DNA of 50,439 nt from Deltaproteobacteria bacterium. Its GTDB lineage: Bacteria > Desulfobacterota > Desulfobulbia > Desulfobulbales > Desulfurivibrionaceae. The stretch covers positions 1-50,439 of the forward strand of contig JAJZRF010000016.1 of the NCBI GenBank assembly GCA_021847425.1. The letters are read 5' to 3'. Positions 1 through 50,439 of the stretch are shown one piece after another. The translations under genes were made by a program, and so were the position numbers. A model generated the notes under the pieces. That model worked only from the letters and a program-made list of their open reading frames with translations. It was not told the DNA's origin and searched no databases. Numbering within the stretch: the first letter of the stretch is position 1; each line of letters opens with the position of its first letter.

Positions 1-2
1 GT

Positions 3-299
3 GCCGAACCGCTGCTCGTCCATGGCGGGCTAATGCTGAATCCAGCCAGCCATGAATGCTCCTGGCAAGGTGCGCCAGTGTTCCTCTCCACCAAGGAATT
101 CACCCTCCTGCAAGCGCTCATGGAACGACCCGGCGCGGTCCTTTCCCGCGTACAGCTGGAAGAGCGGCTTTACGGCTGGGGGCATGAACTCGAGAGCAAT
201 GCCGTGGACGTGCATATTTACAATCTGCGCAAAAAACTCGGCATCGAGCTGATTAAAACCCTGCGGGGGGTCGGCTACCTGCTCGGAAATCCCACATGA
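3..299 (+). CDS. OmpR-family response regulator, C-terminal DNA-binding part (5' end outside window)
   Basis: The reading frame is open from base 3, so this is the 3' part of a gene that begins before the window. What remains is the winged-helix effector domain of an OmpR/PhoB-type regulator: a fold ending in the recognition-helix pattern NAVDVHIYNLRKKLG and the wing KTLRGVGYLL. The receiver domain is missing because of the window edge. Its stop overlaps the start of the downstream histidine kinase by four bases (ATGA), so the two are translationally coupled. The wording of the domain is closest to the QseB/PmrA/TctD group. By family knowledge it would bind direct-repeat sites upstream of envelope or efflux genes; the following cfa and RND genes are the natural candidates, but no operator could be pinned down. 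Confidence 0.9.
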   Translation, partial: AEPLLVHGGLMLNPASHECSWQGAPVFLSTKEFTLLQALMERPGAVLSRVQLEERLYGWGHELESNAVDVHIYNLRKKLGIELIKTLRGVGYLLGNPT

Positions 300-1648
300 C
301 TTCGATCCGCAAAAAACTCTTACGCTGGCTCATGGCCGGCCAACTTCTTGCGGTGGTGCTGACCAGCGCCATCACGTATTTCTATGTGCGCTCCGAACTT
401 GAAGATATGTTCGACAACCGTTTGCGGCAGTTGGCCTATAGTGTGCCAAGTGATGCCGATTTCGGTTCGCAAACTCCCCTGCATCTAAACAGTTTAAAGG
501 ATTCCGATGATGATTTTGCCATTCAGGTCTGGAGGAAAGACGGAATCCCGTTGCTCCATCTCAACAGCAAGGAAGGAACTCCCGCGCTTGCCGCTGAAGG
601 ATTCAGCAGCCATTGGTCAAAGGGGAAGTTCTGGCGCAGCTTTGTCCTTCGGCACGGTGAGCTTCTGGTTCAGGCGAGCCAACCCTATTCCGATCGCCTG
701 GAGATGAGTAGCCAGGTCGCTCTGGGAGCGATCGCCCCGGTACTGGTGCTGATCGTGGTTTTGGGGATCTTGGTGTGGATCAGTGTCAGCCGGGGGCTGC
801 GGCCATTGACAGAGCTGGCGGGCACTCTCGGTCAACGCCGCCCGTACTCCCTTGCGCCCCTTGACACGGATACCCTTCCCGACGAAGTCCGGCCCCTTGT
901 CCTGGCGCTGAACAGGCTGCTGAAACGTTTGGGCGACGCCCTGGACGGTCAGCGCAAATTCATTGCCGACGCCGCGCACGAACTGCGCACTCCACTGGCG
1001 GCGGTGCAGTTGCAGGCGCAGCTTTTGCAGAGCGCCACCGAAGAAGAGGATCGGGCCCAGACGCTGGTGCAGATTCGCGCCGGAACAGCCCGAGCCAGTC
1101 ATCTGGTGCATCAGCTTCTGACCCTGGCACGGGTAGAACCCGAAGATTGGCAACGCCCCTTTGTTCAGGTTGACCTGAGCGCCTTAATGAAATCGGTGGT
1201 GGCGGATCATGCCCCAGCGGCATTGAGCCGGCAGATCGATCTCGGCGTAGTTCAGGATGAACCGCTCTTTATCATGGGCGAGGCCGAAAGCCTGCGGGTC
1301 ATGCTCGGCAACCTGGTTGATAATGCCATCCGCTATACCCCGCAAGGAGGGCGCGTCGACGTTTCCTTGAAGATGGCTGATGGTTTTGCCCGGTTTGAAG
1401 TGCTGGACAATGGCAACGGGATACCAGCGGCAGATCGTTCCCAGGTCTTCGCCCGGTTCTATCGCCGGCCCGGCACCCGCGAGTTGGGCAGCGGCCTGGG
1501 CCTGGCTATTGTCCAGGAAGTTGCCGCGCATCATCACGGCGAGGTGCTGCTGGCCGATGGTGAAAAAGGCACGGGTTTGAAGGTGATTGTCATGTTGCCC
1601 ATTACCAGGGATGGGGCGAATGGACAGGGACTATTTAATGCGGGCTGA
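296..1648 (+). CDS. sensor histidine kinase (QseC-like), 450 aa
   Basis: Membrane sensor kinase partnering the regulator just upstream. A transmembrane helix at about residues 12-30 is followed by a periplasmic loop of roughly 115 residues and a second helix near 145-168. A HAMP-like linker follows. The HisKA box AADAAHELRTPLAAVQLQ places the phospho-acceptor at His228. The HATPase_c domain shows an N box (NLVDNAIRYTP), a G1 box (DNGNGIP) and a G2 box (GSGLGLAIVQE). Length and domain order are those of a complete QseC/TctE-type kinase. The four-base overlap with the regulator gene supports co-expression. The signal sensed is not readable from the short extracytoplasmic loop. Confidence 0.92.
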   Translation: MTSIRKKLLRWLMAGQLLAVVLTSAITYFYVRSELEDMFDNRLRQLAYSVPSDADFGSQTPLHLNSLKDSDDDFAIQVWRKDGIPLLHLNSKEGTPALAAEGFSSHWSKGKFWRSFVLRHGELLVQASQPYSDRLEMSSQVALGAIAPVLVLIVVLGILVWISVSRGLRPLTELAGTLGQRRPYSLAPLDTDTLPDEVRPLVLALNRLLKRLGDALDGQRKFIADAAHELRTPLAAVQLQAQLLQSATEEEDRAQTLVQIRAGTARASHLVHQLLTLARVEPEDWQRPFVQVDLSALMKSVVADHAPAALSRQIDLGVVQDEPLFIMGEAESLRVMLGNLVDNAIRYTPQGGRVDVSLKMADGFARFEVLDNGNGIPAADRSQVFARFYRRPGTRELGSGLGLAIVQEVAAHHHGEVLLADGEKGTGLKVIVMLPITRDGANGQGLFNAG

Positions 1649-1685
1649 AAATTACTGCACAACTCAGACGAGGAGGGAATAAGTC

Positions 1686-2927
1686 ATGTTATGGGGATGG
1701 GGACTAAAACCACTGATTACGCGCGGCTATCTGACTGTGACGGATGCTGAAAACCGGATTCACCATTACGGTGTTTCAGGTTCCCTGCCGGCGGTGTCCA
1801 TCCGTCTGCGCGACCATGCGCTGCAATGGAAGCTGGCGCTTAATCCGGGATTATATTTCGGCGAGGCCTACATGAATGAAACGCTGGCCATTGAATCCGG
1901 CACGCTGCATGACCTGCTCAACCTGTTCGCCATCAATCTTTCACAAACCACCCCATCCATGCTTGATTCGCTGGTGGAAGGCGTGGATTTTCTTACCCGG
2001 GCCTGGCAGCAGTATAACCCGCGCGCACGGGCCTCGGCGAATGTCCGCCATCATTACGATCTCTCCGATGCGCTTTACAACACATTTCTCGATGCCGACA
2101 TGCAATATTCCTGCGCCTATTTCCCGACTGCGGAAACAAGCCTGGAGGAAGCGCAATATCTGAAGAAAAGCCATATCGCCGCCAAGCTCCGCCTTGAGCC
2201 TGGCATGCGCGTGCTCGATATCGGTTGCGGCTGGGGTGGCATGGCGATCTATCTGGCGCAGGAAACAGGGGTAGAAGTGACCGGGCTTACCCTTTCGGTC
2301 GCCCAAACGGAAAAAGCCCGGGAGCGGGTGAAAAAAGCCGGGCTGGAAAAACAGGTGAAGATTTGCCTGCAGGACTACCGCGAAGAAAAAGGCACCTATG
2401 ACCGCATCGTGTCAGTGGGCATGTTCGAGCATGTCGGCGTGCGCCATTACCCGGAATTTTTCAACAAGCTGAGAGCTCTCCTTAAACCCGATGGCGTGGC
2501 GCTGCTGCACGCCATCGGCCGGGTCGACGGTCCGGGCACGACCAATCCCTGGCTGCGCAAATATATTTTTCCGGGCGCATATGCCCCGGCGCTGTCGGAA
2601 GTATTGGCTGTCATTGAACACAGCGATTTATGGGTGACGGATATTGAAATCCTGCGCCTGCATTATGCGCGCACGCTCAGCGAATGGCATAAACGCTTTA
2701 ATGCCCGCCGCAACGAAGTCGCGGCGATGTATGACGAACAATTCTGCCGCATGTGGGAATTTTACCTGCTCAGTTCGGAGGTGGACTTCCGCTATCTGGG
2801 GACAATGGTATTTCAGATACAGCTTACGCGTGATATCGAGGCGTTGCCAGTGACCCGCGATTACATGCTGGATTGGGAGCGTTCACGAAAGGCTTATGTG
2901 CCGCTGAAGCAGGAGCAGACAACCTGA
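1686..2927 (+). CDS. cfa: cyclopropane-fatty-acyl-phospholipid synthase, 413 aa
   Basis: SAM-dependent enzyme that adds a methylene bridge across the cis double bond of membrane phospholipid acyl chains, making membranes less permeable and more resistant to acid, solvents and oxidants. The N-terminal lipid-binding domain (about 1-115) precedes a class I methyltransferase fold with the SAM loop VLDIGCGWGG at 176-185. The family signature HHYDLSDALY (122-131) and YSCAYF (141-146), containing the conserved active-site cysteine, are both present. Length is typical for Cfa. The start has a strong GAGGAGGG ribosome binding site. It lies between a two-component system and an RND pump operon, which suggests membrane remodelling is part of the same stress response; that link is inference. 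Confidence 0.93.
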   Translation: MLWGWGLKPLITRGYLTVTDAENRIHHYGVSGSLPAVSIRLRDHALQWKLALNPGLYFGEAYMNETLAIESGTLHDLLNLFAINLSQTTPSMLDSLVEGVDFLTRAWQQYNPRARASANVRHHYDLSDALYNTFLDADMQYSCAYFPTAETSLEEAQYLKKSHIAAKLRLEPGMRVLDIGCGWGGMAIYLAQETGVEVTGLTLSVAQTEKARERVKKAGLEKQVKICLQDYREEKGTYDRIVSVGMFEHVGVRHYPEFFNKLRALLKPDGVALLHAIGRVDGPGTTNPWLRKYIFPGAYAPALSEVLAVIEHSDLWVTDIEILRLHYARTLSEWHKRFNARRNEVAAMYDEQFCRMWEFYLLSSEVDFRYLGTMVFQIQLTRDIEALPVTRDYMLDWERSRKAYVPLKQEQTT

Positions 2928-3034
2928 GGGAACAGAACACTTGGGGTTATTGCGGTTCAGCATGGACTTGCGTATTGCTGCAAATAACTCTGTAAATTTT
3001 TCCCGTTGTTATTGATCCGGCGATTAAACAAGTC

Positions 3035-3059
3035 ATGCCCGAATGCTTTAGTCGGGCAT
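3035..3059 (+). terminator. hairpin after cfa
   Basis: An 8-bp perfect stem, ATGCCCGA with TCGGGCAT, around a 9-base loop lies about 110 bases after the cfa stop. It has no clear U-run, so it may be a weak terminator or an RNA-stabilising hairpin separating cfa from the pump operon. Confidence 0.4.
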
Positions 3060-3072
3060 CCACTACCTATAG

Positions 3073-3092
3073 ATTCCCGCCTTCGCGGGAAT
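3073..3092. repeat. short dispersed hairpin (ATTCCCGC-CTTC-GCGGGAAT)
   Basis: A perfect 8-bp inverted repeat around CTTC, the core of the intergenic palindrome (attcccgcc..gcgggaatgac) common in many proteobacterial genomes. It sits just upstream of the first pump operon. Another, longer relative of this repeat type lies at 25168-25229 at a recombination junction. Confidence 0.6.
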
Positions 3093-3129
3093 GACGGTTT
3101 AGATATTTAACCTTGGCAAGGAACTCACG

Positions 3130-4482
3130 GTGAAAACCTATTTTTCTTTTTTGTTGTTCGTTGCGAGCCTGGCAGGCTGTACCGCTTATCACCCGCTGCC
3201 ACTCCAGACCAGGCCCCGGTTTCCGGCGGAGATGCCGCATCTCGTCGTGCAATCGGCGCACATGCCGCTGCCGGAACTTGCATCCCACCGGTTCGATCCG
3301 AGCGATGGGCTGGACATGACGGAAGTGGCAATGCTGGCGGTGGCCAATAATCCTCAACTCAAGGTGGCGCGCGACGAGGCCGGCATCACTCACGCCCAGG
3401 CCTTTGCCGCCGGGCTGCTGCCTGACCCGCAGCTGAGCCTCACCCGGGACTTTCCCACCAATGGGGCTGCCGGCAATACCAGCGCTTTCAACCTGGGCGT
3501 GAGTTACGATGTGAATGCTTTGCTTACGCGTTCCGCCGTCAAAAATGCGGCGCGGGCAACAGCGCTCCAGACCGATCTCAACCTGCTGTGGCAGGAATGG
3601 CAGGTGGTCAGCCAGGCCCGCCTGCTGTTCGCCCGCAATCTGGGCCAGCAGCAGCTTCTCGCTGTGTTGCAAAAAGAACGCGCCCTGCTGTTTTCGCGCT
3701 ACCAGCGCACCCGGCAGGCGCTGGCCCAGGGCAACCTCACCCTGGACGCGGCCAATGCCGATCTGGCCGCGCTGCAAACGCTGGATACCGCCATCAATGA
3801 TCTTTCGCGCCAGATCGGCGCCAATCGCCATGACCTCAACGCCCTGCTCGGCCTTGCCCCTGACATGCGGGTTCGCCTTGTCGGTGAGCCCCAGCTGCCG
3901 CCCCTCGATGAAGCCGGGCTGAAGTCGGCCATTGAACGGATTGGCGCACGACGTCCCGACCTGCTCGCCCTGCAGGCCGGCTATGAAAGCCAGGAGCAAC
4001 GTTTCCGTCAGGCGGTGCTGGCGCAATTCCCGGCGCTCAACATCGGCCTGACCCGCGCCCGGGATACCTCCGGCCTTTACACCCATGGTTTCGGCATTAC
4101 CCTCAGCCTGCCCATCTTCAACCGCAACCAGGGCAACGTCGCCATCGAACAGGCGACGCGCCAGTGCCTGCATGACGAGTACCAAATGCGCATCAACAGC
4201 GCCGCGGCCGATATCGCCCGCATTCTGGAAGACCAGAAACTGCTTGAGGGACAGCTGCAAAACGTGGAGTCCGGCGAGGAGACGCTCGCCCGGGCGGCGG
4301 CCAATGCCCAGGCGGCCTTCGACGCGGGCAACATCGATTCGCTGGCCTACACCAACCTGCGCACTGCCTGGCTTGCCAAGCAGGCAGAAGCCATCACCCT
4401 GAGACAGACCATACTGGAGCAACGCGTGGCGCTGCTGACGCTGATCGGCGGCGAATTGCCCGCCCATGACGACAAGGATTAA
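3130..4482 (+). CDS. TolC-family outer membrane efflux lipoprotein, 450 aa
   Basis: Outer-membrane channel of the first tripartite RND pump. It starts at GTG (3130) behind an AAGGA ribosome binding site. The N-terminus is a lipoprotein signal with lipobox LAGC and lipidated Cys17. Two repeated OEP domains rich in Ala/Gln/Leu helices follow, the first near 60-250 and the second near 255-440, as expected for the alpha-barrel of CusC/CzcC-type proteins. The phrase GFGITLSLPIFNRNQGN is the typical second-repeat strand and turn. It is separated by three bases from the adaptor gene, so the three pump genes form one operon. Substrate cannot be told from this component. Confidence 0.9.
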   Translation: MKTYFSFLLFVASLAGCTAYHPLPLQTRPRFPAEMPHLVVQSAHMPLPELASHRFDPSDGLDMTEVAMLAVANNPQLKVARDEAGITHAQAFAAGLLPDPQLSLTRDFPTNGAAGNTSAFNLGVSYDVNALLTRSAVKNAARATALQTDLNLLWQEWQVVSQARLLFARNLGQQQLLAVLQKERALLFSRYQRTRQALAQGNLTLDAANADLAALQTLDTAINDLSRQIGANRHDLNALLGLAPDMRVRLVGEPQLPPLDEAGLKSAIERIGARRPDLLALQAGYESQEQRFRQAVLAQFPALNIGLTRARDTSGLYTHGFGITLSLPIFNRNQGNVAIEQATRQCLHDEYQMRINSAAADIARILEDQKLLEGQLQNVESGEETLARAAANAQAAFDAGNIDSLAYTNLRTAWLAKQAEAITLRQTILEQRVALLTLIGGELPAHDDKD

Positions 4483-4485
4483 ATC

Positions 4486-5529
4486 ATGAAACCGATAGTG
4501 ATGCTGTTGACCCTGGCAATGACGATGAACCTGGCGCAAGCGGCAATGGCGGCGCCAGCCGGCAACGAGGCCAGCGTGCTGGTCAAGACAGAAGCCTTGC
4601 GCAGCCAGACGATGGCCGAAACCCTCACCGTGTATGGAACCGTCATGCCCGCCACCGGGGCCACGGAAAACTTGAGTTTTCCAAGACCGGTGCGGATCCT
4701 TCGCCTGCTGGTGGCCCCAGGGCAAGTCGTGAGGCATGACGAACCGCTGCTGGAACTTGTTACCGAGGCCACCGCGACGGCGGCGTATCGTCAGGCCGAA
4801 TCAGCGGAAATTTTCGCCCGGGGCGAACTTAAACGCGTGGAGGATCTGGCGGCCCAGCAATTGGCCACCCAATCACAGGTTGCCTTGGCCCGCAAGTCCT
4901 TGCAGGACGCACAGGCAACCTTGGCGGCCCAGGAGAAACTGGGCGCCGGGCTTCATGAGCAAACAGTAAAAGCACCCTTCGATGCGCTGGTGGTAGCCAT
5001 TAGCGTGCAGCAAGGCGATCGTCTCCAGCCTGGCGCCAGCATAATGCAACTGGCGAAATCAGGTGCGTTGCGCGCACTCCTTGGCGTCGAACCGGAAGAT
5101 GCGAGCCGGGTGCGGACAGGGATGCCGATCCAGCTGGCTTCGGTATTCACCACGGGGGAAATGGTCAACGCCAAGGTGTCGAAAGTATTCGGCGCCATCA
5201 ATGCCCATACCCGGCTGGTGGACGTGGAGGCCCTGCTGCAAGGCCAGGCGGATGGGCTGCTGTCCGGCATGCAGGTGCGCGGGCTTATTGATCTCGGGGG
5301 CAGGAAATGCTGGGTGGTGTCACGTTCCGCAGTGCTGCAGGATGGTCATGGCGCCTATCTCTTTCAGGTGCGGGACGGACATGCCAAGCGGGTGGAGGTG
5401 ACCGTCGGGGTGGAAAACGGCGATACCGTGGCGGTTACCGGCAGCGGCCTGGACAGCCGCCTTAAGGTGGTGGTGCTCGGCAACTATGAGTTGCAGGACG
5501 GCATGATCGTGCGGGAGGCGGGAAAATGA
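4486..5529 (+). CDS. RND efflux periplasmic adaptor (membrane fusion protein), 347 aa
   Basis: Periplasmic adaptor linking the inner-membrane pump to the outer-membrane channel. A cleavable signal peptide covers about residues 1-22 (ending AMAAPA). The chain then shows a first lipoyl half (VAPGQVVRHDEPLLEL), an alpha-hairpin rich in Ala, Glu and Gln (about 100-155), the second lipoyl half (VKAPFDALVVAISVQQGD) and a beta-barrel domain. It lacks the His/Met-rich N-terminal extension of CusB, so a copper-specific role is not indicated. The stop overlaps the permease start by four bases (ATGA), showing tight coupling. Confidence 0.9.
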   Translation: MKPIVMLLTLAMTMNLAQAAMAAPAGNEASVLVKTEALRSQTMAETLTVYGTVMPATGATENLSFPRPVRILRLLVAPGQVVRHDEPLLELVTEATATAAYRQAESAEIFARGELKRVEDLAAQQLATQSQVALARKSLQDAQATLAAQEKLGAGLHEQTVKAPFDALVVAISVQQGDRLQPGASIMQLAKSGALRALLGVEPEDASRVRTGMPIQLASVFTTGEMVNAKVSKVFGAINAHTRLVDVEALLQGQADGLLSGMQVRGLIDLGGRKCWVVSRSAVLQDGHGAYLFQVRDGHAKRVEVTVGVENGDTVAVTGSGLDSRLKVVVLGNYELQDGMIVREAGK

Positions 5530-8500
5530 ATTTTTCCGCCTGGATGCAGGCCCATCGCAGATCCATTCTTTTTTTCATCTTCATGCTGGCGGCAGCGGGG
5601 CTGTTCGCCGCCTTCAAGCTGCCGGTGACGCTATTTCCCAACGTCGATTTTCCCCGGGTGCTGGTTTCCCTGGACGCAGGCGATCGCCCGGCGGAACAGA
5701 TGGAGGTGGAGGTAACCATGCCGGCGGAAGAAGCAATCCGGCGTGTGCCTGGCGTGCAGAATGTGCATTCCACCACCAGCCGGGGCTCCGCCGAGATATC
5801 GGTCAATTTTGCCTGGGGCACGGACATGGCGCTGGCCGCCTCCCAGGTCAGCCAGGCGGCGGCCCAAATTTTGCCGCAACTGCCGGCCGGCACGCAAGTC
5901 GCCACCAAGCGCATGGACCCGACGGTATTTCCCATTCTCGCCTACAGTCTCACCTCGGATGTATCGTCTTTGACGCAGCTTCGCGATCTGGCCCAGTATC
6001 AACTGCGCCCGTTGCTTTCCGGGGTGACAGGGGTGGCGCGGATTCAGGTCGTGGGCGGCACGAAAGAGGAATATCACGTCATCGTCGATCCCGTTCGCCT
6101 GCAGGCTTACGGGCTGGCCATGAGCGACGTGTCGCGCGCCTTGGCGGCAGCCAACGTGGTGTCCGCGGTCGGCCGGCTGGAGGATCACTACAAACTGTAC
6201 CTGGGTATCGCCGACACGCGCCTGAAAAGCCTCGACGACATCCGGCAGACCGTGCTCAAGACCAACGCCAACGGCCTGGTGCGCATGGAGGATGTGGCAA
6301 CCGTGACGCGCAGCACGGTCCCGCAATGGATTCGCATCAACGCCGACGGACATGCCGCGGTCTTGATGCAGGTTTATCAGCAACCCGGCAGCAACAGCGT
6401 GCTGATAGCCCAAAGCATCAAAGCCAAACTCGATGCCTATCGCGCCCAGTTGCCAAAAGATGTGAAGATCGCCAATTGGTACGACCAAAGCCAGCTGGTC
6501 ATCGCCTCCGCGGCCAGCGTGCGGGATGCCATCTTGATCGGCATAGGCTTGGCAACGCTGGTTTTGCTGGCTTTTTTGCGCAACCTCAAGATCACCCTCA
6601 TCGCCATCATCGTCGTGCCCGCCGTACTGGCAGCCACGGTGGTGCTGCTCACCGCCCTGAACATGAGTTTCAACATCATGACCCTGGGCGGCATGGCGGC
6701 CGCGGTGGGACTGATCATCGACGATGCCATCGTCATGGTCGAGCACATCGTGCGGCGCCTGCGCGGCGCCTCTGGCGACCACCACGGCCGGGTGCTGGAA
6801 GCCGCGCGGGAATTCCTGCGGCCCTTGACCGGTTCCTCCGCGTCCACGGTGATCATCTTCATCCCCCTGGCTTTTCTCGATGGCGTTACCGGTGCGTTCT
6901 TCAAGGCGCTGTCGCTCACCATGGCGGCCGGGCTGGTGATTTCATTTCTGATCACCTGGCTGGCCGTGCCCATTCTGGCCGACCACCTGCTCAACGTCAA
7001 GGACGCCAACCAGAAGGAAGGCGGCCGCCTGACCGGCTGGATACATGCGAAATACGAAGGGGTCATGCGCCGCATCCTGGCACGGCCGGTGCTGATACTG
7101 GCGGGGATAGCGCCTCTGCTGGCCCTGGGCTGGGTGGCTTATCATCAGGTCGGCTCGGGCTTCATGCCCAACATGGACGAGGGCGGGTTCATTCTGGATT
7201 ACCGTTCCGAGCCAGGCACCTCGCTGACCGAGACCGACCGTCTGCTGCGGCAGGTGGAGAGCATCATCCGCGCCAACCCCAATGTGGACACGTATTCCCG
7301 CCGCACCGGCACGCAGTTGGGAGGTGGCCTGACCGAAGCCAACGAGGGGGATTTCTTCATCCGCCTCAAGCCGCAACCGCGCGCGCCGATCAATGAGGTG
7401 ATGGACCAGATCCGCATCCAGGCCCAACAGCAGGTGCCCGGCCTCGACATCGAGATGGCGCAGCTGATGGAAGACGTGATCGGCGATTTGACCGCCGTGC
7501 CGCAACCGATCCAGATCAAGATTTTCTCGGACGATATGGCCGTGCTCAAATCCTTGGCGGAGAAAACCGCCGCAGCCATCGCCAAAATCCCCGGCGTGGT
7601 TGAAATACGCAACGGCATCAACCCGGCCGGGGATGCCCTCAATATTCAGGTCGACCGGGTCAAGGCCTCGCTGGAGGGCGTCGATCCCGAGGCGGTAACG
7701 CGCATGGTGCAGGATGCCCTGGCAGGACAGGTGACAACCCAGATTCGCGAAGGGGTCAAAATGGTCGGGGTGCGCGTCTGGATACCCGAGCCGTTGCGAT
7801 CCAGCGAAAATGATCTGGGCAGACTCCTACTGCGCGCGCCGGACGGCCATCTTTTTCCGCTCAAGCGCGTGGCGCGAATCACCGCGCTTTCCGGCCAACC
7901 GCAAATCGGCCGCGAAAATTTCAAGCGCATGATCGCGGTGACGGCGCGCATCAGCGGGCGCGACATGGGGTCAACCATCCGTGATGTAAAACGGGTGATG
8001 AACGCCCCAGGCATGCTGCCAAAAGGGGTATATTACGAACTCGGCGGTCTTTACCAACAGCAGCAGATCGCCTTCAAAGGGTTGATAACGGTGTTCGTTG
8101 CCGCGGTGGCCCTGGTGTTCCTGCTCCTGCTCTTTCTCTATGAGCGGTTCCGGATCGCCCTGTCCATCCTGGCCGCGCCTCTACTCTCCATTCCGGCGGT
8201 GTTCATCGGTCTGTGGACCACGGGCATCGAACTCAATATCTCCGCCATGATGGGCATGACCATGATTGTCGGCATCGTCACCGAAGTGGCCATATTCTAT
8301 TTTTCCGAATATGAAAGCCTGCCCGCCGGCATGGGGCGCATCGAAGCGTTGATCACGGCGGGCAAGAACCGCATGCGCCCCATCGCCATGACCACGTTGG
8401 CGGCCATTCTCACCCTGCTGCCGCTGGCGCTCGCCATTGGGCAGGGTTCCGCCATGCAGCAGCCACTGGCAATAGCCATCATTTCCGGGCTGGTGGTGCA

Positions 8501-8579
8501 GCTTCCCCTTGTACTGCTGGTGATGCCGGTGCTGTTCCGCCTCCTGGAAGGGAAAAAATGCAACGAGTGGGATTTTTAA
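5526..8579 (+). CDS. RND efflux permease, AcrB/HAE-like, 1017 aa
   Basis: Proton-driven inner-membrane pump of the first tripartite system. Length, N-terminal helix, two large periplasmic loops and two blocks of transmembrane helices match a full RND subunit. The transmembrane helix 4 relay reads GLIIDDAIVMVEH, with Asp399-Asp400 and Glu406. This adjacent Asp pair is the proton-relay form of hydrophobe/amphiphile exporters, and the surrounding VGLIIDDAIVMVE is shared with many MdtB/AcrB-like and unassigned pumps. It is clearly different from the second permease at 14626. Substrate class (drug, lipid or metal) is therefore open, with a non-metal substrate somewhat more likely. It is the last gene of the operon before an independently promoted pepSY gene. 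Confidence 0.9.
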   Translation: MNFSAWMQAHRRSILFFIFMLAAAGLFAAFKLPVTLFPNVDFPRVLVSLDAGDRPAEQMEVEVTMPAEEAIRRVPGVQNVHSTTSRGSAEISVNFAWGTDMALAASQVSQAAAQILPQLPAGTQVATKRMDPTVFPILAYSLTSDVSSLTQLRDLAQYQLRPLLSGVTGVARIQVVGGTKEEYHVIVDPVRLQAYGLAMSDVSRALAAANVVSAVGRLEDHYKLYLGIADTRLKSLDDIRQTVLKTNANGLVRMEDVATVTRSTVPQWIRINADGHAAVLMQVYQQPGSNSVLIAQSIKAKLDAYRAQLPKDVKIANWYDQSQLVIASAASVRDAILIGIGLATLVLLAFLRNLKITLIAIIVVPAVLAATVVLLTALNMSFNIMTLGGMAAAVGLIIDDAIVMVEHIVRRLRGASGDHHGRVLEAAREFLRPLTGSSASTVIIFIPLAFLDGVTGAFFKALSLTMAAGLVISFLITWLAVPILADHLLNVKDANQKEGGRLTGWIHAKYEGVMRRILARPVLILAGIAPLLALGWVAYHQVGSGFMPNMDEGGFILDYRSEPGTSLTETDRLLRQVESIIRANPNVDTYSRRTGTQLGGGLTEANEGDFFIRLKPQPRAPINEVMDQIRIQAQQQVPGLDIEMAQLMEDVIGDLTAVPQPIQIKIFSDDMAVLKSLAEKTAAAIAKIPGVVEIRNGINPAGDALNIQVDRVKASLEGVDPEAVTRMVQDALAGQVTTQIREGVKMVGVRVWIPEPLRSSENDLGRLLLRAPDGHLFPLKRVARITALSGQPQIGRENFKRMIAVTARISGRDMGSTIRDVKRVMNAPGMLPKGVYYELGGLYQQQQIAFKGLITVFVAAVALVFLLLLFLYERFRIALSILAAPLLSIPAVFIGLWTTGIELNISAMMGMTMIVGIVTEVAIFYFSEYESLPAGMGRIEALITAGKNRMRPIAMTTLAAILTLLPLALAIGQGSAMQQPLAIAIISGLVVQLPLVLLVMPVLFRLLEGKKCNEWDF

Positions 8580-8586
8580 CAAAAGA

Positions 8587-8625
8587 GTGATTACCGCTCA
8601 GCAGGGTGATCTTACCGGTGGACGC
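8587..8625 (+). promoter_or_regulatory. GTGAT-type repeats upstream of pepSY copy 1
   Basis: Two GTGAT half-sites 19 bases apart (8587 and 8606) precede the conserved GGTGGACGC (8617-8625). The second site plus GGTGGACGC has the same 11-base spacing as in front of the second pepSY gene (21005-21024), with 16 of 20 bases identical. This suggests a shared operator for a transcription factor, possibly one of the local OmpR-type regulators; which one is a guess. Confidence 0.4.
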
Positions 8626-8663
8626 AGGAGCGTTCGCTTCATTTAACGACAAGGAGTAGTATC

Positions 8664-8978
8664 ATGACAGTATCGAAGAAGCAGGTGGCAACATTGGTTG
8701 GTTTGGTTATGATGGCGGCTATGGCAGCCAACGCCTTTGCCTTCACGGGCCAGAATTTTGCCCCAGAGGCCAAAATCAACATTGAACAGGCGCGGGCGAT
8801 TGCTCTCAAGGCCCATCCCGGCAAGATTATCAATGAGGAATTGGAGCAGGAAAAAGGGGGCAGCGGCCTGCGCTATTCCTTCGACATTCAGCACGACAAG
8901 GTTACGCAGGAAGTCGGCGTGGACGCAAAGACCGGTCGGGTACTGGAAAACGCCCCCGAAGGCCCCAACGCGGATTAA
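8664..8978 (+). CDS. small secreted PepSY-domain protein, copy 1, 104 aa
   Basis: Small exported protein with a Sec signal peptide (about 1-26, ending ANAFA) and a single PepSY domain built on EQARAIALKAHPGKI and the strand LRYSFDI followed by VGVDAKTG. PepSY domains are thought to bind peptides or modulate peptidases and metals in the envelope; the exact role here is unknown. AAGGAG lies at the ideal distance before the ATG. It is roughly 80% identical in sequence to the protein at 21069, and the homology extends into the upstream sites and downstream terminator, so the whole transcription unit was duplicated. Each copy follows an exporter block, which suggests an accessory or sensor-tuning role for envelope efflux. 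Confidence 0.88.
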   Translation: MTVSKKQVATLVGLVMMAAMAANAFAFTGQNFAPEAKINIEQARAIALKAHPGKIINEELEQEKGGSGLRYSFDIQHDKVTQEVGVDAKTGRVLENAPEGPNAD

Positions 8979-9002
8979 TCCTTGCACTGATGATCGGCCA
9001 TC

Positions 9003-9036
9003 CCCGTTCGTCGTCATGAGGACGGGCTTTTCTTTA
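9003..9036 (+). terminator. rho-independent terminator of pepSY copy 1
   Basis: CCCGT at 9003-9007 pairs with ACGGG at 9022-9026, followed by the U-rich tail CTTTTCTTT. The equivalent hairpin follows pepSY copy 2 at 21404-21430. Confidence 0.7.
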
Positions 9037-9097
9037 AACGCAAGGCCGCATTGGGATGCCGGCAGCCATAACACTTTATTTGCCGTGATGTAAATAT

Positions 9098-9120
9098 CCG
9101 GGCGCAGAGCGCCCGGCTTT
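9098..9120 (+). terminator. GC-rich hairpin with CTTT tail
   Basis: CCGGGCGC (9098-9105) and GCGCCCGG (9109-9116) form an 8-bp perfect stem around AGA, followed by CTTT. It lies just outside the insertion sequence and could stop transcription from either side. Confidence 0.6.
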
Positions 9121-9146
9121 GGTCACCCCTATAAGGGGTTACAATG

Positions 9147-9639
9147 CCTTGCCCCCAGAGGGGGGCAAGGGGGATGTTGTCCCCGGCTTGAATATCAGAA
9201 CAACTTTAATTGTTCCTGCCGTTTTTCTTGAACATCTTGATATTGCACATACTTTCTAATCATAGCATCGAGCCCTGCCGTGTCCACGCAATATCCTTTG
9301 GACCAAAAATGATTGTCCCAATAGGGCTTTTTCTTCAACTTGCGGAACTTGTTCAAAATGTTGATTGCCGTTCGGCCCTTTATAATCCCGACATAATCTG
9401 AGATTGACAGCTTCGGCGGAACCAGTGCCAACAAATGCACATGGTCGGCCTGGATGCTCAACTCAACCACTTCTACTTCCGCTCGTTCCGAAAACACCCT
9501 GATGCATCTTGATACTTCTTCGCCAATCTCGCCAGTCAGCATCCGAACCCTGTATTTCGGTACCCATACAAGATGATATTGGCAATGCCAGATTGTCTGT
9601 GATAGCTTTCTGAACCTGCACCTTGCCCTCAGGGCAAGG
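9147..9639 (-). mobile_element. IS200/IS605-type insertion sequence with hairpin ends
   Basis: The element is bounded by two subterminal hairpins that share the CCTTGCCC arm: 9147-9170 (CCTTGCCCCC, loop, GGGGGCAAGG) and 9621-9639 (CCTTGCCC-TCA-GGGCAAGG). Elements of this family move as single strands through a Y1 (HUH) transposase that recognises such end hairpins instead of inverted repeats. Exact element tips and the cleavage tetranucleotides were not determined. It contains only a tnpA-like gene, with no tnpB. Confidence 0.72.
9195..9632 (-). pseudogene. IS200/IS605 TnpA transposase lacking an ATG/GTG/TTG start
   Basis: Y1 transposase of the HUH type. The recognisable product begins around RKLSQTIWHCQYHLVWVPKY and continues through the metal-binding HVH (in ADHVHLLALVPP) to the C-terminal tyrosine helix (IRKYVQYQDVQEK), so catalytic parts are present. 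The first ATG in frame (9542) is internal: it would remove the first beta strand, which is clearly encoded upstream to about 9611. Between there and the in-frame stop at 9654-9656 there is no ATG, GTG or TTG; only CTG (9630) or ATC (9639) could serve. The left-end hairpin overlaps this extreme 5' region. The gene may therefore be inactive, or use a rare start. Confidence 0.75.
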
Positions 9640-9848
9640 ATTTCTAAATCGCATTAAAAAGTTGTATGTCAAGCCATCAAAAGTGATCATATAGTTGGCT
9701 GGTGGCTTTGCGGTAAAAAAATAGTTTTTATGACTTTGTCAAATCCGATAATAACCGACTGAATCAAGAGAGAAATATCCATAAAAAAACAGACCGTTAA
9801 TACGCCCATCATTTTTCGTCTGCAAGCCGCTCGAGTGAACGCTCTGGC

Positions 9849-9854
9849 TATACT
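9849..9854 (+). promoter_or_regulatory. possible -10 element for the second two-component operon
   Basis: TATACT lies 37 bases before the regulator ATG in an A/T-richer leader. No convincing -35 box at 17 bases is visible, so an activator-dependent promoter or a chance match are both possible. Confidence 0.25.
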
Positions 9855-9890
9855 GCCTTACGGGACATACAATAACAAAGGGAACGATGG

Positions 9891-10568
9891 ATGAGAATTC
9901 TTATAGTCGAAGATGACAAGCAGACCGCCTTGTTCATTTTAAAAGGGCTGAAGCAGGAAGGCTTTGCCGTGGACCACGCCTCGAACGGCGAAGAGGGCCT
10001 TCATCTTGCATTAACACAATCCTACGACGCTGCGGTGATTGACATCATGCTGCCCAAATTGGACGGGCTGGCGGTGATTGACGAAATGCGCCGAAACGGC
10101 ATCGAAACTCCCGTTATCGTTCTGAGCGCCAAGAGTTCGGTCGATGACCGAATTAATGGCCTCCAGGCTGGTGGTGACGACTATCTTGTTAAGCCCTTCG
10201 CTTTTTCGGAATTAGTAGCGCGTATTCAGGCGCTACTAAGGCGGGCTACCAGAGCTGCTGAACCAACGACACTCTCCGTCAGTAATCTCAAAATAGACCT
10301 GGTAAGGCGCAAAGCCTACAGAAAAGACATTGAGCTTGAACTACAGCCAAAGGAATTCGCCTTACTGGAATACCTCGTGCGGAATGCCGGCCGGGTCGTT
10401 TCAAAAACGATGATCATGGAGCACGTTTGGGACTACAACTTCGACCCGCGGACTACTGTGGTTGAATCACGCATATGCCGCCTACGGGATAAAATAGACC
10501 GTTCGTTTGCAGGCAATCTCATCCATACGATACGGGGTGTCGGGTATGTTCTTGAAGAGAGGGACTAA
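9891..10568 (+). CDS. OmpR-family response regulator, 225 aa
   Basis: Complete two-domain regulator. The receiver domain has the acidic pair EDD (7-9), phospho-acceptor Asp51 in DIMLPKLDG and the conserved Lys101 in YLVKPF. The winged-helix DNA-binding domain occupies about 130-225, ending in IHTIRGVGYVLEE. It resembles the CusR/CopR group that controls metal and envelope efflux, but that group cannot be separated from relatives by eye. It is followed by, and overlaps, its kinase. The likely targets are the RND pump genes from 12150, downstream on the same strand. Base composition looks A/T-richer here than in the flanking pump genes, which may reflect a different origin. Confidence 0.93.
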   Translation: MRILIVEDDKQTALFILKGLKQEGFAVDHASNGEEGLHLALTQSYDAAVIDIMLPKLDGLAVIDEMRRNGIETPVIVLSAKSSVDDRINGLQAGGDDYLVKPFAFSELVARIQALLRRATRAAEPTTLSVSNLKIDLVRRKAYRKDIELELQPKEFALLEYLVRNAGRVVSKTMIMEHVWDYNFDPRTTVVESRICRLRDKIDRSFAGNLIHTIRGVGYVLEERD

Positions 10569-11964
10569 TTTTCTGCGAACCACAACCTTCCGGCTCACCC
10601 TCTGGTACCTTGTGGTGTTTAGCATATTGTCGCTGGCGGTGTTCTTGGTCGGCTATGTGTCTCTCGCCTCGCATCTCCACAACCAGACTGATCATGAGAT
10701 CATGGACATGGCTAAGGCGTTCGAGGCCCTTTACAAGGAACATGGCGTGACTGCGCTCCAGGGCGAGTTTACGCGCGAGGCGGAATCACGGGGAACAAAG
10801 CGGATGTTCTTTCAACTGTTCTCACCGGAGGGAATATTGCTGGCGACATCTGATTTGAGCCAGTGGAATGGATTTGTAACGCCCCACTTGGCTGCATCGG
10901 CCCCATCCTTGGGCCAGGTGTCTTTCCGCACGCTCTCCTTGGCTGGCCATCGGCACAAAGTAAGAGTGATGATTTCCAAGGCTGATACTGACGGCAATGT
11001 GCTTATAATCGGCAACACCCTCCAGGACGCCGAAATCATGCTGGAGAAATATCGGGAGACATTCGGTACTGCCCTCATGGCCATGCTGGTTTGCGGCGGC
11101 TTGGTAGGATGGCTTTTGGCCAGGAAAGCTATGTCAGGGGTCCAAAGGGTGACAGACACGGCGACCCGGATAGGGAGGCATGATCTTAGGCGAAGGGTAG
11201 AGCTGGCTGGTGAAGGAGAAGAGATAAAGGCACTTGCCCATGCCTTCAATGCCATGCTGGAACGGATAGAATCTCTTTTGAACGAGTTGCAGCAGATAAC
11301 TGATAATGTTGCTCATGAGCTGCGCACCCCTATTACGCGCATCCGCGGCATCGCCGAGACAACCCTGAAGGGCAGCGGAGATCTTAATGAGTATCGCGAA
11401 ATGGCGGCCTCGATCATCGATGGAAGCGATGACCTGATCGAAATGATCGGCACGATGCTGGAGATAGCAAAGACCGATTCGGGGGTCGCCGAACTTAACC
11501 TCGTGCCTATGAATATTCAAGAGATTGTCGAGGAGGCCGCAGATCTGTTCACTCCCATGGCCGAGGATAGAGGCATCAACATCCGCCTGGATAAGCCGCC
11601 TCATCAGACCGTGGAGGTTCTTGGCGACCGGTCAAGGCTGCAACGCGTCGTGGCGAACCTGTTGGACAATGCCATCAAGTACACGCCCTACGGCGGTACG
11701 GTAATCCTATCTGTCGATGAATATGCGGGGGGAGTGAAGGTGGAAATCAGCGATACCGGCGTGGGTATCAATGAAAAGGACATTTTTCACGTCTTTGAGC
11801 GCTTTTACCGCGGCGACAAAAGCCGTTCGACAACAGGCAGCGGCCTTGGATTAAGCCTGGCGCTTGCTATCATCCACGCCCATGGCGGCAACATCACCGT
11901 AAAAAGCACCGATACAGGAAGCGTTTTCTCCATTCTCCTGCCCAGCAAGCAATCCCTTCGATAA
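10546..11964 (+). CDS. sensor histidine kinase (CusS-like architecture), 472 aa
   Basis: Membrane sensor kinase for the preceding regulator. I chose the ATG at 10546, which leaves a 23-base overlap; an ATG at 10507 would add 13 residues of no evident function. A transmembrane helix near 14-36, a periplasmic domain of about 110 residues and a second helix near 162-182 are followed by HAMP. The HisKA box NVAHELRTPITRIRGIAE has His257. The HATPase domain shows NLLDNAIKYTPYGG, DTGVGI and GSGLGLSLALAI. This is the usual layout of heavy-metal sensor kinases. No His/Met-rich metal motif stands out in the periplasmic loop, so the ligand is unknown. Confidence 0.92.
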   Translation: MFLKRGTNFLRTTTFRLTLWYLVVFSILSLAVFLVGYVSLASHLHNQTDHEIMDMAKAFEALYKEHGVTALQGEFTREAESRGTKRMFFQLFSPEGILLATSDLSQWNGFVTPHLAASAPSLGQVSFRTLSLAGHRHKVRVMISKADTDGNVLIIGNTLQDAEIMLEKYRETFGTALMAMLVCGGLVGWLLARKAMSGVQRVTDTATRIGRHDLRRRVELAGEGEEIKALAHAFNAMLERIESLLNELQQITDNVAHELRTPITRIRGIAETTLKGSGDLNEYREMAASIIDGSDDLIEMIGTMLEIAKTDSGVAELNLVPMNIQEIVEEAADLFTPMAEDRGINIRLDKPPHQTVEVLGDRSRLQRVVANLLDNAIKYTPYGGTVILSVDEYAGGVKVEISDTGVGINEKDIFHVFERFYRGDKSRSTTGSGLGLSLALAIIHAHGGNITVKSTDTGSVFSILLPSKQSLR

Positions 11965-11971
11965 TGTCTTT

Positions 11972-11995
11972 CGACTTTACCAAAAAGTAAAGTTG
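11972..11995. other. inverted repeat after the kinase gene
   Basis: A 9-bp stem (CGACTTTAC with GTAAAGTTG, one G-U pair as RNA) closes on CAAAAA. It lacks a U-run, so it is either a weak terminator or a protein-binding dyad upstream of the second pump operon. Confidence 0.35.
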
Positions 11996-12149
11996 AGGAC
12001 AAGTCCCGGTAAACTACGAAGTGTATATTCGTTTTTGTTAGGTATACTTCTCAGGGGGGGGTGTCCTCTGAGAGTAGGAATAGGAATACGTGACCGCCAA
12101 GTGCGGCGGGTTCCAACGGCAAGATGTCTTACAGCGCCGGGGTGATTAG

Positions 12150-13523
12150 ATGAAGCATCCGCTTTTATTCATTGTTTTGATCATGCTGTCCGGTTGTGCG
12201 ACTTACCACGCGCAACCTATCGCGCCAGCGGCATTGATGAACGCTTTCGAGGCGCGCACGCTGGATAGCCCAGATCTGCGGGAATACGTTGCCGCACATT
12301 GCGGCGATACCGATTCCTGCACGCCCGGCATCTGGGATTTAAACACGCTGACGTTGGCTGCTTTTTATTTCAGCCCGGCATTGGATATCGCGCGCGCCAA
12401 GCACGGCGTCAGTCAAGCTGCTATTCAGAGCGCGGGGCAGCGTCCCAACCCTGCTCTCCAACTTCCACTCGCGTACACCACCAACGCCAAAGCCGGCGAA
12501 TCGCCTTATACCTTCGGCCTGGGTCTGGATATTCCGCTTGAAACCGCCGGCAAGCGCGGCTACCGGCTGGCGCAGGCGCAACAGATGTCCGACGCCGCAC
12601 GATTTAATATCGGCACCATCGCCTGGCAAGTACGCAGCCGCTTGCGCGGACATATGCTCAATTTCTATGCCGCGACCAGCAGAATAGAGATTCTGGGACA
12701 ACAAATCGCCGCGCAACAGCAGATCGTGGCGATGCTAGACAAGCGGCTGGCCGTGGGCGCGGCATCGTTTCCGGAAGCCGACCAAGCGCGCATTGCGCTG
12801 ATCCGGAACCGCATCGATCTGGCGCACGCGCAACAGCAGAGTCAGGACGAGCGCGCGCAAATCGCATCGGTGATTGGGTTGCCGGTCGATGCGCTGGCGA
12901 ACATCCAAATTAGTTTTGGCGCCTTTGAGCGGGTCCATCCCGCTATCCCAGCCGATGACGCCCGCCGTCAGGCGATTCTCAACCGCGCCGACGTATTGGC
13001 TGCGCTATCGGAATACGAGGCCAGCCAAGCGGCGCTGCAACTGGAAATCGCCCGCCAGTATCCCGACATTCATATCGGGCCAGGCTACACTTTCGATGCG
13101 GGGGCGGACAAATTCGTGCTGCCGGTTTCCGGCATCAGCTTGCCCCTTTTCAATCAGAATCAAGGGCCGATTGCCGAAGCCAGCGCACGCCGCACGGAAG
13201 CGGCCGCGCGCGTCCACGCGTTGCAAGCGCAAGCCATTGATGACACACAGCGGGCAGTGCAAAATTACCGTACCGTGCTGGAAAAGTTACATCTCGCCGA
13301 ATCGCTGCTGTCAGCCCAGCGGCGTCAATTGCAAGACCTGCAAAAGACCTATAAGGCCGGTGAGACGGGTCGGCTGGCGCTGACCCTGGCGCAACAAGAA
13401 TTTTATACGCAGGCCTTGACCCGCCAGGATGCGCTGGTGCAGGTGCAACGAAATATCGGTCAACTGGAAGACGCCATGCAGCGGCCGCTATTGACTACCG
13501 ACTTCCCCGCCGTTCCCGAATAG
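12150..13523 (+). CDS. TolC-family outer membrane efflux lipoprotein (CzcC/CusC-like), 457 aa
   Basis: Outer-membrane channel of the second RND system. Lipobox LSGC places the lipidated Cys at residue 16. Two OEP repeats follow: the first contains NPALQLPLAYTTN and GLGLDIPLETAGKRGYR, the second GISLPLFNQNQGPIAEA. These are hallmark phrases of the CzcC branch of heavy-metal channels. It is separated by twelve bases from the adaptor gene, which has its own AGAGGAGA site. About 185 bases of leader with several small dyads lie between the kinase and this gene, enough for an independent promoter under control of the adjacent regulator. Confidence 0.9.
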   Translation: MKHPLLFIVLIMLSGCATYHAQPIAPAALMNAFEARTLDSPDLREYVAAHCGDTDSCTPGIWDLNTLTLAAFYFSPALDIARAKHGVSQAAIQSAGQRPNPALQLPLAYTTNAKAGESPYTFGLGLDIPLETAGKRGYRLAQAQQMSDAARFNIGTIAWQVRSRLRGHMLNFYAATSRIEILGQQIAAQQQIVAMLDKRLAVGAASFPEADQARIALIRNRIDLAHAQQQSQDERAQIASVIGLPVDALANIQISFGAFERVHPAIPADDARRQAILNRADVLAALSEYEASQAALQLEIARQYPDIHIGPGYTFDAGADKFVLPVSGISLPLFNQNQGPIAEASARRTEAAARVHALQAQAIDDTQRAVQNYRTVLEKLHLAESLLSAQRRQLQDLQKTYKAGETGRLALTLAQQEFYTQALTRQDALVQVQRNIGQLEDAMQRPLLTTDFPAVPE

Positions 13524-13535
13524 AGGAGATCAAAT

Positions 13536-14597
13536 ATGAATTCGCGGTTTACTATCAAACACCTCACGCTAATGATTTTGATGCTGGGCATGGCTGGGAT
13601 TGCCGTCTGGTCGTTGCTTCAGGACAAACGGGATCTAAGGCCGGAAACGGTCACGCCTGCGGCAACACAACGTGTTACGATTGTGAACGGCGTAACCATG
13701 GTGTCGCTCGACGCCGCGACTCAGGCGCAAAGCGGTATCCTTACTGAACTCTTGTCCGCGGCGAGCTATCAGCCGGAAACAGTCACCTATGGCTCGGTCC
13801 TGGATTTGCAGCCGCTGATTGATCTGCGTGTGCGTTACTTTTCCGCGCTGGCCGATGCCAGTATGGCGCAAGCAATGGTGGCTGCCTCCCGGCAAGAGTA
13901 CGAACGTAACCGTCTCCTGTATCAGGACAACCAAAATGTTTCCCTGAAAACGTATCAGGCCACCCAGGCGGCTTATCTGTCCGATCAGGTCAAGGCGGAT
14001 ACCGCTGCGCTTAACGCAAAAAGCATCCAGGCTGCGGTGCGGCAGCAGTTCGGCGCGACGCTGGGACGCTGGGCGCTTAATTCCCGTTCGACCGAATTTG
14101 CGCGTCTTTTAAACCGGGAGGAAGTGTTGTTGCGCGTTATCTTGCCGCTTGACGATGGTAGCGCGGCACCCGCCCGGATTCAAATAGCCGCGAACGATAG
14201 CCTGCGGTTGCCGGCTTATCTGGTTTCGCCCTCGCCACAAAGCGATCCTGCCATTCAAGGCAGCGCTTTTATTTATCGCGCCGCTGCACCGATAGCGACC
14301 GGCACCAGTATTGTTGCGTACCTGCCCACTGTCAGGCAAACTACACGCGGGATTCTTATCCCCGCCGGCGCAGTTGTCTGGTACGGCGGGCAACCGTGGG
14401 CCTATGTGCAAATAAACCCCGATCGTTTCGGCCGCTACCCGATGGCGCAAAAATTCCCCATGCACGGCGGTTTTTTTGTGGCGCAGGAATTTAAACCGGG
14501 AGAGCGTGTCGTCGTCAGCGGCGCGCAGTTGCTGCTTTCCGAGGAATTACGGCCGCAGGCCGGCAGTTCTGGTTCCAAAGATCCGGAAGGCGACTGA
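13536..14597 (+). CDS. RND efflux periplasmic adaptor, 353 aa
   Basis: Adaptor of the second pump, anchored by an uncleaved N-terminal helix (about 10-27). A short alpha-hairpin around 110-160 (MAQAMVAASRQEYERNRLLY) is embedded in the lipoyl/barrel architecture, followed by a membrane-proximal part ending in GFFVAQEFKPGERVVVSGAQ. The hairpin and the early phrase TQAQSGILTELL are typical of CzcB/CusB-like adaptors. There is no CusB-type Met-rich metal site. The gene lies between channel and permease genes on the same strand, as expected for a CBA operon. Confidence 0.88.
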   Translation: MNSRFTIKHLTLMILMLGMAGIAVWSLLQDKRDLRPETVTPAATQRVTIVNGVTMVSLDAATQAQSGILTELLSAASYQPETVTYGSVLDLQPLIDLRVRYFSALADASMAQAMVAASRQEYERNRLLYQDNQNVSLKTYQATQAAYLSDQVKADTAALNAKSIQAAVRQQFGATLGRWALNSRSTEFARLLNREEVLLRVILPLDDGSAAPARIQIAANDSLRLPAYLVSPSPQSDPAIQGSAFIYRAAAPIATGTSIVAYLPTVRQTTRGILIPAGAVVWYGGQPWAYVQINPDRFGRYPMAQKFPMHGGFFVAQEFKPGERVVVSGAQLLLSEELRPQAGSSGSKDPEGD

Positions 14598-14599
14598 AC

Positions 14600-14632
14600 A
14601 TGAAAAATAACGATTGCGTGATGTCATGCTGA
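14600..14632 (+). other. ten-codon open frame overlapping the permease start
   Basis: ATG at 14600 opens MKNNDCVMSC and stops at 14630-14632, four bases beyond the permease ATG (14626) in another frame. Since the permease has no good ribosome binding site, this mini-frame could feed ribosomes to it by re-initiation. It could equally be chance. Confidence 0.25.
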
Positions 14633-17600
14633 CCTCCATTGTTCGTTTTGCCATCCGTTTGCGCGGTGTGGTGATCAGCCTGGCCTGTCTGCTGGCAGGC
14701 TACGGCATCTATACCCTCTATCATTCAAAGCTCGATGTATTCCCTGAATTCGCCCCGCCCTTGGCGATCATCCAGACCGAAGCGCCCGGCCTGTCGAGCG
14801 AACAGGTCGAAGTGCTGGTCACCCAGCCGATCGAGAACGCGATGGGCGGCACGCTGGGGCTCCAAACCCTTCGTTCCAAATCGCTGCAGGGCTTGTCCGT
14901 GGTCACCATGACTTTTCGCGATGGCATGGACGTCTATCGTGCCCGGCAGTTGGCGTCCGAGCGTCTCGGCAGCGTTGCGGGCAAACTGCCGCGTGGGGTC
15001 AAGCCGCCCGCACTGCTGCCGCTCAGTTCGTCGACCGGTGTGGCGATGGTCATCGGATTAACCTCCGACGTCCGATCCCCAATGGAGTTGCACAAGCTCG
15101 CGGAATGGACCTTGCGACCGCAACTGCTCGGCCTGCCGGGTGTTGCCGACGTGGTGGTGTTTGGTGGCGATGTGCCACAATTTCAGATTCAAGTCGACTC
15201 GCAGAAACTCGTTCGTTACGGATTGTCGTTGCAAGATGTGCTGAACGCCGCCAAACGCTCGACCGGTGTGCGCGGCGCGGGCTTTCTGGAAAACGCCAAT
15301 CAGCGCATCGTCATCAATACCGAAGGCCAGATACAAACCGCCGAGCAGCTGGCCCACGTCGTGGTGCGTTATAAAAATGGAATCGGTATTCATCTGGGCG
15401 ATATCGCCCAGGTCGCCATTGCGCCGGCGCCTGCGGCAGGCGCCGCAGCCATAAGGGATAAGCCTGGCGTGATGCTGATCATCGAAAGCCAGTACCACGC
15501 GGATACGATGTCGGTCACCCAATCCGTTGAACAGGCGCTGGTGGAGTTGAAACCCGTATTGGCCGCCAATCAGGTTACTCTCCATCCGGATATTTTCCGG
15601 CCCGCCAACTTCATCGTGGCAGCCATCGGCCATCTGCGCACCGCGTTGCTGCTGGGCGGTTTGCTGGTCATCGTCGTGCTGTTCTTGTTTCTGCTCGATG
15701 TCAGAACCGCTTTTATCTCGGCCACGGCCATTCCCTTGTCCCTATTGACCGCGGTAATCGTCCTGCATTATTTCGGCGTCAGCCTGAATACCATGACGCT
15801 GGGCGGATTGGCTATCGCGCTCGGAGAAGTGGTGGATGACGCTATTATCGATGTAGAAAATATTTTACGGCGACTGCGCGAAAATCAGACCCTGGCAAAA
15901 CCGTTGTCCGCCGCGCGAGTGGTGCTGAAGGCCTCAATCGAAGTGCGCAGCGCGGTGGTGTTCGCGACCTTTATCGTCGCCCTGGTATTCCTGCCGGTGC
16001 TGACCCTGTCCGGCGTTGCGGGCAAATTGTTCGCGCCACTCGGCATCGCTTACATCCTCGCCATCCTGGCGTCGCTGGTCGTGGCCATGACGGTTACGCC
16101 CGCATTGGCTTACGTTCTGCTGACGAGGAAGCCGCTGCAGGCCGGAGAGCCGCGACTGGTGCAAGGATTAAAAGCGCGCTACCATAATTTGTTGTCCTGC
16201 GTCGAGCACCGATCGCGGCTGGTTATTTCGGTGATCGTCGTGCTTTGTATCGCGGCGCTGGCGACCCTGCCCCTTCTTGGCGGCAGTTTTATTCCGGAGA
16301 TGAAGGAAGGTCATTACATAGTCCATATGGCGGCGGCGCCCGGCACTTCTTTGGCCGAATCGATGCGTATCGGCCGCGAAATCACCCTGGCTTTGGGTAA
16401 AATTTCCGGCGTGCGTCTTGTAGCGCAGCGCGCCGGGCGGGCGGCCGAGGTCGTCGACCCGGTGGGGGTCAATATCAGCGAATTCGAGGTCGATCTCAAA
16501 CCGATGTCGGGGAGCAGACAGGAACGCGCGTTAGCCGATATCCAGCGTACGCTGGCGCACTTTCCGGGCTTGACGACTTCTGCCAATACCTTCCTCACCG
16601 AGCGGATAGATGAAACTATTTCCGGCTATACGGCACCAGTTATCGTCAATATCTTCGGCAACGATCTCGATATCCTCGATGCCAAGGCGCAGGAAATCGC
16701 CCAGGTGTTGAACCGCACCCCGGGCGCCATCGGCGTCGGCGTGCAATCGCCGCCCGGCACGCCGCAACTGGTCATCCGCCTGCGGCAGAATCAGTTGACG
16801 CGCTTCGGTTTCGAGCCGGTGGATCTGCTGGAGGCGATCCAGGCCGCTTACCAAGGGATCACTGTCGCACAGGTTTATGAAGGCAACCGGATCTACGACA
16901 TTGCCGTGTGCTTGAGTCCCGCCGACCGCGAAAGTCCGGCGGAAGTGGGAGCACTGCCCTTGCGCAATCCGCAAGGCTTGATGGTTCCGCTCAAACAACT
17001 GGCCGATATTTATCAATCCATCGGCCGCTACCAGATCCAGCATACCGGCGGTCAACGCTTGCAAACCGTGACATCCGGCGTACAGGGCCGGGCCATAAGC
17101 GATTTTGTTGCACTGGCGCAAGCGAGGGTCAACAAAGAAGTGGCCTTTCCCAAAGGAACGTACGCGGTATTTGCCGGTGAAGCGCAGGCGCGGGAGCAAT
17201 CGCAGCATGATTTGCTGGTTCACGCTGTCCTGGCGGGAATCGGCATTGTGCTATTGCTGTTCATGGCCCTGCGCAGCACGCGCGCACTGCTGCTGGTTCT
17301 GGTGAACCTGCCGTTTGCCCTGATCGGCGGTGTTGTAACCGTGCTGATCACGGGCGGCAATCTGACGCTGGGTTCCCTGATCGGTTTTGTTACCTTGTTC
17401 GGCATTACCCTGCGGAACTCGATCATGCTCATTTCCCACTACCAGCATCTGGTGAACCGGGAAGGCCTGGTCTGGGGTCCGGAAGCAGCTAATCGCGGCG
17501 CATCCGAGCGGCTGGTGCCGATTTTGATGACTGCCCTGGTCACCGCCCTGGGTCTTTTGCCGCTGGCAATATACAGCGGGGCGCCCGGCAACGAGATCGA

Positions 17601-17709
17601 AGGGCCGATGGCGATCGTCATTCTCGGCGGGCTGATTACGTCGACGGTTCTGAACCTGCTGGTGCTGCCGACGCTGGCTTTACGCTTCGGGCGCTTCGAG
17701 AAAGGATGA
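14626..17709 (+). CDS. RND efflux permease, CzcA/CusA-like branch, 1027 aa
   Basis: Second RND pump. I take the ATG at 14626, beginning MLTSIVRFAIRLRG as is usual for this branch; a TTG at 14614 would add four residues. The helix 4 relay reads GEVVDDAIIDVEN with Asp404, Asp405, Asp409 and Glu411, a pattern I associate with a CzcA-like clade of putative metal pumps. It differs from the first permease (GLIIDDAIVMVEH). Full-length periplasmic loops and the second block ending LRFGRFEKG make it complete. The CzcC-like channel and neighbouring kinase favour metal export, but the substrate is not proven by sequence. Confidence 0.9.
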   Translation: MLTSIVRFAIRLRGVVISLACLLAGYGIYTLYHSKLDVFPEFAPPLAIIQTEAPGLSSEQVEVLVTQPIENAMGGTLGLQTLRSKSLQGLSVVTMTFRDGMDVYRARQLASERLGSVAGKLPRGVKPPALLPLSSSTGVAMVIGLTSDVRSPMELHKLAEWTLRPQLLGLPGVADVVVFGGDVPQFQIQVDSQKLVRYGLSLQDVLNAAKRSTGVRGAGFLENANQRIVINTEGQIQTAEQLAHVVVRYKNGIGIHLGDIAQVAIAPAPAAGAAAIRDKPGVMLIIESQYHADTMSVTQSVEQALVELKPVLAANQVTLHPDIFRPANFIVAAIGHLRTALLLGGLLVIVVLFLFLLDVRTAFISATAIPLSLLTAVIVLHYFGVSLNTMTLGGLAIALGEVVDDAIIDVENILRRLRENQTLAKPLSAARVVLKASIEVRSAVVFATFIVALVFLPVLTLSGVAGKLFAPLGIAYILAILASLVVAMTVTPALAYVLLTRKPLQAGEPRLVQGLKARYHNLLSCVEHRSRLVISVIVVLCIAALATLPLLGGSFIPEMKEGHYIVHMAAAPGTSLAESMRIGREITLALGKISGVRLVAQRAGRAAEVVDPVGVNISEFEVDLKPMSGSRQERALADIQRTLAHFPGLTTSANTFLTERIDETISGYTAPVIVNIFGNDLDILDAKAQEIAQVLNRTPGAIGVGVQSPPGTPQLVIRLRQNQLTRFGFEPVDLLEAIQAAYQGITVAQVYEGNRIYDIAVCLSPADRESPAEVGALPLRNPQGLMVPLKQLADIYQSIGRYQIQHTGGQRLQTVTSGVQGRAISDFVALAQARVNKEVAFPKGTYAVFAGEAQAREQSQHDLLVHAVLAGIGIVLLLFMALRSTRALLLVLVNLPFALIGGVVTVLITGGNLTLGSLIGFVTLFGITLRNSIMLISHYQHLVNREGLVWGPEAANRGASERLVPILMTALVTALGLLPLAIYSGAPGNEIEGPMAIVILGGLITSTVLNLLVLPTLALRFGRFEKG

Positions 17710-17743
17710 TCCGGGCATCATGTATTGACTCAAGGATACAGCC

Positions 17744-20422
17744 ATGCCGAACAGCTTTGACGGCCTGAGTGACGCGGAAGTACAGGCGCGCCGCGAAAGA
17801 GGCGAGGCCAACCGGGTCTTGGAACCCGCGAGCCGGGCGGGATGGGAGATTGTTCGCGCAAATGTCCTTACCCGCTTCAACGCGCTCCTGGGTTCGCTAT
17901 TCGTCGTCATCCTCGCGGTGGGATCATGGCAGGACACATTGTTCGGCGGTGTTCTCATCATCAATTCCCTGATCGGGATCATTCAGGAACTGCGGGCAAA
18001 ACGGACGCTGGAGCGCCTCGCGCTGCTTAGCCAGTCCAAGGCATGCGTGGTTCGCTCTAGGCGGATTATCGAAATCCCGGCAACGGAGATCGTCCTCAAT
18101 GATGTTCTCGATCTGGCCCCCGGCAATCAGATTCTGGTGGACGGCGTCCTGCTTTCAGCCGACAACCTGGAGGTGGACGAGTCCCTTCTAAGCGGCGAAG
18201 CCGAACCTGTGCCCAAAGAGGTGGGCGAGACAGTGCTCTCGGGGAGCTTTGCGATTGCCGGGAACGGGCGCTACCGGGCAACACGGGTCGGATCGGCTGC
18301 CTACGCCCACAACCTCGCCAGGGAGGCCCGGCACTTCAGCCTGGCGCACTCCGAGCTGCGCGCCGGGATCAACCGGATGCTCCGCTACGTCACATGGGCG
18401 ATTGTCCCGACAGCCCTGCTCCTTTTTGGGAGCCAAGTCATCGCACAGGCGCATCTGACCGGCGCGCTGCTTTTTTCCGCCGCCGGCGTGGTTGCCATGG
18501 TGCCCGAGGGACTGGTGCTGCTGACTAGCGCGGCGCTCGCCCTGGGGGCGATTCGATTGGCGCGCCGGAATACGCTCGTCCAGGACCTCCCGGCGACCGA
18601 GACGCTGGCGAGGGTCGACGTTATCTGTCTCGACAAGACCGGCACCCTGACCGAGCGAGAGCCCGAGGTCGAGCACGTCGAGTTGTTGGCAGCCCATCCC
18701 GGCGCGCTAAACGCACTGTCGGCACTCGCGGCAGTCGACCCCAGTCCGAATGGCACCTTGCGGGCAATCGGTCGCGCCTATCCCAACGCAGGTGGCGTTG
18801 TTTCCACAAGCCTGGTGCCGTTCTCGTCGGTTCGCAAATGGAGCGGCGCAACGCTTGACGAACTGGGTACTTGGATTCTTGGCGCCCCCGAGAGGCTCCT
18901 GGCCCATATCCCGGGAAGCGAAACCGTGCGAGCCCGTGCCGAGAATCACGCCCAGGCCGGGCGGCGCGTACTTCTCCTCGCCAGCACGGACAGTGAACTT
19001 GCCCCGGATCGCTTGCCCCCCGGCCTTGTTCCGGTCGCACTCGTGCTGCTGGCCGAACGGGTCCGTGCCGGCACAACCGAAACACTGCGGTATTTCGCCG
19101 AGCAAGGCATCACGGTAAAAGTGATTTCGGGAGATCATCCCGGCACGGTAAGCCAGGTGGCGATGAAAGTCGGCGTGGCGGACGCCGCCGCGCCTGTAGA
19201 TGCACGGCAGTTGCCGGAGGATCCGGCGGCACTCTCCGAGCTCGTGGAAACACGCGCGGTGTTTGGCAGGGCATCGCCGCAAGAGAAGCGGTCGATCATC
19301 GCGGCGCTCCAGGCGAAAAGCCACGTGGTCGCCATGGTGGGGGATGGCATAAACGACATCCTCGCGCTCAAGCAGGCCGACGCCGGCATAGCCATGGGCG
19401 CCGGAACCGGGGCCGCGCGCGCGGTCTCGCAGCTTGTCCTGCTCGACAACCGGTTTGCGAACCTGCCATTGGTCGTCGCCGAGGGCCGCCGCGTGATCGG
19501 CAACGTCGAACGGTTGGCCGTGCTGTTTCTGACGAAAACCGTCTATGCCATGCTCCTCGCTTTCGCCGTGGGTATTGCGGATGTCACCTTCCCCTTCCTG
19601 CCTCGCCATCTGACCTTGGTCGGTTCTCTCACGATCGGCCTTCCAGCCTTCTTCCTCTCCTTCGAACGCAATGCGGAACGGGTCCGTCCCGGTTTCGTCG
19701 AGCGTGTCCTCCGTTTCGCGGTGCCCGCGGGGCTCGTCGCAGCGGTTGCCACTTTTGCCGCCTACGCCCTCGTTGCCGGCTATCTCGCGGGAAGCGCCAG
19801 CGAGGCACGCACTGCCGCAACAGTTGTCCTGTTCTCCGTAGCTTGGTGGATACTCGCCATCCTGGTTTGGCCCCTCAGACCGACTCGCCTGCTTCTTATC
19901 GGCGCCATGCTGGCCGCGTTTGCAGTGGTTCTGGCCGTGCCGCCTCTACGGGCGTTCTTTGCACTGGAATCCTTACCGGCTGGGGCGTGGTTTGTCATTG
20001 CCGGCATTGCAATAGCCGCCGGTGCCGCTTTGCACAGGAGTTCGCTAGCGGCGGCCCGCGTAAGTCCTGAGCTGGCGAGGGGCCGGCGCTTTCAATGGAG
20101 AGATATCCTGGCTTGGCTGGTCAGCCGGGAAAGCCCGAAATGGTTCCTCGTCTCCGCCGCGCTTCTCATCCTCGGCGGTGCTTGGCTGTTCTTCGGGGTA
20201 TTGGAGGATGTGGCAAGCCACGACCCGCTGGTGGAAGTAGACGCCATCGTCTACGGCCTCCTGCAGAAACTGCGAACTCCGGCAGTGGATAGCCTGATGG
20301 TCGCGATCACGGAGCTGGGGGACATCCAAGTATTGCTGCCGGTGATCTTGGCCGCCTTGGCGTGGTTCATCGCCCATCGCCTCTGGCATACCGCAGTGTA
20401 TTGTATTGGCTCGCTGCAATAG
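17744..20422 (+). CDS. P-type cation ATPase (CtpE-like) running into the N-terminal half of a PAP2 domain, 892 aa
   Basis: ATP-driven cation transporter. The actuator loop has SGEA at 150-153 (the TGES position), the helix-4 motif is PEGL (254-257), the phosphorylation site DKTGTLT begins at Asp297, and the hinge motif GDGIND is at 533-538. PEGL rather than PEGLP or CPC, and the short cytoplasmic N-terminus, point to the CtpE group, described as Ca2+-related; the ion here is inferred. The ATPase part ends near residue 770. From about 780 the chain is the membrane N-terminal half of a PAP2 phosphatase (WLFFGVLEDVASHDPLVEVD, then TELGDIQVLLPV). It terminates early after HTAVY because of a frame change at 20397-20406. 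Confidence 0.88.
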   Translation: MPNSFDGLSDAEVQARRERGEANRVLEPASRAGWEIVRANVLTRFNALLGSLFVVILAVGSWQDTLFGGVLIINSLIGIIQELRAKRTLERLALLSQSKACVVRSRRIIEIPATEIVLNDVLDLAPGNQILVDGVLLSADNLEVDESLLSGEAEPVPKEVGETVLSGSFAIAGNGRYRATRVGSAAYAHNLAREARHFSLAHSELRAGINRMLRYVTWAIVPTALLLFGSQVIAQAHLTGALLFSAAGVVAMVPEGLVLLTSAALALGAIRLARRNTLVQDLPATETLARVDVICLDKTGTLTEREPEVEHVELLAAHPGALNALSALAAVDPSPNGTLRAIGRAYPNAGGVVSTSLVPFSSVRKWSGATLDELGTWILGAPERLLAHIPGSETVRARAENHAQAGRRVLLLASTDSELAPDRLPPGLVPVALVLLAERVRAGTTETLRYFAEQGITVKVISGDHPGTVSQVAMKVGVADAAAPVDARQLPEDPAALSELVETRAVFGRASPQEKRSIIAALQAKSHVVAMVGDGINDILALKQADAGIAMGAGTGAARAVSQLVLLDNRFANLPLVVAEGRRVIGNVERLAVLFLTKTVYAMLLAFAVGIADVTFPFLPRHLTLVGSLTIGLPAFFLSFERNAERVRPGFVERVLRFAVPAGLVAAVATFAAYALVAGYLAGSASEARTAATVVLFSVAWWILAILVWPLRPTRLLLIGAMLAAFAVVLAVPPLRAFFALESLPAGAWFVIAGIAIAAGAALHRSSLAAARVSPELARGRRFQWRDILAWLVSRESPKWFLVSAALLILGGAWLFFGVLEDVASHDPLVEVDAIVYGLLQKLRTPAVDSLMVAITELGDIQVLLPVILAALAWFIAHRLWHTAVYCIGSLQ

Positions 20423-20889
20423 GCGTGGCGGAAGCCCTGGTCAAGGTGCTCAAGTTGACCCTGCATCGGCCGCGACCCGGTCCGTTCTATGGCGGAGTCG
20501 AACAGTTTTCCTTTCCCAGCGGTCATGCCACCTTGAGCATCGTCGCCTACGGATTCCTGGCATTCCTGCTATGCCGCGGGGAGCAACACCGCCTGCGCAT
20601 GGTGTTCGCACTCGCAGCGGCACTACTGATCGCGCCGATCGCTTTCTCCCGGCTGTATCTGGGAGCACACTGGCTGTCCGACGTGCTCGGCGGCCTGAGT
20701 TTCGGGGTGGCATGGGTCGCGGTGTTGGCCGTGGCCCATGTATACCAGACCCATGAAGACCTTAAGCCCAGGCGGCTGGCCGCAGTCATGCTTGCGACCC
20801 TTGTGATCGCGGGAACCGCCCACATCGCTACAGATCACGCCGTCGATCTTGCGCGCTATGCATACCAACCCCTCTCAGGGGAGAGATAA
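20362..20889 (+). pseudogene. PAP2 phosphatase catalytic half, split from the ATPase frame
   Basis: This frame carries the PAP2 catalytic motifs: KLTLHRPRP (C1), PSGHAT (C2) and SRLYLGAHWLSD (C3). Such enzymes dephosphorylate lipid phosphates such as undecaprenyl pyrophosphate or phosphatidic acid at the membrane. True homology begins at about 20407 (YWLAAIGVAE); sequence before that in this frame is spurious. The missing N-terminal helices are encoded in the -1 frame at the end of the ATPase gene. Removing one copy of TGTAT (20402-20406) joins both frames into a 1046-residue ATPase-PAP2 protein. It may still be translated from the ATG at 20362, but would then lack its first helices. Confidence 0.8.
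20397..20406 (+). repeat. 5-bp tandem duplication TGTAT-TGTAT
   Basis: Two adjacent TGTAT units. With one unit, the reading frame continues HTAVY-WLAAIGVAE, exactly what PAP2 homologues look like; with two it reaches TAG after five codons. This is the likely lesion that separated ATPase and phosphatase. Confidence 0.75.
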
Positions 20890-20911
20890 ATATCGGAAAT
20901 CGGGGCTAAGT

Positions 20912-20946
20912 CTGCCCTAATTTTCTGGGCGTAAAGTGATTATCAC
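20912..20946 (+). repeat. 35-bp direct repeat, copy A
   Basis: Identical to 20981-21015. It contains the stem GCCC-TAATTTTCT-GGGC and the dyad GTGAT-T-ATCAC. It lies upstream of pepSY copy 2 and is a candidate tandem operator or a small duplicated promoter segment. Confidence 0.7.
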
Positions 20947-20980
20947 AACGTTGGTGTCACCACAAAATTGATCCTTAATG

Positions 20981-21015
20981 CTGCCCTAATTTTCTGGGCG
21001 TAAAGTGATTATCAC
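20981..21015 (+). repeat. 35-bp direct repeat, copy B
   Basis: Second identical unit, starting 69 bases after the first. Its GTGATTATCAC leads straight into GGTGGACGC (21016-21024), the block also seen in front of pepSY copy 1. The arrangement suggests two factor-binding sites on the pepSY-2 promoter. Confidence 0.7.
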
Positions 21016-21068
21016 GGTGGACGCCAATGCGCCTGCCCGATTTCAATCAACTCGATAGGAGCATCACA

Positions 21069-21380
21069 ATGACAGCACCGAAGAAACACCTAATCACTTT
21101 ACTGGGTCTGGTTCTGACCGTAGCCGCGGCCAATGCGCTCGCCTTCACCGGCCAGAAATTTGCAGGGGAGGCGAAAATCAATCTGGAACAAGCTCGGGCG
21201 ATTGCCCTCAAGGCCCATCCAGGCAAAATTACCGATGAGGAACTGGAGCAGGAGAAAGGCGGCAGCGGCCTGCGTTATTCCTTCGACATTAAGCACGGCG
21301 AGGTCACGCAGGAAGTCGGAGTAGACGCCAAAACCAGCAAGGTACTGGAAAACGCCCCGGAAGGGCCGAATGCGGATTAA
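21069..21380 (+). CDS. small secreted PepSY-domain protein, copy 2, 103 aa
   Basis: Paralogue of the protein at 8664. The ATG at 21069 is chosen because AGGAG precedes it by seven bases; an ATG at 21027 has no such site. The signal peptide ends near ANALA, and the PepSY core EQARAIALKAHPGKI, the segment GGSGLRYSFDI and the C-terminus LENAPEGPNAD are shared with copy 1. Most differences are in the signal peptide. It lies between the P-type ATPase/PAP2 unit and an ABC exporter, with its own promoter repeats and terminator, so it is likely a separate transcript. Function is presumed periplasmic; no catalytic residue is visible. Confidence 0.88.
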   Translation: MTAPKKHLITLLGLVLTVAAANALAFTGQKFAGEAKINLEQARAIALKAHPGKITDEELEQEKGGSGLRYSFDIKHGEVTQEVGVDAKTSKVLENAPEGPNAD

Positions 21381-21403
21381 CCGCTAAACTGGAAAGTGGC
21401 CAC

Positions 21404-21439
21404 CCCCGTTCCTCACCCTGAGGAGCGGGGCTTCTCCTT
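21404..21439 (+). terminator. rho-independent terminator of pepSY copy 2
   Basis: CCCCG (21404-21408) pairs with CGGGG (21426-21430), with an inner CCTCA/TGAGG stem and a CTTCTCCTT tail. It is homologous to the terminator after copy 1, and both are followed by a shared CGCAAGGCC block. Confidence 0.65.
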
Positions 21440-21468
21440 GAAGCGCAAGGCCACATAAGGAGAGAACA

Positions 21469-22383
21469 ATGCTGGTAGAAATAAGTAAGCTGAAGCTTAA
21501 CCTTGGCGCCCATGCGGTATTGCGAGACGTCAATCTGACGCTGCAGAAAGGCCAAATCTACGGCCTGCTCGGACCCAACGGCGCGGGGAAAAGCACCACC
21601 ATTTCAGTCGTCACCGGGCTGCGGGCGCCCACGAGTGGTTCGGTCAGAGTGCTGGGCCTCGACCCTGCGGCCGATGCGCTCCATCTGCACAGCCGGATCG
21701 GCGTGCTGGCGGAGCAGGCCGGATTCTATGACTGGATGAGCGCCGGCGACTACCTGCTCTGGGTCGCCCGCCTGTATCAAAAGAACCTGGATAAACCCGG
21801 GATCGCCCGCCTGATGGGCCGGGTCGGCCTGGATGGCCAAAGTCCGGCGCCGATCGACACCTATTCCCGCGGCATGCGGCAGCGGCTCGGCCTGGCCCGT
21901 GCGCTCATCAACCAACCCGAATTGCTGATCCTGGACGAGCCCACCAACGGGCTGGATCCACGCGGACGCAGGGAAATCCACGATGTGCTGCTGGATTTGA
22001 GCGTAAACCAGGGCGTCGGCATCCTCCTGTGCACGCACCTGCTCGACGATGTGGATCGGCTCTGCACCCGCATCGGTATCATCGCGCAAGGCCGTACCCT
22101 GCTCGAAGGCTCCATCGCCGACCTGCTGTCTGCGCAGCGCGCGGCGGTGCGCTACCGGCTGCGCGTGGAGGCCGGCGAGGCGGCGCAACAGCTTCCCGCA
22201 GAAATCACCCTGTTGGCTCGCGCGGGCGACTGGTGGCATGTCGAGATCGCAAGCCACATCGAACCCGCCAGCGCATGGCGCAAGCTGTTGTACTCCGGCA
22301 TACGGATTGATGAAATCCACCGCGAGGGCGGCGGATTGGAGGAACTTTACCTGGCGGTAACCGAAGCGAAGGAGGCAGCCTGA
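21469..22383 (+). CDS. ABC transporter ATP-binding protein, 304 aa
   Basis: Cytoplasmic ATPase of an ABC-2 type exporter. Walker A is GPNGAGKST (about residues 36-44), the signature is YSRGMRQRLGLARAL and Walker B is LLILDEPTNGLDP; the signature has SRGM where SGGM or SGGQ is usual, a common drift in this group. The extra C-terminal ~90 residues are typical of CcmA/NosF/Nod-like exporters. AAGGAG precedes the ATG. The stop shares one base with the permease start (TGATG), so the two are coupled. The permease and a periplasmic partner follow directly. Confidence 0.9.
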   Translation: MLVEISKLKLNLGAHAVLRDVNLTLQKGQIYGLLGPNGAGKSTTISVVTGLRAPTSGSVRVLGLDPAADALHLHSRIGVLAEQAGFYDWMSAGDYLLWVARLYQKNLDKPGIARLMGRVGLDGQSPAPIDTYSRGMRQRLGLARALINQPELLILDEPTNGLDPRGRREIHDVLLDLSVNQGVGILLCTHLLDDVDRLCTRIGIIAQGRTLLEGSIADLLSAQRAAVRYRLRVEAGEAAQQLPAEITLLARAGDWWHVEIASHIEPASAWRKLLYSGIRIDEIHREGGGLEELYLAVTEAKEAA

Positions 22384-23135
22384 TGAACCCGATCACCCTG
22401 ATCGCCCGCAAGGAAGCCGGGGAACTCCTCATGAGCGGACGCGGTCTCGCCTGGCTGCTGGCCCTCTCCGTCATCATGTCGGTGCTGAGCCTGCTGCTGG
22501 TGAGTAACACCGAACTCAGCCTGCTCGACAACGCGCAAGTGGTCTATATGGTGATGGGCACCGTCACTGCGCTGGGTGCGCTCCTCGCCGTGGTGCTCGG
22601 CAGCGATGCCGTGGCCGGCGAGCGCGAGCGCGGCAGTCTGATGCCGCTGCTGCTGGCGCCGGTCACGCCATCTCAGATCGTGTTCGGCAAGATGGGCGGC
22701 CAGGTCGCGGGCTGGGTCGTCATGTACTTGCTCAGTCTGCCCTATGTCTGGGCGGTCGGGTCGAGCGGCCAAAACCTCACCCAGGCCGTGGCTTATCTGG
22801 CCCTGTTCGGCACGCCAGTTGTCCTGGGCTTCGGCTTCCTCGGAATCGCCCTCTCGGCGCGTCTGCGCAGCGTTCGCTCCGCCCTGCTGACCTCGCTCAT
22901 CACCCTCATGCTGCTTGCCAGCCCGTTGCTGCTGGGGCCGAGCCTGCGCCAAAGCGCCATCGGCAAGCTGTTCGACGCGGTAAATCCGTTCTCCGCCGCC
23001 GTCAACAGCTTCGACAGCGTGGTGATCGATTCGCAGCCGCTGGCGATGCAAATCAACCGTCTCGCCATCTCGCTGGTCTGGCTGGTGTTGACGGCAGTAT
23101 TCGCCATTCGCAGCGTGCGCAAAATGGAAATCTGA
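22383..23135 (+). CDS. ABC-2 type permease, 250 aa
   Basis: Integral membrane partner of the preceding ATPase, with about six hydrophobic segments: near 20-40, 57-77, 105-130, 138-160, 170-190 and 225-245. The early phrase IARKEAGELLMSGRGLAWLLAL and the loop GERERGSLMPLLLAPV are characteristic of NosY/GldF-like ABC-2 permeases. With a periplasmic Ig-like protein immediately downstream the set resembles a three-part exporter, but no known named system can be assigned. Substrate unknown. Confidence 0.88.
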   Translation: MNPITLIARKEAGELLMSGRGLAWLLALSVIMSVLSLLLVSNTELSLLDNAQVVYMVMGTVTALGALLAVVLGSDAVAGERERGSLMPLLLAPVTPSQIVFGKMGGQVAGWVVMYLLSLPYVWAVGSSGQNLTQAVAYLALFGTPVVLGFGFLGIALSARLRSVRSALLTSLITLMLLASPLLLGPSLRQSAIGKLFDAVNPFSAAVNSFDSVVIDSQPLAMQINRLAISLVWLVLTAVFAIRSVRKMEI

Positions 23136-23148
23136 AGGAGACGTAACC

Positions 23149-23682
23149 ATGAAAAAAATCGTCGTCAGCTTGCTGCTAAGCCTGTCACTTCTGGGTCTGG
23201 GCAACGCTTGGGCAGTCGATTCCCTGAATATCTCCCTCGCTCCGGAACAGGCCAACCCGCCTTCGCCGCAAATGGGGGACTGGCTCAAATTCCACAGCGT
23301 GATCGAGAACTCCGGCAGTCAGGCAGCCCACGGCGTCGTGGCATGGATCAGTTTGGTGCAGGTGGATCCGGGACATGAGCAACCGGTGGACCTGGAAGAC
23401 TGGAGCGCCCATAAAGCGGTGACCCAGGCCATTCTGCAACCTGGACAGCAGGTGAAGGTGGAGTGGCCCATGCGCCTTATCCAGGCAGGCGCCTACCGGG
23501 TGGTGATCAGCGCAGTGGACCGGGAAACAGGTCATGTGATGACCAGCCCGTTCGTGGATTTTCAGGTACGGCGCAAACCGGTGGTGGACTCGGGACGCAT
23601 CCTGCCGGTTGCCTTGGGTGTGCCTATGCTTGTCCTGGGCATGATGGCCTGGCGCCGCTATCGCCGCCGCACGGGCGTCTAG
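23149..23682 (+). CDS. exported Ig-like (CARDB-type) membrane-anchored protein, 177 aa
   Basis: Signal peptide (about 1-22, ending GNAWA), a beta-rich domain of about 115 residues and a C-terminal helix (about 150-168) followed by an Arg-rich cytoplasmic tail. The pattern of an unstructured Pro-rich start, the central VIENSGSQAAHGVVAWISL and the late AGAYRVVISAVDRETG resembles CARDB/Ig-fold modules that bind peptides, glycans or a transporter. AAGGAG precedes the ATG, 13 bases after the permease. Codons for about 60 residues (23385-23565) recur at 24984-25164 after the HD-GYP gene. Function not established; likely an accessory of the ABC exporter. Confidence 0.72.
   Translation: MKKIVVSLLLSLSLLGLGNAWAVDSLNISLAPEQANPPSPQMGDWLKFHSVIENSGSQAAHGVVAWISLVQVDPGHEQPVDLEDWSAHKAVTQAILQPGQQVKVEWPMRLIQAGAYRVVISAVDRETGHVMTSPFVDFQVRRKPVVDSGRILPVALGVPMLVLGMMAWRRYRRRTGV
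23385..23565 (+). repeat. 181-bp direct repeat, unit 1 (inside the Ig-like gene)
   Basis: Matches 24984-25164 with only a handful of mismatches seen by eye, for instance CCTGG/CCTTG, CATAAAG/CACAAAG and GTGGATT/GTAGATT. The copies flank the HD-GYP gene in direct orientation, so recombination between them would delete it. Confidence 0.85.
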
Positions 23683-23699
23683 TGTTGAGTTGAACCCGG

Positions 23700-24995
23700 A
23701 TGATCCATCAAGCCAAGCGGCTTTTTGAGCCTACCGCACCCATGCAAAACATTCACAAAAAAGTCGTCAAGCGCCTGCTCCTGGGGTGGCTATCGCTGTC
23801 CCTGGTAATCGGCGGAGCGGTGTTCTACCTGGAAATGGGGAAGGTGGACAAGCTGGTGCTTGGCCTGGCGGTGGAGGAATCGCGACCTTTCACCGTCGAG
23901 TTTGACCAAGCCAGTGCCACCCAGATGGAAATGCTGAAGCACAGGGTCGACGAATTCCTCAAAGGCCATTTCATCGTCCTTGAACTCTATGATGAACACA
24001 AGAAACAGATTCTTGAGCAAGTAAGCTCCGGCAGGGAAGAAATCGAGCAAAAGCTCAAACAGTATGTCCACCCTTTTCCGCTGGAGAACGCCACCTATTA
24101 CAAGAAGTTTTGGATCGACCGGGAATTGTTCTTGCAGGTGCTGTTGCCTCTCCAGGACAAAAGCGGGGAATTGATCGGTTATTTCGAGGGTGTCTACCAG
24201 GTCGATGCCGAAACCTTGCGCAATATCCAAGCCGACATAACCCGCACACTGCTCCTGGTGGTAGTGGTGATCCTCATCGCGGCCGTCATGCTCTACCCCA
24301 TCATCATTTCCCTCAACAAGGGGCTGATCAAGCTGTCCTCCGATCTACTCAAGGGCAACATCGAGCTGATGGGTGTGCTGGGCAGCGCCATCGCCAAGCG
24401 GGATTCCGACACCAATAGCCATAATTACCGGGTCACTATTTATGCGATTCGCCTCGCCGAAACCCTGGGACTGTCCAGCCCACAAATCCGCAAGCTGATC
24501 GCAGGCGCGTTCCTGCACGACGTGGGCAAGATCGGCATCAGCGACAATATCCTGCTCAAGCCCACCAAGCTGACCGATGAGGAATTTGCGGTGATGCGCA
24601 ACCATGTGCTACTGGGCGTGGAGATCATCAGCAAATCCAACTGGCTGTTGGACACGAGGGAGGTGGTGGAGTTCCATCATGAAAAATTCGATGGCAGCGG
24701 TTACATGAAGGGACTGAAGGGGAAGGGAATTCCCTTGAACGCGCGAATCTTCACAATTGTCGACGTGTTCGACGCGCTCACCTCGAAGCGTCCCTACAAG
24801 GAACCCTTCAATTTCAATGAAGCAATAGACATCATGCAGCATGACAGTGGCAATCGCTTCGACCCTGAATTGCTGCTTACATTCATCGGCATTGCCCATT
24901 CCCTTTATCAGGAGACCAGCCGCGCCGACGACAGTACGCTGGAGGCATTGCTGAACCGATTGGTCATAAAACATTTTTTCAACGGTGGACCTTGA
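23700..24995 (+). CDS. membrane HD-GYP-type protein, possible c-di-GMP phosphodiesterase, 431 aa
   Basis: Two transmembrane helices (about 27-48 and 180-203) bracket an extracytoplasmic sensor domain rich in charged residues. The cytoplasmic part is an HD-GYP domain: LHDVGKIGI with His273-Asp274, and HHEKFDGSGY at 326-335. The diagnostic third motif residue is Met336, giving GYM instead of GYP. HD-GYP proteins hydrolyse c-di-GMP with a metal centre; most metal ligands appear present, so activity is plausible. An alternative start is the ATG at 23742. It lies just behind the ABC exporter/Ig-like genes without a clear ribosome binding site, and is flanked by the 181-bp repeats. Confidence 0.85.
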   Translation: MIHQAKRLFEPTAPMQNIHKKVVKRLLLGWLSLSLVIGGAVFYLEMGKVDKLVLGLAVEESRPFTVEFDQASATQMEMLKHRVDEFLKGHFIVLELYDEHKKQILEQVSSGREEIEQKLKQYVHPFPLENATYYKKFWIDRELFLQVLLPLQDKSGELIGYFEGVYQVDAETLRNIQADITRTLLLVVVVILIAAVMLYPIIISLNKGLIKLSSDLLKGNIELMGVLGSAIAKRDSDTNSHNYRVTIYAIRLAETLGLSSPQIRKLIAGAFLHDVGKIGISDNILLKPTKLTDEEFAVMRNHVLLGVEIISKSNWLLDTREVVEFHHEKFDGSGYMKGLKGKGIPLNARIFTIVDVFDALTSKRPYKEPFNFNEAIDIMQHDSGNRFDPELLLTFIGIAHSLYQETSRADDSTLEALLNRLVIKHFFNGGP

Positions 24996-25164
24996 AGACT
25001 GGAGCGCCCACAAAGCGGTGGTCCAGGCCATTCTGCAACCTGGACAGCAGGTGAAGGTGGAGTGGCCCATGCGCCTTATCCAGGCAGGCGCCTACCGGGT
25101 GGTGATCAGCGCAGTGGACCGGGAAACAGGTCATGTGATGACCAGCCCGTTCGTAGATTTTCAG
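24984..25164 (+). pseudogene. truncated copy of the Ig-like gene (181-bp repeat, unit 2)
   Basis: Codons from VDLEDWSAHKAVVQAI through TSPFVDFQ of the gene at 23149, beginning inside the last codons of the HD-GYP gene and ending at a dispersed hairpin. It has no start, no signal peptide and no C-terminal helix. It is a remnant of a tandem duplication or the left edge of an imported segment. Confidence 0.85.
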
Positions 25165-25167
25165 GCT

Positions 25168-25229
25168 GGCGAAAGCCTGAATCCAGTATTTTCCGCCAAT
25201 TGCAGCGAGGCTGGACCCCGGCCTTCGCC
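25168..25229. repeat. dispersed long-hairpin repeat at a fragment junction
   Basis: Imperfect 19-base arms (25168-25186 and 25211-25229, 14 of 19 positions complementary) around a 24-base loop. Such mobile palindromes are common in proteobacteria; here one separates the Ig-like gene remnant from an arfB remnant, marking the joint. Confidence 0.65.
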
Positions 25230-25234
25230 GGGCT

Positions 25235-25291
25235 GGCGGTCAGCTCGATCTCGTTGTCCGGAATCATGATGGTGTTTGAGATGTGCAGCAT
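25235..25291 (-). pseudogene. arfB remnant: first 19 codons only
   Basis: Begins MLHISNTIMIPDNEIELTA, matching the start of the intact ArfB at 31510 (MLHITNTITIPDNEIDLTA). After codon 19 homology stops at the hairpin repeat and the GGQ motif is missing. It sits 18 bases from the regulator remnant, the same order and spacing as at the intact locus. Confidence 0.85.
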
Positions 25292-25309
25292 TGTTTCGCT
25301 TGTGCCCGC

Positions 25310-25665
25310 TCAGGAATCATCGCGGCGGAAGCTGTTCGCCTGGATGGCGGTGCGCCGCATGATCTTTTGCAGCGCCGCCCTGGTCAGGCCGGAAATCTCC
25401 GCGGCCCGGCGCACATTGCCCCTTGTGTCTTGCAACAGCCGCATAACATACTGACTCATGAATTTCTGCAACAATTCCTCCTTGGCCTCTTTGTACCCCA
25501 CCACCCTTTCGTTTTCAGCCAACGCCGACAGCCAGGAGGCTGCCCCATCGGGCAACCTGTTTTCCGAGGAGACGAGGGGCTGAAGATCGCGGGGCGAGAT
25601 AACGGAATCGGGGCTGAACAACACCGCCTGCCGGACATATTCTGCAATTCCCGGACATTGCCCGG
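25310..25665 (-). pseudogene. 3' remnant of a sigma-54 response regulator
   Basis: Encodes the last ~115 residues of the regulator found intact at 31528, including the end of the AAA+ domain, the linker EAKEELLQKF and the Fis-type helix-turn-helix TRGNVRRAAEISGLTRAALQ. By eye about 85% of bases match. A one-base deletion near 25644 shifts the frame relative to WPGNVRELQN, and the gene is cut at 25665 by an IS3 orfA fragment. It cannot make a functional activator, since receiver and ATPase domains are missing. Confidence 0.85.
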
Positions 25666-25895
25666 TTTTCAAGCATTGCGTCAGCAAGCAAATGCTTAAG
25701 CTGTCTATTTTCGTTCTCAAGCGCTTTCAGCCGTTTGGCCTCTGAAACTTCCATCCCGCCATACTTGCTGCGCCAGTTGTAAAAAGTCGCATCGCTGATC
25801 CCATGTTGTCGGCAGAGATCTACGATTTTCATCCCCGCCTGGGCCTGTTTCAGGGTGCCAATGATCTGTTCTTCGCTGAATCGTTTCGATTTCAT
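25666..25895 (-). pseudogene. IS3-family transposase OrfA fragment
   Basis: Starts MKSKRFSEEQIIGTLKQAQ, with the helix-turn-helix VDLCRQHGISDATFYNWRSK, the conserved YGGMEVSEAKRLKALE and the leucine-zipper stretch up to LLADAMLE. This is the usual OrfA of IS3 elements, lost after about residue 77. The frame runs on into unrelated regulator sequence, so the tail is meaningless. Confidence 0.85.
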
Positions 25896-25972
25896 GTCCG
25901 CCTCCTCGGTGAGGTTCTAGCTAGACCGAAATCACTAACTTCGCAATGGCTCAGTTTTCAGGGGCAAGGTCA
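25666..25972 (-). mobile_element. truncated IS3-family element (one end and part of orfA)
   Basis: The intact end at about 25972 reads, on the minus strand, TGACCTTGCCCCTGAAAACT. Such a start is typical of IS407/IS3-type terminal repeats. The element runs into orfA and is cut at 25666, where sigma-54 regulator sequence begins. orfB and the other end are absent. Confidence 0.75.
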
Positions 25973-26008
25973 TGTTGGGATTACCTCTATAAAGGCGACC
26001 GATACTGC

Positions 26009-26899
26009 TCAGTCATGAAATTTCACCAGCACGTTCTGTCCGATCAGTAAGTCATGCGGCTGCTGGAACTGCAGAATACACTCAACCACGCGGCTCATTT
26101 GTTCTTGTTGGTCAGTATTTAAATGGGCCTGTACCAGAATCTGTCCCAGACGCTCAACCTTTGCAGGAATAACCGGGGCCTGGGGATCAGCGTCCAACAG
26201 CACACTGGCCGTCATGCCCGGTCGAATCCGGCGAATAAAGCTTTCGTTGACTTCGGCGCGGACCACCAGGGAACGCTCGGGGCGTAGCACAAACAGTGCC
26301 TGCCGGTCCTGGGAGCTGACGCTGCTGCCCGGCTGCACCGTCACCCTGACTATTACACCGGCCTGGGGGGCGCGCAGACTCAAGGTTTGCAGTTCCACCT
26401 GTGCCAGCTCCAGCTTGCACCGCGCGAGGGCGATCTCGCTCTTGGCCTCTTCGATCCGGGCCGCCAACTGCTGACTCGCCTGGCGTGCATCCTCCGCCTT
26501 CTGCTTTTCGGCGGCACCGGCCGCGGCCGCAGCTGCCCAACGCTGGGCCAGCCGCTGCAACTCCGGCAGCCCAGTACTCAAAACATTCTCCGCAGCTTCG
26601 GCATGCTTGACCTCAGCCTGGGCGATGGCCACCTGGGCACTGGCAGCCTTGCTATTCAGCCGTGCCAGCAATTGGCCCGATTTGACCTGGGTGCCGACTT
26701 GGACGCTAACCGATTGCACAATGCCGTCATGGGGAGCCATGATAGACAGCAGACCACCAACCACATCGACTTTGCCGCGGGCAATGGCGGCATAGCTCCG
26801 GGTTGGCACAGGAGCCTCCTTATGTCTGTCCGAACAAGCCACTAGACTGAAACCGATCAGCAACAATGCCAGCGGTCGGAGCATAAGATTCTTCATCAA
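26009..26899 (-). CDS. HlyD-type periplasmic adaptor lipoprotein of an ABC exporter, 296 aa
   Basis: Last gene of a four-gene minus-strand exporter operon. Lipobox LVAC places the lipidated Cys at 22. The lipoyl half GIVQSVSVQVGTQVKSGQLLA is followed by a long Ala/Glu/Gln-rich coiled-coil hairpin (about 85-170), the second lipoyl half LRAPQAGVIVRVTVQPG and a beta-barrel. This is the DevB/HlyD/MacA type of adaptor. It joins the MacB-like permease and ATPase to the TolC-like channel encoded upstream. Lipid anchoring rather than a transmembrane helix is slightly unusual for MacA relatives. Substrate unknown. Confidence 0.85.
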   Translation of the reverse strand: MMKNLMLRPLALLLIGFSLVACSDRHKEAPVPTRSYAAIARGKVDVVGGLLSIMAPHDGIVQSVSVQVGTQVKSGQLLARLNSKAASAQVAIAQAEVKHAEAAENVLSTGLPELQRLAQRWAAAAAAGAAEKQKAEDARQASQQLAARIEEAKSEIALARCKLELAQVELQTLSLRAPQAGVIVRVTVQPGSSVSSQDRQALFVLRPERSLVVRAEVNESFIRRIRPGMTASVLLDADPQAPVIPAKVERLGQILVQAHLNTDQQEQMSRVVECILQFQQPHDLLIGQNVLVKFHD

Positions 26900-26908
26900 T
26901 GAGGTTCC

Positions 26909-27694
26909 TTATTTCAAAGTATCCGCGCCGACCATGGCCCGCGCTGCGGGATGGCCACCGGAACGCCACTCGCGGTTGATTGCACCATCCTCCATTACCA
27001 ACACACGATCGGCATGCTGAATCAAGCGCGGGTCGTGGCTTACACAGAGCACCGTGGTGCCATGGTCGCGGGCTATACGGTGCAGTAAGTCAATCACCAC
27101 CTGACCGCTTGATGCATCTAGTGCACTGGTTGGCTCGTCTGCAAACAGCAGCTTTGGTGTCTTAACCAGGGCCCGGGCAATGGCCACCCGTTGCTTTTCC
27201 CCGCCGGACAAGGCCGTTGGCCGTAAATGCGCGTGTTGAGACATGCCGACTTCCTCCAGTACCGCCATGACACGTCGGTTTGCCTCGGCCCCTTTTATGC
27301 CCATGTAGGCCAGAGGCAGTTTCACCTGCTCACAGGCGGTCAGCGCCGAAAACAGGTTAAAACCCTGAAATACAAACCCGGTATAGCGTAGACGGAAGTG
27401 CTCTAAATTGCGCGATTTGAGCTGGCCCAGGTCCTGGCCCAGGGCCAGCACGCGCCCGCCATCGGCCGGCTGCAGGCCGCTGAGAATGGAGAGCAAGGTA
27501 CTTTTGCCGCAGCCGGAGGGCCCCGAAATCAGGGTCAGTTCTTGGGGCAGGATAGAAAAGGAGAACCGCTCTAGGATCTGCGTGCGCACGATGCCGGAAA
27601 CGAAGGATTTACTGATACCTTCGGCTACCAGGCTGGGAACCACCTTGTCGGAGGCCACCGAGGCAGCTAGTCCGCTGAGTGAGGGGGCAAACAT
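26909..27694 (-). CDS. ABC transporter ATP-binding protein, MacB/LolD/DevA-like, 261 aa
   Basis: Walker [10 protein letters not shown], signature [15 protein letters not shown] and Walker [13 protein letters not shown] are intact, with the Q-loop [13 protein letters not shown] typical of the MacB/LolD subfamily. An N-terminal extension of about 25 residues precedes the usual start of the domain; a start downstream of the annotated one is possible. It lies 49 bases after the permease gene and 9 before the adaptor, so it is part of the same operon. It powers a mechanotransmission-type exporter in which the permease does not carry substrate through the membrane but pushes it out through the adaptor. 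Confidence 0.88.
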
Positions 27695-27743
27695 AGGTTA
27701 CCTGTCGTCATTCCGGGTTAATTAATTCCAGTTGCGGCTATAT

Positions 27744-28865
27744 CTAGCGCAGCAACGAGGCCGGATCGGCCCGCAACAGGCCGCGCATGGCGAGAAGCCC
27801 CGAAATCAGGGCCAGCGCCAGGACCAGACCGCCACAAATCAAACCGACCTGTGGCGTCATCGCCACCGGTACATTCTGGCCATGGGCCACTACCAACAAA
27901 ACTGCACTCAATAGCCCACCGCCAATGAGTCCCAGACCACCAATCCAGGTGGCCTGCTCCATCACTACCCAGCGCAGCGACGGCATTCCCACACCCAAGG
28001 CGTTGAGCGTGGCGTATTCCGCCGCCAAACTGATCACCACCGCGGTCAGTGTCTGGCTGGCGATGACCGCGCCCACCAGCACCACGATCACGGCCAAAAA
28101 CACTACCGCAATGCCCGCACCGGTATCGAACATCCAAAATAGTTGCGAGCGTAAGGCAAAGGCCGGTGCCGTCCAGACCTGATAGGGGCCAAATGCCGGA
28201 TTGCCGTTTAAGTTCTCCGCCACAACAGGCGCCTGAGCGTAATCGGCCAGTTTGGCCACGTAATAAGTTACGAAGCCGGCATGAGGATCAAGGTTGTGCG
28301 CGGTATCCAGGGAAGAGATGACGTTGACGCCGCCGAGGGCACGCAGGCCGGGAATTACCGCCACGATGTGTACCCGATGCCCGTTGATCCAGGCATGGTC
28401 GCCAGCTTGGACGCCAAGCTGGCCGAGATCGGCCTTGCCGACGACGATACTACCCGGCTCCTGCAGATCCTGGCGCAAAGTGGGCGAGAGCATATGGTCG
28501 AACACCATACCTTTGACACTCGGGTCGATCCCCACCACCGATACTGCGACTCCCCCGACACCGGTCGCGTGCCAGTCGGCATCGACCCAAAGAAAGGGTT
28601 CTACGCGGGTGACAGCGGGGTTCATGCGCAACAGCATTTCCACATCCCGGTAAATCGGGCGCCCCAAATTCACGCTTTGCGTTCCAGGATAGCCGACCCA
28701 GAGATCGCCGGAAGAGGCCGTGACATAAATAGCGGCGCTCCCGAAAATGCCCAGTACCAGTGCCGCCTGCACGATCAGCAACAACCCAGCGAAGCACACA
28801 GTAAGGACTGCCGGCAAAAACCGTCGCCACTCGCGAAACAAGGTCTTACGGGCTAAGGCAACCAT
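27744..28865 (-). CDS. FtsX/MacB-like ABC permease, 373 aa
   Basis: Four transmembrane helices in the FtsX arrangement: one near 15-38, a large periplasmic domain (about 40-235), then helices near 250-275, 305-330 and 340-362. This is the core of MacB/DevC/LolCE permeases. The early phrase RKTLFREWRRFLPAVLTVCFAGLL fits the group; the ATPase is on a separate gene, as in DevBCA. Start ATG overlaps the channel gene stop by 13 bases. The periplasmic domain size suggests a tripartite exporter rather than a lipoprotein extractor, but that is inference. Confidence 0.85.
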   Translation of the reverse strand: MVALARKTLFREWRRFLPAVLTVCFAGLLLIVQAALVLGIFGSAAIYVTASSGDLWVGYPGTQSVNLGRPIYRDVEMLLRMNPAVTRVEPFLWVDADWHATGVGGVAVSVVGIDPSVKGMVFDHMLSPTLRQDLQEPGSIVVGKADLGQLGVQAGDHAWINGHRVHIVAVIPGLRALGGVNVISSLDTAHNLDPHAGFVTYYVAKLADYAQAPVVAENLNGNPAFGPYQVWTAPAFALRSQLFWMFDTGAGIAVVFLAVIVVLVGAVIASQTLTAVVISLAAEYATLNALGVGMPSLRWVVMEQATWIGGLGLIGGGLLSAVLLVVAHGQNVPVAMTPQVGLICGGLVLALALISGLLAMRGLLRADPASLLR

Positions 28866-30280
28866 TTGTACCCCTTGGTGGCGTTCGCTAGGGACGCTCC
28901 ACCCAGTGCTTTGTACAACCCGATAAAGGCAATGTCCCAGCTCGCCCGTGCCTGAACCAGATCAAGCTGGGCCTGGATCTGCAGCCGCTCGACATCAAGA
29001 AGCGTCAATCGACTGCTCAATCCCAGATCCAGTAGGTGCTGCTGTTCCTGCCAACTCTTATCCAATGCCGCCAGGGCAGCTTCGTTGTGCTGGACCCGCA
29101 GACGCTGCCACTTCAAGCTCAACAGCGATTCTTCCACTTCGGCCACCGCTTGCAACACCGTCTGCCGGTAACCCAGAACCGCAGCATCCAGATCTTCGCC
29201 CTGGGCGCTGGCCATGGCCTTGCGATGTCCCCAATCGAACAGCGGAATATCGATGATGGGCCCAATCGAAGGTGTAGCGTGGATATAATCGCCTTTGGTG
29301 CGGTTACGCGATACGTTGATCGATGTCATGTAGGAACCGCCGAGGGCGAAATAGGGATAAAGGTCGGCACGAGCCACACCCAACTCGCCTGCGGCCGCAA
29401 GCACTTTTGCTTCGGCCGCGCGGATGTCGGGGCGCGTGCGCACCAGATCCGCAGGCATCTTCGATAGACCGAAAGACCGCACCTGCGGCAGCGCACCAAA
29501 CTGCAGCCACTGAGGCGCAGGATCCATCCGCCCCAGGAGCAACGCCAAACGTTGCGCCGCAAGTTCAACATTCTGTTCCTGAGCAAGCACCACGGTCTGG
29601 GTTTGAGCCAAGGTAGCCTGCGCCTGGTCCACCGCATCGGCACTCCCCAGACCAAGCATAACGCGATGTTGCATCAACGCCACCCTCTGCTGTTCCAGTT
29701 GGACAAGTTGCGATGATAACTGCGACTGACACTGGGCGGTACGTAGTTCGATGTAGTTACGCACCACCTCCGCCACCAGTGATACCCGTACTGCCGATAA
29801 AGCCGCTTCCGCTGCCTGGACATGGGCCTTGGCGATACGCATCTTCCCCTCGCGGCGTCCAAACAACCCTAGCTCCCATGTGGCATCAAAGCCGTACTGA
29901 AAATAGGAATCGCGGGTATTGGCCGGCTGCGAACTATTCGTGCGCGCGTGCAATTCGGGTAAAAAAGCGGTTTGGCTGTAGCCGACGAGATAACGAACCT
30001 TCAGCAAACGCTTTTGCGCCTGGGCCAAATCGAGGTTATGAGCCAACGCCTGATCAACCAGACTTTCCATCTCCGGATCTGTGAAAGCACGCCACCAGGA
30101 GCGCAAATTCGCAGATTTCCCGGGCAGCGAGGGCTGGATCCAGTGGGCCGGCAAGGGCGTGGTCATGGGCGGCAGCGTTAGGCTACTACAGGCGTTTAGG
30201 AACCCACCCAAAGCGAGCACCAACATCATACGCAGAGCCGGCTTACAACGCTGTCGTTTAGACCTTCTCCCACTCAACAT
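28853..30280 (-). CDS. NodT/TolC-like outer-membrane efflux lipoprotein, 475 aa
   Basis: First gene of the exporter operon. From the ATG at 30280 the signal peptide ends in lipobox LNAC with Cys31; an upstream ATG at 30292 and internal ATGs at 30229/30226 are alternatives. Two OEP repeats follow: the first has FQYGFDATWELGLFGRREGK, the second includes PSIGPIIDIPLFDWGHRKA. These phrases and the NodT-like spacing mark an RND/ABC-type channel. The stop overlaps the permease start by 13 bases. Having its own channel makes this exporter self-contained. Confidence 0.88.
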   Translation of the reverse strand: MLSGRRSKRQRCKPALRMMLVLALGGFLNACSSLTLPPMTTPLPAHWIQPSLPGKSANLRSWWRAFTDPEMESLVDQALAHNLDLAQAQKRLLKVRYLVGYSQTAFLPELHARTNSSQPANTRDSYFQYGFDATWELGLFGRREGKMRIAKAHVQAAEAALSAVRVSLVAEVVRNYIELRTAQCQSQLSSQLVQLEQQRVALMQHRVMLGLGSADAVDQAQATLAQTQTVVLAQEQNVELAAQRLALLLGRMDPAPQWLQFGALPQVRSFGLSKMPADLVRTRPDIRAAEAKVLAAAGELGVARADLYPYFALGGSYMTSINVSRNRTKGDYIHATPSIGPIIDIPLFDWGHRKAMASAQGEDLDAAVLGYRQTVLQAVAEVEESLLSLKWQRLRVQHNEAALAALDKSWQEQQHLLDLGLSSRLTLLDVERLQIQAQLDLVQARASWDIAFIGLYKALGGASLANATKGYKWLP

Positions 30281-30292
30281 CGTCCCACACAC

Positions 30293-30641
30293 GTGTTATA
30301 TAGAACCAAAATATTGCACTTCCGTCTCTTTGTTAATAATTCCTTATATGAAAGCCTCACAGGACAATGGCCTTGCCATACCAGAATGATGAGCTTCCAT
30401 GTTTCGTTATGGCCGACCGGTCTGGTTCAGCCAAACCGGCTTTTGCCCAGAGTGTCGAATTCCGATCCAACGCCTCCCGCAAAATCGTACTCCGGATGTT
30501 TTCGCGATCAAGGTACCATGGAAAACTTAAGCCAAGATTAAGGGGAAACATTCCGTGTTCTTCGTCTAGCAGGATGAGGTAGGTTGAAAAAAGTGGACAC
30601 CAACGCGCCGTTTCTTTAAACAAAAAAACCGAGGTGTCAAA
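30293..30641. other. intergenic region without a convincing gene
   Basis: Leader of the minus-strand exporter operon and flank of the IS3 relic. Short frames on both strands have no recognisable domain, no ribosome binding site and unlikely composition. An A/T-rich block (30296-30350) may hold the operon promoter; I see no convincing -35/-10 pair. Confidence 0.5.
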
Positions 30642-30971
30642 ATGGAAAGGATTCCCAACGGGAGATACACAAAAAAGTTCCGGGAAGAGGCGGTAAAGCT
30701 GGTGACGGAGGATAGACTTTCCGTGCCAGAGGTTTCCCGGCGCCTGGATTTGCCGAAGTCCACGATAATGAACTGGGCAAGATCACTGGATGAGCTGCAG
30801 GAAGATGTGGGCCGCTGGGTGATGGATTACAATACCGAGCGCACCCATTCAGGGAAGTACTGCTACGGCAAGACCCCCATGCAGGCGTTTATGGAAAACA
30901 AAAAACTCGCATTGGAAAAACAACTGAATCAAACAGAACCGACACCCGCACCCTTTGCCAGGGTCACCTAA
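30642..30971 (+). pseudogene. internally deleted IS3-family transposase (OrfA start fused to OrfB end)
   Basis: The first ~48 residues are an OrfA N-terminus (YTKKFREEAVKLVTEDRLS, then the helix-turn-helix ending STIMNWARS). The next ~60 are the extreme C-terminus of the OrfB integrase (LDELQEDVGRWVMDYNTERT, then SGKYCYGKTPMQAF). The whole DDE catalytic core between them is missing, and the junction is in frame. It cannot transpose on its own. The fusion retains a DNA-binding HTH, so a repressor-like product is conceivable. Confidence 0.8.
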
Positions 30972-31096
30972 CATGTGTACTGTCAGATTAAATCTGGGCT
31001 AGGACATTTTATTGGGCCGTACCATTTCGCTGGCGGTAACGGCCTTTTTGCACTGGCAGGCCATTTCTTCCCCCGCCGCAGGCCGTCACACACATC

Positions 31097-31510
31097 TCAC
31101 TCCTCAACCTTGCCGCGCATGGCTTTTACCCTGCCCCTCTTTTCCTTGCTCTCCAGACGCTTTTCCCTGGCGCTACGCGAGGGCTTGGTGGGCCTGCGCC
31201 TGCGCTTTTCCCTGACCGCGCCTCTGATAAGCTCAGCCAGCCGTTCCAGGGCGTCGGCCCGATTCTTTTCCAGGGTGCGGAACCGCTGGGCCTTGATGAT
31301 GATCTCGCCTTCTTTGCTGAGGCGTTGATCGCTCAGGTTCAGAAGCCTCTCCTTGTAAAAATCCGGGAGCGTTGAAGCACGGATATCAAAACGCAGGTGC
31401 ACGGCCGAGGAGACCTTATTGACATTCTGCCCGCCGCTGCCCTGGGCCCGGATGGCGGTCAGATCGATTTCGTTGTCCGGAATCGTAATAGTATTTGTAA
31501 TGTGCAGCAC
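31097..31510 (-). CDS. arfB: ArfB peptidyl-tRNA hydrolase (ribosome rescue), 137 aa
   Basis: Rescues ribosomes stalled on truncated mRNAs by hydrolysing peptidyl-tRNA. It starts at GTG (31510) with AAGGTG four bases upstream. The catalytic GGQ motif (26-28 in RAQGSGGQNVNK) lies in a release-factor-like domain, and the basic C-terminal tail (REKRRRRPTK to the end) is the part that enters the mRNA channel. Length is typical. It follows the sigma-54 regulator by 17 bases on the same strand and probably belongs to the same transcript. A truncated second copy of this start and of the regulator end lies at 25235-25665. Confidence 0.93.
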   Translation of the reverse strand: MLHITNTITIPDNEIDLTAIRAQGSGGQNVNKVSSAVHLRFDIRASTLPDFYKERLLNLSDQRLSKEGEIIIKAQRFRTLEKNRADALERLAELIRGAVREKRRRRPTKPSRSAREKRLESKEKRGRVKAMRGKVEE

Positions 31511-31527
31511 GTTTCACCTTCGTCCGC

Positions 31528-32961
31528 TCAGGAATCATGGTGGCGGAAGCTGTTCGCCTGGATGGCGGTGCGCCGCATGATCTTTTGCAGCGCCGCCCTG
31601 GTCAGGCCGGAAATCTCCGCGGCCCGGCTCACATTGCCCCTTGTGTCCTGCAGCAGGCGCATAACATACTGACTCGTGAATTTCTGCAACAATTCCTCCT
31701 TGGCCTCCTTGTACGCCGTCACCCTTTCGTTTCCGGATGACGCCGACAGCCAGGAGGCGGTCTCGTCGGGCAACATGTTTTCCGAAGAGATAAAGGCTTC
31801 GATATCTCCGGGCGAAATAACGTTCTCGGCGCTGAACAGCACCGCCTGCCGGACCACGTTCTGCAGCTCCCTGACATTGCCCGGCCAAACTCTTCCCATG
31901 AGGACTGCAATCGCCTCCGGGGAAAAATGCTTCCCGCCGATGCCGAGTTCACAGCAGACCTGCCTGCAAAAATGGTCCACCAGTAGGGGAATGTCTCCTC
32001 GCATCTGAAACAGCCTGGGCGGGGTGAGGGTCACCACGTTGAGCCGGTAAAAAAGATCCTCGCGGAAGGAACGGTCAATGATCTTTTCCTCAAGGTTCTG
32101 GTTGGTTATGGCAATGATCCGGACATTGATCCTGCGGGTTTTGGTGTCTCCCAGGGGTTTTATCTCCTGCTCCTGCAAGACCCGGAGCAGTTTGGTCTGG
32201 ACCGAGACCGGGATATCGCCGATTTCGTCAAGACAAAGGCTGCCGCCGTCCGCCTCCACGAAAAGCCCCGGATAATCCCGCTCCGCTCCGGTGAAAGCCC
32301 CGCGCTTATGGCCGAACAACTCGCTTTCCAAAAGTTGTTCGGGAATGGCCGGACAATTGACCATGATCAACGGCCGGTTGCGACGCCGGCTCAAGTTGTG
32401 CACCGCCTGGGCCGCAAGCTCCTTGCCCGTGCCGGATTCGCCCCGGATGAGCACAGTGTAATCGGACAAGGCCACGGTCTTGAGACGTTCGCAGAATTGG
32501 ATCATGGCCGGGCTCTGCCCGATAAAGGAAGCGAAGGCCTTCTTTTGACAGACCTGTTCCTTCAAGGTGACATTTTCCCGGACCAGCCGGTTTCTTTCCA
32601 GCCCCTTGTGGATCACCCGCAGGATGGTGTCTCTGTCGAACGGCTTGGTGACAAAATCGTAGGCCCCCTTTTTGATGGCGTCAACCGCCAGATCAATGCT
32701 GGCAAAAGCGGTCATCATGACCACGGAAAGTTCCGAATCCAGGTCTCGCAATTTCTCAAGCAGGGCGATGCCGTTCATCTCCGGCATCATCACGTCAAGC
32801 AGGGCGAGATCGAAGGATTGTTCGGCCATCAGGCGCAGAGCCTCGCTGGCCCTGGTGGAAGTGACCACCTCAAGTTCCGGGATATTGCGCTCGATGGTTC
32901 TTTGCAGACCAGTGAGCATGTCCTCTTCGTCATCAACAATCAAAAGCCGCTCAAACGACAT
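31528..32961 (-). CDS. sigma-54-dependent response regulator (NtrC family), 477 aa
   Basis: Activator with three domains: a receiver (phospho-acceptor Asp56 in LLDVMMPEMNG), an AAA+ domain with Walker A GESGTGKE, the sigma-54-contacting loop GAFTGA and Walker B-like SLCLDEIGD, and a C-terminal Fis-type helix-turn-helix (about 438-462). I chose the ATG at 32961, which has GGAGG eight bases upstream, over the ATG at 32991 that overlaps the kinase stop. The kinase gene lies directly upstream. All parts needed for activation of sigma-54 promoters are present. Targets are not visible nearby: no clear GG-N10-GC promoter was found. Confidence 0.93.
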   Translation of the reverse strand: MSFERLLIVDDEEDMLTGLQRTIERNIPELEVVTSTRASEALRLMAEQSFDLALLDVMMPEMNGIALLEKLRDLDSELSVVMMTAFASIDLAVDAIKKGAYDFVTKPFDRDTILRVIHKGLERNRLVRENVTLKEQVCQKKAFASFIGQSPAMIQFCERLKTVALSDYTVLIRGESGTGKELAAQAVHNLSRRRNRPLIMVNCPAIPEQLLESELFGHKRGAFTGAERDYPGLFVEADGGSLCLDEIGDIPVSVQTKLLRVLQEQEIKPLGDTKTRRINVRIIAITNQNLEEKIIDRSFREDLFYRLNVVTLTPPRLFQMRGDIPLLVDHFCRQVCCELGIGGKHFSPEAIAVLMGRVWPGNVRELQNVVRQAVLFSAENVISPGDIEAFISSENMLPDETASWLSASSGNERVTAYKEAKEELLQKFTSQYVMRLLQDTRGNVSRAAEISGLTRAALQKIMRRTAIQANSFRHHDS

Positions 32962-32987
32962 ACGCCCTTCCTCCGGCCGTGTTCTTT

Positions 32988-35522
32988 TCATGCGCCATGG
33001 AGCGGCAGAATAATGGTAAAGGCAGCGCCCTTCCCCGGCTTGCTTTGAACATAAATCTCCCCGCCATGGTCACGGATAATCCCATAACTTAAAGACAGGC
33101 CGAGACCGGTGCCGTCCTTTGGCCCCTTGGTGGTGAAAAACGGCTCAAAAATCTTGTCCTGAATCTCCGTGGCAACGCCAGGACCAGTATCACGGACAAC
33201 AATTTTCACCTGGCCCTTGTTCGGCTGGCAGTGCGATTCAATGACAATCTCCCCCTTTTCGCCAATGGCCTGGGCAGCGTTGATAACAAGGTTCATGAAA
33301 ACCTGCTTCATTTTTTCCGCATCAATCTCAAAAAGCGGAATGTTGGGGTCCAGATTCTGCGTCACGGTTATCCCCTGTTTGGCAAGCTGGCTGGAGACCA
33401 TGGATATCACCTGTTTGATGGCTGCATTCAGGGAGCCAGGGGCCCGCGTTGTCTGTTGATTTCGCGCGAAACTCAACAGGTCGTGGACAATGCGCTGGCA
33501 GTTTTTCGCATGTTTTTCAATGACGCTCAAGTCTTCGATTTTGTCCGGCAGGTCGACAAAATCCTCTTTCAGCAACTCGGTATAGCAAAGAATAATCCCG
33601 AGGGGGTTATTGATTTCATGGGCGACTCCGGCAGCCAGCTGCCCAAGGGCGACAAGCTTTTCCGCCTGCTGCATACGGTGTTCCACCTGTTTCTGCTGGG
33701 TAACGTCCTTGGCGTAACAGACAATGTTTTTCAGCTCGCCGTGATCATCAAAAGCCGGGTAGAAATGGGTCTCGAAAATCTGGCCGTTGGGAAGCCGGCT
33801 GAAATCGGAAACCGGTTCCCGCAGCTTGATCTGGGAAATATGGCTGAACAGCAGGAAAGGAACCGGTTGCATGGCGGCCAGCTCATCGGTATGACGATTG
33901 AGAACGGTATCCGGGCTGAAATCATATCTGGCCAGAAAAGCCTTGTTCACCATGCGGAGAACTCCATCCGGAGAAACAAGCACGACAAGGTCGGCGATCG
34001 CATCAAAAACCGACTGGAGAAGTTCCTTGCTCTGCATGAGGCTTGTCATGTTCTGCAAGCTTTCCATGGTCACGCCAACCTGACGGCCAATGGAGAGAAG
34101 AAGCTCCCGATGCCTGGGGTCGATCTCGCCGACATCATACCCCGTGAAGGTCATGATCCCGAGAATCCGGTTCCGGCAGCAAAGCGGGATGTTAAGGCAT
34201 TTCCCCCTGACAGGATCGGAGGTGGTGAAAAAATTCAGTTCCCCGCAGCCCGTCTCGCAGATCGTCGAGGATGCGGGAGCATTGCCTTCCTTCTCCGAAA
34301 AAATCTGATGGGAAATCACCTCGCAGGAGAGGGATTCGGCAAGGTCCGGAGCGTTATCCTGGCACTGCAGGGAAAGCCCCTGGTGATCCGGGCGGAACAG
34401 GTAAATTCCCGCGCCCTTTGCCGGGATCACCTCCAGGGTTTGCCGTAAGACCTTGGGAAGAATACTGCGGAGATCCACCGACTGGGTGATGAGTTCGGCG
34501 ATGATGTTCAAGGTCCGGAGTTCGCGGTTCCGTTCCTGCATCTGCCGGTGCAGTTGCTCCTGGGACTCTTGCAGCGCCTTGGTCCTTTCCTCGACCTTTC
34601 CCTCAAGATTTTCGGCATAATCGGTGAGTTGCCGCCGGTTTTCCTTCAAGTGCTGGGCAATGAGGATTGCAGTCGCATTCAACTCACCGATTTCATCCAT
34701 GCTCTTGGTTTGCTGGTAGAGCTGTTCGCCTTTTTGGTCGGTGAGATTCAAGCGAAAGATATCAAGCAGGGTGCGGATGTTCTGAATGATGAGTTTGTTG
34801 AAGAAAAAAGCAATGATGGCGTACAGAAAGAAAAAGGACACGAAAATAGTGATAAAAACGGAAACAGCAAATTTACTGATGCGGCGCAACCCTTCTTCAA
34901 CACGGATTCCCACACTGACCACGCTGTCAATATGATTTGTCTTCTTATGAAACCCTCTTGTCTTGCCATATAATGCAAGGATATTTACCGGGGCAGCCTC
35001 CGGTTTTCCATGACAATGCAGACAGGATTCATCGTAGCGGACCGGACTGAATCTCACATAATAATGTTCTCGGCCAACCAGCCTGATTCCTTCCCAGGAT
35101 TCGGCATGGGGATGATCATTGAAATATTGGATCATCTCCAGTTCCCGCTGGTTTGCCTCGAATTTCGGGTTTTTGGCATTTATGGCAACCCGACGATAGG
35201 CAATATTGGGCATACCTTCCTTGAGTTTTTCCATGATAACCCGGCTCACGTAGGATGCGGACATGGCCTCGATGATAAAATTATCCCGGCCAACCAGGCC
35301 ATACATCCGCGGCCGTAAAATATCCTGAACATAGGCGCGATTGGCGTCTACCGCGGCCATGACAAGTTCGGTCCAGCGGAAGGCTTCTTCCTGCAGACGA
35401 TTTTTCTGATAGAGATAGATCGTGGTGGACCACAGAAGACAGAAGAAAAAAAGAACCCCCGCGAGGCCCATCAGGAATTTACCCTGTACGCCCGGCGGTT
35501 TGATTTTGAAGAACCGCTCCAT
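32988..35522 (-). CDS. heme-c-binding (DUF3365/Tll0287-like) sensor histidine kinase, 844 aa
   Basis: A transmembrane helix (about 15-37), then a periplasmic Tll0287-like domain with the c-type heme motif CLHCH (Cys167, Cys170, His171 with start at 35522) and a second helix (about 219-241). HAMP-like and coiled-coil segments, a GAF-like region and a PAS domain (SVFDAIADLVVLVSPDGV) lead to HisKA (LAAGVAHEINNPLGIIL) and HATPase (DTGPGV, GTGLGLSLSYGI). The start at 35522 has AAAGGA six bases upstream; ATG 35540 is an alternative. Related domains sense redox state or small gases through heme; the signal here is unknown. The stop lies 26 bases before the cognate regulator start. Confidence 0.9.
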   Translation of the reverse strand: MERFFKIKPPGVQGKFLMGLAGVLFFFCLLWSTTIYLYQKNRLQEEAFRWTELVMAAVDANRAYVQDILRPRMYGLVGRDNFIIEAMSASYVSRVIMEKLKEGMPNIAYRRVAINAKNPKFEANQRELEMIQYFNDHPHAESWEGIRLVGREHYYVRFSPVRYDESCLHCHGKPEAAPVNILALYGKTRGFHKKTNHIDSVVSVGIRVEEGLRRISKFAVSVFITIFVSFFFLYAIIAFFFNKLIIQNIRTLLDIFRLNLTDQKGEQLYQQTKSMDEIGELNATAILIAQHLKENRRQLTDYAENLEGKVEERTKALQESQEQLHRQMQERNRELRTLNIIAELITQSVDLRSILPKVLRQTLEVIPAKGAGIYLFRPDHQGLSLQCQDNAPDLAESLSCEVISHQIFSEKEGNAPASSTICETGCGELNFFTTSDPVRGKCLNIPLCCRNRILGIMTFTGYDVGEIDPRHRELLLSIGRQVGVTMESLQNMTSLMQSKELLQSVFDAIADLVVLVSPDGVLRMVNKAFLARYDFSPDTVLNRHTDELAAMQPVPFLLFSHISQIKLREPVSDFSRLPNGQIFETHFYPAFDDHGELKNIVCYAKDVTQQKQVEHRMQQAEKLVALGQLAAGVAHEINNPLGIILCYTELLKEDFVDLPDKIEDLSVIEKHAKNCQRIVHDLLSFARNQQTTRAPGSLNAAIKQVISMVSSQLAKQGITVTQNLDPNIPLFEIDAEKMKQVFMNLVINAAQAIGEKGEIVIESHCQPNKGQVKIVVRDTGPGVATEIQDKIFEPFFTTKGPKDGTGLGLSLSYGIIRDHGGEIYVQSKPGKGAAFTIILPLHGA

Positions 35523-35890
35523 GGAAGATCCTTTACCCATTACTATTTTCACTCTTTTTTGCAGGTCGCGGGAAAAATTCAAAAATCCTTTTTCAAGGAG
35601 TACTTCATATAATCATACAGCCATTCCAGGTGTCAACTAAAGATGCCAGTGAATACCTATGGATACACATACTGCCCAGCTTTTGCTTCCCATCTGAAAA
35701 GTCCACCAAGCATTGCATGCACAACTACTTGTTTTTTCTATATTATTCTTCTGTGTTGGTTTTTTGTTTCAGATGGCACTTTTTTTGCTTCAGGACATAA
35801 CCATGCTCGTTGGAAGACGAGTCATTTTGCGTCTGCGGACCCGTTACAAGTATTTTTTTGTAACACACTCAACAAAAAAGGAGGAAGAGC
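35523..35890. other. divergent intergenic region between the kinase and the YeiH-type gene
   Basis: 368 bases without a convincing gene, A/T-rich, with several T-tracts (35728-35780). It must hold the promoter of the minus-strand kinase operon and that of the plus-strand transporter. The dyad at 35843-35864 is its only striking structure. Confidence 0.5.
35843..35864. promoter_or_regulatory. inverted repeat GTTACAA-N8-TTGTAAC
   Basis: Perfect 7-bp arms separated by 8 bases, ending 26 bases before the transporter ATG. It looks like an operator for a dimeric regulator (CRP/FNR- or TetR/GntR-type geometry), likely controlling the transporter; a weak terminator for the opposite strand is the alternative. 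Confidence 0.45.
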
Positions 35891-37264
35891 ATGGCTGAGA
35901 TTGAGGCGAAAAAGGCAAAGCCAATGGGTTGGACGGAATTGTATCTGAAGGAGGACTGGTGGGCCATCTATCTGGGGCTCGGCATCACTTTTCTTGCCGT
36001 GATCGCGTTCATGAATGGTTCGCCGATGCTTAAATCGCTGGCCATCAATCCCGGTGGACTTAAATGGACTTCGCTCGACCAGTTGTTTGCCCACTTCGCG
36101 AACAACTACCATTTGTATGCGGTGCAGTTTATCGCCTGGCTCGTGATATTGGGAATCTCGACGAGAATCATGGGCATCAAAACCTCGGAGTTCATTGGCG
36201 CGTTCGTGATTCTCTATTTGCTGTCAATGGTTTCGTTTTCCATCGGTGGTTGGGCGAGCGCGGGAAATTACATGTTGGAACCGCCCTTTGTGGCGCTTCT
36301 GATAGGGCTTGCAATAGCGAACGTTGTGCCTTTCCCCAAATGGATGGATTCGGGATTCAGGGTGGAATACTACATCAAGACAGGCATCGTGCTCCTTGGT
36401 GCAACATTCCCCCTCAGGCTGGTGCTGTCAGCTGGCCCTGTTGCCCTTTTTGAGGCAACCGTAATATCCCTGACGACATGCTTGACGATCTACTTTGCGG
36501 CAACAAAGCTCTTTGGCCTCGACAAACGGCTGGCAGCGGTCATCGGCACCGGAGGCGCCGTTTGCGGCGTGTCCGGCTCCATGGCCATTGCCAGCGCCGT
36601 GGGAGCGAAGAAGGAAGATCTTTATACTTCGGTGACCCTCGTGGTCGGCTGGGCCCTGGTCATGATCCTCTTTATTCCGTTTGTCTCAAATATCCTTCAT
36701 CTTCATCCCGGAATTGCCGGAGCATGGGTGGGGACATCCGAGTTCGCCGATGCCGCGGGTTTTGCGGCGGCCAGCTCCTATGGACGCCTGGCTGGCAATG
36801 AGGACGCCGCAATCCAAGGATTTACCCTGATGAAGGTTATCGGCCGGGATATATGGATCGGTATCTGGTCTTTTGTCTTTGCCCTGATCGCCTGCTTTAA
36901 ATGGGAGAAAGAGGCGTGCGGGGTAAGGCCACCCGCCATGGAAATCTGGTGGAGATTTCCGAAATTCGTCTTGGGATTTTTTGTGGCGTCGCTGATCATG
37001 ACGAGCCTCGTTGCGGGCTATTCGCCAGCGGATTTCAAAGCCCTTGTAAAACCGGGACTCTTTGGGCCTATCGCAGGGATTCGCACCTGGGCTTTTATTT
37101 TCTGTTTTCTGAGCATCGGGCTTACGACGCGCTTCAAAGAACTTAAGTCCGCGGGCTGGAAACCTTTCTTCGCGTTCACCATAGGCGTCGCGGTGAACGT
37201 AACGCTCGGTTTCATCCTGTCTGCTTATGTGTTCGGCGATTACTGGAGTAAGCTGGGCCAGTAG
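35891..37264 (+). CDS. YeiH-family putative sulfate exporter, 457 aa
   Basis: Integral membrane protein with about eleven hydrophobic helices spanning residues 25-450. The motifs VLLGATFPLRLVLSAGPVAL and GTGGAVCGVSGSMAIASAVG are signatures of the YeiH/UPF0324 family, often annotated as putative sulfate exporter (PSE), and of TauZ-like sulfonate catabolism loci. Biochemical evidence for that substrate is thin. A very strong AAAGGAGGAAGAGC leader precedes the ATG. It is separate from its neighbours, with the dyad upstream. In a sulfate-reducer-like host a sulfur oxyanion role is attractive but inferential. Confidence 0.85.
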   Translation: MAEIEAKKAKPMGWTELYLKEDWWAIYLGLGITFLAVIAFMNGSPMLKSLAINPGGLKWTSLDQLFAHFANNYHLYAVQFIAWLVILGISTRIMGIKTSEFIGAFVILYLLSMVSFSIGGWASAGNYMLEPPFVALLIGLAIANVVPFPKWMDSGFRVEYYIKTGIVLLGATFPLRLVLSAGPVALFEATVISLTTCLTIYFAATKLFGLDKRLAAVIGTGGAVCGVSGSMAIASAVGAKKEDLYTSVTLVVGWALVMILFIPFVSNILHLHPGIAGAWVGTSEFADAAGFAAASSYGRLAGNEDAAIQGFTLMKVIGRDIWIGIWSFVFALIACFKWEKEACGVRPPAMEIWWRFPKFVLGFFVASLIMTSLVAGYSPADFKALVKPGLFGPIAGIRTWAFIFCFLSIGLTTRFKELKSAGWKPFFAFTIGVAVNVTLGFILSAYVFGDYWSKLGQ

Positions 37265-37302
37265 AATGTCTGTCTGGGCAGACGAATATGCAGGAGGAGC
37301 AC

Positions 37303-37506
37303 ATGGAAGATAAATGCGTGGATTGTAAATATTTTGACAACCGCTCCGCGTTGATCGAAAGCACGTTCCCTGGGCTGAATTCTCTCAGCTCCGCTTACGG
37401 TTCGGTCTGGGCCGAGTCCGGCATCTGCAGCCTCAACGAACTGTTTCTTTCTCCGTGGAGGCGGTGTAAGGATTTTAAACATATTGATTTGGACGCCTTG
37501 CCATAG
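37303..37506 (+). CDS. small Cys-containing protein (CxxC), 67 aa
   Basis: Start at 37303 behind AGGAGGAGCAC. Four cysteines at 5, 8 (CVDC), 42 and 55 could bind zinc or an iron-sulfur cluster. The phrases CVDCKYFDNRSALIE and SPWRRCKDF resemble uncharacterised small deltaproteobacterial proteins; I do not recognise a named family. It follows the transporter by 38 bases and may be cotranscribed. A strong terminator follows. Confidence 0.65.
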   Translation: MEDKCVDCKYFDNRSALIESTFPGLNSLSSAYGSVWAESGICSLNELFLSPWRRCKDFKHIDLDALP

Positions 37507-37535
37507 GAAGGCGCCCATCGTGGACCCAAATCGAA

Positions 37536-37571
37536 AAAGGATGGCGTCTCCGCAAGGGGACGCCATCCTTT
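37536..37571. terminator. strong bidirectional terminator
   Basis: A perfect 13-bp stem, AAAGGATGGCGTC with GACGCCATCCTTT, around a 10-base loop. A and T runs on both sides make it work for both the + strand small-protein gene and the convergent - strand gene ending at 37631. Confidence 0.85.
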
Positions 37572-37630
37572 CGTTGCAGTTCAATTGCCTTCGCCTCAAC
37601 TCCCCGGGATCGCGCTGGTCTTTTTTCCCA

Positions 37631-38203
37631 TCAATGCTCTCCGCCGGAACGGGGTTTCCCAACCACGCGCACACTGGTTGCCTGGGGGCCAGCGTTCCCC
37701 TGCTCCTCGACAAATCTCACCTCGTCGCCGAGCACAAGATCGGCAAACTCCGCATTGAGAAGACTGTTGCGGTGGAAGTAAATATCGTCTCCGGAAGCGG
37801 TGACGATCCGACCGTAATCCTCATAGGGATAGAGCTCGCTGATTTTACCTTGGGGTATTTCCTCATGGGCTTTCACTTCGCCTTTTTGCCGGCTGACAAA
37901 ATCCCGCAGTTTGCGCTGGGCCGTATCAAAGACATCCCGCACCACCACATGCGCATCATGGTAAGACTTGTGCAGATCAGGCTCCCGATTGATCACGATG
38001 GTCTCCTTGGGCAGGGTGATATCGATACTGGCATGGAAGAGACCACCTTTGCGCTGATGCTTGGGGGGCGCTTCAACCACGACCCGGCAACCGACCATGT
38101 TTTCACAGATGCTGTCCAGCTTTGCCGCTCTCTCACGGATATAGGACTCCAATGGCTCGGAGGCCTCCATGTTGCGAAAGGTAATCTGCAACGGTATCTG
38201 CAT
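37631..38203 (-). CDS. ribosome hibernation factor (S30AE) fused to a cold-shock domain, 190 aa
   Basis: Start at 38203 has GGAGG seven bases upstream; a longer frame upstream is spurious. Residues about 1-105 are an S30AE/HPF (RaiA-like) domain (MQIPLQITFRNMEASEPLES, then basic helix SYHDAHVVVRDVFDTAQRKL) that binds the ribosomal decoding centre and blocks translation in stationary or stressed cells. Residues about 125-190 are a cold-shock domain with RNP-like strands YGRIV and DIYFHRNS, binding single-stranded RNA. The C-terminal half of long HPF that makes 100S dimers is replaced by this RNA-binding domain. A DksA/TraR-type gene lies next upstream on the same strand. Confidence 0.88.
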   Translation of the reverse strand: MQIPLQITFRNMEASEPLESYIRERAAKLDSICENMVGCRVVVEAPPKHQRKGGLFHASIDITLPKETIVINREPDLHKSYHDAHVVVRDVFDTAQRKLRDFVSRQKGEVKAHEEIPQGKISELYPYEDYGRIVTASGDDIYFHRNSLLNAEFADLVLGDEVRFVEEQGNAGPQATSVRVVGKPRSGGEH

Positions 38204-38297
38204 AGTCACACCTCCATGAAGGATATTTTTGTTTTTAAAAAACTTTTGCGCCCGGACAAAGCGGGATATAAAATTTTCAAAAAACTCCCTGTTGCTC

Positions 38298-38666
38298 TCA
38301 GGGGAAAGCGGGAGGTATTCTCTCTTTTTCCTCAGCCTTGGCGCTACAGGCAAGACAGAAACGGGTGGCGGGCAGAACCTGCAGCCGCGGCAGAGGAATC
38401 TGCTTGGAGCACCCCTCGCATTTTCCGTACTGCAGGGAGCCGATTTTCTCCAAAGCATGATCGATTGCTTCGATCTCCTCCTTTTCCCGCTCATCAAGCT
38501 GGGCATACAGCTCGGAAAGATCAGCCTTTTGCGCCTCCTCCTCAAACTCGCTATCCTTCTCCGCCAGATACTGCCAGCCATCGTCGAGATGCTGCAGGCA
38601 CTGCAGGATATCCTGACGCATGGAGATGAGTTTTTCTTTCAGCAGATCAATTTCCTTTGCAGGCAT
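38298..38666 (-). CDS. DksA/TraR-family zinc-finger protein, 122 aa
   Basis: Coiled-coil N-terminus (about 1-75) followed by a C4-type zinc finger CEGC...CLAC near residues 85-110. DksA binds RNA polymerase with ppGpp and adjusts rRNA and amino-acid gene transcription; TraR- and YocK-like relatives share the fold. The acidic coiled-coil tip phrase SELYAQLDEREKEEIEAI lacks a clear DxxDxA tip, so it may be a DksA-like paralogue rather than DksA itself. Start at 38666 behind GGGGGTGG. It is next to the hibernation-type gene on the same strand, hinting at a shared stress programme. Confidence 0.8.
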   Translation of the reverse strand: MPAKEIDLLKEKLISMRQDILQCLQHLDDGWQYLAEKDSEFEEEAQKADLSELYAQLDEREKEEIEAIDHALEKIGSLQYGKCEGCSKQIPLPRLQVLPATRFCLACSAKAEEKERIPPAFP

Positions 38667-38873
38667 GGCCACCCCCTTTCTGCATTGTCACCCGACAGAG
38701 ATATGCTCTTTTTTTTAAGTATACAGCCAAGGAGGGGGAACAACTCAAGGGATTTATTTTCTGACCTGAACAAAAGAAATGGCAGGAAGGGAAATGCGAA
38801 CACCGGAAGCGCATCACCATCGCCGGCTGGCTGAGAAGTTGTCCGTAACGTAGAGCTTGAGAACGGAGGGGAA

Positions 38874-40331
38874 TCAGAGACCCAGCAGGAAAAGCTCCCC
38901 CATGATCCATTTACCCTTTTCCTTGCGGATGTTGGCGGGCTGAGAGCGGAGGATGCGGAAACCATGCCGGCTGGCTACCGCCTCAATGTATGAAAAGGAG
39001 TGGGCATAGCGCCCGGATTGGCACAGCTGGTAGCCCTGCCCTGCCATCTGCTCGGTGGAAAAAAGGATTCTCCCGTTTTTGGCAAGCCCCTTGGCCAGGG
39101 TGGCAAAAATCCTGTCCAGCTCGCCCACGTAGATCAGGACATCCGCCGCGACAATCAGGTCGAACGGTTCCTGATTCTGCTCAAGAAAGGTTACGATCTC
39201 GGCAACCGCCAATTCATCATACACCCCCTTGGCTGCAGCCGCGTCCACCATCTTCGGGGAAAGATCCACGCCGGCCCGGAAACCGCTTATCTCCTCAAAA
39301 ACCTGCCCGACCAGACCGGTGCCGCAGCCCAGGTCCAGAAGACGCGCAAAACGCTTAGGCCCATCGGGGCCGGCGAGCAGCAGGCTTTTGAGTTCCCACG
39401 GGGTCCGGTATTCCAGATCAACCAGCAGCCGCTCTTCAAAATGACCGGAAAAACTGTCAAACAGCTCGGCAATATAGGAGGACGGGGCAACAATGGTTGT
39501 TTCGCCGGTGAGGGCAGCAAGGATATGCCGGGCCGAAACCGCGTTATGATCCAGCTCAATAAGCTGCCGGTAACAGGCTTTTGCCTCGTCCACCCTGTCC
39601 TGGTCAAGATAGAGGACTCCCAGATTGCCGTAAGCCGCGCCGTATTCAGGACGCAGGGCAACGGCGATCTCCAGGGAGGTAATGGCATCGTCCCTGCATC
39701 CCAACTCCTTGTAGACGAGGGCCAGATTATAATGCACCTCCGCGTCATCCGGAGCGATCTCCATGGCGCAGATATAAGACTGCATGGCCTCTTCCAACCG
39801 TCCCGCCCTTTTGCAGGCCAGACCGAGGTTGAAATGGATATCGGCATCCTGGGGATTCTCTTGCGCGGCCCGATGATACGCCTTGATGGCCTCGCTGGTG
39901 TTGCCTTGGGCAAGATAAGCGGTGCCCAGGTTGTAGGCCGCCTGCCAGTGCGTATTGTCCAGGGCGAGAACCTTCTGGAAATGCTCGGTTGCCATTTGGT
40001 GCTGCCCCAGAGAGTAACGGGTTATGCCGAGTTCGTAGGCGATTGCTGCCTCGCCGGGCAACAAGGCATGGGCTCGATCAAGCCAGAGGGCCGCCTCAGC
40101 CAAGGCTCCCATGGCGCGATGGAGAAGGGCCAGATAGAAACAGGCATCCACATGTTCCGGACACAGGGAGATGGCCTGGAGATACAGGGAGATCGCCGAC
40201 TCTGTCTCTCCCTGCCGGTGCAGGTCAAGACCCCGGTGAAAAAAATCGTCTGCATTGCTGGGGCATGGCCGGCCATCTGCGGCCGCCTGCCCGTCTGTCT
40301 GCACAGGGCGTGAGTCTGTGTTCATCGGCAT
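38874..40331 (-). CDS. TPR-repeat protein with C-terminal SAM methyltransferase domain, ~485 aa
   Basis: The N-terminal half (about 25-270) holds some seven TPR repeats of 34 residues, for example AYNLGTAYLAQGNTSEAIKA and HYNLALVYKELGCRDDAITS. The C-terminal half (about 310-485) is a class I methyltransferase with the SAM loop LLDLGCGTGLVG and an acidic-end motif DLIVAADVLIYVG. TPR domains recognise proteins or peptides, so a protein-modifying methyltransferase is plausible; the target is unknown. Start choice between ATG 40331 and 40325 is open, with no good ribosome binding site. It stands alone between divergently transcribed genes. Confidence 0.85.
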   Translation of the reverse strand: MPMNTDSRPVQTDGQAAADGRPCPSNADDFFHRGLDLHRQGETESAISLYLQAISLCPEHVDACFYLALLHRAMGALAEAALWLDRAHALLPGEAAIAYELGITRYSLGQHQMATEHFQKVLALDNTHWQAAYNLGTAYLAQGNTSEAIKAYHRAAQENPQDADIHFNLGLACKRAGRLEEAMQSYICAMEIAPDDAEVHYNLALVYKELGCRDDAITSLEIAVALRPEYGAAYGNLGVLYLDQDRVDEAKACYRQLIELDHNAVSARHILAALTGETTIVAPSSYIAELFDSFSGHFEERLLVDLEYRTPWELKSLLLAGPDGPKRFARLLDLGCGTGLVGQVFEEISGFRAGVDLSPKMVDAAAAKGVYDELAVAEIVTFLEQNQEPFDLIVAADVLIYVGELDRIFATLAKGLAKNGRILFSTEQMAGQGYQLCQSGRYAHSFSYIEAVASRHGFRILRSQPANIRKEKGKWIMGELFLLGL

Positions 40332-40468
40332 CAAAAAGATGAATTTTAATGATGTACAGCTGTCCAGTTCGAATTATGATGATTTTGTAACGACGGAAAA
40401 ATAACGCAATGGCGCAAAGTCGCAAGTAAAATTGTTCTAAAAAATCAAGCGCCGGGACAAAGACCTCC

Positions 40469-41677
40469 ATGAACCCCCTGCCAAAGCCCACTCTGCAACA
40501 GATCGCCTGGATGCAGGACATTCGCCGCCATCTCCACCGGCATCCGGAGCTTGCCTTTGCGGAATTCGCCACCGCGCGCTTTATTGCCGATAAACTGGGG
40601 GAACTGGGCATCCCCTGCCGGGAGCAGGTGGGCCGGACAGGCATCGTCGCCAGTTTGGGGAACAGAAAAACAGGTGCGTCCTGCGTTGCCCTGCGGGCGG
40701 ACATGGACGCCCTGCCCATCAGCGAACAAACCGGGCTGCCCTTTGCCTCGCAAACTCCGGGGGTTATGCATGCCTGCGGCCATGACGGGCATGTGGCCAT
40801 GCTCCTCGGTGCGGCTGCGCTCCTTAAGGAAAAAGAGGCGGAACTCCCGGGGAAGGGGGTCCTCATCTTTCAGCCCGCCGAGGAAGGCGACGGCGGCGCC
40901 AGGGGCATGATTGCCGAAGGCGCACTGGATGGGGTCGGAGCCATCTTTGCCGGCCACATCGACCGCACTTACGAACTGGGCGAGATTGCCGTGCAACCGG
41001 GGCTTATCTCCGCCTTTACCGATGAATTCTCCATCGAGATCCGCAGCCAGGGCGGCCATGCCGCAAAACCGCACGAAACCGCGGACAGCATCCTGGCGGC
41101 AGGCCAGCTTATCACCAGCATCCAGTCCATCGTCGCCCGCGAGGTCCATCCCTGCTTTCCCGCCGTAATCACCGTAGGCGCCATCCATGGCGGCGAGGCA
41201 GCCAATGTCATCGCTTCCAAGGTGGTTCTTGCCGGCACCATTCGCACCACCAGCCCGGAGACCCGTACCGTCTGCATCGCCAGCCTGCAACGGATGACCA
41301 GGGCCATGGAACAACTGCACCGGGTGGAGACCTCTTTCACCTTGACGGAAGGCTATCCGCCGGTGATCAACAATCCTGCCGCCGCCCGGATTGCCACGGA
41401 GGTGGCCGCCGGAATCGTGGGCCGGGAAAAAGTAAAGGGCCAGCCCCTGCCCAGCCTGGGCGGGGAGGATTTCTCCTTTTTTCTGGAAAAGATTCCGGGC
41501 TGCCTGGTACGCTTCGGCGCAAGACACACCGGGCTTCACGATGCGCCGGCCCACAGCCCCCGCTTCGACTTTGACGAACGGGTGCTGCCCATAGGCGCGA
41601 GGTTTCTGGCAGAAACTGCGCTCAAGGCCCTGGAAGGCATGGAAGAGCTGCGCACTCCGGCGCAAGGCAGGAGATAA
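40469..41677 (+). CDS. M20-family amidohydrolase (IAA/hippurate hydrolase-like), 402 aa
   Basis: Metallo-hydrolase of the M20D group that cleaves N-acyl amino acids or indole-acetyl conjugates. Metal-binding motifs ADMDALP and HACGHDGHVAML are followed by the catalytic segment PAEEGDGGARGM and the dimerisation domain with the strand SIEIRSQGGHAAKPHETAD. Length is the family norm. Soluble, no signal peptide. Substrate is not readable; hippurate, IAA-amino acids or N-acetyl-diaminopimelate-like compounds are all handled by relatives. Confidence 0.88.
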   Translation: MNPLPKPTLQQIAWMQDIRRHLHRHPELAFAEFATARFIADKLGELGIPCREQVGRTGIVASLGNRKTGASCVALRADMDALPISEQTGLPFASQTPGVMHACGHDGHVAMLLGAAALLKEKEAELPGKGVLIFQPAEEGDGGARGMIAEGALDGVGAIFAGHIDRTYELGEIAVQPGLISAFTDEFSIEIRSQGGHAAKPHETADSILAAGQLITSIQSIVAREVHPCFPAVITVGAIHGGEAANVIASKVVLAGTIRTTSPETRTVCIASLQRMTRAMEQLHRVETSFTLTEGYPPVINNPAAARIATEVAAGIVGREKVKGQPLPSLGGEDFSFFLEKIPGCLVRFGARHTGLHDAPAHSPRFDFDERVLPIGARFLAETALKALEGMEELRTPAQGRR

Positions 41678-41778
41678 CCTGCGCGAAGCACAATTTTCCG
41701 GGGGAATTTCCCTGCGATCCGTGGTATACACGGCTTTCTATTTCGCCCTTTCCCCTGCAACCCTCTTTCTGGAAACAC

Positions 41779-42357
41779 ATGGAAAACGAAGAGAACGAGA
41801 TTTTTTTCAACGTCATCAACCGGTTTGTCGGATTCTACAGTCGGGATGCCGCCCGGGAAACACGCAACGACACCGGCTGCGAATACCCCTTTGTGGCCAT
41901 GGACACCAGGCAGATCTTTGCCCAGCTCACCTTTGTCAGCGCCTTTCTCGGACTTGACCGGGAGGCTCCGCTCGCCCAGCCCCCCCGTCTCCTCGATGTG
42001 GGCTGCGGAATCGGCAATGTCCTGCTCGTTGCCGAGCAGTTCGGCTTTGACGTGTACGGCATTGAAAAGGATGAATATCCATTCCAGGTGGCGGCCAGGC
42101 TTATTGGCGAGGAACGGATTGCCCAGGCTGACATCTGGGCGTACCAGGACTACGGAAAGTACGAGGTGGTGTATTATTACCGGCCCTTTTCCGGACGCGA
42201 TCAGCAGCTGCGTTTTGAAAAACTCATTGAAGACACCATGAAGACCGGGGGTATCCTCATCGCCAACCACAAAAACAGTGAGGCAATCGGGCAGGACAGC
42301 CGTTTTGAGAAACTCAGCCCCACCCTGCCGATCTGGCGAAAAATTCAAGCCCCGTGA
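41779..42357 (+). CDS. class I SAM-dependent methyltransferase, 192 aa
   Basis: Short methyltransferase with the SAM loop LLDVGCGIGNVLL (about 71-83) and an acidic residue after the second strand (YGIEKDEYP). Target unknown; no substrate-binding insert distinguishes it. It ends 7 bases from the convergent diguanylate cyclase stop, so the two transcripts meet head-on. Independent of the amidohydrolase upstream by about 100 bases. Confidence 0.8.
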   Translation: MENEENEIFFNVINRFVGFYSRDAARETRNDTGCEYPFVAMDTRQIFAQLTFVSAFLGLDREAPLAQPPRLLDVGCGIGNVLLVAEQFGFDVYGIEKDEYPFQVAARLIGEERIAQADIWAYQDYGKYEVVYYYRPFSGRDQQLRFEKLIEDTMKTGGILIANHKNSEAIGQDSRFEKLSPTLPIWRKIQAP

Positions 42358-42363
42358 CGGCTT

Positions 42364-43275
42364 TCAGGCGGAAACAACCTTGTTTCGCCCGCCGTTCTTG
42401 GCAAGATACAAAGCTTCGTCCGCCCTTCGCAGCACAGCCTCAATGCCGGTGTCGTCCTGCCGGAGAATGGTGATGCCGATACTGACCGTAAAATGGACAA
42501 CCTGCTCGTCCACATGCACCTTCAGATCGGCGATGGCCTGACGGAACCGTTCCGCGACGATCAACGCTCCTGCCCTTTCGGTTTCCGGCAGAATAATGGA
42601 AAATTCCTCCCCGCCGATCCTGCCCAACACATCGCTTTCCCGAAGAACCTCCAGGCAATTGGCGGTAAAGGCCTTGAGCACCTCGTCGCCAACCGAGTGG
42701 CCATGGGTATCGTTTATTTTCTTGAAGTGATCGATATCCATCTGGATCGCGGAAAATATGCGGGAATAGCGCTGGGAGCGCAAAAACTCCTTGGTGGCGA
42801 AGTCCATAAAATAGCGGCGGTTATAGACCCCGGTCAGCGGATCGGTGGTGGCCAGCCGTTCAAGCTCACGATTCTGGCCGAGAATCCTTTGCCGATAGGC
42901 CTCGAGTTGCTCCACCATCCAGTTGAACGAGTGAGAAAACTCCCCTAAAAATTCCACCCGCTGGGAAAAATCGCCCTTGGCAATCTGCCCGGTTTGCCAG
43001 GTAAGATGCCTCAGGGTAGCCTGCAGGTTCTTGAGATGATGGCAGGCCGGAAGTTTGGCAATGATCCGCGCATCCATGTCGCCGATGGAGAGATGGTGGG
43101 CGGCATTGGTCAGGGAGGACAAGGCGTCGGTAAGGGTGTTGACAAATTCGCCCACCTGACGGATCTCGTCTTCTGGCTCTCCGGCCAGATTGAGCAAGCC
43201 GGGCTGTTCGTTATGCAGCAGCGCATGGAGATGGGCGCTGATCTTGTCCAGTCTCTCGACATCTTTATGATCCAT
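42364..43275 (-). CDS. diguanylate cyclase (GGDEF), 303 aa
   Basis: The start at 43275 begins MDHKDVERLDKISAHLHALL. The N-terminal ~135 residues form a helical signalling region with HAMP-like pieces and no transmembrane segment. The GGDEF domain has GGEEF at 221-225, a variant accepted as active, and the inhibitory I-site RESD at 212-215, five residues upstream. MDIDHFKKINDTHGHSVGDE is the usual metal/GTP motif. It makes c-di-GMP in the cytoplasm and is probably feedback-inhibited. The V4R-protein gene lies 22 bases upstream on the same strand, a likely sensor partner. Confidence 0.9.
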   Translation of the reverse strand: MDHKDVERLDKISAHLHALLHNEQPGLLNLAGEPEDEIRQVGEFVNTLTDALSSLTNAAHHLSIGDMDARIIAKLPACHHLKNLQATLRHLTWQTGQIAKGDFSQRVEFLGEFSHSFNWMVEQLEAYRQRILGQNRELERLATTDPLTGVYNRRYFMDFATKEFLRSQRYSRIFSAIQMDIDHFKKINDTHGHSVGDEVLKAFTANCLEVLRESDVLGRIGGEEFSIILPETERAGALIVAERFRQAIADLKVHVDEQVVHFTVSIGITILRQDDTGIEAVLRRADEALYLAKNGGRNKVVSA

Positions 43276-43297
43276 GTAATTACCAGTTTTTTTCAGG

Positions 43298-43828
43298 TTA
43301 CACATCCGCAAGCAAAACCTCGAAGCGGCAAACCCGGTCGCCGGTACACCAGCAATCCGTCTCCCTTGCGGTAAACTGCTTGCCGAAATGGGCCGAAAAC
43401 AACGCGGAGAGAAAGCCTTCGTCGAAGGTACACACCGATTCATCGGTAATGGGCAACCCCGAGCAGTCAAGATCCTCCGCCACGGTGAGCACGAAACGAG
43501 ATTTCAGCAGATCAGAGGTCTCAAGCCGCAGAATGCCGATGGAGAAAGTTCTCAAAGTTTCCTGAAGCGCGGCAATGAACCCCTCAAAATCGTGGGTATT
43601 CCGGAGCAGATGTTCATGAAAAGCCTTTCCTGCACTCTGGCCGGCGTCAAAAAATATCCGGTTGGCTGTCGCCACATCGGTATGGGAGATGATCGCATCG
43701 CGCAGGGTGAACTGCATCAGCCGGTAGACAGCCACCGTGGTTTGGGGGCCGAGGTTGGGACGTCCCCATTCGATGTCGCCCAGATGCGACCAGTCAAACC
43801 GCGAGGACTTCCGCTCTTCCCTGAACAT
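43298..43828 (-). CDS. V4R-domain cytoplasmic protein, 176 aa
   Basis: Start at 43828 begins MFREERKSSRFDWSHLGD. The C-terminal ~70 residues carry the V4R hallmark CWCTGDRVCRFEV with conserved cysteines, resembling the domain seen in BchJ and in small sensor proteins that bind small ligands or hydrocarbons. The N-terminal half is like other V4R stand-alone sensors. Encoded immediately upstream of the diguanylate cyclase, so it may be its input partner, in the manner of H-NOX/GGDEF gene pairs. The ligand is unknown. Confidence 0.78.
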   Translation of the reverse strand: MFREERKSSRFDWSHLGDIEWGRPNLGPQTTVAVYRLMQFTLRDAIISHTDVATANRIFFDAGQSAGKAFHEHLLRNTHDFEGFIAALQETLRTFSIGILRLETSDLLKSRFVLTVAEDLDCSGLPITDESVCTFDEGFLSALFSAHFGKQFTARETDCWCTGDRVCRFEVLLADV

Positions 43829-43957
43829 AGCCGTGCCTCTCTTGCCTCTGATGATAGCCAAAAACGCGCCTGCGCCGCATGTAACAATGCTAGCAGATTC
43901 CTTGACCAAAAGGCAATGGACCAACGGGCAGAAAAAAGAAGAGCCTGGGATGAGAGA

Positions 43958-44173
43958 CTAGAAATACGAGGCGTTGGGAAAAAGGTCCTCGGGAATGCTA
44001 TCCTTGCCATGCTGCTTGGCATAGGCATATCTGGCGCAGTCGCGAAAACAGGCCAGGCAGTATTTCCCTTGGATCTTTGTGGAAAATTGCGGGACGCTTG
44101 CCATGATTGTTACAAAAAAATCACAGGAGCTTAAAAATTCGCAGTCTGTTTTCTTTCCATGGGAAGTTGCCAA
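43958..44173 (-). CDS. small Cys-rich protein, 71 aa
   Basis: A TTG start at 44173 is preferred because GGAG lies six bases upstream; a TTG at 44185 is an alternative. Cysteines at 11, 17, 39, 42 and 46 in CEFLSSC and YCLACFRDC form a candidate zinc or Fe-S site. The ending SIPEDLFPN is a phrase I have seen in small uncharacterised deltaproteobacterial proteins. No named family recognised. About 280 bases separate it from the Bax-like gene upstream, so it has its own promoter. Confidence 0.55.
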   Translation of the reverse strand: MATSHGKKTDCEFLSSCDFFVTIMASVPQFSTKIQGKYCLACFRDCARYAYAKQHGKDSIPEDLFPNASYF

Positions 44174-44426
44174 AGTGCTCTCCAAAGCCTGGATGGACGA
44201 TTATTTGAAGTATAGCCCAGGGATTGGCAGATATACAATACGGAAAAAATACGGGGAACCACAATGAAAAGAAGATGCGGGATGAGGATGGAGGGGGAGG
44301 CCGATCAGGGCCGTGATTTTTTTCAAAAGAGGACGACGGCACAGCCAATATTTGCCGAAAAGAGAAAAACGACCTGCCACCCATTTTTTGGCAGCAGGTT
44401 GAGGACAATCTCGGTTAGAAAACAAC

Positions 44427-44445
44427 TCAGGGGGGAAAGCCCTGA
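44427..44445 (-). terminator. terminator of the Bax-like gene
   Basis: On the minus strand TCAGGG and CCCTGA form a 6-bp stem followed by GTTGTTTTCT, nine bases after the stop codon. Confidence 0.65.
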
Positions 44446-44453
44446 CACGCTCT

Positions 44454-45461
44454 TCAGCGAAAATCTTCCAGGCTGGCAAGCCGTACTCTGCCCAGCATGC
44501 CGCCTTTGCTGGCAAGAACACATTGGTCGTAGATTTGCAGATCATTGCTTCTGATAAGCTGGGTCAGATCGGCTACATAATCGGTTCCCCGGTTGGAATA
44601 CTGGTGCAGACCACTGGCCAAAACAAGAGAATTCATGGTTTCTTCCCTTTTATGCCTCAGCTCTTTGTATGCGGGAACCCGGTTGATCATCAAGATATAT
44701 GAACGAACGGAATCAAGCAGGGAGGCATATGCCACACCGGAGTACGCTTTTCCGTCCTCGCGCCCGTCAGCCACACGCCCCGGCTTATCCCAGGTCAAGA
44801 CGCCGAAAAGGTTGTTCCCTTCCAAGGCAAAACGGGAGCCACCCCACGCTGATTCCAGAGCACCCTGGGCCATGATCAGGCTCACCGGCACCGGGTTGAT
44901 CCTGCGGCGCAGATCGGCAACCTCAAAGGTCCGGTATTTTTGACAGAGATTCTGCAAAAAATAAACCTCATTCGGAGTCAATCCCACAAGGCGGTCATAA
45001 TCTTCCGCGCCAAAATCAAAGGCCAGACGCTGGGGAGGATGCACAAATTTTGCCAGGATCTTCTCCAAGGCGGCTCGTTCCGCTTCCACCTCGGACAGGG
45101 CAACCATCGCGGCGGGAAGGATGACACGGAGAAAAGCTTTTTTCTGGGTCGCGGCATCAAGGCTCGGCATGTCTTCAGGGAACTTGTTGACCAAGACGGC
45201 GGGAACCTCTGAATATGCCTGCACTTCCCATAACTTATTCGCCTTGAGCTGCCTCAGCAAATCCTCGGCGGAATGGACTTCAATGGCGGGAACGGTCTGA
45301 AACCGCTGGGAAAACCGAATAAAAACCGAAGAAGGCTGGATCAAGAGAATAACGAGAAAGGAAAACATGACCAGAACCAACCCGGCCACCATCCGCACCA
45401 TCCCCGAATCGATCGTTTTATTGCCGAAGCACATCGGTGTTTCATTATGTTTTACAACCAC
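44454..45461 (-). CDS. Bax-like glucosaminidase (peptidoglycan hydrolase), 335 aa
   Basis: N-terminal membrane anchor (about 22-43) with a large extracytoplasmic part. The C-terminal half is a glucosaminidase of the Bax/FlgJ group, with the catalytic region VPVSLIMAQGALESAWGGSR including the Glu in ALESAWG and the loop NNLFGVLTWDKPG. Such enzymes cleave the glycan chain between GlcNAc and MurNAc. Length is close to typical Bax proteins. Single gene, followed by a terminator. A signal-anchor rather than a cleaved signal fits the lack of a clear cleavage motif. Confidence 0.85.
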   Translation of the reverse strand: MVVKHNETPMCFGNKTIDSGMVRMVAGLVLVMFSFLVILLIQPSSVFIRFSQRFQTVPAIEVHSAEDLLRQLKANKLWEVQAYSEVPAVLVNKFPEDMPSLDAATQKKAFLRVILPAAMVALSEVEAERAALEKILAKFVHPPQRLAFDFGAEDYDRLVGLTPNEVYFLQNLCQKYRTFEVADLRRRINPVPVSLIMAQGALESAWGGSRFALEGNNLFGVLTWDKPGRVADGREDGKAYSGVAYASLLDSVRSYILMINRVPAYKELRHKREETMNSLVLASGLHQYSNRGTDYVADLTQLIRSNDLQIYDQCVLASKGGMLGRVRLASLEDFR

Positions 45462-46049
45462 GACTTTTTCCTGCTCTAGGGTTACGTCCGGGGACGGTTA
45501 ACTGCAAGGGGGCATGCATCCTCCACCCGTGCAAGCACGCGACAAGTGAGCAACCGCTCGTTCATGACCGTTGCCGTAATATCCGCTCTTCCTGTTCCAA
45601 AGAAAGTTGCCGAACATACCTGATGCGTCTTAAAAAGGCAAGCAAAACATCCTGATGGAATCCCTCCGTGCGCCCAAGTCACACTTCATAGTGTATAGAG
45701 AAAAAATAAAAACACAACAGGCAGTATTAATATAGTATTTAAAATAATACCTAACCACCTAGAATTACCCAACAATTCCAAGCAGTTTCCCCCTTGTTTT
45801 TTTGCTCACGGACAACAAAAAAGTTTCCGCGGGCTCCCCTGCGGCTCCATCGACAAAGCCTTATGTCCCGAAACGGATCGCAGGGGAATTCGAAAATGGC
45901 CGCCTCGCGGAAGTCACAGTATTGTATTGTTATGACTGAAAAAATAAGGGGAAAACGGCTGAGGATTGAACGGAGAATTGCCGACAGTATCGCCAGGAAA
46001 TCCCGGCACCTGCAAGGTCGAGGCCGCGCACTGCAGTATTCGGAACATA
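45462..46049. other. intergenic region before the Bax-like gene
   Basis: 588 bases with no supported gene. The first ~200 are GC-richer and contain no domain-bearing frame; an A/T-rich block (45680-45775) is the probable promoter region for the Bax-like gene. A hairpin followed on the minus strand by T6 at 45817-45844 is the likely end of the topoisomerase operon. Confidence 0.5.
45817..45844 (-). terminator. possible terminator of the parE-parC operon
   Basis: A short CCGC/GCGG stem with inner complementary bases (45827-45844), followed on the minus strand by AAACTTTTTT. It is about 200 bases after the parC stop, so an earlier factor-dependent end is possible. Confidence 0.4.
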
Positions 46050-48110
46050 TCAGGTCTGGCTCTCCGAGGCATCACCTTCCTCCGGCATGGAAACCTTGAC
46101 CGGCTCTCCGGCAGCCTGCAACGCACCTTCATCCTCTTTCGGCGGGAAAAGGGTCGGCTGCACCTCCGCCGCTCCGGCAGACTCCTTCTCGGCCGGCAAT
46201 TCGGCGATCCGCCGCACCGGCCGGTCGGAAACCCGTTTTCCCAGCGCGGAGGCCCCCTTGATCAACACCTCGCCAAAGTTGCAATCCACATAGTTGTGGC
46301 GGGCCCGCTTGGACGGGGCGAGATGCACCCGCACCCTGCCCCCGTCGCCGATACTCAAAAAAAGTATACCGGAATTCTTGTGGGCCGGGAAGAGATGGTA
46401 TTCCTTTTCCAGAATGAATTTCGGGCTCTGGAACCGTTTGACATAGCAGAGATTCTGGCTGCCCTCGCGGTAGAGGATGTTGAAAACCCGTTTTTCCTCG
46501 ACCTTGCCGAACCAGAGCACATCATGGCCGACAAAAAGCTTGTCGATCACGTTGATGACCTTGTACATGCCGTTCTGAAAAATGAGCAGCAGCTTGTCGT
46601 ATTCGGAACAGGAAAAACAATCCTCAGGTCTCGCCTTGACCTGGTGACCCAAAAAGCCGGTTTCCCGGTCATAGCCCATGGTCAAATTGGAGAGCGCCAC
46701 CTTGCGCACCTCCACCTCGCCGAAGGTGGCGATCTCGGTGCGGCGCGGGTAGAGATGGCCGTAGCGGACAAGCAAATCGTCGAGATACTTGATGGTGTAC
46801 CCGACCATGTCGAGCAGATAATTCTCCACCGCCTTGATGTTGTCCCGGACCTCCTTGATGTCCTTCTTCTTCTTGTCCAGATCGTAGCGGGAGATGCGCT
46901 TGATCCGTATCTCCAGCAGCCGCTCGATGTCCTCGGGGGTCACTTCGCGGACCAGCTTGTCCCTATAAGGCAGCAGCGCCGCCCCAATGGTCTCGACCAC
47001 CGCCTTGTAGGTTTTGCACTCCTCGATCTCTTTGTAGAGCCGCTCTTCGATGAAGATCTGCTCCAGCAGGTGGGCGTGGAGCTTTTCCTTGAGCCTCCCA
47101 TGCTCGATGGTCAGCTCCTTTTTAAGGTCGCGGACCAGCTTTTCGGTGTTGTGGCGCAGCACCTCGCTCACCGTGAGCACCGCAGGGTTGTTGTCCTGGA
47201 TCACGGTGAGATTCGGGCTGATCGGCACCTCGCAGTCGGTGAAGGCGTAGAGGGCCTTGATGGTGTCCGCCGCGTAGATGCCGCGCACCAGCTTGATCTC
47301 GATCTCCACCTCCTCGGCGGTGTAGTCGTTGATGCTCAGGATCTTCAGCTTGTTCCCTCGCGCCGCCTTCTCCACGCTCTCGATCAACGACTGGGTGGTG
47401 GTGCCGTAGGGGATATCCTTGATGGTGATGGTCTTCTCGTTCTTCTCCTCGATGCGAGCCCGGCAGCGCAACCGGCCGTTGCCGTCCTCATAGCCGGAAA
47501 CATCAAGGGTGCCGCCGAGGAGAAAATCCGGGTACAGGGTAAAGGGCTCGTCCCGGAGAATATTCTTCTGGGCTTCGAGCAGCTCGCAAAAATTATGGGG
47601 CATGATCTTGGTGGCCATGCCCACGGCAATCCCTTCCGCCCCCTGCATCAGCAAGAGGGGAATCTTGGCCGGCAGGGCCACCGGCTCCTGCATCCGGCCG
47701 TCATAGGATTCGGCAAACTCGGTGAGATCCTTGTTGAACAGGGTTTCCCGGGCCAGGGGGGAGAGGCGGCATTCGATGTACCGGGCCGCGGAGGCCTGGT
47801 CGCCGGTGAAGATGTTGCCGAAGTTGCCCTGCCGGTCGATGAGATACCCCTTGTTGGCCAGATTGACCAGGGCGGAAAAGATCGAGGCGTCGCCATGGGG
47901 ATGGAGCTTCATGCAGTCGCCCACCACATTGGCCACCTTGTGGAAGCGGCCGTCGTCCATGTTGAACAGGGTCTGGAGGATGCGGCGCTGCACGGGTTTC
48001 AGGCCGTCGGTCACATCGGGGATGGCCCGCTCCCGGATGACGTAGGAGGTGTAATCGAGAAAGTTGGTGTCAAAAAGCTTGTGCAGCTCGCCGTAATGGG
48101 AGGTATCCAT
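46050..48110 (-). CDS. parC: DNA topoisomerase IV subunit A (ParC-type), 686 aa
   Basis: Breakage-reunion subunit of a type IIA topoisomerase. Catalytic Tyr111 lies in AARYIECRLSPLA. The winged-helix region has DGLKPVQRRIL and HPHGDASIFSAL, the helix that contacts DNA and drugs. It is shorter than GyrA and the C-terminal tail after about 620 is low-complexity and acidic, so DNA-wrapping blades are reduced, favouring decatenating (ParC) over supercoiling (GyrA) function. The gene starts 2 bases after the parE stop and forms an operon with it. Positions corresponding to the common quinolone-resistance residues are Ala75 and Ser79. Confidence 0.93.
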   Translation of the reverse strand: MDTSHYGELHKLFDTNFLDYTSYVIRERAIPDVTDGLKPVQRRILQTLFNMDDGRFHKVANVVGDCMKLHPHGDASIFSALVNLANKGYLIDRQGNFGNIFTGDQASAARYIECRLSPLARETLFNKDLTEFAESYDGRMQEPVALPAKIPLLLMQGAEGIAVGMATKIMPHNFCELLEAQKNILRDEPFTLYPDFLLGGTLDVSGYEDGNGRLRCRARIEEKNEKTITIKDIPYGTTTQSLIESVEKAARGNKLKILSINDYTAEEVEIEIKLVRGIYAADTIKALYAFTDCEVPISPNLTVIQDNNPAVLTVSEVLRHNTEKLVRDLKKELTIEHGRLKEKLHAHLLEQIFIEERLYKEIEECKTYKAVVETIGAALLPYRDKLVREVTPEDIERLLEIRIKRISRYDLDKKKKDIKEVRDNIKAVENYLLDMVGYTIKYLDDLLVRYGHLYPRRTEIATFGEVEVRKVALSNLTMGYDRETGFLGHQVKARPEDCFSCSEYDKLLLIFQNGMYKVINVIDKLFVGHDVLWFGKVEEKRVFNILYREGSQNLCYVKRFQSPKFILEKEYHLFPAHKNSGILFLSIGDGGRVRVHLAPSKRARHNYVDCNFGEVLIKGASALGKRVSDRPVRRIAELPAEKESAGAAEVQPTLFPPKEDEGALQAAGEPVKVSMPEEGDASESQT

Positions 48111-48112
48111 GA

Positions 48113-49951
48113 TTACACGACCACCAGATGATCCATGATATATTCTTTCCGTTCGGGCGTGTTCTTGCCCATGTAAAAGGAGAGCAGCCTGGGCACCTCG
48201 CTGAGGGTGTCGATATTCACCTGCTGCAAGCGCATGTCCGGGCCGATGAACTGTTTGAACTCCTTGGGGGAGATCTCGCCCAACCCCTTGAAGCGGGTAA
48301 CCTCCACCGCCTTCTTGCCCTTGCCGCCCAGTTTCCTTTCCGCTGCCAGCCGCTCTTTATCGGAATAGCAGTAGATGGTCTCCTCCTTGGTGCGCACCCG
48401 GAAGATGGGGGTTTCCAGAATGTAGACATGACCGCGCCGGACCAGGGCCTCGAAAAACTGCAGAAAATAGGTAAGGAGCAGATTTCTGATGTGCAACCCG
48501 TCCACATCGGCGTCCGTGGCCAGGATCACCTTGTCGTAGCGCAGGGTTTCCACCGAATCCTCGATGTCCAGGGTGCGCATCATGTTGTACATCTCATCAT
48601 TCTTGTACAACAGGGTCAGGGGCTGGCCATAGACGTTCATCGGCTTGCCCTTGAGGGAAAAAACCGCCTGGGTCATGGGGTCTCGGGAGCTGACAATGGA
48701 ACCGGAGGCGGACTGGCCCTCGGTGAGAAAGAGCATGTTCTGGCGGTCCGGGGTGGAGGGCTTTTCCGCGCTCGGGTGGTACTTGCAGTCCTTGAGCTGG
48801 GGGATCTTGAGCGCCACCTTCTTGGCCTTGGCCTTGGCCTCCTTGCGCACGTGCTGGAGTTCTTTCCTGATCTTGGCGCTCTGCTGGATCTTGTCGATGA
48901 TGATCTCGGCCAGCTCGGTATTCTTGTAGAAGAAATCGCAGACAAAGTCCTTGACCTTGTTGACGATATCCCCCCGGACATCGGTGTTGCCGAGCTTGTT
49001 CTTGGTCTGCGATTCGAAGATCGGGTCTTTCACCTTGACCGCGATGGCCCCAACCACCCCTTCCCGCACATCCTCGCCGGAAAATTTCTTGCCGGAAAAA
49101 TCGTTGACCCCCTTGAGAATCCCCTCGCGGAAGGCGGAAAGATGGGTGCCGCCCTCGTTGGTATAGGTGCCGTTGACAAAGGAGAAATAGGTCTCGCCGT
49201 AGCCTTCCGTGTGGGAAAAGGCGAACTCCAGGGTGGAATCCTTGAAATGGATGGGCGCATAGAGCTGGGTTTCGGCGATCTCCTTGTCCAGCAGGTCAAG
49301 CAAGCCGTTGGCCGAATGAAAGCACTCGCCTTCATAGTAGATCTTGAGCCCGGCATTGAGGTAGGCATAGCGCCAGAACCGCTTGCGCACGAACTCCCGC
49401 ATGTAGTAATAGCCTTCAAAGGCGTTGGGGTCCGGATGAAAGGAGACCAGGGTGCCGTTTTTTTCGCTGGTATCGCCCTGCTCTTCCCCGACCAGTTCGC
49501 CGTTGGCAAAGGTAGCCCTGGCAAGCTTGCCGTCGCGGAATGATGTTACCTCAAAACGGTCGGACAGGGCGTTGACCGCCTTGGTGCCCACCCCGTTGAG
49601 GCCCACCGAGAACTGGAACACCTCGGTGTTGTATTTGGCCCCGGTGTTGATCACGCTCACGCACTCAACCAGCTTGCCCAGCGGGATGCCGCGCCCGAAA
49701 TCCCGCACCTTGACCACGCCGTCCGCATCGATATCCACGTTGATCCGCTTGCCCACCCCCATGATGAACTCGTCCACCGCATTGTCCACCACCTCTTTGA
49801 GGAGGATGTAGATGCCGTCGTCCGGATGGCTGCCGTTGCCGAGCCGGCCGATGTACATGCCGGGCCGGAGACGGATATGCTCCAGGGAACTGAGGGTCTT
49901 GATCTTGCTTTCGTCATAGACGGAGGCGGAATCGGAACTGGGTGCGCTCAT
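48113..49951 (-). CDS. parE: DNA topoisomerase IV subunit B (ParE-type), 612 aa
   Basis: ATPase subunit of the same enzyme. I take the ATG at 49951 (MSAPSSDSASVYDESKIKTL); the longer frame upstream looks non-coding. The GHKL ATPase motif EVVDNAVDEF and DFGRGIPLGKL are followed by the transducer domain and the TOPRIM domain with EGQSASGS and the metal-binding DADVDGLHIR. It lacks the ~170-residue insert of gyrase B from many Proteobacteria, as in ParE. Translation is coupled to parC. The pair relaxes and decatenates DNA for chromosome segregation. Confidence 0.93.
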   Translation of the reverse strand: MSAPSSDSASVYDESKIKTLSSLEHIRLRPGMYIGRLGNGSHPDDGIYILLKEVVDNAVDEFIMGVGKRINVDIDADGVVKVRDFGRGIPLGKLVECVSVINTGAKYNTEVFQFSVGLNGVGTKAVNALSDRFEVTSFRDGKLARATFANGELVGEEQGDTSEKNGTLVSFHPDPNAFEGYYYMREFVRKRFWRYAYLNAGLKIYYEGECFHSANGLLDLLDKEIAETQLYAPIHFKDSTLEFAFSHTEGYGETYFSFVNGTYTNEGGTHLSAFREGILKGVNDFSGKKFSGEDVREGVVGAIAVKVKDPIFESQTKNKLGNTDVRGDIVNKVKDFVCDFFYKNTELAEIIIDKIQQSAKIRKELQHVRKEAKAKAKKVALKIPQLKDCKYHPSAEKPSTPDRQNMLFLTEGQSASGSIVSSRDPMTQAVFSLKGKPMNVYGQPLTLLYKNDEMYNMMRTLDIEDSVETLRYDKVILATDADVDGLHIRNLLLTYFLQFFEALVRRGHVYILETPIFRVRTKEETIYCYSDKERLAAERKLGGKGKKAVEVTRFKGLGEISPKEFKQFIGPDMRLQQVNIDTLSEVPRLLSFYMGKNTPERKEYIMDHLVVV

Positions 49952-50321
49952 CGGGTAATTGGCTGCAAGGTTATGATTTAATGATCGGGTTAAGCAGGGG
50001 AAAACGAATTTCCATTTGTATATCGTTCTTTGTCTGCCGCCGCAATGATATTTTGCCAACATGATATTTTGCCGGAGGCTTATGCCATAGCCGGTTGCGG
50101 GTGACAGGTTATCTGTGCGGCCTGGATGATGACTTAGAAGTATTGGCTTCAGAAAAAATCGATGCTCCTATTTATCGTTTAGTTTTCTGTGGCCATCAAG
50201 TATCTTCATTATGCATTTTGCCTATACCCAGTATTGGCCCATTCTGTCTAATACAATGCTATGCCTTCCGGAGTCTGACCTGATGCCTGACAAGAAACCA
50301 ATCACCCAAACCGAACTAGCA
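49952..50321. other. region upstream of parE without a supported gene
   Basis: Contains the parE promoter region on the minus strand, but no clear -35/-10 pair stands out. Short plus-strand frames after 50090 have no recognisable domain. It runs into an insertion sequence end at about 50322. Confidence 0.5.
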
Positions 50322-50439
50322 GGCTGTTGAAAAATTCAGCAAATATCGAGACATTTTAATCCGCGCAATGTATTATGTAACAACCTAGAATAACTCGTAA
50401 AGATTGAGGAAAACATGCGCGGAACCGACACCCACCAAC
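50322..50439 (+). mobile_element. left end of an IS1182/IS5-like insertion sequence (cut by window)
   Basis: The end-like segment CAGGCTGTTGAAAAATTCAG (from about 50327) is typical of this broad group, followed by a leader of about 70 bases and a transposase start. The rest lies beyond the window, so the family assignment is tentative. Confidence 0.6.
50416..50439 (+). CDS. transposase N-terminus (partial)
   Basis: ATG at 50416, behind TTGAGG, opens MRGTDTHQ before the window ends. This opening is like that of IS1182/IS5-type DDE transposases (MRG-D..Q). Only eight codons are visible, so assignment rests on these and the IS-like end upstream. Confidence 0.5.

Follow-up and report, generated by a model that had tools for sequence, protein, structure and literature searches.

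A P-type ATPase–PAP2 fusion gene, split by a five-base repeat, lies behind RND efflux genes and has intact relatives in other bacteria

Results

An RND efflux operon followed by a split gene

The window, the 50,439-nucleotide stretch of DNA analysed here, carries a run of genes on the forward strand that begins with a two-component regulatory pair and ends with a PepSY protein. The features are as follows.

9891..10568, + strand: response regulator (Response_reg, Trans_reg_C)
10507..11964, + strand: sensor histidine kinase (HAMP, HisKA, HATPase_c)
12150..13523, + strand: TolC-type outer-membrane factor (PF02321)
13536..14597, + strand: periplasmic adaptor (MFP), with no Pfam match and weak TIGR01730 and TIGR00999 matches
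14614..17709, + strand: RND permease resembling the heavy-metal-efflux type (PF00873, 789 bits), directly upstream of ORF1
17744..20422, + strand: ORF1, 892 aa from an ATG start, a P6/CtpE-like P-type ATPase (residues ~1-780) with the start of a PAP2 domain
20362..20889, + strand: ORF2, 175 aa, shifted to frame -1 with respect to ORF1, the catalytic part of PAP2
20397..20406, + strand: tandem pair of the 5-bp unit TGTAT (TGTATTGTAT), where the window has five bases more than two intact relatives
21027..21380, + strand: PepSY protein (PF03413), downstream, also kept near one of the intact fusions (L153; 95% identity)

The TolC, adaptor and RND permease genes stand in a row at 12150-17709, which is the layout of an HME-RND operon. 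The permease scores 685.4 bits against TIGR00914 (CusA/CzcA), below the cut-off of 701.45, so that its heavy-metal type is a resemblance and not a membership.

Profile scores place ORF1 with the P-type ATPases (PF00122, 130.8 bits; PF00702, 76.2 bits) and ORF2 with PAP2 (PF01569, 69 bits against a cut-off of 27.2). We take the PAP2 motifs to be C1 KX6RP, C2 PSGH and C3 SRX5HX3D, and ORF2 holds all three (KLTLHRPRP, PSGH and SRLYLGAHWLSD). The coordinates and motifs thus bear out the first-pass annotation, which had the ATPase frame end inside PAP2 and the catalytic motifs follow in the -1 frame. Hydropathy predicts about seven helices for the PAP2 domain. Both pieces align with a single fused protein of Burkholderia contaminans, ORF1 at 55.7% identity over 887 columns and ORF2, against its PAP2 part, at 55% over 157 columns. 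ORF1 and ORF2 are best read as one gene, broken by five extra bases.

Intact fusions in other genomes

The same annotation called for a search for full-length homologues with the order ATPase-PAP2, and held that its idea would fall if the two genes were always separate with the same break. Six intact fusions were found, contradicting the latter case: five among the 399 genomes searched in a single order, which we take to be the Burkholderiales, and one on the B. contaminans plasmid pB1701, which has an extra LssY_C tail. They measure 1257 aa (L102), 1046 aa (L153 and L154), 1070 aa (L155), 1050 aa (L156) and 1051 aa (L157), and in all six the ATPase and PAP2 domains score above the Pfam cut-off. 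The fused ATPases form one clade with support of 98/97 in a tree built without a named CtpE sequence. These relatives support the joined ATPase-PAP2 protein as a genuine natural architecture, of which the window would hold a broken copy.

In all seven fused loci, the window included, the fusion gene comes directly after an RND permease gene. The window proteins share 64% (RND), 37% (adaptor) and 47% (TolC) identity with their pB1701 counterparts, and the RND proteins beside L155-L157 belong to a different branch at ~30% identity. This adjacency is an association, from which joint function does not follow.

A DedA-PAP2-LssY_C protein (VTT_dom, PAP2, LssY_C) directly follows homologous TolC-MFP-RND genes on B. 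cenocepacia pBCEN1232. Its presence in the same slot suggests that the transporter partners of PAP2 behind RND genes are exchangeable. Proteins of the DedA-PAP2(-LssY_C) kind, including PA4011 of Pseudomonas aeruginosa, are described in PMC12893004 and PMC10127716. The fusion resembles them in joining a transporter-like N-terminal part to PAP2, and with the PAP2 part of the pBCEN1232 protein ORF2 shares 36% identity. However, what precedes PAP2 in these proteins is a flippase-type DedA domain, for which ORF1 has no Pfam match (VTT_dom), showing P-type ATPase domains there instead. In the pBCEN1232 protein PAP2 has neither catalytic histidine.

Identity of the ATPase part

ORF1 has the marks of the P-type ATPase superfamily, with the phosphorylation site DKTGT at residue 297 and the hinge motif GDGxND at residue 533. 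At the position of the TGES motif the window ATPase reads SGEAEP. In TM6 the aspartate of Ca2+ efflux pumps is replaced by isoleucine: ORF1 and five of the six intact fusions read LTIG(L/I)P and L102 reads SVTIGIP, at a column where SERCA has VTDGLP. The sequence VPEGL, a PEGL motif in TM4, stands at ORF1 residue 253 and in every intact fusion; such a motif is a criterion for P6 ATPases (family 23), which were named in 2023, with substrate and direction argued from a mycobacterial example (PMC10654040). By motif, then, the fused pumps carry P6/CtpE marks.

CtpE is described as a Ca2+ uptake pump of Mycobacterium smegmatis (PMC5615198). The fused ATPases share with CtpE and P6 ATPases the VPEGL in TM4, the isoleucine at the TM6 aspartate position and the type II domain layout. 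They differ in that CtpE is a free-standing protein of 791 aa, whereas the fusion adds PAP2 behind the ATPase and its gene sits behind RND genes. Among the matches listed, the closest named free-standing kin are actinobacterial, at ~46-52% identity. Among proteins of solved structure, the closest in sequence are Ca2+-ATPases, best lmo0841 of Listeria (E=5.1e-53), and no NCBIfam equivalog reached its cut-off for the ATPase.

An AlphaFold model of ORF1, computed from five sequences, has a mean pLDDT of 61.5 and falls below 50 from residue 745 onward, including the PAP2 part. Foldseek matched this model to P-type ATPases of several ion types at TM ~0.5-0.6; with matches so mixed, no substrate was inferred from structure.

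Nature of the break

Two of the intact fusion genes, L153 and L154, share 93% DNA identity with the window gene over its entire length, have five fewer bases exactly at the TGTAT pair, and are uninterrupted 1046-aa ORFs. They match the earlier prediction that one TGTAT fewer would give a single protein of 1046 residues. Five-base tandem pairs are commonplace, with 57 start positions in the window and seven in the ATPase-PAP2 gene (three of these seven being the TGTAT repeat itself), so it is the comparison with L153 and L154, not the tandem pair by itself, that lifts the break beyond chance. As read, the insertion leaves a complete ATPase without its phosphatase half.

The ratio omega is 0.27 and 0.19 for the two window pieces against L153, 0.32 and 0.38 against L154, and 0.25 between L153 and L154. 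Both pieces therefore look constrained, under what seems to be similar purifying selection, which points to a break that is either recent or an error of assembly.

We hold it at close to an even chance that assembly or polishing introduced the five bases and that the gene is intact in the cell. The window genome is in 121 contigs at 81% completeness, each constrained piece is otherwise open, and two near-identical intact copies are known, although a five-base tandem duplication is also typical of replication slippage. A genuine recent mutation in a dispensable accessory gene, after which the ATPase would have lost its PAP2 part but might still work, is a contender that we place somewhat below even. 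Tandem duplication is a usual product of slippage. Free-standing ATPases with P6 marks exist, which means that the ATPase might function by itself, and no close relative of the gene was found among 16 draft congeners. The 3′ piece, however, gives no measurable relaxation of selection; a very recent loss would look identical. The lack of a close relative in these congeners also makes the window gene look horizontally acquired.

Highly improbable, in our judgement, is a functional split that yields two proteins, whether through a frameshift or because translation starts afresh inside the gene, at the GTG at 20362. The two ORFs do share a stretch, and in-frame start codons for ORF2 stand at 20362 and 20401, but ORF2 by itself would miss the first PAP2 helices, and all six relatives found are uninterrupted. 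A scan of 20340-20422 for X-XXY-YYZ slippery heptamers found none, and programmed frameshifting is thus not indicated.

State of the PAP2 part

ORF2 aligns over the three motifs with PAP2 phosphatases of the PgpB/YodM type from Bacillus subtilis (PDB 5jki, 6fmx; E=2.3e-11), which, unlike the fusion, are single-domain enzymes. All motifs are canonical in three of the six intact relatives, and both histidines are kept in five. L156 has lost both catalytic histidines, L157 is altered in C1 and C2, and L102 reads PSSH; phosphatase activity is therefore not to be assumed as a universal feature. The first-pass annotation suggested that the fusion would couple ion transport to lipid-phosphate or undecaprenyl-phosphate turnover, a conjecture that these altered motifs weaken. 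Two BacA genes are present in the window genome, so that turnover of undecaprenyl pyrophosphate need not depend on the window PAP2.

Distribution

Searched with the pB1701 protein, 257 genomes of the window's own order and class yielded only the window copy as a fusion; at E<=1e-60 six other genomes match the ATPase part only or the PAP2-LssY part only. The same query found the window copy only in a 395-genome sample of the window's phylum. In the phylum of genome G649, 398 sampled genomes gave no fusion at E<=1e-90, with a query that did match in the 399-genome order set. The family of genome G694 consists of G694 alone. Among the matches listed by a pattern-based scan of contigs, the four best relatives (L022-L025) have, by script, no PAP2 motif in the stretches covered. 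ParE, compared with 14 named genomes from several phyla, shares 33-38% identity with the best match in each, a range that points to no one phylum.

Among plasmids, 112 records match at E<=1e-30, and of the matches listed only pB1701 covers at least 80% of the query. A phage origin was considered and set aside: when the pB1701 fusion was run against IMG/VR, all 18 loci obtained match inside the ATPase part. Of the 15 genomes that match in the 399-genome order set, 10 have free-standing ATPases of ~800 aa, each with the P6 motifs.

Discussion

The anatomy of the split gene, its intact relatives, the fused-ATPase clade and the RND neighbourhood are read directly from the sequence, and a proposal for function is built on them. 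We give an even chance to a horizontally spread P6 ATPase-PAP2 fusion that works with the upstream tripartite RND efflux system and is broken in the window. In this fusion a P6 (CtpE-like) ATP-driven pump for divalent cations would carry a PAP2 lipid-phosphate phosphatase at its C-terminus. By analogy with CtpE, the ATPase might move a divalent cation, perhaps Ca2+, over the inner membrane under metal or envelope stress, while PAP2 would act on or bind lipid phosphates on the outer side of the same membrane. In this way the two domains may tune both the cations and the lipid phosphates of the envelope where the RND pump works.

A P-type ATPase is paired with RND metal efflux in P. aeruginosa, where CzcCBA efflux is reported to need CadA (PMC7242495). 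The pairing proposed for the window is similar, except that the ATPase in P. aeruginosa is CadA, a Zn exporter. CadA is not known to carry a PAP2 domain.

The heavy-metal-like RND neighbour also suits metal detoxification, in which the ATPase would send toxic metal ions out into the periplasm, phosphate released by PAP2 would precipitate or bind them, and the RND system would clear the rest. A transcriptome study (PMC2121137) reports that cadmium raises two PAP2 genes about twofold and proposes precipitation by released phosphate. We nevertheless consider this account unlikely: CtpE is the relative that has been studied, and it takes Ca2+ up (PMC5615198), and PAP2 is degenerate in some members.

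The fusion apparently constitutes a new domain architecture made of known families. The first-pass annotation knew of no characterised system with this combination, and a literature search, drawn largely from outside subscription journals, agrees: no P-type ATPase-PAP2 fusion is described among the matches listed. The parts available of PMC6355987 (phosphatases, DedA) and PMC2121137 describe no such fusion, and that of PMC8679861 (indium, DedA) describes no matching operon. Fusion to a lipid phosphatase, adjacency to RND genes and a DedA-PAP2 protein in the same slot offer a testable lead on the partners of P6 ATPases, and document an efflux module that seems to have its parts swapped between distant bacteria.

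A distinctly unlikely reading is that the P6 part would here be no calcium pump but an ATP-driven lipid-phosphate flippase replacing the DedA module of DedA-PAP2-LssY proteins, so that one protein would dephosphorylate and flip a lipid (pyro)phosphate. P6 ATPases would then do in bacteria what the P4 lipid flippases do elsewhere, and would do it beside RND efflux.

Architecture of the split gene

The window contains a P-type ATPase gene that continues into a PAP2 (lipid-phosphate phosphatase family) domain and is interrupted within it.

17744-20422: ORF1, P-type ATPase and the start of PAP2, 892 residues (Pfam and motifs)
20362-20889: ORF2, the rest of the PAP2 domain with three catalytic motifs, in the -1 frame relative to ORF1 (PF01569, 69 bits)
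20397-20406: TGTAT tandem pair

Judged by its domains and motifs, ORF1 is a full P-type ATPase, with Pfam matches to E1-E2_ATPase (130.8 bits) and HAD hydrolase (76.2 bits), a Cation_ATPase_C match slightly below cut-off (26.6 bits), DKTGT at residue 297 and GDGIND at residue 533. Its final ~100 residues form the start of the PAP2 domain, followed by a stop. The first-pass annotation had described an ATPase frame ending inside PAP2, catalytic motifs in the -1 frame and the TGTAT pair, and all of these are present. Because 5-bp tandem pairs are frequent (they start at 57 positions in the window, seven of them within the fusion gene), the pair alone is no proof of a lesion.

The ATPase-PAP2 architecture is settled by intact relatives. 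A search for full-length homologues with the same domain order, as the annotation had proposed, recovered them on plasmid pB1701 of Burkholderia contaminans and in five genomes of the order of a Methylophilaceae assembly, which we take to be Burkholderiales. The pB1701 protein, found in a plasmid search, is a single 1257-residue ORF comprising ATPase, PAP2 and LssY_C by Pfam, and is annotated merely as a HAD-IC family P-type ATPase. Among 399 genomes of the order, 15 matches were obtained at E<=1e-90. Ten cover the ATPase part only, in frames of 794-834 residues, and five span both domains (L138-L142, whose complete sequences are loci L153-L157). Pfam detects both domains in all five, whose open frames are 1046, 1046, 1070, 1050 and 1051 residues, respectively. 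One TGA was given in the search result for genome G866, yet its 1050-residue ORF has no internal stop.

Nature of the break

Across the entire gene, DNA identity to the window reaches 93.2% for locus L153 and 93.4% for locus L154, and site alignment places both five bases shorter precisely at the TGTAT pair. Each encodes 1046 residues, the length predicted for the joined protein after removal of one TGTAT. Omega values for the window are 0.27 (ATPase piece) and 0.19 (PAP2 piece) against L153, and 0.32 and 0.38 against L154, with 0.25 between L153 and L154. Selection is alike on the two pieces, and therefore the five-base lesion is either very recent or absent from the organism itself. The overlap of ORF1 and ORF2 showed no slippery site.

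Pump family and origin of the fusion

P6 ATPases are marked by a TM4 PEGL motif and an isoleucine replacing the TM6 aspartate (excerpts of PMC10654040), and CtpE of M. smegmatis, which has VPEGL, is described as a pump that takes up Ca2+ (excerpts of PMC5615198). The window ATPase shares VPEGL with CtpE and carries SLTIGLPAFF, where the pB1701 fusion (L102) has SVTIGIP. The P6 name rests on these motifs, since no NCBIfam equivalog reached its cut-off. VPEGL and TIG(I/V)P also occur in all ten free-standing ATPases from the 399 genomes and in three others in the tree (L022, L024, L104); free-standing L023 has VPNGL and TVGIP, and L103 has IPEGL with the TM6 pattern unmatched in the stretch used.

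A tree was built from 22 ATPases (seven fused, the ten free-standing ones and five named free-standing ones), leaving out further matches of the contig scan and plasmid search. All seven fused ATPases, including that of the window, group together in a single clade (98/97; 98% of 200 bootstrap trees), and the ATPases closest to them in this tree are free-standing actinobacterial ones. One fusion event would be enough to account for these data.

Efflux neighbourhood and possible partner exchange

In the window, genes for a response regulator, kinase, TolC, adaptor and RND permease precede the fusion, and a PepSY gene follows it. Plasmid pB1701 shares this order as far as the fusion, with identities of 36% (regulator), 29% over 300 residues only (kinase), 47% (TolC), 37% (adaptor), 64% (RND) and 56% (fusion). 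An RND permease lies immediately upstream of the fusion in all seven loci, window included; that of L155-L157 belongs to a different branch (~30% identical).

One of the ten free-standing ATPases (~36% identical, with the same P6 motifs) lies directly before TolC-adaptor-RND genes (L167 6471-14764), the RND being 63% identical to that of the window. The flanks examined for the other nine, some of them short, contain neither TolC-adaptor-RND nor PAP2.

Plasmid pBCEN1232 of B. cenocepacia carries, in the position behind the RND gene, a DedA-PAP2-LssY_C protein whose PAP2 scores 40 bits in Pfam, yet lacks both histidines. Histidine loss in DedA-PAP2-LssY proteins suggests a non-enzymatic role for PAP2 in such a setting. 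Proteins of this type with PAP2 devoid of catalytic histidines lie at L130 10163-12208 and L102 11754-13793, the latter PAP2 being undetected by Pfam.

Plasmid RND neighbourhoods were inspected over 7-8 kb on each side for nine of 20 records listed among at least 5000 matching ones. Five carry an annotated PAP2 or undecaprenyl-diphosphatase gene and two carry GtrA with glycosyltransferase family 2 and 39 genes, whose products use undecaprenyl phosphate. For the remaining two (A. caldus, Caulobacter) neither group is annotated in gene tables that are incomplete. Among the plasmids inspected, those of Rhodanobacter (L133, L134) have the related RND genes amid glycosyltransferase family 2/39 and GtrA genes.

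Phosphatase part and possible function

ORF2 resembles the PgpB/YodM phosphatase in sequence (E=2.3e-11 against the structure), and among plasmid records it best matches the pB1701 fusion, at 55% identity, followed by DedA-PAP2 proteins, at up to 51%. The canonical catalytic set is present in L153, L154 and L155. Motif C2 is PSSH in L102; L157 has an insertion within C1 and PISH as C2; and L156 has HP instead of RP in C1, PSGD as C2 and asparagine for the C3 histidine, so that both histidines are gone. Given these degenerate motifs, phosphatase activity cannot be assumed in every fusion.

Fusion anatomy, a single fused clade, constraint and RND adjacency are established at the sequence level. 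As for function, the protein may combine a divalent-cation pump, perhaps an importer like CtpE, with a tethered domain that faces the periplasm and dephosphorylates or binds lipid phosphates. It would act with RND efflux under envelope or metal stress. Alternatively, phosphate released by PAP2 could capture metal, a role suggested for cadmium-induced PAP2 genes in excerpts of PMC2121137.

A literature search for a P-type ATPase-PAP2 fusion gave no description among the matches listed; the first-pass annotation likewise knew of no characterised system with this combination. DedA-PAP2 fusions are already described (excerpts of PMC10127716 and PMC12893004); there DedA precedes PAP2. Here a P-type ATPase takes its place and might conceivably move a lipid phosphate. 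Undecaprenyl phosphate recycling need not depend on the fusion gene, since the genome carrying the window encodes two BacA proteins and yields one PAP2 match; two of its 16 congeners have a PAP2 match as well.

Probable transfer of the efflux genes

The window end bearing ParE and ParC is assigned by sequence to the window genus: of the 12 congeners searched, 11 have a ParE of 93-98% identity (two via a partial match) and the twelfth one of only 36%. Genome G010 contains four blocks of 31106-50057 in the same order, with 35.5-38.9 kb unmatched, and the 80 kb of it compared hold no counterpart longer than 150 bp of the first 25 kb, fusion included. The 16 congeners (drafts, 75-99% complete) yielded no close ATPase relative (best match E=1.3e-39, 28% identity).

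L153 is 87% identical to the window in DNA for RND2, 93% for the fusion and 90% for the PepSY-ABC stretch, and its TolC, adaptor and RND genes diverge more. Such sharing is what a mobile efflux island of mosaic make-up would show. The L153 contig might be misbinned; the flanks of L154 are different.

Between ORF2 and the PepSY gene lies a 40-bp direct repeat, 95% identical (20907-20946 and 20976-21015). A related 92-bp leader occurs three times in L153, twice before PepSY genes and once (11757-11848) upstream of TolC; repeat and leader are possibly a shared control region. A second PepSY-like stretch (8724-9023), upstream of the two-component genes, is 81% identical in DNA to the PepSY gene behind the fusion (matching stretch 21126-21425).
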